The notes below the pieces were generated by a model. That model worked only from the letters and a program-made list of their open reading frames with translations. It did no database searches and had not been told where the DNA came from. Positions 1 through 64,000 of a stretch of DNA of 64,000 bases are shown in pieces. Origin of the DNA: Owenia fusiformis (Eukaryota; Annelida; Polychaeta; Sabellida; Oweniidae); NCBI GenBank assembly GCA_903813345.2, contig CAIIXF020000004.1:19690477-19754476 (forward strand), given 5' to 3'. Made by a program: the position numbers and the translations under genes. Numbering within the stretch: position 1 is the first letter of the stretch; each line of letters begins with the position of its first letter.

Positions 1-20
1 CCGAGGGGATCTTACTTCAG

Positions 21-3000
21 GGGGGCCTTATCTTCCGTGGCATAATGATGAATATCCAGCTATATAACTGGGACAGGTAGGCATTAGTTAAATCATAGTA
101 GCACTAGAAAAAGCTGGATGAGGAAAATGAGTTATTCTGAAATGCCTCTGGTTATCTTACATTTGAAGGAATTAGAAGGGAAAGAGATGTAATGAGAGTA
201 AGTCTCAAGAAAGTCACAATTGTACAATAATACCTCATGCCTCATCATTCCATCTCATATCCACATTTTACATTCTATCCCTTCTTTTATTCCTTAAAGT
301 CATGTGTCTAACTTCCAATATGTTAAACTGTAAACTAAAATTTTACTAATAAGTGGGATACTTATTGACAAAAATTGCTTATTTTGTCATACTAGTCTTC
401 AAAAACGGTAACACTTTTTAGGAGTGCAAACATCACCAATTTTTTAATACATAAACTCAAATGTATATTTAGATTGTCACTTAGAATTTTCAAATCACTA
501 ATCCTCAGGAAAAATATCCAATATTTTCCTCACATATCCTAAATCTTCACTTTGGTGATCATTTTTAATTTTCACTTCGCCCCAAATTAATTCAAACAAA
601 GTCAGAACAAAATAATTTTGAAAAGAAAATTGTATGATTTGGAAGAAGAAAGAGATTTACATTCAGTGAAGCCAAAATTCAATGCACTTAGCTACTTGTG
701 ACATCTTTTCAATTTGCTAAAAACCACATCCCATCTGAAACAGTTGACTTCCTGTCTATAAGAGAACTAAGCTTTTATTCGCAAATGCAACTTTCAGATA
801 AACCTACTATTTTATGGGTAACTAATTTTGATATGAATAGTACACTATTCCATTCATATTTAAATGAGTTGTTCAAAAATAGTGATTAATCTGGTAGGCG
901 ACCGCCATTTGCAAATACAAGCTAAGTAAAAGCTAAGTGTGTTTCCTTAACATAAGCTAATATGAGATATTCTCACAGAGCCCTGGAGTTGGCAGTGAAA
1001 CACAAGACGCATGTTGACACAGTGCTTGCATACAGAAAGAGATATCTGGGACAGTTTGACCGTAAGGAGAAAAACAAACGATTTCTTCAGTACTCAGAAG
1101 GGGTGAGTTAAGTTTATGTAAAGCTTTTGATATATTCTTTTGAACAAATAGGAATACAGTATATTATTAAATGCAATGTACAGGAATATTATGTTAAGAT
1201 TTTATGTAATGTATTTTAAGTGTATCTGATGTTAAAAGAAATTCAATTTCTATGTGACTCATTCCAAAGTGAGGATTTAACCAACAAAAATCTCGACTCT
1301 GTTTTGGACATAACCTAATCAAAAATTTGATATTTCCCAGTCTATGTCTTGTAAAAAGCAACTATGAAAGGCACTGAGGAATGGAGTACCTTATTTCTCA
1401 CAACATGAGGAGACTAATTTAAACGTAAATTGTATTTTAGTCAATGAAAACATGTTTAGTAGTATATATAGTACATGTAATGTCCCGAGTGTAATGTGAG
1501 CCAAATCTGTCATATCATTTATAGACAACTATGATAATTGACCCAAGTATTGGGCTAACAAAGAAAGCATCTTGAATGGCATTTATGATAGCCTTAGAAA
1601 CAGATTGCTTGAATATCTCTGAGATATTCAGGTGCAGATCAGCTTCAAGCAAAGATATCCTTGAAAATAACTCACTAAAAATCACATACTAGTATCTAAA
1701 TGCAAATATTAATATCCTCTTGAGTAATAAAAGTCATAGAATATTGTCTGCACATATGCATATAGTTCTTATAAGAGTCTTCTATATTGTACAGCAGTGC
1801 CAGAGCATTCTCATATGACGTGACCCTGACCCTCCTCCCTGCCTTTCACCTCCAAGTCTCCAGTCCACTAGATATTGCCCTGGGTCACATTTGACACGGT
1901 GGCGGTCAAGAAAGTGAAGGGATTGTCCCTCTGTTAATTGCCATGCCCCTTGGTAGTAATAGCAAACACGTTGGATCTGAAATCATAACAACATCTTGAA
2001 AATTTCATGCTCCTTGGTAATAGTTGCAAACATGTCTGATCCGAAATCATATACAACATCTTGAAAATGTCACGCCCCTTGGTAATAGTTGCAAACACGT
2101 CTGTTCTGAAATCATATACAACATCTTGAAAATGTCACGCCCCTTTGTAATATAGCAAACACGTCTGTTCTGAAATCATATACAACATCTTGAAAATGTC
2201 ACGCCCCTTTGTAATAGTTGCAAACACGTCTGTTCTGAAATCATATACAACATCTTGAAAATGTCACGCCCCTTGGTAATAGTTGCAAACACGTCTGTTC
2301 TGAAATCATATACAACATCTTGAAAATGTCACGCCCCTTTGTAATAGTTGTAAACACGTCTGTTCTGAAATCATATACAACATCTTGAAAATGTCACGCC
2401 CCTTTGTAATAGTTGCAAACACGTCTGTTCTGAAATCATATACAACATCTTGAAAATGTCACGCCCCTTTGTAATAGTTGCAAACACGTATGTTCTGAAA
2501 TCATATACAACATCTTGAAAATGTCACGCCCCTTTGTAATAGTTGCAAACACGTCTGTTCTGAAATCATATACAACATCTTGAAAATGTCACGCCCCTTT
2601 GTAATAGTTGCAAACACGTCTGTTCTGAAATCATATACAACATCTTGAAAATGTCACGCCCCTTTGTAATATTTGCAAATACGTCTGTTCTGAAATCATA
2701 TACAACATCTTGAAAATGTCACGCCCCTTTGTAATAGTTGCAAACACGTCTGTTCTGAAATCATATACAACATCTTGAAAATGTCACGCCCCTTTGTAAT
2801 ATTTGCAAATACGTCTGTTCTGAAATCATATACAACATCTTGAAAATGTCACCCCCCTTTGTAATAGTTGCAAACACGTCTGTTCTGAAATCATATACAA
2901 CATCTTGAAAATGTCACGCCCCTTTGTAATATTTGCAAATACGTCTGTTCTGAAATCATATACAACATCTTGAAAATGTCACGCCCCTTTGTAATAGTTG

Positions 3001-5785
3001 CAAACACGTCTGTTCTGAAATCATATACAACATCTTGAAAATGTCACGCCCCTTTGTAATATTTGCAAATATGTCTGTTCTGAAATCATATATTTTGATT
3101 TGGCGGATTTGGCCAATGGATAAAAACTGCCAAATTAAGTCCCTGCCATTTTTTAAATGAAATTCATGTGTTACCTTGCACAATAAAATTTTGGTGAAAA
3201 TCTTGTCTGGACCATGGATAAAATGTCAATTTTAAACTATTTCCTAAGATCTCCGCTGGTTTAGATAAAACAATCTGATACCAGGAGAGGTAAAATGGAT
3301 ATGGAAGTGAGCTGTGGAGTAGTACGATAGATTTTGGCTCAGTTCACCAAATTAAATAGCAGCCAAAATTTCAAAAAATGCTGAATTCACCAAATTAAAT
3401 ACAGAGAGACATGCAAATCCATTAGAACTAAAATTTCTTCTTAAAAATGTTGCCAGATAACCATTTTATCTAATCTTTGTTGCACCTTTAAATAGTTAAA
3501 CAGGCCTACCTGAGACTTGGTATTAGAGTTCACCCTTGCTGCTCTCTCAGCCAAGGTCATTGCTGTGTTCAGGGTCTTGGACACATAGGGCAGGACAACT
3601 TCTTTATCAAGTTCAACATTTTGGTTTTCTAGAATACAGAAATGAGTATTTTTAAAATCATCCTCCAAATTAAGATACCTCTGAGATGGCATAAATCTTT
3701 TATTTTTTTAGCTAATATTAGCGCAACGTGTCATTGACACAATTCAGTCTTCTTCTACTCACCCTCATTTTCATCTGTAGTGTTAATTGCTCCACTAGCT
3801 GGGAGCTCAGCTGGTTTTCCTCCACTTTCCTCTATGGGCAAACATGTTGCCATGGAAGTCAACACAGCCAAAGCTATAATGAATCTCATCATTCCTCTTT
3901 ATGCAGTGAACTCATATATTATGAAAGATTATCTAAAGGCTCTAAAAATGTAATTTCCCATACCCCTATTTATACAATTTTCTAGATGTTTTTGTTGTTC
4001 CTGTTTTTAGTTAGATAACATTTCAAAGATAAGTTTCCTAAAAATGTTATTAAAACATGCTATGAATGAATAAAATGCAATCATAACATATCCGTAAAAA
4101 CAGATAATTAGTAAGAGTACTTGACACAATTGCATTATACAGTAAAACCTGCGAACAGGGAATGCTCTTCGGACTGGAGGAAAGTTTCCTTGTTCAGAGG
4201 TTTTCCCTATAGAGAGGGGTCACACTTTCAGCAAACTCAGAATTGCCGAATAAGCATTTTTTGTATATATTTGGGCATTTATTGATTTTACCAATGCCGA
4301 CTCAATACTTGGTTGCTAGACCTTGTTGTGACATCTTGGAAGATGTATGAAGGTCTTCCACCTCCCTCCTTTAGGTGAGGGTAAGGAGCATTCTCCCGAT
4401 GTTGATTTTAGCCGCTGCTGCTGGCGCATGATGATGTCTAGTTGTTGTAATTGTTGATAGATTTGGCTCAACATGACACATGTACTTATCTGTTATCTCC
4501 ATATAACAATTGTGTCAATCACTAGATTATCACAACTGATTTGATGCAATTATGTTTGTTGAAAGGAAGAATTAGCGTCATGATAATTATTAACAAACAG
4601 ATTAGTATTAGTTTTAAAATATATCAGGGTAATTAACAGTGGGTGGGATGCTTATATCTTGTAAACAATTGGCTTATCTTAATCTCAATCATATCAATCC
4701 AAGCTTTTTAGAATTAGATATTGGCTTAAGACTTTCACACCTCTGAAAAATAATGGAATATACAGTGTCACCAATATTCCATATTCCTTATTCACAGGTG
4801 AATTTTCATAATTTGCCCCAAAATAGTGTTCCTTGTTCCCTGTTCACAGGTTTTCCCTACAGAGAGGGTCCGTTAACATGTAAGTCAATGGAAAAATATT
4901 TGGTTCTTTTGAAAAGCATTCCTTGTTCATAGGTTTTCCCTACAGAGAGGTATTCCATCGGACAGGTTTTACTGTACTTTCAAAGTTCAAGTATCGGTGA
5001 AAATAAACATTTTTCTGTTGTATTTATGAATTGATTATATTATCATTTTTGTTTTGAAAATGTGTATCAATAATAAACACAATCATTTTTCATTTTGGAT
5101 TAAATTTTGTTGTCTTCAAAATAAAATAGTGTTCAGTTAGAGTACAAAAAGGCAATGTTTAATTTTTTTGGTGTGAGCAATGGTTTACTTCTTAAAAGAA
5201 AAGTGGTTTGATATTGATATTTTGATTTTCCTTCTTTTGAAATACGGTACCTTTATTCATGAAAATTTCCTTTTTAATACACAAATCCTATATAAAAAAA
5301 AATGCATTTACTGAATATACTGAATTCAACATTTAAATATCAAGTTGTTTTTATATAGCAATCAATATTTCAAGAAAACTATGTGTTGATTGCTTCCTGC
5401 TTATTTCAGAGTCAGAACTTTTTATCATTGTACATAAATGTACTTTTTTGACATGAAGGATGGGCCGAAAAGTAGCACTTGTTCCAATGGTCAAAAAATG
5501 TCTACAAGCTATGACTGTTTGAAGGTTGCACTATCAACTTTAGTCCTTTCTTGTTATTGGTTTAGTTGTAGATGGTGTCACATTCCACAGCTAATTAGTT
5601 CATAGGAGGAAATTTGGATTTTACATCTGCATGGTTTACTTCCTCATCTATCTGTCTATGTTTATGATGAAAAGTTAACATTACAAATTGTGTTTCAGGT
5701 TGAGATAGACTGGGAAAAAATAGAGACAAAAATTGAGATGGAATACCAGAAAGAACGAGAGAAACCAAGTGGAGGAAAACGATGA
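21..5785 (+). CDS. IFT80: IFT80, last three coding exons (3' partial)
   Basis: Coding exons are 21-76, 979-1102 and 5699-5785, each flanked by AG and GT and joining in phase; the stop TGA is at 5783-5785. The 88 visible residues match the C-terminus of IFT80: NIQLYNWDR, then [19 protein letters not shown], then an acidic-basic tail starting [20 protein letters not shown] and ending GGKR. IFT80 is a WD-repeat and TPR-like subunit of the IFT-B complex that carries cargo along cilia. The WD repeats lie upstream of the window. The tail after the last helix is shorter and less serine-rich than I recall for the human protein. The 4.6-kb final intron is unusual: it holds a 65-bp satellite, a MITE and a probable nested gene on the other strand. 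The identification rests on near-identical motifs and is secure. Confidence 0.95.
1868..3892 (-). CDS. Probable small secreted protein nested in the last IFT80 intron
   Basis: Exon 1 is 3763-3892 and exon 2 is 3510-3628, joined in phase (GTGAGT donor, TTCTAG acceptor). The candidate last exon is 1868-1930, with its stop at 1868-1870. The start ATG at 3892 has an in-frame TAA two codons upstream. It opens a clear signal peptide ([17 protein letters not shown]), then an acidic Pro/Glu/Asn-rich mature part and a predicted helix in exon 2 ([14 protein letters not shown]). The model gives 103 residues. I recognise no family. No pair of basic residues of the neuropeptide-cleavage type is seen. Exons 1 and 2 are well supported. 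Exon 3 is less so: its phase fits, but the acceptor has a weak pyrimidine tract and abuts the 65-bp satellite, which fills intron 2. It is antisense to IFT80 and wholly inside an intron. Confidence 0.5.
1938..3091. repeat. 65-bp tandem satellite, about 17-18 copies
   Basis: Period 65 bp, seen for example as the shift of the CAAACACGTC core from 2221 to 2286. The unit carries TCTGTTCTGAAATCATATAC and ATGTCACGCCCC. The first units (1938-2100) are the most diverged and the inner ones nearly identical, as expected from unequal exchange. Two alternating subtypes, with GTTGCAAACACG and with TTTGCAAATACG, alternate near the right end, suggesting recent duplication of a 130-bp dimer. It lies in the last IFT80 intron and in intron 2 of the nested gene. 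Confidence 0.95.
4140..4974. mobile_element. Tc1/mariner-type (pogo/Tigger-like) MITE
   Basis: The termini CAGTAAAACCTG and CAGGTTTTACTG are inverted copies flanked by TA, the target duplication of the Tc1/mariner superfamily. Subterminal repeats of the type GGTTTTCCCTA-AGAGAGG appear near both ends in several copies. No transposase reading frame is visible, so it is non-autonomous. It lies in the last IFT80 intron, upstream of the nested secreted-protein gene. Confidence 0.75.
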
Positions 5786-5910
5786 GACAATTATTTTTTT
5801 TTAAAGTGAGGCTAAAGTGATATTCTGCGTATGTGGCTTTCAACCAGATCTGAGTTAAATGGAGTAAAACATGTCATGGGTTGTATATGAACTGCCTGTG
5901 CTTTGTCAAC

Positions 5911-5916
5911 AATAAA
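5911..5916 (+). terminator. IFT80 polyadenylation signal
   Basis: An AATAAA hexamer lies 126 bases after the IFT80 stop codon, in a region with no other coding sequence. The adjacent TIR element starts at 6028, so the transcript probably ends just before it. Confidence 0.6.
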
Positions 5917-6027
5917 ACATTGACAGAATCAGACCATTAAGCTCCAGGTCTGCTAAGTACATTGAACAGATACAATCCAATGAAATCCTTATATTCATTA
6001 TTGACCTTTTCTTGAAGCAAAGAGTAT

Positions 6028-8368
6028 CACTGGGGGGTATCGTGATGCAACAACACCGTGTTGTTGCATCAAGATGGCCACACTTCCGGTAATAGATTTT
6101 CGTACGATATTTTGTTTTCCCAATTTAAACCCATTTTTAGGACGAGTTGCTCAATAATCATACACGTGCAGTTAGCGCATGATCTATATTTAAAAAAACA
6201 GTCATTAGTATACATGTAGCATCATCAAGAAGCGATATATTCGCGGTTTTAATTCCTCACTATTGATGCAACAACACCACGCTGTTTATTATCGATGATG
6301 CAACAACACCAATGTGTTGATGCAAAAACGCCAATATAATGTATCATTGAATAACAGGAGAAACTGTTTTTAGGTGTTGGTCGGGACATGAATAAAACTC
6401 GTTTCAGGTCAGTGGTCCATGAATGAAACGTATTTTGTTTGGTTTCGTAATGTATTTGACTTTATCAAAGATAAACGGATATACAGGGCAAACTAAAAAC
6501 ATAGGCTAAGTATTGAATCCCCGGGAGCCAACCTCATTGATATTGTATCTGAAAAATAAAGATTATACATTTTCTTAATTAAATGCCCTTGATTTACCGT
6601 ATGGAAATTGTTTACAAAGAACTAATATAATTATGGAAAGACAACAGATATCAGTCATTTTGTGTTGTATATCCTTTGTTATCCCACCCAAAGTATGACG
6701 TCTATCAAGTTGAAGAGTTGTATACGATGACCAGGAGTTGAGTTCGCTATCCAGGAGTTGTACATCGTTCTCAATAGTTGTATAAGATGAGTGTTGAAAT
6801 TTTGAGGCCCATTTTCTTCAAAATTTTGGCCTGAAATTAAAAAATAAGGCCTTAAAAGGCCCAGTAATGACCAAAAAGGCCCAGTTTCTGGGGCCTCAAG
6901 GCCCAATTTTTTTCTGGGCTGGCCAAAAGCCCCCCCCCCCCAGATCCGCCAGTGGAGGTGATATTGATATCTGCACGAGAAAGCAAAGCAAACGAGTGCA
7001 TATATCAATATCACCGAGTAGATTAAAATGATATTCTAAAAAAATAGTATGTTATCATTATCCTACAATTACAAGGAGTGTGCTAAATGTATAATAACAT
7101 TGAAAATGAATTTCATGCCAAATAGAGTCAATTTGGCGGGAAATCAACAAGCGCATATTGGTTTTCCGGAATATATCGTGGCGATATCCTCCGGTTATTC
7201 ATTTTGCCAATTAGATATGAAATTTATTTTTTAATGTAATTATACATTAAGCACACTAAGTGTAGGATAAAATATGATATTCCCAGAGGGCCCGGGGGAA
7301 TCTGGGATTTTACCTTTTTGGGACTTAAATCCTATCACTTTTGTTTACCTTTTTTTACTCAGTTGGAGAGAACAAATCCAAAGAGAGCAATACTTCTACA
7401 TGTGCGCCGTGCAAGATTTTCATAAAACGTGTAACTAAACTTCACTAACAAAGTCAATTAGACGTTTTTACACGCTGGCTCTCCAATTTGGAGGCAACAA
7501 AGAATCATATCATACCATATCATATCATATCATATCATATCATATCATATCATAGATGAAGCAATCATCCCATCAACATGCTTTGTGAAATGTTCTCCGA
7601 TAAGCTCACGAATGTCACAGTTAAACTGTTTTAGTTATATTTTGATAAACAGTGGTAACATACATCTACTAGTTTATCACTGTTCCACAGATGGATGACA
7701 GATAATTTCCAATAGCTCGTCATGTTGACCGAGAACGAAAGATGTTTGTCCACCATTTTGAATGATACTAACTGGAGTCAGGGTCATCAAGCTATGGAAC
7801 GGTGGTTTATGAAAATAGATTGGGTTACTATAGCTTGCTATGTTAAAGGCGATTGAACTATGTTATAGAACAACTTCCAGTACATTATTATATTTAAAAG
7901 TATAAATTTTTTAAAATACATATAAAGAATCTTCGCCCGCAGAACGTGTATTTTGAATGCCTTGAGAAGAACGCAAATGGGTAATGGACCGGTGTTGCAA
8001 TAGTAGCATTTAAAAATCTGTTCCTCTCGAGATTTATGGTCTTCTGAAATTATACTATTAATTGGTGTTGCTGCATCATTGCTCAAATCTAGAGGAGTGT
8101 TGTTGCATCTTCGGTTTGGTGTTGTTGCATCAATAGTGAGGAACTAAAACCGTGAACATATTGCTCCTTGATGATGCTACATGTATACTAATGACAGTTT
8201 CTTTAAATATAGATCGTGCGCTAACTGCACGTGCATGGTTATTGAGAAACTCGTCCTAGAAATGGGTTTAAATTGGGGAAACAAAATATCGTACGAAAAT
8301 CTATTACCGGAAGTGTGGCCATCTTGATGCAACAACACGGTGTTGTTGCATCACGATACCCCCCAGTG
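6028..8368. mobile_element. 2.34-kb TIR DNA element with AGTAT target duplication
   Basis: The ends CACTGGGGGGTATCG and CGATACCCCCCAGTG are inverted repeats that continue with few mismatches for about 250 bp (6028-6277 against 8119-8368). Each terminal repeat has its own palindrome near the tip (GATGCAACAACAC, then its complement). Perfect 5-bp copies AGTAT lie at 6023-6027 and 8369-8373. Just inside the TIRs are further spaced copies of GATGCAACAACACC. No transposase is recognised in the interior, which includes a CATAT microsatellite. A truncated relative lies at 44344-44630. The CACTG tip and 5-bp duplication do not let me name a superfamily. Confidence 0.85.
7505..7553. repeat. (CATAT)n microsatellite
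   Basis: About nine copies of the pentamer CATAT, the first slightly imperfect, inside the large TIR element. Confidence 0.95.
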
Positions 8369-10008
8369 AGTATGTGACATTAACTTATATGCCATGTCTG
8401 ACTGATATAATTCCTGACTAACAGTGAAATGTTGAATTGTTTACTAGAGTATGTTGGAATGGATACTGAATGCAAATATAAAGTTGTAAATAATATACAC
8501 AGGCGTGTTTTCTTCAAATTGATTACAGAATTATTGGAAACAAACAGTGTTATGATGACAAACCAAGATATTAATGCTATCAATGTTCATGAAGATTCTA
8601 TCATAACTGAGAACTCATTTCAAAAGAAATGGTTGTATTTTCTCTCAACCCTTATCCATAAACTGCAAGTAAACAAACTTTGCCCATTTAGACTAACTGG
8701 AGTTCGTAAGATATGTTAAAGGACAGGTGGCGGTAAACCCCTCTTTTAGCCCCCCTACAAAACAAGTATATATTGACATGGAATTGATGAGGAAGTATGA
8801 CTTATTACTTAAAATGTGATTTCTGAGAATTTTGACATTTGACCTTGACATTAGAGTAGTTTAAAGGTCAACTTTGAGAGATGCTATTTTTGCCCAAATT
8901 TTGCCATTTTCTAATACAAGAAATGAAAGCAATTGGCTTAATTTTGATTGCGACATGTGAATGGAAATAGAAATATTCTTTATAAATTATCACGGGCAAT
9001 TACGGAATCATGGAAAATCTTGAGAATAAATCCCCATATGGGCATTTTTAGGGGGACTGAATTTTCCTGTTTCAAAAATTAATGTCCTTGTTGCCTTTTG
9101 AGACTCCAACAGTATCCTAAGCATGTTTTAAGAGTTGGGGTGTGATTATTGTTTTAATGCCCATGGGCAATTGGGATAAAATGACTGCAATTAAATGCAC
9201 ACAAGGGCACTTCCATGAGAATGGATTTTCTTATTTCAATTGCTTCTCACCAGTTTTCTAAACATGTTTGCCATATTCTAAATAGTTATAGGGTCACTTT
9301 TAATAAATGCCCATTGGCATTTGCTTTGGAATTTGAAATTAAATGTCTGTATGGACACTTAATTTTGAAGTTATTTGCCAATTTGCAGTTCCCATATTTG
9401 AAACACAAATAATTCAGAGAAATCCTCTTTCAATATATATCATAAAATATAAGGCAGCATCATGTATAAATGGCATGACACTCAAAGGATTGCTTAAAAT
9501 TCTCTACTTATACCCTATTTAGAAAAATACTAAGGCCATTCAAAGATGTTTTTATAATTAATGTCACAAAATTCTATGTTTTCAGAATAAACAAAATGTT
9601 CCCATGTACTCTGTACTTGTAATGGATATAAATGACAAAGGGAATTGTGATCTTGGATTATATTGTAGTGAAATGAGTTCCAAGATTGATTAAAAACTAT
9701 GTGTATATAAGCTTCAGTATTGTCTTCATTAACAAAGTCATCTGAATCAAGAGGTGTGTTACTTGCCTTCCCACAGTGTGTTATTGCATTTTCACTATTA
9801 AATAGTATATAAAACCCTTTTAAATAAAAAAAGCTTTTGTAGTTTTTAATAAAAGGCCCTTCATCAGAAAGCCAACATATAATTAATTTGAATGGCCTAA
9901 TCTGTACATGCAGTTATGTAGTGTACATGTATGCCAAGGTTACCAGCCATATTGAAAACATAAACCAGTCAGCCCTATTTTCATCACAAAAGTTAAGTTT
10001 TAGTGGTG

Positions 10009-10103
10009 AGCCCACACTCCCACAACAATGATATTTGCAGGGAAGCTACTTCACAGTCTCTGCATTATACAGTTTCAATATCTTTTTTGTGGGAGTGTGG
10101 GCT
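10009..10103. repeat. Perfect 17-bp inverted repeat
   Basis: AGCCCACACTCCCACAA at 10009-10025 is matched by its exact complement at 10087-10103, with a 61-base spacer. It may be the relic of a short foldback element. Confidence 0.85.
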
Positions 10104-10793
10104 GATGGTTAAATTTTCAGTGAAAGAGAATGAGCACCATGCTAAAAATTGATGACAAAGTGAACAAAAATGACAATGTTTTCCAGATTTGCATGAGTAA
10201 ACCTCATACATAGCTGGATTTTGTTAATGTTCTACTCCAAATGCCTGTATGCTACATGTTCCATATAATAAATTCTATATTATGATACGTTTTGATATTA
10301 TTTTGATGGTAAACATAGTGTGTACCCATATTCAGACAGTCTTGTGATAGGGGTTCTTACTGCCAATTTTTCAAAGAAACTGAAACTAATGCCATTTTTT
10401 GAAATTGCACATTTCAAGAAAAAAGGTTTATCTACAACTTGCAATCGGTTTTAAAAGTAAATGGAAGAATGAGTTTTTTGGAAAAGGTTTAAGTTGACCA
10501 ATAGTCTGTTAAATGGACCTGTTCTTCACAAGTCGTTTTAATTTTATCGCCAATATTTTGATAAAAGACCAGACTGAAGCAGTCATATTATCAGCTTATT
10601 CTACTGCACTTGTGATTTCCTTTTTGTTTTTCAATTGCATCTCCAATGTATGGCAAAGTTCTAGCTGGCAGCTGACACTACCTTTACAATGATGTGAAAT
10701 AACAGACTGTGTTGCTTGAAAAGGTTGTAATGCATTTGCATTATGTAGGATTAAATTTTTTATACTCTGTTAAAATATTTCAATTTAAGAGTT

Positions 10794-10870
10794 TTATTAT
10801 CCCAACGAACGAAGTCCGTCTGCCTGGAAGATAACTCAAATACTAGTGAATGGATTTGCCATTTTCTAGT
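10794..10870. repeat. Solo end of the TTATCCCA/GAACGAAG element family
   Basis: Starts TTATTATCCCAACGAACGAAG and continues with ATAACTCAAATAC-AGTGAATGGATTTG, as at the left end of the element at 12393. Only one end is seen, so it is truncated. Confidence 0.55.
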
Positions 10871-11206
10871 TTTATCATCCTTTGAACATTTTTAATTGCT
10901 CATCATCCTTCCTATGTGCACCATGCAACCTTCGCAGAGGTAGAAATAAGTAAAAATGTTCATGCTTATTTTCTAGAAACCAAAACGATTCTTATTTTTA
11001 ATATTCCATGAAACAACTCATTTTTGGGTGGGCATTTTGTATTGATTTCAATGACTTTGAAGATTTGTTGGAATCCAAAATGAACCCAGTTGAATTGTGA
11101 ATCAATGTCTAATTGGCAAAAATTGGAAATAAACACACAAGTCTGTTTATACCTGTATTAACTAATCCATACATAAAGACATAAATGTACATAATAATTT
11201 AAACAA

Positions 11207-11212
11207 TTTATT
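11207..11212 (-). terminator. EMSY polyadenylation signal
   Basis: TTTATT on the + strand (AATAAA on the - strand) lies about 150 bases past the EMSY stop codon at 11360-11362. Confidence 0.5.
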
Positions 11213-11359
11213 TGTATATTCTTCGGGTGTTTCACACTGTACATGATAATTGTTTCAGTTTACACTCTCATATCCAAATATAGTCCATGCCAGTGTACCA
11301 CTAGCATTGATGCACAGTTTACACAAACACTCTTGCAAATGAACACATGTAAAATATCC

Positions 11360-12284
11360 TCACTGTTGCTGAGGCAATGCTGCCCAATCTTGCGTTGGAG
11401 ACTTATCATATTTCAACTTTTTAACATTAGGGCTCCCAACAGGAGAGATCTGGTGATGTCTATTGCTCCACTTCTCCATCATCTTAATGTATTCTATCTC
11501 ATAGAAACTGAACACCTCCTCCCCATCCTTCCTGGCGTCATGACCTGGGGGGTTATATCTGTAGCAGTTGTCTCGCACTAGTAACATGTCTTCGTGAAAT
11601 GCCTCAAAATTCTGGTACTGGCCAACCTGCAAGCGGAAATAATGCTAAATCCTGAGAACACTTGTAATGGTAAAACCCTGAAATATGGTGAAATAGGCAT
11701 ATTGTATTCTTAAAATACTCTGATAACTAGGGCTCAGACAGTTTCACAATTTCTCGGTTCGGTTTGATTCACAACATTGGACTTTTGGTTCTATTTTCAG
11801 TTTGGTTTTTCAGTTCTTATCAACCTTATGAAATTAAATCTTGAGACACCAGTTCAGGAAGAAATTAATAATTTTTGGTTTAAAATCATCAGGGCCTGCA
11901 GTGAAATCGTTAAGTGGAATCATAATTTTATAACTTCTTCATTATCAACAGGATTAGGACTTTCAAAATTTTTTATAATGTTTATTTCTATTTTTACACT
12001 GGAAATTCATCATTTCCCATTGTTTTCAAATTGTTTAATATTCTTTATTTTAATTGGAAATGCTTTTTCATATGCAGATGACTAAGCCTAAACTCTGAGT
12101 CTCATCTTACAAGACATTTACCTCTAGTTTTCTCTTAATTGTGCCAAAGTCCATGGGATTCTTGATTATTTTATAGTAACCAGGAGCTTCCTCTGGGTTG
12201 ACTGGTCTAGTGAACCATGAAGCTGCATTGATATCACCCTTGTCCCTGTTGATGCCTCTGTAGCGTGACACTCGTTGCAACAGC
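11360..12284 (-). other. Bromodomain at the EMSY C-terminus, coding exons 17-18
   Basis: Exons 12122-12284 and 11360-11626 encode about residues 949-1091. The order fits a bromodomain: helix Z (LLQRVSRYRG), ZA loop (SWFTRPVNPEEAPGYYKII, then KNPMDFGTIKRKL), helix B (NFEAFHEDMLLVRDNCYRYN), and helix C (EEVFSFYEIEYIKMMEKW). The Asn of YRYN sits where the acetyl-lysine-binding Asn is expected, and the shelf reads WFTRP instead of WPF. A basic tail (VKKLKYDK) ends the protein. Exon 16 ends GGWVRAALG and runs in phase into LLQRVSRYRG, giving a continuous helix, so this looks like one transcript, not a neighbouring gene. Confidence 0.9.
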
Positions 12285-15200
12285 CTAGAAAATGCAGCAA
12301 AATTACTTTTCATTGTGAACATCATTCTTAGCTTCTATGCATGTCTGTAATGAGTCACAATGCTGAGAAAACTTACACTGACTATTCCAAGCTTATTATC
12401 CCATCCAACAAAGTTTGGAGGATTATAGGGAACACCTCCATCCGTCCATCTGGGCATTAACTCAAATACCGTTGGCCTGATTTTGTTCATATTTTGTACA
12501 TATATGTGCTATGGGGGTAGAAGTTCTGCTGGAAAGCCAATTTTCAAAATGGCCACTCGTTTAAATTTTACATTAATTTAGGTACAATATATAAATCTGT
12601 AATAGCAATATGTATTAAATGTAAAAAAGTTATATAGCCTAGCAAACTAGAAAAACAGCAACTCCACGGAGTAGCAAATCCCACAGAACAAAACATATTA
12701 TGCTTTTTATCACAGGCTGGTATCGAAATATTTGTCCGCTGTGACGGAGCATGCTATTTTTCATAAAAACACTAAGAATACTTCACGATTTATTTTTTAA
12801 CTCATATGTTTCGTTATACCATACAAAATTACTTACTCCATGCAATGGATATATCATTTGCGGGTAACTTTCACTTCTGTTTGAAGTCCAATTGCGCTGG
12901 GAAGAAAAGCTATTGAAAATGGCGCCGGAGTATCATACTTCAAAATGTACCATTTCTTGTTTAACTTTTTAATGGCACGATATAGTGACACGATAATATT
13001 TACACATGGTTTCAGCATAACTATGAAGGTATAAACGAGATGTTGATGTATTTGGTCTTTTTAATTCTTTTATAAAAAATAATGTTTAATTTTTTTGTCC
13101 GCTGTGACGGAGCAGTTGCAAATGTGAACTGTGAAAATGCTCCGTCACAGCGGACAAAAAATATTAATATTATTTTTTATTAAAAAATTAAAAAGACCCA
13201 ATGCATTAATATCTCATTAATACATTCAGAGTTATGCTTAAAACATATGTTAATATTATTGTGTCACTATATCATGCCATTAAAAAGCCATTAAAAAGAA
13301 ATGGTACATTTTAGAGTTTGATACTCTGGCACTGTTTTCAATAGATTTTACTCCTAGCATTATTGGACTTCAAACAGAAGTGAAGGTTACACCCAAATGA
13401 TATATCCATTGCATGGAGTAAGTAATTATCTTTGATATAACGAAACATATGAGTTAAAAAATAAATCGTGAAGCATTCTTAGTGTTTTTATGAAAAATAG
13501 CATGCTCCGTCACAGCGGACAAATCTTTCGATACCAGCCTGTGATTATAGCTAGTGTAAATGTTGAAATGTTTGTGCACTTTGTGATAGAAGCATGAAAT
13601 TTGGCACAAAGTTAGTTTATACCATTGTGAACTAGGCATCATCATATAATATTTGAACCAAATCCGTTCACTGGTATATGAGTTATCAAAGATTATGTTT
13701 TTTATGAAAATTGGCTGCCATCTTGAAATTCAGCCGCCATCTTAAAAATTATTTCTTGAACAGAGCTACTGTGTCCCTAGGCATAATCATATAAAATTTC
13801 AACCAAATCTGTTCACTGGTATTTGAGTTATCAAAGATTATGTTTTTTACGAAAAATTGCCACCATTTTGAAATTAAGTGGCCATCTTGAAAAATTTTTG
13901 TTGAACATAGCTACTGTGTCCCAAAGCATCATCATATAAAATTTGAACCGAATTCGTTCACTGGTATTTGAGTTATCAAAGATTATATATTTTAACGAAA
14001 AATGGCCGCCATTTTGAAAGCAAGGGGCCATCTTGAAAATCTCTTTTTGTGCGAAACTCCTTTGTCCCTAGGCATCAGCATATAAAATTTGAACCAAATC
14101 CGTCAACTTGTATTTGAGTTATCAACGATTACATTTTTTACGAAAAATGGTGGCCATTTTGAATTGAGTGGCCATATTGAAAATTCCTTCTCGAGCAGAG
14201 GTCCTACACTCATAAGGCATAAGCCTATCAAATTTGAGTCAAATCCGTCAACTGGTATTGGAGTTATCGCCCAGACACACAGACGGATGAACGAACGGAC
14301 GGACGGCTTCTCTAAATCCCCCTCGAACTTCGTTCGGTGGGATAATAAATAAAGCTAGAAATGTAGATATTTAAGAAACCCATGGCAGCCATCTTGAAAA
14401 ATGGAGGCCTTTACTCGCCATTTCATGATTTTTGCTGTAACTTGAAAATTAGTGAAGCGATTTTGTTCATATTTATATTTCAGATTTTTTATTTTTTTGT
14501 GCAATAAGCCTGTGCCGTCTTGTAATTTGAAGAATTTCAGCCATGTTAATCTTAGTGAAAATAACATGGCAGAGAAGCATCCAAATATAAGAGGCCACAC
14601 ACTTTATAAGCCAAACTAGAAGCAATCCAAGATATACAAATGTCATTCATGTACAATATGAATATATTTTTCGAGATATTATTGCAAAATGATATGTGAA
14701 TGCATGTACTCAAAAGCGTGGCACACTGTTTTATGACGCTTTGGCTAGAAGGCGACCATTTTGAAAATGACTGCCATTTTAACGTGTTTTTATGACTTTA
14801 CAATAACTCAAAAAGTAATGGAGCAATTTTGTTCATATTTGACATGTGAATACTCATTTTAAATATGGCACACGTCTTAGGACACTTTGGCAAGTAGGTG
14901 GCCATTTTGAAAAATTTACTTGTGTGTGCAATTTTGTTTAAATTTTTGCTGTAAAGTGTAGCGATTTTGTTCATATTTGATATGTGAATACTCATAAGCA
15001 TGGCACACTGTTTTATAACACTTTGGCTAGAAGGCAGCCATTTTCACATGTGTTATTTTACGTTTTTACTATAACTCAAAAAGTAATACATGTAGAGTGA
15101 TTTTGTTCAATACTCATAAGCATGGCACACTGTCTTATGACACTTTGGCACGTAGGTACCCATTTTGAAAAATACAAGTATGTGTGTGATTTTGTTGAAA

Positions 15201-18200
15201 TTTTGTATGTGCCTACTTAGAAACCTATTACTTTCTTATGACAATTTAGCTAGTGAATGACAATTTCTATAATGATGGCCATTTTTATATGTGTTATTTT
15301 AAGCGCTGAAAAAGTTGTAGAATTTTGTAAAAATGCCAGCCATGGCAGTTCATTGGGATTTGCTATGCTTTGAAGTTGCTGTTAATTATTTAATGTTTCT
15401 GAAAATTGCACCTTTTCTCTCATTTATAATGTATACCTATAACTAAAATGCCTGTTTGTTTTATTCAATGATGAATTTACCAGGTCTGTACTTACCCTAG
15501 GGCAGCTCGCACCCATCCTCCAACACTTGACTGTGATGGACTCTCATCAGCTGGAATAGGGGCCTTTCGCTTCCTCTTCCCCAGTCTAACAGCATCACTC
15601 TCAGCAGTCCCAGAGATAAGGAATGATCCCTCTCCACCCCCTACAACATTAGTAAGTGGGAAATCCTTTTTACTGATTTTCCTGTTTATAAAACATACAA
15701 AACTCTCTTAGTTGGTTTTGGTAAATCCAGGGATCTGTTACTTCTGTACGCTCCTGAGTTTGTGAAGTGCTCTTAGCAGACATAGTGTTTATTGCTCATG
15801 ATCCTATTGAATTCAGATGTTGGATCTAGATGTGCTCTGCATCTCATTCCCTTGAAGAATGAGCCTTGAATCACAAGGCTTGAGCCTTGGATCTGAAATA
15901 TTTAGGTTGAAATCTGACTGAAAAGTCATATCTTTCCCTTGCGTGTAGTGCTCCTCAATTCCTTGCGGAATGTGCCAACGAGACACAAAGTCATTGCTGA
16001 TGTTGTTGTCTATGTCCGTATTTATGCTGGTGTAGGATCTGCTGAATTTCCTTGATCACTAGAGAAAATATTGCTTTGTAGCATATTTGAATTAGCCCTT
16101 TGAAATTGAATTGAATAGTCTGGAATTTGTCCATCCTCCAATGGTTCATTGTCATTATAATTCAATGTTGTGTTGATTGCACTATGTATGGGGAAATTGA
16201 GGACGATTGCATGTAAGCTAACTAACTATATGCAGTAGTTGGACAGGTCCAAGTTAATGTCATCAGTAAAGCCAGAGGACTCCATGATGAGATTGCAAAA
16301 TGAATCTAAGGCATATAATGAGAGGTGGGTATTTGTGTAGTAATACTGCAGTGTCATGAAAACATCCTATAACATACTAGTATAACAACAAGTGGGAATT
16401 CATGCAAAATACCTGGGAAAGAACTGAAACCTTGAGGAACTGAACTGTGCATTATTAAAAGATTGATATTCCAGTGAAATCCCTTACTGTGATTTTCCCT
16501 AAATAATGCTTAATAAACTATAACTCACAGTTATTACACATATTAATTATGGAATTCACATGGCCTCACCAAACAACAAACAAACATACAAACAAACAAA
16601 CAAACCTTCAGATGAGAGGTCATCCAACTTCTGACTGGTGTAACCTTCATAGATGTTAGAATCCACTCTCTCCACTGTCACTGCCCCACCCTGTTAGGAG
16701 AAAAGAAGAAGTTATTCATTTAAAACATAAAATGCCTAGAATTCTGATACACAAGCACATTGGTTGTATGTATGTTGAGAAAATGCATGAAACAGACCAT
16801 TGCACTCTGGTAATATTGGTAGTGAGGGCTAAGATGGTATGTGTTATCAGGAACTGTCAAAAGAACTAACTCTTAATTTTCCAGTGCTTTTGCAGAAAAA
16901 ATCATTGGGCACATTTTGAGAATTTGCCATACATCATCAGAAAGGTGAATATATTTTAGGAAAATGGTACATTACATAAGTGAATTTGCTGTTTGCAACT
17001 ACTTACTAATTTAGTGGCTCCCTCTTGTGTATGAACTGTCATCTGCTGACCAACTTTAGGTGCAGTGTTTAGCATGCTCATAAGAGTACTTCCTGTCTGA
17101 CTAGCTCCACCTATAGGTAAACAACCAAACCATTATGTCACCTACCTGCATATTCTGATTCATGTGATTACAGAGGATAAGGAATGGATAATATAAAGCT
17201 ATCGATATATGGTAAGTTATATGGAATACATATACGCAACCTTGTACAAGTCAGGAATAGCACTGGGGACAAACTCTGGAAACCTTCAAATCACAACAAA
17301 ATATTTGGCAAGTATGTAGTTCGTGAGTTCCGGTTTCAAAATATGATTACAACTTAAAAATTAATTGTGCCATTGCTGGGATATTCACAAATCAATTATC
17401 TCATTTAGGAAACGAGGAAAATTTTTCAAATGAAATGTATTTTCCTGTTTTTTTTGAGAAACCTAATCCTCACAATGGTGTCTACATCATTTAAAAGTTA
17501 AAGTTGCAGTATAAGTTTGGCTGAAAACTTATATCGAAAGCTCTCTCATGAGTATAAGAAAAACATTTCTTACAAAATAATAATTGCATAACTCTTGTTA
17601 TCCCATACTTAGTAGCGTTATAGGTAAATGACATGCGGGAATATAAGCGATATCTGAGGTGAGCGGATGATATATATATCACCCACTCATCAGCAATTCT
17701 CAGGGATTTCTTTCGGTGCTTTTTGAATTCCCGGGATATACTTTGGCTCTATTTGATAAATATTAATTTCATACACTGTTAAATGTTAAAAACTGTTGAG
17801 TTTAAAAAACAAAAATTGTTGAGGACTTTAAATTGAGATAAATATTCATGTTTTGATTTTAATTATTGTTTGTAATCATTACATTAAGGTTCCCTAACAT
17901 TCAATGCATATTTAATTCTCATAATCTACTGAGTATAGGATAAATCAGTTATTGAATGCTCGATTTTTGATACAGGGTATATCCCTCGGTAAATACAATA
18001 TATCAACCCTCGGTTCCTACGATCCCTCGGGTATATATATTGTATTTTCCTCAGATATAGGATACCCTTTATCAAAAACTTCCAATTAAATAACCTCTAT
18101 TTATTAAAAAGTAAAATTTCACCTTTGGAAGGGGACAATGCACTAGGTCCCCCTGGTGGGACTTTCTCCTCCTCTTCAATAAACTGAAATGGGTCAAGGT

Positions 18201-21200
18201 CAATTTGAGCCTGCGCAATAGCACTACTGAAGATATCAACGTTTTTACTGGATGATGATGCCATAGGTAAAGTGACCACTCGTGGTTGAGATACACTTGG
18301 TGTGGTCACAGTAACAGCTGAGGATTGTGGGAAAAACATGCCTGTCTGGGGGTCCAGCTCACCACTGGGTTTATTCTCTATTATGATGCCCCCCTGTTCT
18401 TGTTGCTCAGACTGAAACATTCAAATACAATTCATTGAAGCAGTAGGTTTATTCTCTATTATGATGCCCCATGTTCTTGTTGCTCAGACTGAAACATAAA
18501 AGTGATTTCATGAAAATGTTCACTTACTGGAGTATTTTGTTCCATGATAGCATTCTGTATGATCTTTAAAGTTTCTTCTTTAGATGCCCCCTGGCCTGAC
18601 TGATGATTCAGCAGCTGGGCAGCTTGCTCTGTAAATATAATTAGATGTTAAAGATTGCAAGCAATCTTACGGAGGCCTCGTAGGCTTTTTTGAACATTTA
18701 AAGGTCAGCCAAAGGTCAAATCTTAAATACAAGGTCATATACGAACTCCAGGCATCTTGTAGATGATTTTTAAAAAAAATTCAGCCAAAAATATTGAAGT
18801 GTAGTGTCAGGATTTGAGAAACTTAAAAAAAACTTAGATTAGACCTAGATTTTGACCTTTGACCTTGACCTAGATAAAAATTCCTTTCCCGCCAAGTTCA
18901 GCTAAGGTCCCTAGTAGGTGCATATAGTAGATAGTTAAAAGGTAGTTGGAAGTAGGAGAAAAAGGTTAAGGAAGAATAAATAAATAAAGAAATAAAGAAT
19001 AATATCTATAAAATTAATAGGAATAGTTCGGGCCTCCTAATAATAAAGAATAATAATAAATAATATCTATAAAATCTATAGGAGGCCCCCCGTTGGGGCC
19101 TCCTAATAAAATTTATGTATAATACAACAATATCTTATAAATGAAGAGATTTTTCAATTAATGGAACTATATGAAAAACTGATCTCCCCACCATACCCAT
19201 GGCATATTTTGACAATAAAAGCAATTTCTCCTGAAACTTCAAGAAAATCAATATTTTTTGGTGCTTCGTTGACAGAAATAGGGCTGAAATCACTACATAT
19301 TCAGTGATGTTGATACAAACTTTCAAATTTGGAATGCAGTCAAAATAATTTAGGCAAAATAACCAGAACAGTATCAAATTCTCTCATTCATTCTCATTCA
19401 GGTATGAGGATCACAGGATCTTGAAACTTCTCAATGTTTATAAGTGGTATCCAGTTGAATGAGCTCTTTAAATTTGGAGGAAATAAAGAGTAAATAAACA
19501 TTCACATTTGTGTTAAAATGAGAGAATCTGATACTGTTCTGGTTATTTTTGCCTAAATTTGACATTGCGAAAGATTGTAGAGTACTAGTGCACAAATGAG
19601 ATGCGTATCAGATGGGATGTGCTGAGGTAAAACACATGCCCAAGATCCAGAGAAGCAAACTACCCACATCACTGCACAAATTCCATCTGGAGTCAATGTC
19701 AGTTAATTTTATTCTCAACACGACCGATACCATGTTAATTTGAATACCCAAAAGCCATTTTATTTTTGCTTTTTTGTCTTTTTAATGCAGAACAATAATT
19801 CATCTATCTATAAATATAAGCCAGAACACTAGTTAGTCACCTAGTGTCAGGACTTCTCCCTGTTCCAGTTGGTACTGTGTCCCAGTCAGCTCCTCATCTA
19901 GCACCTGCGTCACAACCTTAGCTGGGGCCCCAGATTGCATTTCAAGGAGTGCCTTGATGGCGGAATCACTGGCACTCTCTTGTAATTCACTGCCACCTGG
20001 TGAATGAGTTTGGAACTGAACTGGTGTCTCATCTTCATCGTACTGGAACCAGGTGTTACGCTGTGCTGCACTCACTGCTGGCCCTATCAATACAATAATT
20101 AAAACTTGTGAAGAAGTCATTTCCACTTGTAAATACCTGAACATATACATATATTATACAGCTTGCTACATTTTGCCCTGCATCCAAGTGACAAGCAGGA
20201 TGAAGCAGAATGTAAATTATGAACACAGTACAACACTGATCCCTAGAGGGTTGGAGACACACATAAAACACTGATCCCTGGAGGGTTGGAGACACACATA
20301 AAACACTGATCCCTAGAGGGTTGGAGACACACATAAAACACTGATCCCTAGAGGGTTGGAGACACACATAAAACACTGATCCCTAGAGGGTTGGAGACAC
20401 ATATAACACTGATCCCTAGAGGGTTGCAGACACACATATAACACTGATTCCTAGAGGGTTGGAGACACACATAAAACACTGATCCCTGGAGGGTTGGAGA
20501 CCTACATATAACACTGATCCCTAGAGGGTTGGAGACACACATATAACACTGATCCCTAGAGGGTTGGAGACACACATATAACACTGATCCCTAGAGGGTT
20601 GGAGACACACATAAAACACTGATCCCTAGAGGGTTGGAGACACACATAAAACACTGATCCCTAGAGGGTTGGAGACACACATAAAACACTGATCCCTAGA
20701 GGGTTGGAGACACATATAACACTGATCCCTAGAGGGTTGCAGACACACATATAACACTGATTCCTAGAGGGTTGGAGACACATATAACACCAGGGGATAA
20801 TGAGAGTGTTCTCCATATCAACAACAGAGTCAATATATGCCTTGTGATGCAATGGGCTTTGCTTTGTCGCAATATGTATCTTCAAATTTTCCCAGCAATA
20901 ATATATCACCACAGCACGACAGTAGACTTGAAAGGGGATTCTTTCTTCCTTGAAAATTCTGCCACTCACCAATCAACAAGAAACATAATTTATGCTCATC
21001 TAAACCAAGCAACATAGATCTCTCCTCTACAGTTTCTAACAGTATGTTTACCTCACTTTAAGCTTGCACCTTAACACTTACATATCATCTCAATAGACAG
21101 CCCTCCCTTAATTCCCAACCCTGCAGTTGCACCTTAACACTTACATATCATCTCAATAGACAGCCCTCCCTTAATTGCCAACCCTGCAGTATGTTTACCT

Positions 21201-24200
21201 CACTTTAAGCTTGCACCTTAACACTTACATATCATCTCAAAAGACAGCCCTCCCTTAATTGCCAACCCTGCAGTATGTTTACCTCACTTTAAGCTTGCAC
21301 CTTAACACTTACATGTCATCTCAATAGACAGCCCTCCCTTAATTGCCAACCCTGCAGTATGTTTACCTCACTTTAAGCTTGCACCTTAACACTTACATGT
21401 CATCTCAATAGACAGCCCTCCCTTAATTCCCAACCCTGCAGTTGCACCTTAACACTTACATATCATCTCAATAGACAGTCCTACATTAATTGCCAACCCT
21501 GCAGTTGCACCTTAACACTTACATATCATCTCAATAGACAACCTTCCCTTAATTCCCAACCCTGCAGTTGCACCTTAACACTTACATATCATCTCAATAG
21601 ACAGCCCTCCCTTAATTCCCAACCCTGCAGTTGCACCTTAACACTTACATATCATCTCAATAGACAGTCCTTCCTTAATTCCCAACCCTGCAGTTGCACC
21701 TTAACACTTACATATCATCTCAATAGACAGCCCTCCCTTAATTCCCAACCCTGCAGTTGCACCTTAACACTTACATGTCATCTCAATAGACAGCCTTCCC
21801 TTAATTCCCAACCCTGCAGTTGCACCTTAACACTTACATATCATCTCAATAGACAGCCCTCCCTTAATTCCCAACCCTGCAGTTGCACCTTAACACTTAC
21901 ATATCATCTCAATAGACAGCCCTCCCTTAATTCCCAACCCTGCAGTTGCACCTTAACACTTACATATCATCTCAATAGACAGCCCTCCCTTAATTCCCAA
22001 CCCTGCAGTATGTTTACCTTGTCGTGTTGCAGATTCCTCCACAGTTGCGGGTGAACCTCTATCTGAATTAGAGCCAGAGTTACTGTCTGGGTAAATTCCT
22101 GCAGCTTGAATTAGGTCTGCTAGTAGGGACGATTTACTGGCATCTATATCTGACTTCTGAACAAGAATTTGCTGAAATATCAAAAGAATGTCCTTTTTAT
22201 TATAGTTTTTATACTATAAACAGAATTTCACAACCTGGTTGCACACAGTATTGGAGAGAGCATCAAAATAGAGTTATTTTATGGAATAAACTAGCACCTA
22301 GATGCTCAAAATATTATGAGTTCAATCCCAATTCAGATTGGAACTTCTGAGAGCTTGTATATGATTTTGAAAAAAAAATTGGTCAATTTGAGGCAAATTG
22401 AAAAAAGAGGTTCATAAAAACCCAAAAAAACACCGCTTTATACTATTTATTTGTAATTGCTAAAGAAGTAAGGAGTTGCGTCGAAATATCAAGTTATGGA
22501 ACAACAAGTTCATTCTTAGAGAGAGTGGGGGTCGATGCAAGTTCATGTGTGTATTGTTGATTTTTTTGGCCCCAGTAATAAAATATTAACATACAATTTT
22601 GTTATAAGGAGGGGAGAGAGGCCATAACCACAACTGTTTATACATTAGTATCACAAAACCATTTTTATTTACCAAGCAGTTTGTTGATCTATTATGCTTT
22701 ACACAGGACTAAGGACTAAATTGAGGTCATGAACACCTAAAGCAAGGTACCATAGAGATATTCACTAAGTTGATATGAATTGATCAGTCACTGCGCTGGT
22801 GATCCACTCGATTACACTGGTTACCGAAACGGTTCGTTTTGGTAACAAAATGTCGGAACATCGAAGGTATGATTTTCTCATTTTTCCTTATTTCACACGT
22901 TGTAAGCAGAATTCCCACAACATTTTATCACAAACATGTATCAGTATTATATGTTTAGAAAATATACATATTTGCGAACAAATAGTTCAGAAGACAACAG
23001 GATCGTCTATTTAATTCCTCACTTAAGTTACTACGCGGTAGTATCTTTTCGGGACGTATCGAAACCACTCCGTCCCGAAAAACCGTTAATTTGAATTTAA
23101 AACCTACCCCAGTGTTTGAAAATCAAGGATTGTGAGTCTTACACTTCACTGTTTTTGTTCAAACTTATTCCGTACAAAGCTTCACAGAAATACCTTTCAG
23201 TCGATACATTGTTTTCGTGTACAAAGTACCTCGTTTTAGCGGCGTTTTGGTCCCCAGCTGTGAGATAAAGCAAATATTCATAACTTTCAACTGTAAGTCA
23301 AGTTATCTCGCCAGTCTTTTACCCATTCTCGCCCATAATTTCAGAATGGACTCCCATTACAACCTTCCATCGCTACGTTTTGATTTTTGGGCATCAAACG
23401 CAGCAGTTTCTAAATCATCCACACATCTCTTCAAATTTGACCAATACGTCCCGTCATCTTCCACTACGCCCCGCCGAGTCTATCACTATACACGTAGAGT
23501 TGCATTCTAAAACAATTTGTCCATCGATATGTCCGTTTGTAGGTTGCCATTGTCGATTCTAAATACCAATCGGATTGTGTTTTAAGATTTATCCATTCTT
23601 GTCCATTTTCAATATACCTATAATAGGGTGGTCCAAAATCTCCCTAAAATTTATATTTCCCAATATTGTAATATAAAGATTTTAATTACTGAACAATTGA
23701 AAATATTTTTAAGAAACGTTTAAAGTGCCCTATCCTTGAAAAAATGTTAAAATGCGAAAGGATGGGTGATGTCAATTATATTATTTTCAGCATAACGTTA
23801 GAAACATGTATCATTTTATATGGTACACGTTTCATAATGTAAGCCAATGAAATCATACAGAAGAAAGGTTGACACACAACAGTTAAAATCTTTATATTAC
23901 ATTATCAGACCAAGTCAGTAGATGTTGTTTATATACCAATTAGTGTTGTATGATGATGCATTCTTTATATGAATCTAGAAACGTTTTTGTGCCAATATTG
24001 CTCAATTTTTATTACATCTCCGTTATTTTGAAATTAAGCGTGGCAAAGTTTCCCGATGGATTTAGCTAAAAAAGTGGTGCCTGTAGGGTTATTGAAAATC
24101 ATGCATGATGAAGAAAAAAAAAATATTCCTGAAATACAACAGTTTAATTTTGAGTTATAAACCATTTATGAAAACGGCATATTTGTCAAAATTACCAAAA

Positions 24201-27200
24201 CTTCAAGTGAGACGCGTGGCAAAATTTCCAAGGGGTCTAGTATCATTCTGATACGTATTACATGTTTATGTTTAGTGCATAAAATTCATAGCCAGATCAA
24301 TAATTCGGAGAGAATACGCTGGACGATAGAATATTAAAAACTATAAAAACATTCTTCATAGAATTAAGCAAATAGTGTTATTATCATTTAAGTAGTAACT
24401 GCATATGTTTAAAACCACTCTGTTTAAATACAGGTAAATAAATAAATATGATGCAATGAAAATTGAAGCTTTCTGTCGAGAGCAATAGTCATCACAATAG
24501 TATAGAACCGAAGTTCAATACTGGGGCATATTTCAAATTTTGACGTTCCATATTCTTACCATGTAAATATTGGGAAAGTTCGGAAAGCGAACATACTCAT
24601 GTTATATATCAAAATCTTCGTATAGGTACCCTCTAAAACCCCATTTGTATATTTTACATGGAATTTTTCATTTTAGAGCATTTCAGAACGTCCTTCGTTG
24701 GTCAAAACGTTAGAAATATGCCGTCACGCGTAACATTTTAGGAGCGCGCTATTTTTCGAAATGATGTAGAATCATTATTTTTTCATCAATTTTGATGAGA
24801 CCGGTATGAATCACTTCCTGAGACAATGATCTTTATTATGGCGTCATTAGTTTTAAGGTAACAATGGAATGTGACGCTGATTTTTCAACTTCAAACAAAA
24901 TCCAAAGGCCGTCACGCTGGGTATTTTGACGACCCCTAGGAAAGCAAAATGCCATTTATTTTAGAATTAATTACTTTTAAAGGCTGAAATTAAAATTAGA
25001 AACAAGGTTTTGGCTAAAATTAATAAATCTGAATAAAAAATATTAAATTTCCTTCAAATTTCTTAAATATCAAATGATATGTAGGGTACGAAAAATGTCC
25101 CATTTAGTATTTTTAGCTTAAAAATGCGTAAACTTGAAATCCAGCCATCACGTGCACGCATTAAAATTAAGAAATATATCAAAATAAAAACATTTTAGAA
25201 ATAGGTTTTTAATATATTTTGATCGTGGAAAATTTCAAACATTTTCAAACATGATAACTTGTCAAACGATGCGAAAGAAAAAGGTACAAAAATGTCCCAT
25301 GTAGCTTTTTGACGTCTTTTCATTGAGAATTCTACAGAAAAGCGCAATTGTTCATCACTCGTGACGTTACAAAGTATGCCCCAGTATTGAACTTCGGTTC
25401 ATAGCGTTTTTTCTTTTACATGTTACTTTTTGTACATCATTGATTGATCCGCTCTAATCTGCCCTCGGCCGATAATTCATAAATTATTTATGTTGAACAT
25501 TAGCAAAACAAGATTCCAAATTTTATTGTGTTTCAAACCAGACACTTGGTTTCCTCACAAAATCAAATACAGGACAATTACATATAATTAAAGTTAAAAA
25601 GCAACATCTTCACAAACATTTAAATTATCCATTTTATGCAATCAGTTATAGTTATACTCCGTATGTATGCTAAACGTAAGACTGGTGTTAAGAATCGACC
25701 AAGGCAAACCTATGTAAAATTACACAACGATGAGCAAAATGTTTTAGAATACAACTCCACGTTTGTGTAGTCATGGACTCGGCGGGGCGTAGTGGAAGGT
25801 GACGGGACGTATTAGTCAAATTTTAAGAGATGTGTGGATGATTTAGAAACTGCTGCGTTTGATGCCCTAAAATCAAAACGTAGCGATGGAAGGTTGTAAT
25901 GGGAGTCCATTCTGAAATTAAAAGCGAGAATGGGTAAAAGACTGGCGAGATAACTTGACTTACAGTTGAAAGTTATGAAAATTTGCTTTATCTCACAGCT
26001 GGGGACCAAAACGCCGCTAAAACGAGGTACTTTGTACACGAAAACAATGTATCGACTGAAAGGTATTTCTGTGAAGCTTTGTACGGAACAAGTTTGAAGA
26101 CAAACGGTGAAGTGTGAGACTCACAATCCTTGATTTTCAAACACTGGGGTAGGTTTTAAATTCAAATTAACGGTTTTTTCGGGACGGAGTGGTTTCGATA
26201 CGTCCCGAAGAGATACTACCGCGTGGTTACATAAGATCCAACTGTTGCCCAAATTTCAAATACAATATGTTCAATGTACAACATTGATTTTAAATACAAA
26301 TTTGATGAAGTCTTTGCCATTTCAGATTAGTCTGCTTGTTACTGTTTATATTTGACACAGTCTGTCTGAGTGGTCACATCACTACTGTTCTAGTTGTACA
26401 TAATAGAAATTATAGAAAGTATAGAGTGTAACATAAAATGTATAGAAATTATTATTGCAGTTGTCAATGAATTTTATTTTTGAAGTGGCTTTTATTTTAA
26501 GGCAATCATTTTCAAACACGATCAGCACTTCCGAAGTAGGGTGTTTTATAGGCCAAAAAATGTTTATATATCATTAATAGATATATTATTTTATTATATC
26601 ACTGTTATATTCTCACTCTCTGATTGGTTAATGTCCTACATGTGACTAAAAAATAACAAGCAATATTCATCGGAAGTCACTTGACTTCCATTGAATATCA
26701 TATGATATTCCTCATTCAGGATTAAGTCCAGCGTAATTTCAATTTTATGTTTCCCTGGGAGTGGTTTGTTATGATTAATAAAACATCAATAGTTTGTTAT
26801 TTCATAGATGAAAATTATGAAATAATTTGATTTATGAACTGAATGAAGTTAAGAGCATTGAAAAGGAGTTTGAAATTGGTGTCGTAAAGCTTAAGCTTGT
26901 TTTGCTTATAATAGCTTAATTAGGTGGATTTGCTTAATTAGCTAATCTGGTTATATTTCTTCATTCGTTGCTTTTGCGGCACCTTTGCAGACTCCTTTCG
27001 ACAAAAATAGTAATATTTGAATGAAGCAGAATAAATATGAGTAATATGAAATATGAGTAATATGTATAGAGTAATATGAAATATGAGTAATATGTAGAGT
27101 AATATGAAATATGAGTAATATGTAGAGTAATATGAAATATGAGTATATGTAAAGAGTAATGCAATTACAGTTCGTTACTTCCAATTCAGTCCAGTTTTCG

Positions 27201-30200
27201 AGGCATAGCTTCATATGTTATACTTGAATTGAAGAAAACATACCTTTTTAGTGTACTGTGCTGTATTTTCTGTGTTAGGCTTGTGTCCCGTCACTCTAAT
27301 TGCAGTTCTCGCAGCTGGTCCCCTACCTGGCTCATGTTTCTGTATGAAGCTACCAAACTCCTGCAAATCAACCTAGAGTTATATGCCATGATCAGAAATT
27401 AACAAAAGAACATTATGGTCAAATTATGCTCCACAAAAAGAGGAGAAATAGCAAGTACATGCTATTCAGAACTTAAACCATGAAATAACTGGATTTTGAT
27501 GATGGACTGAGCCACTTCTACAGATGATAATGTTTTTGATACAGGGTTCAAAAAACACTTTACTGGTTTTCAACAATAAGACAGCAGTTTACTATAATAC
27601 AGTATACTGTAAAACTTGAGATACACTAGTATTATACAACAGTATTTCTAAATGTGTTTTCTATATTTTATTCAAGTTTTGTATGCAATTATAAAACAGA
27701 CGACGTGAAAACAAACTAAGTAAAAATCAAAGAACTAATAAAACATATTTCATGGGTCTGTCTCTACTAAAACGTTATTACCTTTTCAAATGGGCTGGTA
27801 GTAGTAGAGGCTGCCTTGGCACTGGGTGGGGTAGTCTGCCCTTGTTGTTGCTGTTGTTGTTGCTGCTGTAATAGTTTCTTGCCCTGTGCCTTTTGAACCA
27901 CAATTACATTAGGTTTAGAGACACTGGAAACACCTCTAGCTCCTGTTGTAACTGTATAATAATAATACAATCAACTATTACATTAGGTTTAGAGAATATT
28001 TCTTCTAGAGCAGAGCTCCTATCCTATGTCCCTAAGCATCAGTATATAAAAATTGACTACAATCTGCCAAGCATTCGAGTTATCAAAGATTAAATCTTTT
28101 ACAAAAATGATGGCCATTTTTAACTGACCAGCCATATTGAAAATTCCATACTGAAAACTCCAAAATTGATTGGAGACCCCGGACACACCTCTATGGTTTA
28201 AATCAACTATATCGAGACATTTTCAAAGCAATTACTCTAAAACTTACTTGTTTGTCCCCTGATTCCAGCAACTTGGAGAGTTTTTGGGTTAACTGTAACA
28301 ATATTTGTATTGGGTCGTGAAGTAACAATACTCGTATTTGGACGTGATGTTGAAATATTAGTGTTTGGGCGAGATGTTGTTGTAGCTATAACTTTATTTC
28401 CATGAGTTGTAATACTCAATACTTTGCCCGCTTGAGTGGCTGGAAGTAAAAGATGACTGCACTGAGAAAACAAATTTTAGGTTTTAAAATAATGCAAGGT
28501 TTAACACAACAAAGACTTAAGAGTCTTAATAAATCTATTTAGTTAAAATAAGGACCAATTTGGCAAAAAACAATAGTATACTTATCAAGATATTTTCTTT
28601 TCCATAGGATTAATTGTTTCATGAAAGATATATACTTAAAATTGTTACAATTGTTCTTATCAATTCAGAACACACAATTCCACACAATTTTCTACAAGCA
28701 AACAGTTTGATATAAGTGGTAATTGCAATCATTCCAAACTATGAATATAAAATCCTTACAAGATGCTTTTGCTCCTCCTATAGTAATTCCAGATGATGAT
28801 GACTGACTTGTTACCATGACAATAGGATTCCCACTAGGAGGCTTGGGTAAAATCTTGCTTGATGATGGCAAACTTTGTGTAATAATCTTCATAGAGCCTT
28901 CTTGTTTGATCTGTATGGTTGGCTTTGAGACTGACTTGATCTGAATGCTTTGTAGGTTAGGATGACTTGATGCCATAGAGGAGAGTCTATTATGTGTGCC
29001 AACAGGTATAACAATGCCTCTTGTTTGCTGGAAGAAATCAGTCTTATTAGGCAATTGGTAACTAAACATGATGTTCAACATCATTTTGTTTTCTAGACTA
29101 GACTGGGAAAATGGAATGAGACTTTTCATCTCTTTAACTTGATAAAACAAGCTCACTCAGTTTGTTTTTCTCAATTTGTTGGATGATGTCTATTGGATTC
29201 ATAATATTCTAGTGTATTGTACGTTTCAAAATTCATTATTTGGAAAGTGTTGGCCAAAACTTGTTGGACATGGCTCAGGTCTGCTGCAAATTAATTTGAG
29301 GATGTTATAGCACAAATTCAAAGTGGCCATAAGAGATGGCATTGAGGCATATCAGCATATCTAACTCAGCTAACCTTTGTTGTGGTGACAGTCTTTGGAC
29401 GTGGTTTTCCATATGTTAATGTATTGCCTAAATAAGTTGTTGTACATGTCGCCACGGCAGAAGTGCCAACTGTCACAATATTTGATGCGCTAGAGCCAAT
29501 CACAATTGGGCCCTTTGTTGTCCCAGGGGTTGACTTAACAACAGGGACAGTGAGAGATTTTTGAAGTATGTTTGGTGTGCTGGCCCCTGATCCTGACACC
29601 AATATCACCTGAAACAATGGGAAATGTGAGACACTACAATTTTATGACATGAAATAGGAAAACAACCTTAAAATCATGTACATAGCTAAGACAAAAATAA
29701 ATTTGGCAATCACAATCACCCAAATCTGTTTGATTAATGCATTGTTATAATGCATGGTTATTATTTCCAAATGGATTTAAAGAGAGGAGATCATGGTTAT
29801 AATGCATGGTTATTATTTCCAAATGGATTTAAAGAGAGGAGATCATGGTTATAATGCATGGTTATTATTTCCAAATGGATTTAAAGAAAGGAGTTCATGG
29901 TTATAATGCATGGTTATTATTTCCAAATGGATTTAAAGAAAATGCATGGTTATTATTTCCAAATGGATTTAAAGAAAGGAGATCATGGTTATTATGTATG
30001 GTTATTATTTCCAAATGGATTTAAAGAAAGGAGATCATGGTTATAATGCATGGTTATTATTTCCAAATGGCTTTAAAGAGAGGAGATCATGGTTATAATG
30101 CATGGTTATTATTTCCAAATGGATTTAAAGAGAGGAGATCATGGTTATAATGCATGGTTATTATTTCCAAATGGATTTAAAGAGAGGAGATCATGGTTAT

Positions 30201-33002
30201 AATGCATGGTTATTATTTCCAAATGGATTTAAAGAGAGGAGATTATGGTTATAATGCATGGTTATTATTTCCAAATGGATTTAAAGAGAGGAGATCATGG
30301 TTATAATGCATGGTTATTATTTCCAAATGGATTTAAAGAGAGGAGATCATGGTTATAATGCATGGTTATTATTTCCAAATGGATTTAAAGAAAGGAGATT
30401 ATGGTTATAATGCATGGTTATTATTTCCAAATGGATTTAAAAAGGAGATTTTGGTTATTATGTATGGTTATTATTTCCAAATGGATTTAAAGAAAGGAGA
30501 TCATGGTTATAATGCATGGTTATTATTTCCAAATGGATTTAAAGAGAGGAGATCATGGTTATAATGCATGGTTATTATTTCCTACAACTACAAGACAACA
30601 TCGTGCCAGTTAAAGAACCTGAGTCATATCTAGACATCTCAGAACATATCATAGCATAACATAAGCATTCTTTTAGTATTCAATTTGGAATATAAGCTCA
30701 CCTTCTGTGCCTGAGATACTGTGGTAGAACTACGAGCTGGACTTTTAGTAAATGTGATCTTCATTGGGGAGATTCCTTGTAAATTGCCACTACTTGCTGG
30801 AGTGAATTTAGTTCCTGTTGGCAATGTGTTGGCACGTGACACATACATAGCTTCAGTAGAATTACTTCTTTTCTTCTTCTTATGGATATCCTCTTCTTCA
30901 GTATTTAGGCCACCTAGACAAACATTTAGGAATATTTTAGCAACGTTTACATTAACATATGATAATACATGGAGATGTACACAACATACATTCTTTTAGA
31001 TTCTCCACTAAGTGCAAAATGTGTCAATGTCTGGGGCGATGGATAATAGAAAAGTAAAAATAAATCAACTAGAAAATGGCAACTCCACAGAGAATCAAAT
31101 CCCAACAAACACTATAACATATATGAATCTGTATTTGTCACAAAAAATATAAATATCAGACACATTAGAGATATATCAGAATTTCAACCAATTTCAAAAG
31201 CATTTGGATGACCATTTAAGAATTTTAAAGGCACAAATAATAAAGACAATTTGAATTTTCTGAGGCACAAATCAGGAACACAATACCAAAATAGTGATCT
31301 GCCTTAAATTTCCTTTCATTTATTTTGAGTATAATAAAGCTATACTTTACTCCCTTCAATTTGAGTATAACATAGCCATACTTTAAAGAGAATAGAAAAT
31401 TATTGCGAAATCTAACATAAGCCGGCCATTTTGAATTTTACGAGGCCAAAATTACAAAAACGATACAATATTTGCAATCTACTCTAAATTGCCTTTCATT
31501 TGAGTATAGAAATCCACTTACCCTTAATATGTATAGAAACCCACTTACCCTTAATATGTATAGAAATCCACTTACCCTTAATTGTATAGAAATCCACTTA
31601 CCCTTGATATGTATAGAAATCCACTTACCCTTAATATGTATAGAAACCCACTTACCCTTAATATGTATAGACATTCCACTGGGAAGTACAACCACATTAG
31701 AAGTTGGGCTACTTGGTCTTGCTTTACCACTGAATGGCACCACATTTGCATTAGTTGTAGGGACAGCATTCAGGTCTTTGTTTCCTGTCTGTGAGGGATT
31801 TGGCATCACAAAGTTCTTCTCCGCTTGGATATTTGCCAGATGATTTGCAGTCAAAGTGAATGCAGTCTGTGGCACAAGGCGAGGCATCAAAGGAATCAAA
31901 CGCCTTCCTTCAACCAACCATTCAGAGTCAGTGACTGGTCCAGACATACTGAAAAAGATTTAGAATGGCTGTTTACATGTGTTACTTTACTAGTTCAATA
32001 TTGAAAGTATTTAAACAATTCAAACCAAATTCTACAATAACAACTACTGCTTATTTATTACAAAATGGTGCAAAAATCAAGAATAAATCATATTGCGAAA
32101 TTTCAATATTGGTAAACATTATGCAAACTTGCTCTTACTTGTCTGCGATTGTTGTAAGTTTCTCATCATTGATAGCACGTCTCACTTCAGCTCTATGTCT
32201 CTCTGTGGATATACTGAAAAGAACATTCAAATCAACTGCATCTTACTTTAATGCTACATTAAATGCTACCTTCATAAATTATAATGTACAATCATAATCT
32301 AAAACCTACATGGTTTCCTATTTTATTTCACAAATATTTACATATTGTGAAATCTTGATTCCATCTTTGGCATGCTCTTGTGCCAAATATCTCAAAAAGA
32401 ATGTCCAGAATTCAGTCTTCAGCAAGTGAATTCAATAATCTATAGTTTACCAATAATGAAAAAGCAGAAGGAATTCATAGGAATTCTGTTCTCCTTCAGA
32501 GGCATGTTGTAAAAGTATAGATGCTTGTCTATACCATTGTTATAACTTAAGCATTGAATACTCTACGGAAAGAACAAAATATTTTACCATAGCAGAGAAA
32601 GGTTGCATTTTTGTATCAACTTGTACTATTAAACAATTTTGTACTTAGAAATATTATTTAGAATCAAAAATTTGAGTCAAAAAAATGTCAAAGTTAATTT
32701 TCACCTTAATTTTTAGGTAATCCTCTATGTGTTGATAGAGTCCACATCTGACCTTAATGAACATTGTAGTTCATATTATTTTCTTCGTTTGGTTAGATGG
32801 GATAATAATGAATGTGGCTGAAACTTTGTGATAAATACCTGAAGAGATTCTGAGCATTTTGCAGGAATGACTTTTTTGCACTTGTCAAATCACCCTGAGC
32901 CCGTAGAGCAGACACCAATGAAGAGTAAGCCTCTAGCTCTAGTCTCCGTAACACCCTCTTTGAATCATCACGTGTCATATCCAATAATTTAGGCCACACC
33001 AT
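11360..33002 (-). CDS. EMSY: EMSY-like transcriptional repressor with a C-terminal bromodomain
   Basis: Eighteen coding exons in transcript order: 32839-33002, 32139-32213, 31656-31948, 30702-30913, 29375-29608, 28760-29027, 28248-28439, 27782-27951, 27244-27360, 22018-22171, 19841-20083, 18528-18628, 18123-18411, 17007-17110, 16606-16690, 15496-15640, 12122-12284, 11360-11626. All junctions are GT-AG and keep phase; the total is 1091 residues. The start ATG (33000-33002) has an in-frame TGA just upstream. The ENT domain (LLDMTRDDSKRVLRRLELEA, then STERHRAEVRRAINDEKL and PLMPRLVPQTAFT) is EMSY-specific. Next come a basic segment (HKKKKRSNS), Ser/Thr/Val-rich low complexity, three RPNT repeats, a Gln run and ELDPQTGMFF, also an EMSY motif. 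Residues from about 948 form a bromodomain. EMSY acts in the SIN3/HDAC-KDM5 complex and binds BRCA2 in vertebrates. The bromodomain is unexpected from the vertebrate protein. Confidence 0.92.
12710..13544. mobile_element. 835-bp foldback MITE with near-complete palindromic arms
   Basis: The ends TCACAGGCTGGTATCGAAA and TTTCGATACCAGCCTGTGA are inverted. The arms continue almost to the centre, where TTGTCCGCTGTGACGGAGC meets its complement across a loop of about 25 bases near 13115-13140. Flanking TTA at 12707-12709 and 13545-13547 is a likely 3-bp target duplication. The same GTCCGCTGTGACGGAGC motif also recurs near each tip. It is nested in the element at 12393-14350. Confidence 0.85.
13630..14265. 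repeat. Diverged tandem repeat, about 145 bp, four to five copies
   Basis: Each unit reads GCATCATCATATAAAATTTG, then CAAATCCGTTCACTGGTATTT, GAGTTATCAAAGATTA, GGCCGCCATTTTGAAA and a TGTGTCCC end. Copies start near 13630, 13780, 13925, 14070 and 14215. Confidence 0.8.
14700..15260. repeat. Diverged tandem repeat in EMSY intron 16
   Basis: Four copies of a 120-150 bp unit with GTGAATACTCATAAGCATGG, CACTGTTTTATGAC, CTTTGGCTAGAAGG and GGCCATTTTGAAAA, near 14700, 14860, 14990 and 15115. Unequal unit lengths and mismatches point to an old array. Confidence 0.65.
18436..18500 (-). repeat. Partial duplication of the EMSY exon 13 acceptor region
   Basis: This segment repeats 18365-18420 with few changes: it carries a second TTTCAG acceptor and the first codons of exon 13 (SEQQE) within intron 12. 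A small change then turns the reading frame to a stop (CAT GGG GCA TCA TAA). Use of this upstream acceptor would end the protein early. Confidence 0.85.
18650..19115. repeat. Repeat-like segment with GGAGGCC ends, EMSY intron 11
   Basis: GGAGGCCTCGTAGG near 18671 and two or three GGGGCCTCC or GGAGGCCCC copies near 19030 and 19080-19105 bracket an AT-rich block of AATAATATCTATAAAAT repeats. It may be a degraded element. No gene is visible. Confidence 0.4.
19347..19560. repeat. Foldback sequence in EMSY intron 11
   Basis: AATTTAGGCAAAATAACCAG followed by AACAGTATCAAATTCTCTCA near 19348-19387 is inverted near 19505-19558 with one or two mismatches. The loop is about 115 bases. Confidence 0.75.
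20230..20795. repeat. 35-bp tandem satellite, about 16 copies
   Basis: The unit is ACACTGATCCCTAGAGGGTT followed by GGAGACACACATAAA, in EMSY intron 10. Copies alternate between ATAAAAC and ATATAAC subtypes, and a block of several units seems itself duplicated. Confidence 0.95.
21041..22015. repeat. 63/84-bp tandem array abutting the EMSY exon 10 donor
   Basis: The unit carries CACCTTAACACTTACATATC, CTCAATAGACAGCCCTCCC and CCCAACCCTGCAG. Most units are 63 bp. A longer form adds TATGTTTACCTCACTTTAAG. The array runs directly into the true donor of exon 10 (GT at 22016-22017), and the longer units copy the intron side of that donor (GTAAACATACTGCAGGG on the - strand). Confidence 0.92.
23023..26234. 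mobile_element. 3.2-kb DNA element with 490-bp terminal inverted repeats
   Basis: The left arm 23023-23513 (ACGCGGTAGTATCTTTTCGG near its tip) is inverted at 25744-26234. The tips end in three mismatches around GTAAC, so the exact boundary and target duplication are unclear. Both arms contain short ORFs that are the same arm sequence read in both orientations, not separate genes. The interior is AT-rich, has several CGTCACG motifs and no recognised transposase. It carries a second inverted-repeat element at 24505-25400. Confidence 0.85.
24505..25400. mobile_element. Nested 896-bp inverted-repeat element
   Basis: GAACCGAAGTTCAATACTGG at the left is exactly inverted at the right (CCAGTATTGAACTTCGGTTC). 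ATA flanks both sides, a possible target duplication. It lies inside the 3.2-kb TIR element, so it is younger or part of a composite. Confidence 0.75.
27030..27155. repeat. ATATGAGTA / TGTAGAGTA minisatellite
   Basis: Four to five copies of a unit of about 28-30 bp (GAGTAATATGAAATATGAG, then TAATATGTA), 90 bases past the exon 9 donor. Confidence 0.85.
27995..28165. repeat. Fragment of the 145-bp repeat family in EMSY intron 7
   Basis: TCCCTAAGCATCAGTATAT, GAGTTATCAAAGATTAAATC and GATGGCCATTTTT match the unit of the array at 13630-14265. Confidence 0.7.
29745..30582. repeat. 52-bp tandem satellite, about 16 copies
   Basis: The unit is GGTTATAATGCATGGTTATT, ATTTCCAAATGGATTTAAAG and AGAGGAGATCAT, in EMSY intron 4. 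The short ORF across it is the repeat read in frame over three units. Copies differ mainly at AGAGAGG/AGAAAGG and TAATGC/TTATGT, with one unit shortened near 29940. Confidence 0.95.
31505..31672 (-). repeat. 26/27-bp tandem repeat made of the EMSY exon 3 splice donor
   Basis: On the - strand the unit is TCTATACATATTAAGG followed by GTAAGTGGATT. Six consensus GTAAGT donors occur, with GT at 31654-31655, 31627-31628, 31600-31601, 31574-31575, 31547-31548 and 31520-31521. The unit covers the last 16 coding bases of exon 3 and the first bases of its intron. The three most upstream donors are 27 bp apart and in frame. The fourth unit is one base shorter and shifts the frame. Confidence 0.95.
31656..33002 (-). 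other. EMSY ENT domain, coding exons 1-3
   Basis: Exons 32839-33002, 32139-32213 and the 5' part of 31656-31948 encode roughly residues 1-100. The all-helical ENT domain dimerises in EMSY; plant ENT proteins share it with Agenet modules. The split codons rebuild exactly: AG plus T gives Ser of SISTERHR, and AA plus T gives Asn of DNMSGP. Conservation with human EMSY is close to residue-for-residue in this part. Confidence 0.93.
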
Positions 33003-33015
33003 ATTGAGGCCTCAG

Positions 33016-33498
33016 CTAAAATCATAGTTCAATAAAATCATAGTTCAAATATACATGTAAATAACATTTTATATTAATAAAGCAATCCACAGTAAAAAAG
33101 TTAACTGGAACATGGTAACTCCATTTGAAACAAATCTTAACAAAGGAGACATGATTCCTTAAATCTAGTTTTCATGAATCTGACTGATGACGGGATACAA
33201 GTTTTGTAATTAGTAATGATTCTCAGAGAACATGTACTTCTCAGCTGGATATATAACAGATTTCAATGGCAATTTTATCGATGAGAAAATATATAGTTTG
33301 TTTTGCCTGATATCTGCTTCCAATTGTGGTGTGTATATTTGTGTTGACAATCAAAAAGTAGTTGAGGTTATTAAAAGGTATTTTGGATTTGTACCAGAAA
33401 CTAATTAAACTGCAATATTTCGCCATTTCTGTAGTTCAGAGCCACTTATTAAAAATCTTGTGACCTGATTTTTAAAAATACAAAAAAATATCCTTTTT
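33016..33498. promoter_or_regulatory. EMSY upstream region
   Basis: A TTTTAG acceptor at 33016-33017 (CT on the + strand) ends 13 bases before the ATG, so a 5' noncoding exon probably lies further upstream. I cannot place that exon or a promoter. The rest of the segment is AT-rich without visible structure. Confidence 0.35.
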
Positions 33499-34615
33499 AT
33501 ATAGTAGCCCGGACAGAATTGTTCAATGGTCACTTTTTCTTTTATAACTTTTTTAATTTTCGGTAAGTATTATCAAAATCTGACTACATAATTGAAAACT
33601 AGACTAAAATTCTGACATGCAAAAAACATATTTAAGGAACTTCTCTCAATTTATTGATATTATAGGCGTTCATAGTATGAGTGACACAAATACATAATTC
33701 ATCATTTTGCCTCATATTTGTTCAAAATGGCGGCATATTTTGTGAATTTGAATATTCAGTTGAAAGTTGATATTTAGATTGTCACAGGACTATAGGGCCA
33801 TGCTGCCACTGTTACAATCCTGATGTAATGCAGCAACTGACCAATCATCAAATATACAAGAAGTCAACTCCCTCCAAGGGTATATGAAATCAACTCTATT
33901 GAAATGTTCGGGGCTATGTTCAAGAGGATGTGAAAAGGTGGTGCCCCAATGTGTGAGGTGTGACGAGAGTAGCTCCTCAATCTTTTCAAGAGCTCCAAAC
34001 AGCCATCTCAGAGGCCATTGAAAAGCTGAAGAACAATTCACATGCATGCCACGGATGGGTTAAGAGGCGTGTGACTGGGAAATACATTACAAACTGTGGC
34101 AGTATGATCGTATAGTTGCACAGGTTAAACAAACTAGGTTTGCTAATCCACTACGAGTAACAATGGAATGGCCAAAAAACGTTAAGTCCTGCGACCTTAC
34201 CAATATACTGGACATACAATGTACAAACCTTTTTAAGTTCTGGTATACATACAAGTCAATTTAAAACAAAAGGTTATAAATGCAGTCATTACCTCATACC
34301 AAAGCAGCAGCCTGCATGACTTCATAGGCCTATGCCATTTCTTAAATATTAATTTTAACTGAACATTCAAACCACAAAATATGCCGCCATTTTGAACAAA
34401 TATGAGACAAAATGGTGAATTATGTATTTGCGTCACTCATACTATGAGCGCCTATAATATCAATAAATTAAGAGACGTTCCTTAAATATTTTTTATGTAT
34501 GTCAGAATTTGACTCTAGTTTTCAAATATGTAATCAGATTTTGATAATACTGAAAATTAAAAAAGTTATTAAAGAAAAAGTGACCATTGAACAATTCTGT
34601 CCGGGCTACTATATA
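33499..34615. mobile_element. 1.1-kb foldback element
   Basis: TATATAGTAGCCCGGACAG at the left is inverted at the right end (CTGTCCGGGCTACTATATA), and arms of about 250-280 bp continue with few mismatches past AAAATGGCGGCATATTTTG. The non-palindromic centre (33780-34220) is less AT-rich than its surroundings. It holds a 38-codon open stretch, QTAISEAIEKLKNN to HGWVKRRVTGK, on the + strand, perhaps a transposase relic; I do not recognise the family. Confidence 0.75.
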
Positions 34616-35605
34616 CAGGGTGTCTCAAAAAAATGTACCCAAAAGTATATCAAAAGCACAGATAAACCAATCAATATTTTCAGACATTTTTTGCATGGTC
34701 ATGTAGCCAAAACATGAAAGTTTTCTCCCCAATACACCATTTTTATTTCAGTCTCGTCTTTTTGATGCTTTAACCCTTTACCTTTTATACCACATAATCG
34801 ATGTAACCTCATAGTTCGATGACAGCCTGTATCCTTACTGCTACATTGTTCATCACATTTGATAATAATTCAGGTGGAATGTTTTGGATTTCTCTTTGGA
34901 TGTTGCCCTTAAGTTGTTCTAGGTCTTTTTGCTTGGAATGAGCATTAAAACACTCCTTCAAATAGCCACAGAGAAAGATGTTTGAGGATGACGATGGCAG
35001 AACAAATACAGAAAATCAGGTCAATTATCTGCAAACGATTCAGGAGTTACCTTTCAGAGTTAGGCAGGCTGAGCTGGAGACCAAATGATATCCAAATGAA
35101 AACACAGTGGTCTCAAATTGATACACACAACAAAAGCTACACTAGAATCCCAACCAACGCAGTTTCTTGAACCTCTTGAACCTCTGACCTATCTGCTATA
35201 AGACATTGTGAGGGCCTCCCTATTCACCATATTTGACGGCCCATACTTTTTTCTCTGAGACCATTTGAAGGACCATTTTTATGCTAAACCCAAGCTAAGA
35301 GACCTAGAACAACTTAAGACCAGCATCCAAACAGAAATCAAAACATTCCACCAGAAATATCAAATGTGATTAACAATGTAGTAGTAGGATGCAGACTTTC
35401 ATCGAAATATGAGGTTACATTGAATATGTGGTGTAAAACGTAACGGGTTAAAGTATCAAAAAGGCAAAACTGAATTAAAAACTGTGTATGGGGGAAAAAA
35501 CTTTCATCTTTTATCTACAAGACCATGCAAAAAATGTCTGAAAATATTGATTGGTTTGTCTATGGTGTTGATATACTTTTGGGTACATTTTTTTGAGACA
35601 CCCTA
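34616..35605. mobile_element. Mariner relic in head-to-head palindromic form
   Basis: The tip CAGGGTGTCTCAAAAAAATG and its inverted partner at 35585-35605 are flanked by TA. Both arms encode the C-terminus of a mariner-type transposase reading outward. On the - strand (34800-34950) it gives KDLEQLKGNIQREIQNIPPE followed by LLSNVMNN. On the + strand (35295-35410) a diverged copy starts RDLEQLKTSIQTEI and is broken by stops. The element thus has two 3' halves and no intact gene. Confidence 0.75.
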
Positions 35606-35984
35606 TATATATCTTAAAATTCTTATTTCAAGGATACAATGCACAAAAGTTTTGGTATTATGGGCAAAAAATCTCTAAAATTTTGATATGATTTTACCCA
35701 TAAGTTCTGCATTTGGTCCACCATTATTTTACGAAACTATTTTCATTCCATGGAAACACAAACAAGTTCAGGGAATTCTACATGTAGTCTGCGGATATGT
35801 TTTCAACAAACAGGGAGAATATGAAGGCTCACAGGCAAAAGATAAATAACAATTTTGTAACTTTTAAAAATGGGGGGGGGGTGGATTTTTGGCCTGGGCA
35901 ATGAGCTCCTTCTTGTATTGTACCTTGGTTACCGCCATATTTGGCGAGCAATATTACCACATTGGTATGTTCCACATTTTACAC

Positions 35985-36205
35985 TTGATGACAGAGCCGA
36001 AAACCCTCCTTGGAGGAACCCTGTGTTCTTTTATGTGTACAGGTACATAGTCATACAAGTACACACCACAGCCTTTTATATGAGTTGTGAACCACCCAGT
36101 CAAACACCCAGAATTACATAATGCACAAACAAACTTGTCTGAACCTGGAATCGAACCCAGGGCCAAGCGATAGTGGTAACCTTGTCTCCGCCACTGAGTC
36201 ATAGC
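35985..36205 (-). mobile_element. tRNA-derived SINE, candidate
   Basis: Read on the - strand from 36205: ATGACTCAGTGGCGGAG resembles a pol III A box, followed by a B box GGTTCGATTCC (36148-36158) about 35 bases later. A non-tRNA body then ends with GTACACATAAAAGAACACAG. This A-box/B-box/tail order is typical of animal tRNA-SINEs. The exact 3' end is unclear because a G run occurs near 35873. Confidence 0.6.
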
Positions 36206-36519
36206 ATAAAGCCAGGGAGAATAAAGCTAATTTTGACCCCCACATGATTAGTAACGTCATACATAACAATAGTTTTGATTAATTGAATCCTTGGTAATCA
36301 CGACATCACAACAACCATAGGATTGTTGTGTAAACAAATAACAAAACATCTTGGCATTATGACCTCATGATTTAATGGACCAAAAAGGGCCACATGGGGA
36401 CCAGAGAGAGATCACGTGGGGGTCAGTAACATCACAACCAATTCGAATATTGCTTATTAAGTAGCTAATAGACGATCATTAGATTGAAATAATTTTCACA
36501 ATACTGATGAGAAAACATG

Positions 36520-37410
36520 TCCCCTATACCTATTTATTACAGGTTGTGTCGACCATTGTTGCCCGATTTATGGCAAAAACATTGACTTTTGCACGTTGGT
36601 GATGATGCCCCTTTTTAATAGATCTCATATCTTAGAAAGGTATCAGTTCAAAAAAATACTACACCTGTAGATGACCTACAGTGGGGGGCATAAAGAATTA
36701 CAAAACCTATGGAAATTACATGTTGTCGCATATGTAATAAATTCTTACCTCAGTGTATTCAGTGCTCTATTTTCTCCGTCATAGTAAGTCCAGATATAGT
36801 GGAATTTGTGTCCATAATGACAAATAAGAACTTAAAAATTTGATGTGGAATTCACATGTTAATGCCGACTCTTCAAATGTTGAGGTGATTTTGGAGCCAG
36901 ATTACGCCGCAATGTGGGTTGGCTCCCAGAATGCAACATGACACGTGTCAGCTTTCAAAATGCCATTCCGCCATTTTGAAATACGTCACGAATAAATAAG
37001 GTTACTTGATGTTGCATTCTGGGAGTCAATCCTCCTTGGATCACAAACATGGCGATTCATGAAAACATTAGTCCGATTTGGTAGGGATTTATCCATCATT
37101 TGCAGGTATGAGGCTTTGGATTCATTTATTGTGCTACTTAAAGTGGATGGGAATTACTTTTCTACCACTTGGGAGAGTTTGAGACATGAAACTTAGAATT
37201 TAGCTCATTGTGACAACTTTTGAGGGTTGAGATTTATTTTTGTCCCCCACTTTAACATATTTTGCAATGCACTGTGCCTATTCATTTGGCAATTCAGTTG
37301 TAAATTTTCTCTTGAAAAAGTAAATCTTTCAAATTTGTTGAGTTTTCTTGCTGAAATCGCCTAATCCCCCAATCCATTCATTTTGTATGATCGCGTGTGT
37401 CACGGGGAAG
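36520..37410. repeat. Dispersed repeat cluster, also at 41155-41905 and 55310-55640
   Basis: Three subsegments have copies elsewhere in the window. 36520-36640 (GTTGCCCGATTTATGGCAA) is inverted at 55520-55640. 36673-37030 (CAGTGGGGGGCATAAAGAAT, later GGCTCCCAGAATGCAACATG) recurs at 41175-41900. 37240-37410 is inverted at 55310-55480. The left tip CAGTGGGG-CATAAAGAATTAC looks like a transposon end. No coding sequence is visible. Confidence 0.7.
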
Positions 37411-37879
37411 CAGGAACCATTTATTAAACAATTGTCGGTACTCTAGACTCTGATGTGGTGGCACGCTAGAGGACCGACAAATAAATTGTCGGTACGGGAG
37501 ATATGCTGTGTTTACACGCTAGAGGACCGACAAATATTGATTTTCGAATTTTCTGGCGCATGCGCAATGCGCGGGGGGATATTTCAGATATCATACGGAT
37601 ATTTTGGGAACAAGTGCAAAACCCGGGGAGGGCATTAGCCCCGATTTTCCGGGGATTACCAAACCCAGTCAAAAAATGGTAGCCCGGGAACAGGGAATGG
37701 TAGTAAACGTTGAAAGGCCCAATAAAAAACATGAACAAGTAAGACGTTAGAGAGCTATTAATGCAGAGTAAACGGCTATATATATTCTAAACAGACAGGA
37801 TATTTCTCCTGAGCCGATCAGGCGTAGAAAGGGGAGTTTGCTACCCATTAGATAGAAGAAAATAGCTAGAATGTTTTTT

Positions 37880-38370
37880 ATCTGAAGCTTATGGTATGAG
37901 GTTCCATATCCATCCGCCAAAAGGTATGACCCCTATATAGATCATTTAAAAACCTGTGGTATCGTTCTAAATAACCCATAGTTGGCTTCTAGGGTACCTA
38001 GTATGCCACTATTTGGTATCAAAATAAAGAGGAGTTCAACTTTCATTTGAATTACGAAAATAGCGATGTAGGTCAAAATAGTTCCGAACCGGTGAGCATG
38101 TTTACTACGCGTTTGCCCGTCATATCAGAATTGAGGAAGTGGTAGCAAACGCGAGTTACAATAAACGGACGCTGATATCTCAAAAAGTAACCGGACTCCC
38201 TATAATTTGATGTAGGTCAATCGAACCCCTATATGGACAGGTGCATTTTGATATATAACACTATGGTGGGTAAGCGTTTTATAGTTGATCACGAACGCCA
38301 TATGTGCAAAGTATTGTTATGAATTTTCGAATTTGGTGTTGGATTACGGTACTCATACCTTATAGCACAA
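37880..38370. repeat. Dispersed repeat, copy 1 (inverted copy at 58436-58905)
   Basis: About 470 bp, with GGTTCCATATCCATCCGCC, CATCGCTATTTTCGT-type, ACGCGTTTGCCCGTCATATC and AATTTGGTGTTGGATTACGG. The copy at 58436-58905 is in the opposite orientation and about 90% identical by eye. A third copy begins at the right window edge (63955-64000). Confidence 0.85.
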
Positions 38371-38736
38371 TTTTTGATGCATTTGGCTCCCTTAGTTAAT
38401 GGCCACGATTCCATCTCGCATGAGAGAGCTACCAAACGCAAAGTAAACAGTGATATATTCGAAATGAGATATTTCTCCTGTGCCATGGCGTAGTAAGGGT
38501 AGAGAGTGACGGGGGCAAAAGCATCCCCTCCCCTAACTGTATATATCGACCCATTAGATAGAACAAGAAAAGAGCTTTAAAATGTTTTATAATTGAAGCT
38601 TGTAGGACAATTTTGATGGAAGTTGAATCAATTTTTGTCGAAATAAATTATGGCTCACTACAAGTTAATGCCTGTACGATTCCATACTGCAAAAGAAGCA
38701 CTATGCCCCCCCCCCTCAAAAGAAAAAAAGAAGATC

Positions 38737-38809
38737 TTGCCGGGATTCGAACTCGGGACCGAGTGTGTTCGAGTCGTGCTCGCTAACCACTAGACTACCA
38801 GTGATAAGG
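38737..38809 (-). pseudogene. tRNA-like sequence, probably a pseudogene or SINE head
   Basis: On the - strand GGTAGTCTAGTGGTTAGCG resembles a D arm/A box, and CCGAGTTCGAATCCCGGC is a good T arm/B box. The middle does not form a clean anticodon stem, so I assign no isotype. Confidence 0.5.
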
Positions 38810-40149
38810 TTTTTTCTAAAAGTAAAAGTAGTGGATTTATTTATGAAATTGTCGGCTCTCTAGCAAAAACACGTAGCAGCCACTTGCGTACTAGTATGTA
38901 TCCAACAGACTGACTAGAAGTCAGTCTGTTATGATGTACTACTTTCCTGTGGAAATTGCAGTGAAATTTTTTGCACAAAATTATCAATTAGAGGAACCAT
39001 TTCTTCAATAAAATAAACATTACAAAATTTCAATTAAATAGCAAGGTACAATTAAATGCAATAAAAAGTAACCCAGCATATTGTCAAGTGGAAATAAAGC
39101 TAGTTGAAGTAACAAATGAGCAAATTAATTTTACCAATCGGCCATTTTGAATAGCACTTCCTATGTAAACAAATATTTCATATTACCAAACTTTAATATA
39201 GGTGCCTTATAGTCTGAATATAATTCAGACTAAATAGGATATAGTCTAACTTGCGTACCGACAATTGTCGGTTCTCTATCTGGCACTACTAGTTGACGAT
39301 AGAGCGCCGACAATTGTCGGTACCCAAGCAAATACCCCTGGACAGTCTCCAGTACCGACAATTGTCGGTCCTGGAGCCACTCCGTTTATTAAAAGGAACG
39401 TTTTGAAAGGTGGTCACTTTTTGGTATATTTTCCAATTTAGTGACGCATCTTCTTAAATTATTCTTTGAGCCTATGATATCCTACTACAAAACGATCTAG
39501 CGAACATCTTTGCACAAATGTGAGGTTATTTCGAGGGCCTTTTGACCATCCGATTTTCTCAAAAAATAGAGAAGCTGAGATATATAGCTGGTTGTACAGT
39601 AATAATCGAATATAGACCTCTTCAAACATTTCACTGCTCCTTACAATATTTCAAGAAAGAATAGTAAATTAAATCATAGTTACTTTACCTTTATAATCGT
39701 AAAAATAAACAAATACTGTGGAAACTACATAACCGGAAGTATAATGGCGGGATGTGTCTGCGCACGCGCAAAGGGCCCCACAAAAACAAAATTAAAAACT
39801 CCTGAACGAATTTTTAAAATATAATATTTCAGTTGAACGCAATATCTATGAAAACATTATTCCTCAATAACTTTCGAGACATGCTATAAAAACGTGGTAA
39901 AAAGTATATACTTCAAAAACTGTGAGATATTAAGATACAAAATTCAATTTAATAATGACTCCGTTTTAGAAACCAGTTGCTCATCTAGGCCGACCTATAA
40001 AAATATTCGAAAATCGGAAAAACAATCACACAAATTTGTTTCTCTAAAACATACGATCGGGAATCGTTTTCAAACAAATCTTAATATGTGCACTGTACAC
40101 TGACTCCTTTTGGGCAAGTAAGTATCAAATGTTTTATTCTTTCTTGGTT

Positions 40150-41150
40150 TCCTTCTCCAGGCCTGTCAACTTGGGAACACCTAACATGAGTGACTTGGAA
40201 ATGTTGAACATCTCCCCTCAAAATTTGGACACCTTGGTCCAAATCTGGACACCTTGATCCAAATTTTGAACACCTTGGTTTAAATTTTACTACATCTTGC
40301 CAAATTTTGAACACCTCAAATTTTTCGCGGTCGCTACGCTCGCGTTTCAAACATCCGTCAACGGGGGGGGGGGGGGGGGGGGGGGTAGCTACGAAAAATT
40401 TCGAACGGAATGCGTGACATATACGTAATTCGCGTGAAAAGTCCGAACGAAATGCGTACATTTTTTTCCGGCGTTCGTATTTTTGCTGTGTAGACGATCT
40501 TTTTTAGAAATTTTTCTACACAAATATTTTTGCTTGACATTTACCAGGTAAAATGCGTATTTGCGTGACATTTTCTGTCACGCAAAAATAACTGGCGTGA
40601 CTTCAAATTCTTCAGCAAATGCGTGACAAATACGCAAATTGCGGGACAGTTGACAGGCCTGCCTTCTCTCATCTCTGCAAGGCTGTCAACTTGGGACCAT
40701 CTAACATTGAGTGACTTCCAAATGTTGAACACCTTGCCTTCAGCTTCAGTGAACACTGGCAGATATTGGGACACCTAAAATTTTTCCAGCTAGCTATCGC
40801 TTGCTGTTCAGATCCGTCAACGGGGGGGGGGGTGTAGGTGTGAATATTTTCGAAACAAATGCGTGATTTATACACATATTTGTACCAAATGCGTGACATA
40901 AATGGCAATCGCGTGCAAAGACCGAATGGAATGCGTTCGCTTTTTTTCGCCTTTCGGTATTTTACCGTGTCGGCATTTCACAAAAAAAGATTTTTAAAAT
41001 TTCAACAAAATGCGTGATTTGCGTGATATTTGATCATAAAAATGCGTGATTTGCATGATATTTGATCATGCACGCTAATTTGATGCGTGATTTCTATTTT
41101 CCCAGCAAATGCGTGACAATCACGCCTAATGCGTGAGGGTTGACAGGGCA
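40150..41150. repeat. Two diverged tandem copies of a repeat containing long G runs
   Basis: Copy 1 (about 40160-40670) and copy 2 (about 40680-41150) both start TGTCAACTTGGGA and go through CTAACAT-GAGTGACTT, AAATGTTGAACA and ATCCGTCAACG. A G run follows (23 G at 40363-40385; 10 G near 40822), then many GCGTGACA or GCGTGATTT motifs and a TTGACAGG end. The same GCGGGACA-type motif appears at 60040-60120 and 63150-63800. The short ORFs here come from the repeats. Confidence 0.75.
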
Positions 41151-41359
41151 GTCTCTGTAAGACTCACAGAAACTTTGTACAGTGGGGAACATAAAGAATT
41201 ACTATTGGGCGAAGGCACAGTCAGCACTATCAATGGTACCTTTAGTAATATAAGAGAAAAGTCCGAAAGGTCTTTGTCACAATATTTACCGATCCATCCA
41301 TTTCTTCCAATACGCATGCGCAGCCTGATTTCAAAAATAAGGCCGTGACTGGAGAGTCT

Positions 41360-41460
41360 AACATTTTAGGCTCTTTAGCATTTTGGTAACCAATTTGGCT
41401 AAAGAGCCTTAAATTTAAGGCTCTTTAGCATTTTGATTGCCAATTTTGCTAGAGAGCCAG
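41360..41460. repeat. Paired inverted repeats GGCTCTTTAGC / GCTAAAGAGCC
   Basis: GGCTCTTTAGCATTTTG, GGCTAAAGAGCC, GGCTCTTTAGCATTTTG and GCTAGAGAGCC follow each other, forming two adjacent hairpins that are tandem copies. Confidence 0.8.
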
Positions 41461-42395
41461 CCTTAGAGGAATTCTAAGCGACGGAAATGACAAAATATTG
41501 CTTCTGGGACGAGATCAAACGACTTTGACATATTTTTACCCAACCTATTTTGTAATTTAACAATCAACACAAATTAACATACTATATTTAAGCAGATACC
41601 GAAGATATTCATAAAAACATATTTTTTGATCGATAAACTCACCGATTATTAAACCGGAAGTGTCTTCTCTGCGGTCCACGAAGAAAACAAAGAAGAAAAC
41701 ATACAAAGATTTTAGTCATTTCAATTTTGCCGTGGATTTAATGACAAATAGGAACTTAAAATTTTGAAGTAGATATTCACATATTCAATTGTTGAGGTGA
41801 TTTTGGAGCCCCATTACGCCGCAAGGAGGATTGGCTCCCAGAATGCAACATGACACGTGCCAGGTTTCAAAATGTCATTTCGCCATTTCGAAACCTCCCT
41901 TGTACGATCACCGGGCGTGACTTTGGTCCAAAGCCTTCTCTATATTCCGGCTTTGAGTGATTGTTATCAGTCACCCTGATATTCAATATTTGTAAATCAT
42001 GGTGGCACACGCACAGTTGTTATAGCACAATTATATGAAACATACCTTTATGTGCATATTTGCAGAATATCAGCTTATATTCCCGTTCTAATCGATTGTT
42101 ATATATACTTTAATTTAGCGAAGTGGAATTTCATTTCAAATTGGCCTCCATTTTCTGCTGAGGGAGCTGTATAAATGGCGGATCTGTTGAGTTTGAGGTT
42201 CTTTCAAAAAGAAATTTTGAAATATCTTGATCCAGACAAGCAATGCTTCAACTTAAATATGATTAATATTCTTATAAATATTTATAAGAATTATTAAATT
42301 ATATAATCTATATAATCTCATGTAATCTATGCACGTGCGTGTGACACTTTTTCTAGATTTCTATACAAAATCAATGAAGTTACATCTAGCTGTAA

Positions 42396-42515
42396 GCTAG
42401 AGACTCAAGTAATACTCACCTTACTCGAGTCTCTAGCTAACACATGCCTTCATACTTTTTTGTACCAGAAAATAACATGTGCAGGTATAGCAATTTTTTA
42501 CCAAAATGTTATTTA
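42396..42515. repeat. Hairpin plus solo arm of the TTAA-type MITE
   Basis: AGCTAGAGACTC (42396-42407) is exactly inverted at 42427-42438. It is followed by CATGCCTTCATACTTTTTTG, ACCAGAAAATAACATGTGC and AGGTATAGCAATTTTTTACC, which is one arm of the element at 60354-60757. Confidence 0.7.
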
Positions 42516-42748
42516 TATAACAAAACATATGAATTAAAAATAAATTGTGTTGTCTGAGTTTTAGTGATTTATGGAAAAAAGCATTAAGCAGAATAATCTT
42601 GTGATCGCACCCTATGAGTAGGGTCATCTTTAGTATGTATAACCTATGTGTATTTAAATGTGAAAGATCAACAACATAAATTAATTTATTGTATTAATTA
42701 ACTTATCTCATTGAATTTTCAGGAAAAAACTGTTGCACATTGGTAGAA

Positions 42749-43234
42749 ATGGATTTACGGAAGTGTGGAATACGATTTGATTCCCCAGCTATTGTCATCA
42801 CATATATCAAAAAGGATTCTGGGAAATTACATCGCAGGACAATGCCATTACGGAATTTCAATAAACATTCAAATATTAAAAAGACAACTGAAGAATTGAA
42901 AAACAACCCCCGTCATAAGCAGTACCTCGAAAAAATAAGTATAATTCAGTTGGAAAAACTCATTGGAATTATACAAGATAAATTAAAAGGAATATCTCTA
43001 AAGAAAAGTTTAGAAACACACAAACAGCTGGAAACTGTTGATCCTTCTGAAGACCTCAATAAGGTTGATGATGAAACTTTGCGCATCAAAAAAGCTGTAA
43101 TGGATACAACTTTTGAGAAAAATCGAAAAAAAGCTGATGACCCTGATTTTCAATATGATCTTGAGGTTGATTTTGAGAAAGATAATGCCATGGAAACTAT
43201 TGAGTGGGATGATGAATCAGACCCAGACTTTTAA
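42749..43234 (+). CDS. CEP19: CEP19, centrosomal protein of 19 kDa
   Basis: A single coding exon of 161 residues, close to the roughly 163 of human CEP19. Diagnostic stretches: KCGIRFDSPAIVITYI, RRTMPLRNFNKHS, LKNNPRHKQYLEKISIIQLE, DPSEDLNKVDDETL, FEKNRKKADDPDFQYDLEV. It ends acidic (WDDESDPDF). I chose the ATG at 42749 over the upstream TTG-started frame because MDLRKCGIRF lines up with the human start. A TTTTCAG acceptor at 42716-42722 places the start in a second exon, preceded by a 5' noncoding exon, perhaps near 42177 where ATGGCGGATCTG occurs. CEP19 sits on mother-centriole appendages and at the ciliary base, where it recruits RABL2 and helps load IFT-B. Low-complexity TE sequence separates it from EMSY. 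Confidence 0.95.
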   Translation: MDLRKCGIRFDSPAIVITYIKKDSGKLHRRTMPLRNFNKHSNIKKTTEELKNNPRHKQYLEKISIIQLEKLIGIIQDKLKGISLKKSLETHKQLETVDPSEDLNKVDDETLRIKKAVMDTTFEKNRKKADDPDFQYDLEVDFEKDNAMETIEWDDESDPDF

Positions 43235-43326
43235 TAAGTTGCATACAACAATTCAGTGCTTATGTTTTAAATCAATTTAATCCTGACCTGGACAGTTTTG
43301 TTCCTTTTAGCATTTTTTGAGAATGA

Positions 43327-43332
43327 AATAAA
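43327..43332 (+). terminator. CEP19 polyadenylation signal
   Basis: AATAAA lies 93 bases after the stop codon in a T-rich 3' UTR. Confidence 0.65.
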
Positions 43333-43407
43333 ATATCTTTCCGAAGCTTGTTTGAACAAAATAGCATATACAACATTTTCTTAGACTTCCTAATATTATT
43401 ATAGTTG

Positions 43408-44000
43408 TACAAAGGAAATTTTGGTTGATTTAACAAAAAGTATTCAAAAAATTAAAACAAAAACCCCCGAAATAGACAAAAACTAAGATAAACCTTTAAT
43501 TTCATTAACAAGATACTTTTTTAAATCAACCAAACTTTCCTTTGTGTAATTTCAATATTGAGGGACATAAACATCATAAATGAAATAAAATGCTATAAGC
43601 AAACTAGCTTGTAAACACTATGATTTTTAGATACGATCTGGCAAAATGTCTTTGAACTCTTGTGCAATGATTCAAACATCATACAGTTTAATTAAGACTC
43701 TATCTATCTGGAAATCCAGTGGTGTTGAGCAATTTAATCAAATTAACTTCTCTTAACTTTTTAGACATATCAAGATGATCCTTTTAGCTTGTCATTGCTG
43801 ACTACATTTTAAATGGTACTACCGCTACAATTACATACTTTGCTCAATTTTTCTCAATGGCAGTCTCCTATTTACATACTTCTACTTAATTTGGCAGATG
43901 TTTTCATTTGACAAATTGTTAAAGTTTGCCTAATTAAGTCACCCTCAATTTCCCAGTAATTTTGGTACCAAATTAAGTAGAAGTACAGTACTTGGCTTAA
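43408..44000. repeat. Two small foldback sequences downstream of CEP19
   Basis: At 43410-43545, ACAAAGGAAATTTTGGTTGA is inverted as TCAACCAAACTTTCCTTTGT. At about 43879-43985, CTTCTACTTAATTTGG is inverted as CCAAATTAAGTAGAAG. The rest of 43335-44343 shows no gene. Confidence 0.75.
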
Positions 44001-44343
44001 ATTACACTATAAACAAGGCATTAACATGCAAAATGTCACCACCTGCCATTTGTAACAGATGTAGATCGCCTAATGCTGACTGCCAAACACACAAAAAAAG
44101 TTGGGAGACTATAATAATATGTCACCACTTCTGGAGGTGACATAAAAAACATGAAATGTGTAGGTTCAGTGATGGTGACACTGATATTGAAATTTAATTT
44201 CAATAAAACATTTTCAATTTAGATGTCTACTTAATATAAATTGTTAAGGACAAAGGGTAAAAAGCTTGGTGAGACGTTTTATTAAAACTAGTTGTGATTA
44301 TGTAAATCCTATTACATTATGGTTTAACAACAATATGACATAC

Positions 44344-44630
44344 ATTGGTGTTGTTGCATCATTGCTCAAATCTAGATGGGTGTTTTTGCATCTTCGGTTT
44401 GGTGTTGTTGCATCAATAGTGAGGAACTAAAACCGTGAATTAATCGCTTTTCGATGATGCTACATGTATACAAATGACAGTTATTTGAAATATAGATCGT
44501 GCACTAACTGCACGTATTTGGTTATTGAGAAATTCGTCTTAGAAATGGGTTTAAATTGAGAAAACAAAATACATTACGAAAATCTATTACCGGAAGGCTG
44601 GCCATCTTGATGCAACAACAAAGTGCTTTA
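44344..44630. mobile_element. Truncated right end of the CACTGGGG-type TIR element
   Basis: From GGTGTTGTTGCATCATTGC to TGGCCATCTTGATGCAACAA it matches 8063-8335 of the element at 6028-8368 with some 10% differences, but breaks off before the CACTGGGG tip. No inverted partner is seen nearby. Confidence 0.8.
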
Positions 44631-44780
44631 AGACTAATGTTGATTTTTAGTGACAAGGCATCTTGGTGATTTACCAAGGTGCTTTTCTAAAGTTGGGTTA
44701 AACCCTTAGGCACTTTCTTAAAACACAGTGTAATTCAAGTAATTGTCTTGGTTAACTTAGTGTGACAAAAAGCACATTGA

Positions 44781-44786
44781 TTTATT
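44781..44786 (-). terminator. Candidate polyadenylation signal of the AKAP-like gene
   Basis: TTTATT on the + strand (AATAAA on the - strand), about 600 bases past the stop codon and beyond the C-terminal repeat array. Other hexamers nearby could serve instead. Confidence 0.3.
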
Positions 44787-45155
44787 ACACTCCACACATG
44801 GATACATGTAAGACGAGGACACAAACATGGACAACATGTCCGGCCCCACCAATGGCTGATCCTATACAGATTTTTCATCTTAAATGCCTGACATTAATCA
44901 GTTGAAGTGACAAGATTTTAGGATGAAAAATCCAAAATTCCAAATTTGTTCACATAACAAGCAACTTCATATTGATAATGGCAAAGTTACATTTAAATTA
45001 GAAAACTGGAAGAAAATAACTGTCTGCATTTATGTTAATGATTCCTTTGTCCAATATAAGTTTAACAGAGGTATAGTCATACATAGAGAGCAACTTGGGA
45101 CAATACAGAACACGTGGTTGTTAACATCTACCATGATTTGTCCATTAGTTCAATG

Positions 45156-45452
45156 AAACATCACTCTTTCCTCAATTGAATTATAAGGTTATCCAAGGGC
45201 CTAATGTCTTTACTCTTTCCTCAATTGAATTATAAGGTCATCCAGGGTCTAATGTCTATGCTTTCCTCAATTGAATTATAAGGTCATCCAGGGGTCTAAT
45301 GTCTTTACTCTTTCCTCAATTGAATTATAAGGTCATCCAGGGGCCTAATGTCTACTCTTTCCTCAATTGAATTATAAGATCATCTAGTGGCCTAATGTCT
45401 TTACTCTTTCCTCAATTGAATTATAAGGTCATCTAGGGGCCTAATGTCTTTG
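45156..45452 (-). repeat. 46-49 bp tandem repeat of the AKAP-like gene's last codons and stop
   Basis: Six copies of CTCAATTGAATTATAAGG start at 45171, 45220, 45266, 45315, 45362 and 45411 on the + strand. The right-most copy is coding on the - strand (DIRPLDDLIIQLRKE, then TAA at 45401-45403). The other five lie in the 3' UTR and keep most of the coding-like sequence. Confidence 0.93.
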
Positions 45453-48400
45453 ACAACACCACAATTGAGGTCTTCCTGGGCCCTCCTGTACAGCAAGCAG
45501 ATGAATGCCGCCAAATCTCCCACAGTCCATTGTTTTTCTTCTACCAGGGCACTCACAGTATGCATCTACAACAAGCAACAATGCTGTACAACTGGGGGTT
45601 TGAGAATGGCTGATACATGCAGATACTGCCTAATGAGTTTAAATGGGGAAGAACATGGTTTTATTGGACATTATTTCATCAAAATCCTGAACACCTCTAA
45701 TACTATAATAATATAATTTGGTGAATTCAAGAAATGAAGTTGTAGAACTTATTTTCTAAAGTCAAAAATCAATTAATTTGATACAACATAAATTCATTAT
45801 TAATAGAAACAATGTTGCTGCAATTTAATTAAAATTATAAATTAAGAAATCAACATTAACTACTCTTATACCTGTGAGAGAAATTCGTTATCACAGGTGT
45901 TCAAACATAGTGTGGAAATATCACAATAGGAGGCACTGATCCATTGAATGATAGCACATAGTTGGGAATCTCCCATCAGGTGGACACTCACTGACCTCGG
46001 ACACTGCAACAAGTCAAGTCAACTTAAAATATTATTAACATAAAAGACTAGTACTGTTGATAAGTTTATAAATTCATTGATTCTCTAGTATTCCTATGTG
46101 ATGCGTACATGTATTTTGTATGAACAAGTTTTTAACATCTACTGAATTTAGGTTGATTTAATTTTAATTTTCCAAATATATATATTTGGTGGCTATTTTT
46201 GGTGGATCGGGACAATGTTAAATTTCAATGTTTCAGAAGCAGACTGACATGTCAAAAGAACCAGAATTTTGAAGAATGTATTAATGTTTATATACAAATT
46301 GTCATCTCAGTAATATGAATCTTATAAATGATCCTTTCTTAGTTCTTTCTCCAAAACCTTGGAGAAAACAAATACTTAGCTTTGCTGTTTTTCCCAGTGA
46401 AAGACACCGAAATATATTCCTAAAATCCCTAAATGCCATTGTGGCAAAAATTCCAGGAGATTTATCTTGAATTTTGACAAAGATGTGAACTTGGTGAGTT
46501 GGTTACACAAATTAGCCAGAATAAAGTGGGTGCCAAATTAAGCCAAGTTTATGTAGCTGCCTATAAAAGCCATTTGTATACTTCCACTCACCAAATGGCA
46601 AATGCTTTGCATAATCAGAATAATATAATTATTAATATAATAATATAACATAATAATTAACATGATTATAATGAGCAATCAAATTAGACTGATGCATGGA
46701 TGAGGAAAGTGTTTTTTCTTAATACCTGCAAATGGTTCCCAGAGATCCTTGCCTTAACATCCAGGTATGCTCCATCTATGATGTTTCTACTGAGCATGGT
46801 AGAATAGGACGTCACAGTGTCAGGGTAGGCAATACAGTCAAAGTACTCTTCCAAGTCACTGCCAGCTTCTGCTAGATCTGAGGGGCTTACAGACACTATA
46901 TCAAGGGCTTGCTGAATAGCATTTTGCACAATACAGTCAGCAAATAAAAGCATCTGTGCTGATATGGTTGAATCTTTGTCATAGCTTACATGGTCAGTTT
47001 TGGCACATGGGACTGAGGGGTGTGTGATGTCGTAAATAACAGTTTGAAGTGTATCGAACACCAAATCATCACAATGAGTCTCCAGTTCTGGGGTAACTTT
47101 GAGTCTGGTCATGTGATGAATATTTCTAGGGTTTATATGAAACTTTGGTATGTGTAAAGTAATACCACCTGTGGAATTTAAGGTCCCTGCCCCTTTAGAC
47201 TTTTCGTGTTTTAATGCCAATGAGCACCAACTGCTGCTTAATTTTGTTGAGTCATTGTTTTGATCATGGTGACTTCTCATATACTGGCTACTATCAAAGC
47301 TCCCTCTTTTGGCCAAATAATCTGAAGTGTCAGGATGTAGATCAACATGCAGACACTGTTGAAACATACTGAGGGAGGGCAAATTCGGATTACTTTGAAC
47401 CAACTCATCTGCGAATGCTGATAAGGTACTATCTTGAAAGCTGTTTGAAGCACGACGGGTGGTATCCTCATATGATGCCCTCCTAGCAAGATCTACAGCA
47501 AATTTGCCCAAATTTGTATCACCACTAGATGGCACTGAGAGTGTTGGCATTGGTGACTCCCTTAAGAATTCTTCTTCAAAGTACTGCTCATCTGGTGTCA
47601 AAGATCTTGATGTTTCAATAATGTGTATTGGGTTACTCATTCTGAGTTCTATATCTAATAGTGCATCATGCATGATATCACTGGATACAAGTTCAGCATA
47701 ATTCGCTAATTTTATGCCAGAGTCTATCACTTGCTCAGACAAAGTCTCACTTATATTGTTGCACTTATAATCAGTGGTCTGCTGCAAAAGTATTTTGAGA
47801 TCATCAGACATGTTTGTATGTGGATGCTTAAGATAAGACTTGATCTCTTCCAGAGCAGACTGAATTACCTGTGTCACAATTAATGTCGCATAATCCTCTA
47901 TTCTACTGGCATTGGGGTCAATACTCTGGGATGAGGGTTGTGGTTCTAGCGATTTGGACTGAGGTCCTATAGGCGAGGAATGGGTTAAAGTCAGTTGCAA
48001 ATTATATTCAGGGGGTAAAGGTTGAAATCCAATAGGCTGAAGTTGGGGTCCTGGAGGTTGAAATTGACATAGTGCTTCACTGAAACCAGCATCAACTAAG
48101 CAGTCAACATATGACTTAACATTCTCAAGAAATATCTTATGATCATCACTTTGCTCAATAGGTGGGGTGATATGGTAATACATTTCTTCACAAGGTGGTG
48201 CCACTGAATTAGGATCTTCTGTGAATTGCTGGTAAACTTGGTGTAGGATAAAATCAGCTGAGTTGGAGGCAAAATCTAAAATCTGAAGATTTTCTTGAAT
48301 TTCAAGATTGCTTTGAAATTCAGAATTTTGGATTTGATATTTTGGTAAATATTGAACCAATGAGTACTTCTCATCTATATTATTGTCTGGTTCCCCTCCA

Positions 48401-51400
48401 ACTGCCCCCTGTAGCTCACAGTTATCTGCTTGGTCTGCTGCTAGATGTGCCCCATTTCTCATCAGGAGGAGCGTATCATTAAACATATTGTCAATAAAAT
48501 TAGCAGCAATCCTATGCTGATGGGCAGTTTCCTGTTCATTGTGAAAGTCCAAATCATGACTGTGTAATTGGTTACTATTACATGGTTGATAGTCAGTGAC
48601 TTTGTTGTTCCTATATGACTCATCAGAATCTGAATTATTTTTATATATGTCACTACCAGAGCTCATTTTCCTGGATCGCACAACTGCTTGATTTTCATCA
48701 AAATGTTGTGCACCAGTCCGATGTATTTTTTGCGCTTTAGGACGTTTTATGGTTGATAACTTTTTCTGGGTGAAAACAGCAAAGTTCTGTACCCCTGGGG
48801 TCATATCTGCTGCTGTACAGGCACTCTCTGTAAGAATGCCTTCTACAAACTCTGAAGCAAAATCAGACACATTCTGAGTTCCTTGTGGTTCCTCAGTAAT
48901 TGCAGGTGGGTGAATTTTTTTTGTAACATTTTGAAAATTTTCATAATATTCTTCAAATTCTGAACTGAAATCTGAGCTGCATCTGCTGCTAGTTCTGGAT
49001 AAGCTGCTCTTTGTACTACTTCGTCGTGAAGACAGATCACTCAAGTTTGAACTTCGTCGTCTAAATTCAGTCATCCAAGCTAGCTGTTCCAGCGATGGTT
49101 CACCCTCCCCCAAATGTTCAGGCCTACAGGGGTGGTCGATACTTTGGGTCTGAGATACAACAGGAGGTTTAAAGCCTTTCACCATTCTAATAAATGCAAC
49201 CTCCTCCTCATCCATTTGGGCAGCTACATTACCATACTCTGCATCAAGGCAGGAGTCATTAGTAAATTTGGCATCAAGTGGACTCTCATTGGATACTTTT
49301 AAAAAATGAGTATCATGATTGGCACTTTGGTTGAGATTCTCATTGGTTTGTAATTGTCCTTTTAATGCAAGATTGTTTGGTTCCAATGTCCCTAAATCCT
49401 GATTGGTTAACAGGTTTTGGGCTTGACTGGTTGGCACCAAGTAGCTCTGATTGGTTGTTTGATAAAACTCAACTAAATCTTCTTCATTAGGTTCAGCTTC
49501 TGGAATAAAATAAAAGACTAAGCGTAATCATTATACTTCCCAAACCATCATGCAATACATATATTCCTGTTTTATCTTCAAGTTTATGACAATAGATGTA
49601 CCAAAAAGGCATTAACATGACAAAATGTCACCACCTGATTGTGACCTTGACATCAACTACTGAGTAGTAGTGAGTAGCTCCCATAATAAATATTATTGAT
49701 ATGCACTTCAAATGTATGAAAAACTTTTAAATCGAGGCTTGTATGGGGCCCGATGTAATTTGCATGTGTAAAACATCATGAAGATTCCTTCATTTTTGAG
49801 AAAATTATTCCAAAATAAGTGGATGGCATTTTTGTATCACCTTGTATAATTATTAATAAATGTAGGTAACATCCAAATTCAAATACAGATCTACACGCAC
49901 ATATTTTCACTTGTTTAGCTGTAGAGTTTCTTAAACTGTAAATGATGTCTGTTAGTAGTGAAGACATTGTCATATTTGATATATTCACATTTAGTACATA
50001 CATGAATTACAGTATGATTGATAGAAAATGTAGTTCATTGTGAATAATATAGTGTCTATCTATATTTGAATTTATTGCAAAGGCTTCCCTGCCATTTCTA
50101 ACAAAAAAGTTAGTTCTTGTATACATCACCCGACACTATGCAAATACATAAATAAAGAGTTGATTGTTACTGCTAATTAACAAAACTGCATTGTGTTGCT
50201 GCTTTTTGAGAGAGGAACGAGATGACAGAATAGGCCTACATAGCACATATAAATATATATTTTTATACTCTTTGGTTGACAATGTATATTGCTTAAACTT
50301 ACCTGCATTACTTAATGTTTCAGTGGCACTTTGAAAGTCCTCTGATTGTACAGTAGAGCTATCACATTCAGATCCATCCTCCTTTTGTCCAATGAGATAA
50401 TCTGCATCAAAATTCTGACCAATCATATTGCTTGTCGTATCTTCAGGTTGAGAACACTTGCCAACCACATTGTTGTTTACATTGGTGTTGCTATAGGATC
50501 CAAGAGCTGTATACATGGTGTTGAGTTCAGAGAGCAAGGATTCGATGGAGTATTGATGTTGAGAACTTGTAGTGTAAGGCTGTGTTGCAATCCCAACAAT
50601 GTATGGATCAGTCTGCCATCAAATAGAAAATCATGCAATTATTTATGTGATGCCTGCCAGTTGTCAATATTTTCCATTCCATAATATGCACTGCTGAACA
50701 CTTCCAGTCCTTATGTGAGCAGGTAACTATATTCACTACTTGGTCAAGTTTCTAGGTAGTGATTTGAGTAAATAAAATAAAGAAAGAGTTACTTCTGCAA
50801 TGCTAATTTTGAACCCTGAAAGGTGAGGTTTAAGTGTAATGTTGATGTGCAAGGTTCATGTTGATATAATAAATGAGCTCTAATTATATTGTATTCACAT
50901 TTACTCACACTGTTGTCTGCTGTAAGGCAGAGAGCATCCCCTGCTCTTAGTTCTTCCTGGTAACTACTAGCGACTAACAAGTCTGGATGTTTATACATCT
51001 CCTGAAAAAACAAAAGTAGACATTGCTTGTGTATTTACATACAACTAGATATACTCAATTGCTTTTCATAAAAAATGTTCATAAAGAGGATGTATGCATT
51101 AGCTCATAAAATGCATTCAGAAATGAATCAAGGGTCAGCAGCGTGGGAATAAAGCTAATGCAGCAGCAATCCTACATGTTGGTCCATATCCATATGAGGC
51201 AAAATGTAATGTTTTTAAATTGGAACACTGATCAACAATATAATGAATTGTACCAATGAGTTGTACGTTTTGTTGGTAGATGACCAAATGGCATACTCTT
51301 CAAAAACATCAACATATTTGACAGTTTCACCCCAAGACTCATGGATGCCTGGGCTATCAATTTTCGACTTTTTGCTTCAACATGTATTGTAATGACTTCA

Positions 51401-54400
51401 GTATGAATGAAATGACCCTTGGTGTTGTGGTGTTGGATTGTGATTATATTACTTGAACAGTGGAGGGAGGGGGTATTAGACATTGTTTCTTTTTCACTGT
51501 TTCACATTAGATAATGGTTTGGAATAGGTGGGGTTTGTTTTCCTTATGAATGTACTTTGGTTTTCTTTTATTTGATGTGTTCCCTTTGGTACTTGTGCAT
51601 ATAAAATTTGAACCAAATCTGTCAACTGGTATTTGAGTTATCTCCCGGACACTTGAATTGACAGATGGCTTCATGCAAACTTTGTTCAGTGGGATAATGG
51701 AGCATCCACTCTACTTTTAGTATTTAATGTGTCTCATATGCTAATAACATTAACCAGAATTTTGCTGCAATGCATCAAGTCAAATTCATGTCCAGATGTC
51801 ATAGATGAGTAAAATGCCCATCTCTTTTTCCCCTTGATTGACAGGGGAGGGGGGTTTAAGAAAAACTCACCTGGTTGCATGTATTGTCATTCTGATCAAT
51901 ATAAATCAGATGTGTATTTCTTGCATGTATGGCATCAGGTTCCTTTGGCCTCTTCTGATTTGGCTCAAATCTATCAAATGTACGTAGTTTGCATTCATCT
52001 AATTGATTTCTCATATTTCGGGGTGGATCATTCACTGTAAATGATGTCTGAGCATCGGTGTAAGTTTTCCTGGTAGGACCTTCTTCTTTGTTTTTGTCTA
52101 CTGTTTCATTAATATGAACTTGGCAGAGTGGTTTTGTAGACATCAACCAATCACTGAGGCTTGGTAGGTCACATGTCTCCATTGTCTGAAATATCAATCT
52201 ATCAAGATTATTTTGAATATCTTAATACATAACTAGAATTAAAAAAATAATAACTCAAATCACAACAAAAATTGCATTTTCACTTGAACAGTTATTTTGA
52301 AGAGTTCCTTAACACAGGTAGGTATCAAACAGCACTCTCCTGTATAAACTGCTTTTATCGGTAAATTTCACATTAAGATCAGGTAGAGAATCACACTCTT
52401 GGGTACAAATCACACACAAGTAGGTTTAAGGATTTAAGCCTTTGACTCAGTGCAATGTGGAATGACCATTTCTTGAAGGTGTTGCTTTCCAAAATTTGCA
52501 CGAGATGCTTAATGTATCAAGTGTTAATTTTAGGAAACAATGTCTGAAAGGAATTGTCATTCCACAATGCATCGAGTCTTGGGGTTAAATTATTTCAACA
52601 CATTACAAAATATGTTCTTCCATGTCACTTAAAAGATATAAAAACACTAATTAAAAACAACATATTTTCGATGAAAATTTTGCAAGGGTCAAATTGGCAA
52701 ATCTCAGTGAATTCAATTCCCTCACCATGACGACGACATATAATGAATGCGTTATTGATTATTTAACGCACTGATGTCACGTGAAAATACTGTGTTCGGA
52801 TTGGCTGAAATCGGATACAAGACTTACACAACTTGACGAGAATCACCACAGTTTATGTGTAACCATTATCAAAATGTGTATGTATATTCCAATTTACAAT
52901 CGAGTGCGTGATCCAGAAACCTGAACTGTAGTATTCCAAATGATTATAACAGAAACTGCAAAGTCAAAATAGTTCTGGTATATTCTGGTATCAATCAATC
53001 GATACACTGACCATCAAAAAATGAGATATTTCTACATTTCTAGGAATACTTCAGTATGATTTGGAAACACTTAATTAAATTATACAAGATTACTACATGC
53101 ACTATCTAGGTAGGTATCATAGGAGAGATTGTCCTCCCATAAATAGCACTCACCTTCATTTGTATTTGTATATTTGGAGAGCATTCTCCTGTTGAGTAAT
53201 GTTTACTGATGTCCTCCATGTATGTTAGGACTGTCTTGAGTTTACTGGAGGCCAAAGAGCTAGAAAAAAACATTACATGCCAATAACAAGATAATCCAGT
53301 GAAAATATCACTAGAAAATATGTAGGCCATATGTTCGAGAAAACTGATCCACCTTCTATAAAAGATCACAGGGAAGGACAATGAACAAAACTTAAATGCT
53401 TGTTTTGTTGTTGGTAAGGTAACATGTTAATGATGTCACAGATTACTATAGAATCAAAATAATGATGTTTATTATTTGTTTGTTTATTTGCTACTGATGT
53501 CATCATCGATGTGATATGTCATATCTTCAAATCACATTCACAACGTATTCATCTCCCAAAGAAGTTTTGCCAAACAAAGTTTCCTATTACGTTCAGTTTA
53601 TTCCTCCTCGTGACAATATGATATTTCTCTCTGGCCCTCCAGGCCCTAGGGAAATACAAAAAAAATTATTGTCCCTCTGAATTAAACCCATATTGAATCC
53701 CTCGCATTAAATAACCTCTATCTAAACCATAGTTTAGATAGATACTTGTCTGTTGAAATCAGTAGTCAGAATCATGTCCAGAGAAACTGGCAATTTTGAC
53801 ATTTTCAGGTCTAAATTAGCTCTTAGTTATTTTTAGTTATTATTTAGAACAGAAATACAAATGAATACAAGTATTCTAAGAATTAACTCACCTAAAAGGT
53901 ATTTGTCGGTAAAGTGATGTAAAATTAAGACTAGAGGTGCCATCTTGTGGTAGGAGACACAACAAAGCTGATGCTAAAAGTGACTGCAAATATTCCTGAC
54001 TTAGAGTCAAACTAGCACCTGCAATACAATACATTCATATCATTTATGGGTCTTGCAGAAACAAATCTATTTTTATAGGCAATACATATATAACTCTTTG
54101 AATAAAAAAAGTATTTGGAAGTGACAGCTGACTTTATAGAACAGGCCAGGTGGGAGGCCAGGTAAATGCCTACCATTATCTGTCTGACTTTGTCGCCTCT
54201 GTCTAATGTCCTGTGAAGTTCTGACTAGATCAACGATGCATGTCAAGGTCAGGTTGATGAACAGATCCAGCTCACATTCACTGCATTCATATTGTAAATA
54301 ATACAATAGGCCTGAATATATACCCCCCTTATCAGATTGACTCTTCTCACTGGAAATCTGTTGGAGATTGTCTAAGGCATTCCTCAGCTCATCTAGTGTG

Positions 54401-54492
54401 CGGATATTTCGTAAATCTGCTAATGCATTGGTAACCTTGTCCCAAGATTCCAGTTCACATGGCAAGGTCAAAGGTCGCTGCCATGACTTCAT
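45401..54492 (-). CDS. AKAP11/SPHKAP-like A-kinase anchoring protein
   Basis: Nine coding exons: 54174-54492, 53892-54018, 53154-53259, 51871-52185, 50909-51001, 50303-50612, 46726-49499, 45872-46003, 45401-45565. All are GT-AG and phase-matched, giving 1446 residues. The ATG at 54490-54492 has an in-frame TAA two codons upstream. The large exon encodes residues 424-1348. It holds about ten short amphipathic helices with the RII-binding spacing, best DYATLIVTQVIQSALEEI (959-976) and LFADCIVQNAIQQALDIV (1275-1292). It also has a Ser/Arg block (RRRSS, SRRSS; 570-599) and two RRAS sites near 1097 and 1106. The C-terminus (AIIQWISASYCDISTL, then LVEEKQWTVGDLAAFICLLY) resembles the AKAP11/SPHKAP end. 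Such proteins tether PKA RII subunits. The N-terminal 420 residues match nothing I know. Another AKAP class is possible. Confidence 0.65.
51590..51710. repeat. Fragment of the TTATCCCA/145-bp repeat family in the AKAP-like gene
   Basis: CATATAAAATTTGAACCAAA, CAACTGGTATTTGAGTTATC and the end TTCAGTGGGATAATGG match the right end of the element at 12393-14350. Confidence 0.7.
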
Positions 54493-54889
54493 CTTTTACA
54501 TTTTATTTACACCTGAAAATGGAAAATATAACTTGCATTATCATTAGATGTCAGCTTTTAAATGGAATTGCCTCTCTCTCAAAGATGGACAGGTTACCAC
54601 CTGAAATGCCATTGGGTACTTGTCATTTTATATTTTTAATGCATATTTGAAAGTTAAACATTAGGTAACATTTGTCCGAGATATTCAAATCATCAAAAAG
54701 AAATGTGACTGAAATACATGCAACTAGCTACTGTAGCTAGATCTACTTGGAACAGGACATCATTTTTCTCTGCAAGACAGTCAACACAAGGATTTTGTCT
54801 AAGAAATAATAAAGCTGTTCAATCATTTAACAACCTAATAACACATACACCTCTACTCCGCACTCTGGAATCAGTGCTGTACTCGTGTA

Positions 54890-55127
54890 CTGTATGGTAT
54901 GTTAACAGTACCATATTATACTGTGTTAGTCTATGGTACCATACTGTACCATATTCATAGTACCATACAGTACTGCAGCCAAAATTGTACCATACAGTAC
55001 TGTTTGAGATTTGCCTGTGTATAGTTTACCTAGATCTCATACTTTTCCTTTTCTCATACCCTTCCACATAGTTACCCATATAAATGTGGAGTTGATTGTT
55101 CAAATCATCAACCCCACATTTATGGGC
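54890..55127. repeat. GTACCATACAGTACTG repeats and a hairpin upstream of the AKAP-like gene
   Basis: At 54890-55010 several direct and inverted copies of GTACCATACAGTACTG occur. At about 55075-55127, CATATAAATGTGGAGTTGAT is inverted as ATCAACCCCACATTTATGGG. A TTTTCAG acceptor at 54513-54519 shows that the first coding exon has a 5' UTR extension and that a noncoding first exon lies upstream, but I cannot place it. Confidence 0.6.
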
Positions 55128-55309
55128 AGGACTCTCACCAGGAAATATTTAGGGTGTGGCGGAAACATCTTTAATTAACACCTGGAAATGAACATAACCG
55201 TTCAATCGTGATAGATCATATTCATGTTATCAGGTTATTCTTTAGGGTTTGTTAAATCTGCCACCGCTGGCCACCTAGGTGGATTTCCATCTACCTACCT
55301 ACCTAAGTT

Positions 55310-55640
55310 TGAACTGACCAATAGTAGTCTGTTAACTTTGAAAGACAATAAACATGCCCAGTGATCGTACAAAATGGATGGAGGGGGGATTAGACGATTT
55401 CTGCAAGAAAACTCAACAAATTTTGAAGATTTATTTTTCAAGAGAAACTTTACAACTGAACTGCCAAATGAATAGGCGCAGTGCATGGCAAAATATGTTA
55501 GGTCATCTAATATATTTTTGAACTGATATCCTTCTAAGATATGAGATCTATTAAAAAAGGTGCATCACCAACGTGCAAAAGTCAATGTTTTTGCTATAAA
55601 TCGGGCAACAATGGTCTACACGACCTGTAATAAATAGGTA
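55310..55640. repeat. Inverted copy of the 36.5-37.4 kb repeat cluster
   Basis: 55310-55490 (CCCAGTGATCGTACAAAATG, AACTGAACTGCCAAATGAAT) and 55520-55640 (GATATGAGATCTATTAAAAA, GGGCAACAATGGTC) are reverse copies of 37240-37410 and 36520-36640. The remaining sequence to 56300 contains a run of 15 G at 55760-55774 and no gene. Confidence 0.8.
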
Positions 55641-56329
55641 TAAGGGACGTTATTATCACAATACTAATGACAATGCTCACTTTTTAAAGTTAGTTTCCAT
55701 GCGTTATACAAAAAATAATCGACATAAATTAATATTGGATTGAGGGGGGAGTGGATGGAGGGGGGGGGGGGGGGATAAAGTGTATATATGACATGATAAG
55801 TCATGCTACTTGAATTTATTTTTATGACTCCAAATTTTCCCATTTTTCATTCTCCAGAGATATGATATCCGGTTTTTACTGGGGTACTGAGTTGGGTTTT
55901 TCAAATACACGAGTTCTTGTGAATTTGTTCTGTCGTAAAGACATATAAATCCCCCCTCCACTTCACTTTCTTAATTAATAACAACAGGAGGGAAAGCCCC
56001 AGAGTTTAAAGATGACAGACATAATTACCTCTCTTGCTTACCACCTTCGTTCGTTTGAATTTTCATCGGCTAGTTATCAAATACTACACTTCGATGGGAG
56101 GTTTTAATTGATATAGGCATATTCCGTACACCTTTCTTTATCTTGATATGAAATAACAAGCTATGATATTGGTTAACATGCCAGAAATGAACATAATATT
56201 ATTCGAAGCGTATTTCGAAAATTTTGAAACCGCCATTGATGACGTCATTTGTTTGTCGACTTTTGACCAATCAGCGACGATGTCATCTCAATACAGATTT
56301 ACATTATAAGCGTATGTCATCTTTGAAAC

Positions 56330-56900
56330 CTGGTGTTTCTCCCTTATCCCTTTCCCGGACTATGGTCCTGTGAACATCTCAATCTTTTGCCTGTGCGATT
56401 ACAACATGGGAGAAGTTTTTACTCTTCTTACACTTCAGATACCTACTTCAATAGATTCCTTGGTATTTTAGCATTCTTTTCGTGTAGTTGAATCCACAAT
56501 TGTCTGGGTTTATCGGCAGAACGAAGACATTTTCGTTTTTGATCGCAATATTTGCCTGTAACATTTAACTTATTTCAACCGTCGAATTCCTCCATATTGG
56601 TACTTCAGGGCTACATCTGGGACAGCCAAACAAGGGATTCCCCTTTTAAATCCAACCGCCATTTTGAAAAGTGATGGAATCTCTCAATGAAAAAGAGAAA
56701 TTTTCCCGTTCTGCCGATATACCCAGACAATCGGCGGTTCCAATATATTAGAATTTACATTTTGAGTTCTATAATGCATTGAGGTAGGTGTAAGGGGCGT
56801 AGGTAATTCTCCCATGTTGTAATCGTACAGGCAAATGAATGCGCTCAGTGCAGGACTATAGTCCTGGTACGGGATAATTTCTCCCCCTCTGATTAATAAC
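56330..56900. repeat. Foldback element
   Basis: Left arm features (CCCGGACTATGGTCCTG, GCGATTACAACATGGGAGAA, TGTCTGGGTTTATCGGCAGA) appear inverted on the right (TCTGCCGATATACCCAGACA, TTCTCCCATGTTGTAATCG, AGGACTATAGTCC). The arms differ by many substitutions, so it is an old copy. Confidence 0.75.
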
Positions 56901-57120
56901 ATGGTGATGGTTGTGCCAGGCATAAGTCTTGCAATAGATAGCATGTTACTCAAAATTTGGAATCATCTCCTTTCACCAGAAGTCGTCTGTGATTCATGCA
57001 GCCTACAATATACTTTTCCATATATTATTGCACGATGGTCTCCTGATTTCTTATTTTTTGGGGTTCTACTGACGAAATAAAAAAGTGAAATGGGCTGTTG
57101 GATAACTATTATTTTGAGAC

Positions 57121-58156
57121 CCTATCTGTTGCAAGACTAACGCCTGGCGTAACCGTCACCATGTTATTCAGTGTTTTTTAAGTAGCGCAAGGATCCTGCC
57201 ATGACCGTGGTAATGTTATCGTGAAAGCCTGGTATAACCGCGACAATGCTGTATTATATTGCAATGCGTGCCATGACCGTGACAATGTAATATAGTTCTG
57301 CAAGGCTTGGTATGACCGTAACAATATAATATAGTACTGCAAAGCCTGGCATGACCGTGACAATGTAATATAGTATTGCAAATTCAGGTATGAGAGTGGT
57401 GATGTAGAAATTTACGATTAGGACTGCTATAACCGTGACAATGTGTATTGCAAAGCCTGGCATGACCATGGCAATGTAATATAGTATTGCAAGGCTTGGT
57501 ATGACCGCCATGCGCCATGGCAATGTGATATAGTATTCCAAGTTCGGGTATGAGAGTGGTGATGTAGAAATTTATAATTGCTATAATTGACCGTGACAAT
57601 GTGTATTTGAAAACCTGGCATGACCATGACAATGTATTATGGGATCGCAAAGCCTGGTATGACCGTGACAATGTAATATAGTATTGCAAGGCCAGGTATG
57701 AGGGTGGTAATGTAGAGATTTAGGCTTAGTTCTACTATGACCGTTATAATGTATTGCAATGACCAGTAAATATGTATGACAACACATTAATGCCAGGAAT
57801 ATCCTTAACAATTTTAAGTGATCCTCATTACAATTAAACAGTTTAATACTATGATCATGGTGTTGCACTACCTTAATCATGTCAAAATCAAAATTACTAC
57901 TATACATTAATATTCACATTCGCTTATAAACCACAATAAAGGCTACGGTCGCGCCAGGCTTCCATGATAACACTTCCAGGGTCATGACAGGCCTTGCAAT
58001 AGAATACAGCATTGTGACGGTTATACCAGCCTGTCACGGTTATACCAGGCTTACACGATAACACTACCACGGTCATGGCAGGATCCTTGCGCTACTTAAA
58101 AAACACTGATTAACATGGTGACGGTTGTGGCAAGCGTAAGTCTTGCAATAGATAGC
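57121..58156. repeat. Palindromic element carrying a TGACCGTGACAATG minisatellite
   Basis: The ends (TTGCAAGACTAACGCCTGG; inverted CAAGCGTAAGTCTTGCAA) and the next 100 bp, through CGCAAGGATCCTGCCATGAC, are inverted. Between 57200 and 57740 lie about ten copies of a 45-65 bp unit with AAAGCCTGGCATGACCGTGA and CAATGTAATATAGTATTGC. Short ORFs here are repeat translations. Confidence 0.8.
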
Positions 58157-58435
58157 ATGTGATTATTTTTGACCGACTCGGATCACTCTACAGTTCGTCT
58201 TCTTTTTTCAGTCTCGTAAGCTTATATGCCTTCTCTTTAACATTGTTTAGTGAGAGGTAAATGATAATACAATGTCTACGCCTTCAGATTACTGGAATTA
58301 GGAAGAAAAGATTCACTCACTTTAAAATTCAGAAAATTTCAGAAAATCCATTTTTGATTGTTCGCTAGATGACGCTCAATTCTGAGTAATATTGGTATTA
58401 CTCCACCCAAACTGAAAATGTGCAATTGTCACTCA

Positions 58436-58905
58436 AGGTATGAGTATCGTAATCCAACACCAAATTCGAAAATTCATGACAATACTTTACACATATGGCG
58501 TTCGTGACCAACTATAAAACGCTTACCCCCCATAGTGTTATATATCAAAATGTACCTGTTCATATAGGGGTTCAATTGATCTACATCAAATTATAGGGAG
58601 TCAGGGTACTTTTTGAGATATCAGCGCCCATTTTCTGTAACTCGCGTTTGCTACCACTTCTTCAATTCTGATATGACGGGCAAACGCGTAGTAAACATGC
58701 TCACGTCGGAGCTAATTTTTACCTACATCGCTATTTTCGTGATTCAAATGAAAGTTGAACTCCTCCTCTTTATTTTGATACCAAATAGTGGCATACTAGG
58801 TACCCTAGAAGCCAACTATGGCGTTATTTAGAACAATACCACGGTTTTTTAAATGGACTATATAGGGGTCATACCCTTTGGCGGATGGATATGGAACCTC
58901 ATACC
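58436..58905. repeat. Dispersed repeat, copy 2
   Basis: Reverse copy of 37880-38370, from CTCAAGGTATGAGTATCGTA to GGCGGATGGATATGGAACC. The flanking 58910-60020 region has no recognised gene; a short + strand ORF at 59037-59294 is proline/glycine-rich and unsupported. Confidence 0.85.
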
Positions 58906-60353
58906 TCAAGAGGGGAATAACCCCAGCAGGGTTCAAATAAGACATATGTCTATGATGTAAATGTGTATTGAGAAGACAACGTCGCTGATTGGTAAAAGTG
59001 ACAAACAAATGACGTCATTGTCATAGCGCTATTTTTATGATTAGTACACCAGCACAGGAACACGAGTTGAACAAAGTGAAAAACAAGCGTCCAGGAGGGT
59101 CTGGGGGCTCTCCCCCATACAATTTGGTTGTATTTGGAGTGTATTTGCAACAATATGGTACGCCTGTGCATACCAGTCGTACCCATGGATTTTGGGAATT
59201 TCTCCACTATAATCTGTATATAGCCTGGGGGGGGGGCTTCTGTTCAATATGGGCGTACCGGGTGCTACGTCTCTGGCGTCAGAGAGCTGAGTAGAATCAA
59301 ATTACATTTTCTTCTGATTAATCCTCTAAATTTCAAAATGGTGGATGATTCTAAAAAAATATGGTAGAGCCCATGCTTGAACAGAGGGTGAGAAGAAACT
59401 TTTCTTAAGAAATGACTGAGTTTGTTACTGCATTTGGATCAAATTTCGAATATCTGCCTTCTGACTACCGAATAAGTCAAATTAACGCAGAAGTATAGGT
59501 ATTATATACGATAATTCGCTCGAATATGATTATATAATATACCCTAGAACTTAATTTTGTGAATTTTTCAATATTTATCAATGAATTACCGTAGAGACAC
59601 CCAAAGGGAAACTTTTTAGCTGTAGCGAGTTATTTTGTAGCGTTGATCAAATGTTAACTTTGAAATTCAAAATGGCTGTTGACAATATTTCATGCAATGA
59701 CTAATAAAACGTTGGTTTACTACCGCCACAGATCAATGGAAGAGCAAATAAGGTAACCATCAATAACGTATGTAGGTATTTAAATTTTAAAGGCAGTTTC
59801 AATGCTTCTAAGCATTCATTTTAGTCATAAACAAGCTCACAAGTTGAACTTGAAGTTCCGAATTTTTCGCGGCGTATAGGCTATTGCCTTTCACAAAAAA
59901 GGGTTTAGAACTAACAAGACAGGCATTTAGGTGGGAATAGATAGAGAACCACAGACACGGGAACAACATATATATATATTTGTATACAGATATAAATATA
60001 TAGAGACAGTACTGTCAAACCCCAAAGATTTTCTCGCGGGACAGATTTTTTAGACCCAGTGCCAAAAATTCGCGGGATTTTGCGGGACGTCCTCCTAAAT
60101 TCGCGGGACATTTAAGGGATTTGCTTATAAAACATGGCTAATAATGGGTCAAATTTTGATCAAATTCGCAGGATTTCGCACATGCTCTCTATTGCAAGAC
60201 TTATGCCCGGCACAACCGTCACCATGTTATTAAGTGTTTTTAAGTTTCGCAAGGATCCTGCCATGACCGTGGTATTGTTATCGTGAAAGCCTGGTATAAA
60301 TGTGACAATGCTATATTATATTGCAAGGCCTGTCATGACGGTGGTAATGTTAA

Positions 60354-60757
60354 GGTTCAGCTGGAAAGTAACATTTTGGTAAAAAATTGCTATACCTGCA
60401 CATGTTATTTTCTGGTACAAAATTAAGTATGAAGTTGTGTGTGTATTTCCTTGCTTTTTTCAGGAAAGTATCATTACACTATTTACTTATAGAATATCTA
60501 GAAACAGGTCAATGGTAGCTCCTATGTTGTCTGGAAACTTTGAAAGAAAATTTGGAAAAATAGAAAGTGTGAAATATCAGAATTTCCTGGAGTTTCCATT
60601 GAACCCCTACCAGATATTCTAAAAGAAGACAATGTAATGATACTTTCCTGAAAAAAGCAAGGAAATTGACACATGCCTTCATACTTTATTTTGTACCAGA
60701 AAATAACATGTGCAGGTATAGCAATTTTTTACCAAAATGTTACTTTCCAGCTGTACC
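60354..60757. mobile_element. 404-bp piggyBac-type MITE
   Basis: TTAA flanks both sides (60350-60353 and 60758-60761). The terminal repeats GGTTCAGCTGGAAAGTAAC and GTTACTTTCCAGCTGTACC are inverted with one mismatch. The arms continue for about 130 bp, through AAAAAATTGCTATACCTGC and ACATGTTATTTTCTGGTAC. TTAA target choice is typical of piggyBac. No coding sequence. Confidence 0.85.
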
Positions 60758-61215
60758 TTAAAGCCTTATATGGCTGTGGCAATGGTTGTAAGGCCGTCAT
60801 GACCTTGGTAATGTTAAGCCTGATATGACTGTGACAATGTTTACGTTCTTGAATGAGATTAGAATTATAGTTTGTGGAAAAGAATTATGATTTAAAGTAG
60901 TAGTAATAGTAGTAGCAGTAGTAGTAGTCTAGATTTACATATTCAAGGTAGATAAACGATAACATTTTTCATTACAGCATTCTCATTTCTCATGCTACTA
61001 AATGTCACTTAATATAACCATTGTCACGGTCATATTGTGCTTTAACATTACCACACTCATGACAGGCCTTGCAACCATTGTCATGGTCATATCAGGCTGT
61101 AACATTACCACGGTCATGACAGGCCTTGCAGTCGGTCATATCAGGCTTTAACATTACCACGTTCATGACAGGCATTGCAACCATTTTCACTGTCATATCA
61201 GGCTTTAACATTACC

Positions 61216-62997
61216 ATTAGGGTGTTTCATTTTTGGAATTTTTATTCTGATCAAGTTGCTATTCATACATTATGATCTATGTTTAGTAGGGACCGCACAA
61301 AAAGATTTTAAGCCAAATCCGACATCGTTTGCCTCACCCCCTCAAGCCATCTTTATTTGACACATTTAGCATCAATACAATAGATTCAATTATGAAACAT
61401 GTACTTAAATTGAAAACTGACATATAAAATAGGTGGAGTCCTATATTCTAGTAATAAATGAATTACAATGTCAAGTGACATTTGAAGATGTTTCGCATGC
61501 ATTAATTTGCTTTCTATTGATACATGTTTCTAACTTTATGCTGCAAAAAGATAAAATTGATGACACCCACTTTCTTATATTTTTCAAGGGGTAGGGCACT
61601 ATAAAGTGTTATTAAAGATATGAAATAGTACTTACTACTTAGTCATTATAATAGTTGCATTAAAATATCACAAATAGCAACGAGATGACTTTAGATTACT
61701 TGTTTGAGCTGTAAAAGCTGTCATCTTTTGCTCGAAGCTACAAATATAAAATAGATGAGACTAAAAAAGTGTGTCGCGGATCAAAATTAACACAAACATT
61801 TTGAGATCTCTGGATTCAGTTGTCATAAAATGTTGTATTATGGCTTCTTACATAAAATACATAAAAAGGCCTTTCTAAAGAGCCATTAAAGCTGGACTTC
61901 CCTCCGAAACGCAATCTTGGGTTGTTTCGGGGGTGAACTTTATCATTTTGAGCTAAATGAAAGATTATAGAATGATGAACAAGTGGGGCAAATCTTGTGT
62001 AGAAATACTTACGATAAATGTGTCATTTCAAAGATTTTTCATTGAATTTGCTTCGATGGGAGCCGGCGATATGATTTTGGAAAGGTTTCTAAATGAAGAA
62101 CGTGACGTCACTTCCGAATCATAGCATTCAAAATAAGTAGCGTTTAATTACTTCCACTCTTCACAAGAATACGGTGGTGTAGTGGTAGAATCCTCGCTTA
62201 GCACGCGGGAGGCCCGGGTTCGAATCCCGTATCCGCCTTTTTATTTTTTTAACTAAATGATTGTTCTTTGATATTACGCAGAAAAAAACAATTTTTATTT
62301 ACATAAACTTTATATTAGAGCTTGAAAATGTAAAAACAATATATGTCAACATATTGCGTTTTGGAGCGATGTGCAGGTTTAAACATCATTTTATGACAAC
62401 TGAATCCAGAGATATCAAACTTTTTGTGTCAATTTTGATCCACTACACATCTTTTTTTGGTCTCATCTATTTTATATTTGTAGCTTCAAGCAAATGATGA
62501 CAGCTTGTACTGTTCAAAGAAGTATTCTAAAATCATTTCCATGCTATTTCCGATATTTTAATACAACTAATTATAATGACTAAGTACTATTTCATATTTT
62601 TAATATGACTTTATAGTGCCATACCCCTGGAAGATATAAGAAAGTGGGCGTCATCAATTTTATCTTTTTGCAGCATCAAGTTAGAAACTTGTATCAATAG
62701 AAATATGTCAATGCATTCAAAACACCTTCAAATGTCACTTGACATTGTAATTCATTTATTACTAGAATATAGGACTCCACCTATTTTATATGTCAGTTTT
62801 CAATTTACAACATGTTTCATAATTAAATCTAATGTATTCATGCTAAATGAGTCAAATAAAGATGGCTTGAGGGGGTGAGGTAAACGATGTCCGATTTGGC
62901 TGAAATTTTTTTTGTGCGGTCCCTACTAACCATAGATCATAATGTATGAATAGCAACTTGATCGGAAAAAAAATTCCAAAAATGAAACACCCTAATT
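61216..62997. mobile_element. 1.8-kb foldback element with about 620-bp arms
   Basis: ATTAGGGTGTTTCATTTTTG at the left is inverted at the right (AAAAATGAAACACCCTAAT). Arm identity holds to about 61833 and from about 62380 (CATTTTATGACAACTGAATC is an inner landmark). The unpaired centre of about 550 bp carries the tRNA-like sequence at 62167-62238. Confidence 0.85.
62167..62238 (+). tRNA. tRNA-like sequence: Gly-like body with an AGC (Ala) anticodon, probably degraded
   Basis: GGTGGTGTAGTGGTAGAAT, then GCACGCGGGAGGCCCGGG and TTCGAATCCCG closely resemble a tRNA-Gly(GCC). The anticodon stem CTCGC/GCGGG, though, encloses TTAGCAC, so positions 34-36 read AGC (Ala). A pol III stop (TTTTT) follows directly. 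The acceptor strand GAATACGG could pair with CCGTATCC with one mismatch, but the T-arm 3' strand overlaps that segment, as if about three bases were lost. I therefore doubt it is functional. It sits in the loop of a foldback element. Confidence 0.45.
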
Positions 62998-63169
62998 ACA
63001 ATGGTCATGTCAGGCCTTGCAATATAGTATAGCATTGTCACGGTCATCAGGCTTTAACATTACCACGGTAATGACAGGCCTTGCATTTATAATATAGCAT
63101 TGTCACTGTTATACCAGGCTATCACGATAACACTACCATGGCATGATAGGGTCTCGGATTTCGCGGGAC

Positions 63170-63830
63170 CATTCGAGGGACAAAGACGCTAATTGCGGGA
63201 CAGTTAACAGGCTTTGTATAAAAAACCTCATACCCACCTACCCACGTACGTGGGACATGATACAGTCTTTGAAGGGTTCAATTTTAAAGATCTTAGTTTA
63301 TTACATCTTAGTTTATGATGAATTATAGATGCATTTGTAACGACCCTTGATCGCAAGTAACTACTACATCCCAGCTGGGTTCGATTCCCACTCGGAGCAT
63401 CGAATTTAGCACACTTTCTTTCAATTTCATTATCTGGCTCTTTGGATGGTACCTATGCTCATGGTCGTTAGTTATTTATTCCCCTGGGGCACCCTCGAGT
63501 CATTACACATTAAAATGCATCCATATGCCTTTATTTATGGATCTGTCATCTGTTTAGTCATAAAATAAAGCCGGAATTGTAGAAATGTTAATAATTTGAG
63601 CTATTTGAGATTTAATAATCTTTAAAAAATTGAACCCTTCAATGACCGTATCATGGTCCACGTAGGTGGGTAGGTGGGTATGAGGTAGGAGGTTTTTTAT
63701 ACAAAGCCCAGTTAACAGGGTAACTACCAAAGACTTCATAGAGGGACAGATTTTTTTAGGCAAAGTGCCTTAAATTTGCGGGATTTTGCGGGACATTCAA
63801 GGGATTTGCGTGATCGGGGCTTAATGTAAA
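63170..63830. repeat. Foldback with CCCACCTACCCACGTA arms
   Basis: 63190-63290 (GGCTTTGTATAAAAAACC, CATACCCACCTACCCACGTA) is inverted at 63610-63715. The outer parts repeat GCGGGACA motifs as at 60040-60120. The loop holds a B-box-like GGGTTCGATTCCC at 63378-63390, perhaps a SINE fragment. Confidence 0.7.
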
Positions 63831-63954
63831 AGTACTCAAATCAAACTTTCAGGTACTGATTTATCAAATATAATAGGCTATGATGCACTTAACTTAAGTA
63901 AACACAATTCTACACAATACGCATAGAAATATTATTAAACTACCAAAAAACCAC

Positions 63955-64000
63955 GGTTTAGGTGTGAGTACCGTAATCCAACACCAAATTCAAAAATTCT
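63955..64000. repeat. Start of dispersed repeat, copy 3 (cut by the window end)
   Basis: GTGAGTACCGTAATCCAACA followed by CCAAATTC matches the start of copy 2 at 58440 and the end of copy 1 near 38360. Confidence 0.75.

Follow-up and report, generated by a model that had tools for sequence, protein, structure and literature searches.

An EMSY Gene of the Annelid Owenia fusiformis That Very Probably Encodes an ENT Domain and a Bromodomain in One Protein

Introduction

Could the EMSY protein of an annelid carry its own reader of acetyl-lysine? Breast and ovarian cancers show amplification of EMSY, a member of SIN3/KDM5 complexes. To our knowledge, the EMSY of humans and other vertebrates has no bromodomain. 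In a stretch of 64,000 nucleotides from Owenia fusiformis (hereafter the window; contig CAIIXF020000004.1, positions 19,690,477 to 19,754,476), a sequence-only reading had nevertheless identified an EMSY gene whose last exons appeared to encode such a domain. If EMSY has an acetyl-lysine reader of its own, a direct hypothesis arises, namely that the eraser complex is guided by the very mark that it removes. Known recruiters, such as ETS-1, account for single targets and not for a general preference for active promoters.

Results

Structure of the Gene and Its Reading Frame

Eighteen exons on the minus strand, running from 33002 to 11360 of the window, join into a single open frame of 1,095 residues, whose 1,095 codons close with one terminal stop, the TGA at 11360. 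All 17 introns of the spliced EMSY model are GT-AG and in phase. The product begins with an ENT domain and an EMSY-specific segment; a long middle part rich in Ser/Thr leads to a basic stretch and to the C-terminal bromodomain. The features of the locus, in window coordinates, are the following:

Exon 1, 32839..33002, minus strand: start codon and first half of the ENT domain (Pfam ENT 41.8 bits with the exon frame alone)
Exon 2, 32139..32213, minus strand: second half of the ENT domain
Exon 3, 31656..31948, minus strand: EMSY-specific segment after ENT, including RRLIPLMPRLVPQTAF, within the stretch present in human chain 2fmm_E
Exon 4, 30702..30913, minus strand: from the spliced model
Exon 5, 29375..29608, minus strand: Ser/Thr-rich middle region
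Exon 6, 28760..29027, minus strand: from the spliced model
Exon 7, 28248..28439, minus strand: from the spliced model
Exon 8, 27782..27951, minus strand: poly-Q run
Exon 9, 27244..27372, minus strand: from the spliced model
Exon 10, 22018..22171, minus strand: from the spliced model
Exon 11, 19841..20083, minus strand: from the spliced model
Exon 12, 18528..18628, minus strand: from the spliced model
Exon 13, 18123..18411, minus strand: from the spliced model
Exon 14, 17007..17110, minus strand: from the spliced model
Exon 15, 16606..16690, minus strand: if unspliced at 16605, a stop follows 16 codons further on, a possible bromodomain-less ending
Exon 16, 15496..15640, minus strand: basic stretch GKRKRK and what appears to be the beginning of the first bromodomain helix (GGWVRAALG)
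Exon 17, 12122..12284, minus strand: end of the bromodomain aZ helix, ZA loop (GYYKIIKNPMD) and aA helix
Exon 18, 11360..11626, minus strand: bromodomain aB-aC, NCYRYN with the acetyl-lysine Asn 1032, C-terminal tail and TGA
Candidate poly(A) signal AATAAA, 11207..11212, minus strand: about 150 bases 3' of the stop codon

The sequence-only reading had placed an ENT domain and a bromodomain in one frame, and its coordinates and frames were borne out, with two Pfam domains on the joined product. The splicing that it proposed also holds: exon 16, ending in WVRAALG, runs in phase into two bromodomain exons (15640-15496 to 12284-12122 to 11626-11360). Its description of these two exons as a full bromodomain is right for the core, which includes the acetyl-lysine Asn, but the first helix apparently begins in exon 16.

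Identity of the Gene

Searched with the whole product, Pfam returned an ENT domain at residues 15-83 (77.0 bits, E 1.2e-21, cut-off 28.5) and a Bromodomain at residues 973-1043 (80.6 bits, E 8.1e-23, cut-off 21.7); these E-values exclude chance for both domains. Residues 7-137 aligned with the human EMSY chain 2fmm_E at 182.9 bits (E 3.6e-53), and the alignment spans RRLIPLMPRLVPQTAF. We take 2fmm to be the complex of EMSY with HP1, and the segment after ENT is presumably the HP1-binding region, a putative assignment here. Both the ENT domain and the EMSY-specific segment after it, which the alignment follows through residue 137, are present. Given the 183-bit match of exons 1-3 to human EMSY, the minus-strand gene is, as judged from its sequence, an EMSY orthologue and not a distant ENT protein, so the earlier identification is upheld.

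A search of the 498-Mb genome for the ENT family, which weak matches and any in withheld stretches could escape, gave two matches, both of them exons of the EMSY gene, and no second ENT locus. Plant EMSY-like (EML) proteins carry an Agenet/Tudor part. The Owenia product has neither an Agenet/Tudor nor an ET domain in Pfam, which up to E 1 lists ENT and Bromodomain alone, and the plant EML type is thereby ruled out.

Features of the Bromodomain

Aligned with BRD4, the EMSY bromodomain has GYYKII opposite DYYKII and NCYRYN opposite NCYIYN, and it keeps PMD and the Tyr pair of the ZA loop. The Asn that the sequence-only reading had named as acetyl-lysine-binding is confirmed by this alignment as residue 1032, the last residue of NCYRYN. 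An Ala stands where BRD4 has its gatekeeper Ile (the Ile of NKPGDDI). We assume that the aligned Asn, the ZA-loop Tyr and the gatekeeper position have the functional roles that they have in BRD4. The domain is likely to be an acetyl-lysine reader.

Could the fold have ceased to read acetyl-lysine and serve instead as a docking surface? Some bromodomains do not bind acetylated histones, and the Ala at the gatekeeper position would fit such a change. We nevertheless consider it unlikely, since the domain retains the Asn, both ZA-loop tyrosines, PMD and the NCYxYN motif.

Across the junction between exon 16 (GGWVRAALG) and exon 17 (LLQRVSRYRG), there appears to lie the first helix of the bromodomain. 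In the alignment with domain 3 of PB1 (21.2 bits), the first aligned residues are AALG, from exon 16, whereas the Pfam match begins later, at profile position 13.

Linkage of the Bromodomain Exons to EMSY

Do the bromodomain exons belong to EMSY or to a neighbor? The linkage was assessed from the frame, the splice sites and the lack of an in-frame ATG in exon 16. Splice sites were scored by a leave-one-out procedure against all GT and AG sites of the minus strand of the window. The donor and the acceptor fell in the best 3.0% and 2.3% for intron 15, in the best 0.4% and 1.7% for intron 16, and in the best 4.7% and 7% for intron 17; these scores lie within the range of the remaining EMSY introns. 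Among the 17 introns, intron 16 ranks first for its acceptor and shares first place for its donor.

Codon bias per codon was highest in the joined frame for exon 16 (0.58) and exon 17 (0.18), compared with a median of -0.43 for 26 open windows in introns. Exon 18 showed no codon bias (-0.01, with 0.12 in another frame), and in exon 15 the bias scarcely separates the frames (0.30 versus 0.32). The junction between exons 15 and 16, taken alone, would be in phase by chance in one case out of three.

Neither exon 16 nor the open stretch above it, back to the stop at 15710, contains an in-frame ATG. Exon 16 therefore needs an upstream exon, and the next coding exon is exon 15 of EMSY. Since the bromodomain apparently begins its first helix in this ATG-less exon, the bromodomain is most simply part of EMSY. 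On this evidence, EMSY and the bromodomain exons very probably form one gene.

Alternatively, the bromodomain exons might be a small gene of their own just downstream of EMSY. In-frame ATGs do occur just upstream of exon 17, at 12325, 12322 and 12313. From them a frame of two exons opens through exons 17 and 18, and formally this could encode a short bromodomain protein apart from EMSY. Within intron 15, moreover, six ATG-led mini-exons could feed exon 16 in phase as first exons, one of them with a good donor (7.2). A start codon separate from that of EMSY, which the sequence-only reading had set against its own claim, thus exists in so far as these three ATGs stand in an open frame with exons 17-18, but exon 16, itself without an ATG, joins in phase, has good splice sites and coding bias, and apparently holds the start of the first helix. 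No second copy of the EMSY bromodomain was found in the genome. We regard a separate gene as quite improbable.

Another alternative is that the locus gives two products: besides the long form, which includes the bromodomain, a short one would end within intron 15. The reader would then be optional and regulated by splicing or the choice of poly(A) site. Beyond exon 15, read-through runs into its stop 16 codons on, and intron 15 has an AATAAA at 15793; in Xenopus, EMSY occurs as a short form in embryos and a long one in adults, albeit of different make-up, in the available part of its description (PMC3122151). On the other hand, the AATAAA sits in a decayed repeat (15780-16330) and may be meaningless, and the splice sites of intron 15 score well. 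A short form of this kind seems rather unlikely, and the one-gene reading, with the bromodomain in the full-length product, is followed below.

Family and Origin of the Bromodomain

From where might the bromodomain have come? The next best bromodomain match in the same genome, among the 21 matches listed, has 39% identity at 50 bits, and the domain is therefore not a recent duplicate. Since the genome has no close paralogue, it is less likely that the putative reader was captured recently from within.

Among single-domain PDB chains, the best matches were 9tsm ("Bromodomain protein, putative"; 67.8 bits), BAZ2B (64), BAZ2A (61) and BRD2 (60), with no gap in score between bromodomain families; chains with several bromodomains ranked above the single ones by summed score (PB1 127.9, BRD4 101, TAF1 81). 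Exons from the same genome served as controls. The CBP exon scored 124 with p300/CBP and at most about 54 with other single-domain chains, and the BRPF exon scored 88 with BRD1, 81 with Peregrin and at most 56.5 with the others; by summed score PB1 came first for both (129.8 and 124.2, respectively). A third control, which we take to be a BRD8 exon, showed no family separation, as for the EMSY bromodomain. The lack of separation therefore shows only that there is no close solved relative, or that the query is short.

The highest identity of the EMSY bromodomain, 48%, was common to human BRD4 BD1 (63 columns), the BET BD1 of the same genome (52) and a TRIM-like domain of the same genome (48). 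For a tree of the bromodomain against BRD families, a check that the sequence-only reading had put forward, 35 rows were assembled, 3 short ones were dropped and 32 were used over 68 columns. The rows include neither the pieces of locus L028 nor bromodomain 1 of L025, and a PB1 piece of L012 and one piece of L021 are also absent; the labels of the own-genome rows are tentative, except for CBP, BRPF and KIAA2026 and for the rows that grouped with human BRD4 and PB1. The EMSY bromodomain was nested in none of the sampled families and branched outside them, a placement with weak support (78.9/66). Pattern searches for relatives in a collection of viral contigs (4 and 6 matches) and in one of genome contigs (43 and 148 matches) gave no confirmed relative; these collections are described as viral and prokaryotic and therefore have no bearing on animal evolution.

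Membership of the BET family does not fit. The EMSY bromodomain shares the NCYxYN motif with BET bromodomains and is 48% identical to BRD4 BD1 over 63 columns and 43% to BD2 over 67, but the protein has one bromodomain and no ET domain by Pfam, its ZA loop is two residues shorter, and the weakly supported tree puts it outside the BET branch.

Human BRD10/KIAA2026, like Owenia EMSY, is a long protein with a bromodomain. Another bromodomain protein is ZMYND11, which we take to be the same as BS69. As BS69 is bound by mammalian EMSY in the available text of one report (PMC3122151), and the 48% top identity includes BET domains (human BRD4 BD1 and the own BET BD1), one might suppose that EMSY was fused with, or is identical to, the BRD10/KIAA2026 gene, or that it captured a bromodomain of the BET or ZMYND11 kind. 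However, the Owenia genome has a separate locus at C6:4.667-4.671 Mb in which a bromodomain exon is followed by the KIAA2026 helical domain:

L026, G000:C6:4666000-4669500: locus of the BRD10/KIAA2026 type, in which a bromodomain exon precedes the KIAA2026 helical domain

BRD10/KIAA2026 thus differs from EMSY in having its own locus and its own helical domain. Identity with it was rejected, as this helical domain is absent from the EMSY product and present at C6:4.669-4.671 Mb. Exons of the ZMYND11/8 MYND type lie elsewhere in the genome (3 matches), and neither the PDB chains nor the tree assigns the EMSY bromodomain to a family. We therefore hold a fusion, identity or capture of this kind to be very improbable.

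Repeats in the Introns and Other Features of the Window

Several introns of the gene contain repeated or inserted sequence. An ORF-like stretch in intron 15 (16225-15813) was considered as a skipped exon or alternative C-terminus and rejected, being a decayed copy of a repeated element with 52 DNA matches and 13 protein matches, each count including itself. The 12 other protein relatives have open frames of 220-673 aa (at least 650 aa in 9 of them), one end of the element recurs in inverted order, and several copies span about 5.5 kb. With its long open frames and inverted recurring end, the family resembles a DNA transposon that was active recently.

Intron 9 holds an insertion (23022-26235) flanked by 415-base inverted repeats that are 96% complementary and 2,271 bases apart. 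CpG observed/expected is 0.9-1.4 over 26500-22501; in the other 1-kb steps it is 0.0-0.5, except for 0.84-0.85 at 14500-12501. The insertion is probably a young element that still retains its CpG. The donor of exon 3 lies inside a 27-base tandem repeat (31504-31680, 6.6 copies), several copies of which contain GTAAGT; since the unit keeps the frame, alternative exon 3 donors could add 9-residue repeats. Large tandem arrays also occur in EMSY introns at 29740-30582, 20223-20787 and 21064-22009, with main units of 52, 35 and 63 bases.

Elsewhere in the window, an open frame on the plus strand (42698-43231) matches CEP19 at 176.9 bits over the full Pfam model. On the minus strand, an open frame of 947 codons (46687-49527) has no Pfam family above the cut-off and may be one large exon from a protein yet to be characterised.

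Discussion

What might a bromodomain do in EMSY? The sequence-only reading had set the protein in a SIN3 and KDM5 context, and loci for SIN3, KDM5 (PLU-1) and PHF12 were found in the same genome. Three matches to the BRCA2 helical domain lie at C2:30.22 Mb. Probably, the full-length product of this EMSY orthologue ends in a bromodomain that holds the SIN3-HDAC/KDM5/PHF12 complex on acetylated nucleosomes. Owenia EMSY would sit in this complex, as in flies and mammals, and its bromodomain would anchor the complex to acetylated nucleosomes, mainly those of active promoters; the deacetylase and the H3K4 demethylase would thereby be placed at their substrates. In species with a bromodomain-less EMSY, recruitment would proceed via partners and sequence-specific factors. 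The step from reader to targeting of the eraser complex is one that we infer.

The available texts on fly and mammalian EMSY bear on this role. Fly EMSY, like KDM5/LID, binds mainly SIN3 220, the large isoform, and no adults result when EMSY is knocked down ubiquitously (PMC6242963). As far as that text goes, SIN3 on polytene chromosomes is unchanged after the knock-down (PMC6242963), and EMSY is therefore not a general targeting subunit in the fly. The mammalian protein is described in part of another report as a member of a KDM5A/SIN3B/PHF12/GATAD1/MRG15 complex; the KDM5A/EMSY complex occupies promoters high in H3K4me3, and its occupancy is tied to the activation of a subset of genes (PMC9309374), so the label "repressor" may be too narrow. 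EMSY recruited by ETS-1 represses miR-31 with KDM5B, according to the accessible part of a third report (PMC3988886).

In the open-access literature on EMSY, ENT and KIAA2026, to the extent of the texts available, no protein with both an ENT domain and a bromodomain was found, and UniProt or InterPro may already list one; the texts that name both "ENT domain" and "bromodomain" describe them, in the available parts, in separate proteins. These separate proteins meet in other systems. In Arabidopsis, GTE4, which has a bromodomain and an extra-terminal domain and a strong affinity for acetylated H4, binds EML1/2 according to a commentary (PMC11749275). There an acetyl-lysine reader and EMSY-like proteins act together, as the two domains would in the Owenia protein, but the plant pair consists of two proteins in trans, whereas Owenia EMSY would be one chain. 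An ENT protein has likewise been placed in the HAT2/Bdf3 complex of trypanosomatids (PMC9236257; PMC8559703) and near BDF5 in Leishmania (PMC9279504), in the available portions of these reports. Bromodomain proteins and an ENT protein thus share one complex or neighborhood in these organisms too, although on separate chains and with an acetyltransferase rather than a deacetylase.

The pairing in trans in plants and trypanosomatids makes a fusion in cis plausible. From these analogies we would suggest, tentatively and as a possibility short of likely, that ENT and an acetyl-lysine reader are an ancient functional pair, on separate chains in plants and trypanosomatids and on one chain in Owenia and perhaps in the animal ancestor, with the reader lost from vertebrate EMSY. 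A gain in the Owenia lineage is the alternative that the sequence-only reading had set beside such a loss. If this were true, the EMSY complex would have begun as a reader-guided machine coupling acetylation and H3K4 methylation. An EMSY with its own reader would also suggest seeking a bromodomain partner that vertebrate EMSY now uses in trans.

Compared with vertebrate EMSY itself, the Owenia protein shares the ENT domain and the adjoining segment (182.9 bits to 2fmm_E), and both genes have many exons, 21 coding in Xenopus, in the available part of its description (PMC3122151), and 18 in Owenia. The domains and sites mentioned in that part for the vertebrate protein are ENT and the HP1 and BS69 sites (PMC3122151). 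The vertebrate protein is thus described there without a bromodomain, whereas the Owenia protein very probably has one at its C-terminus.
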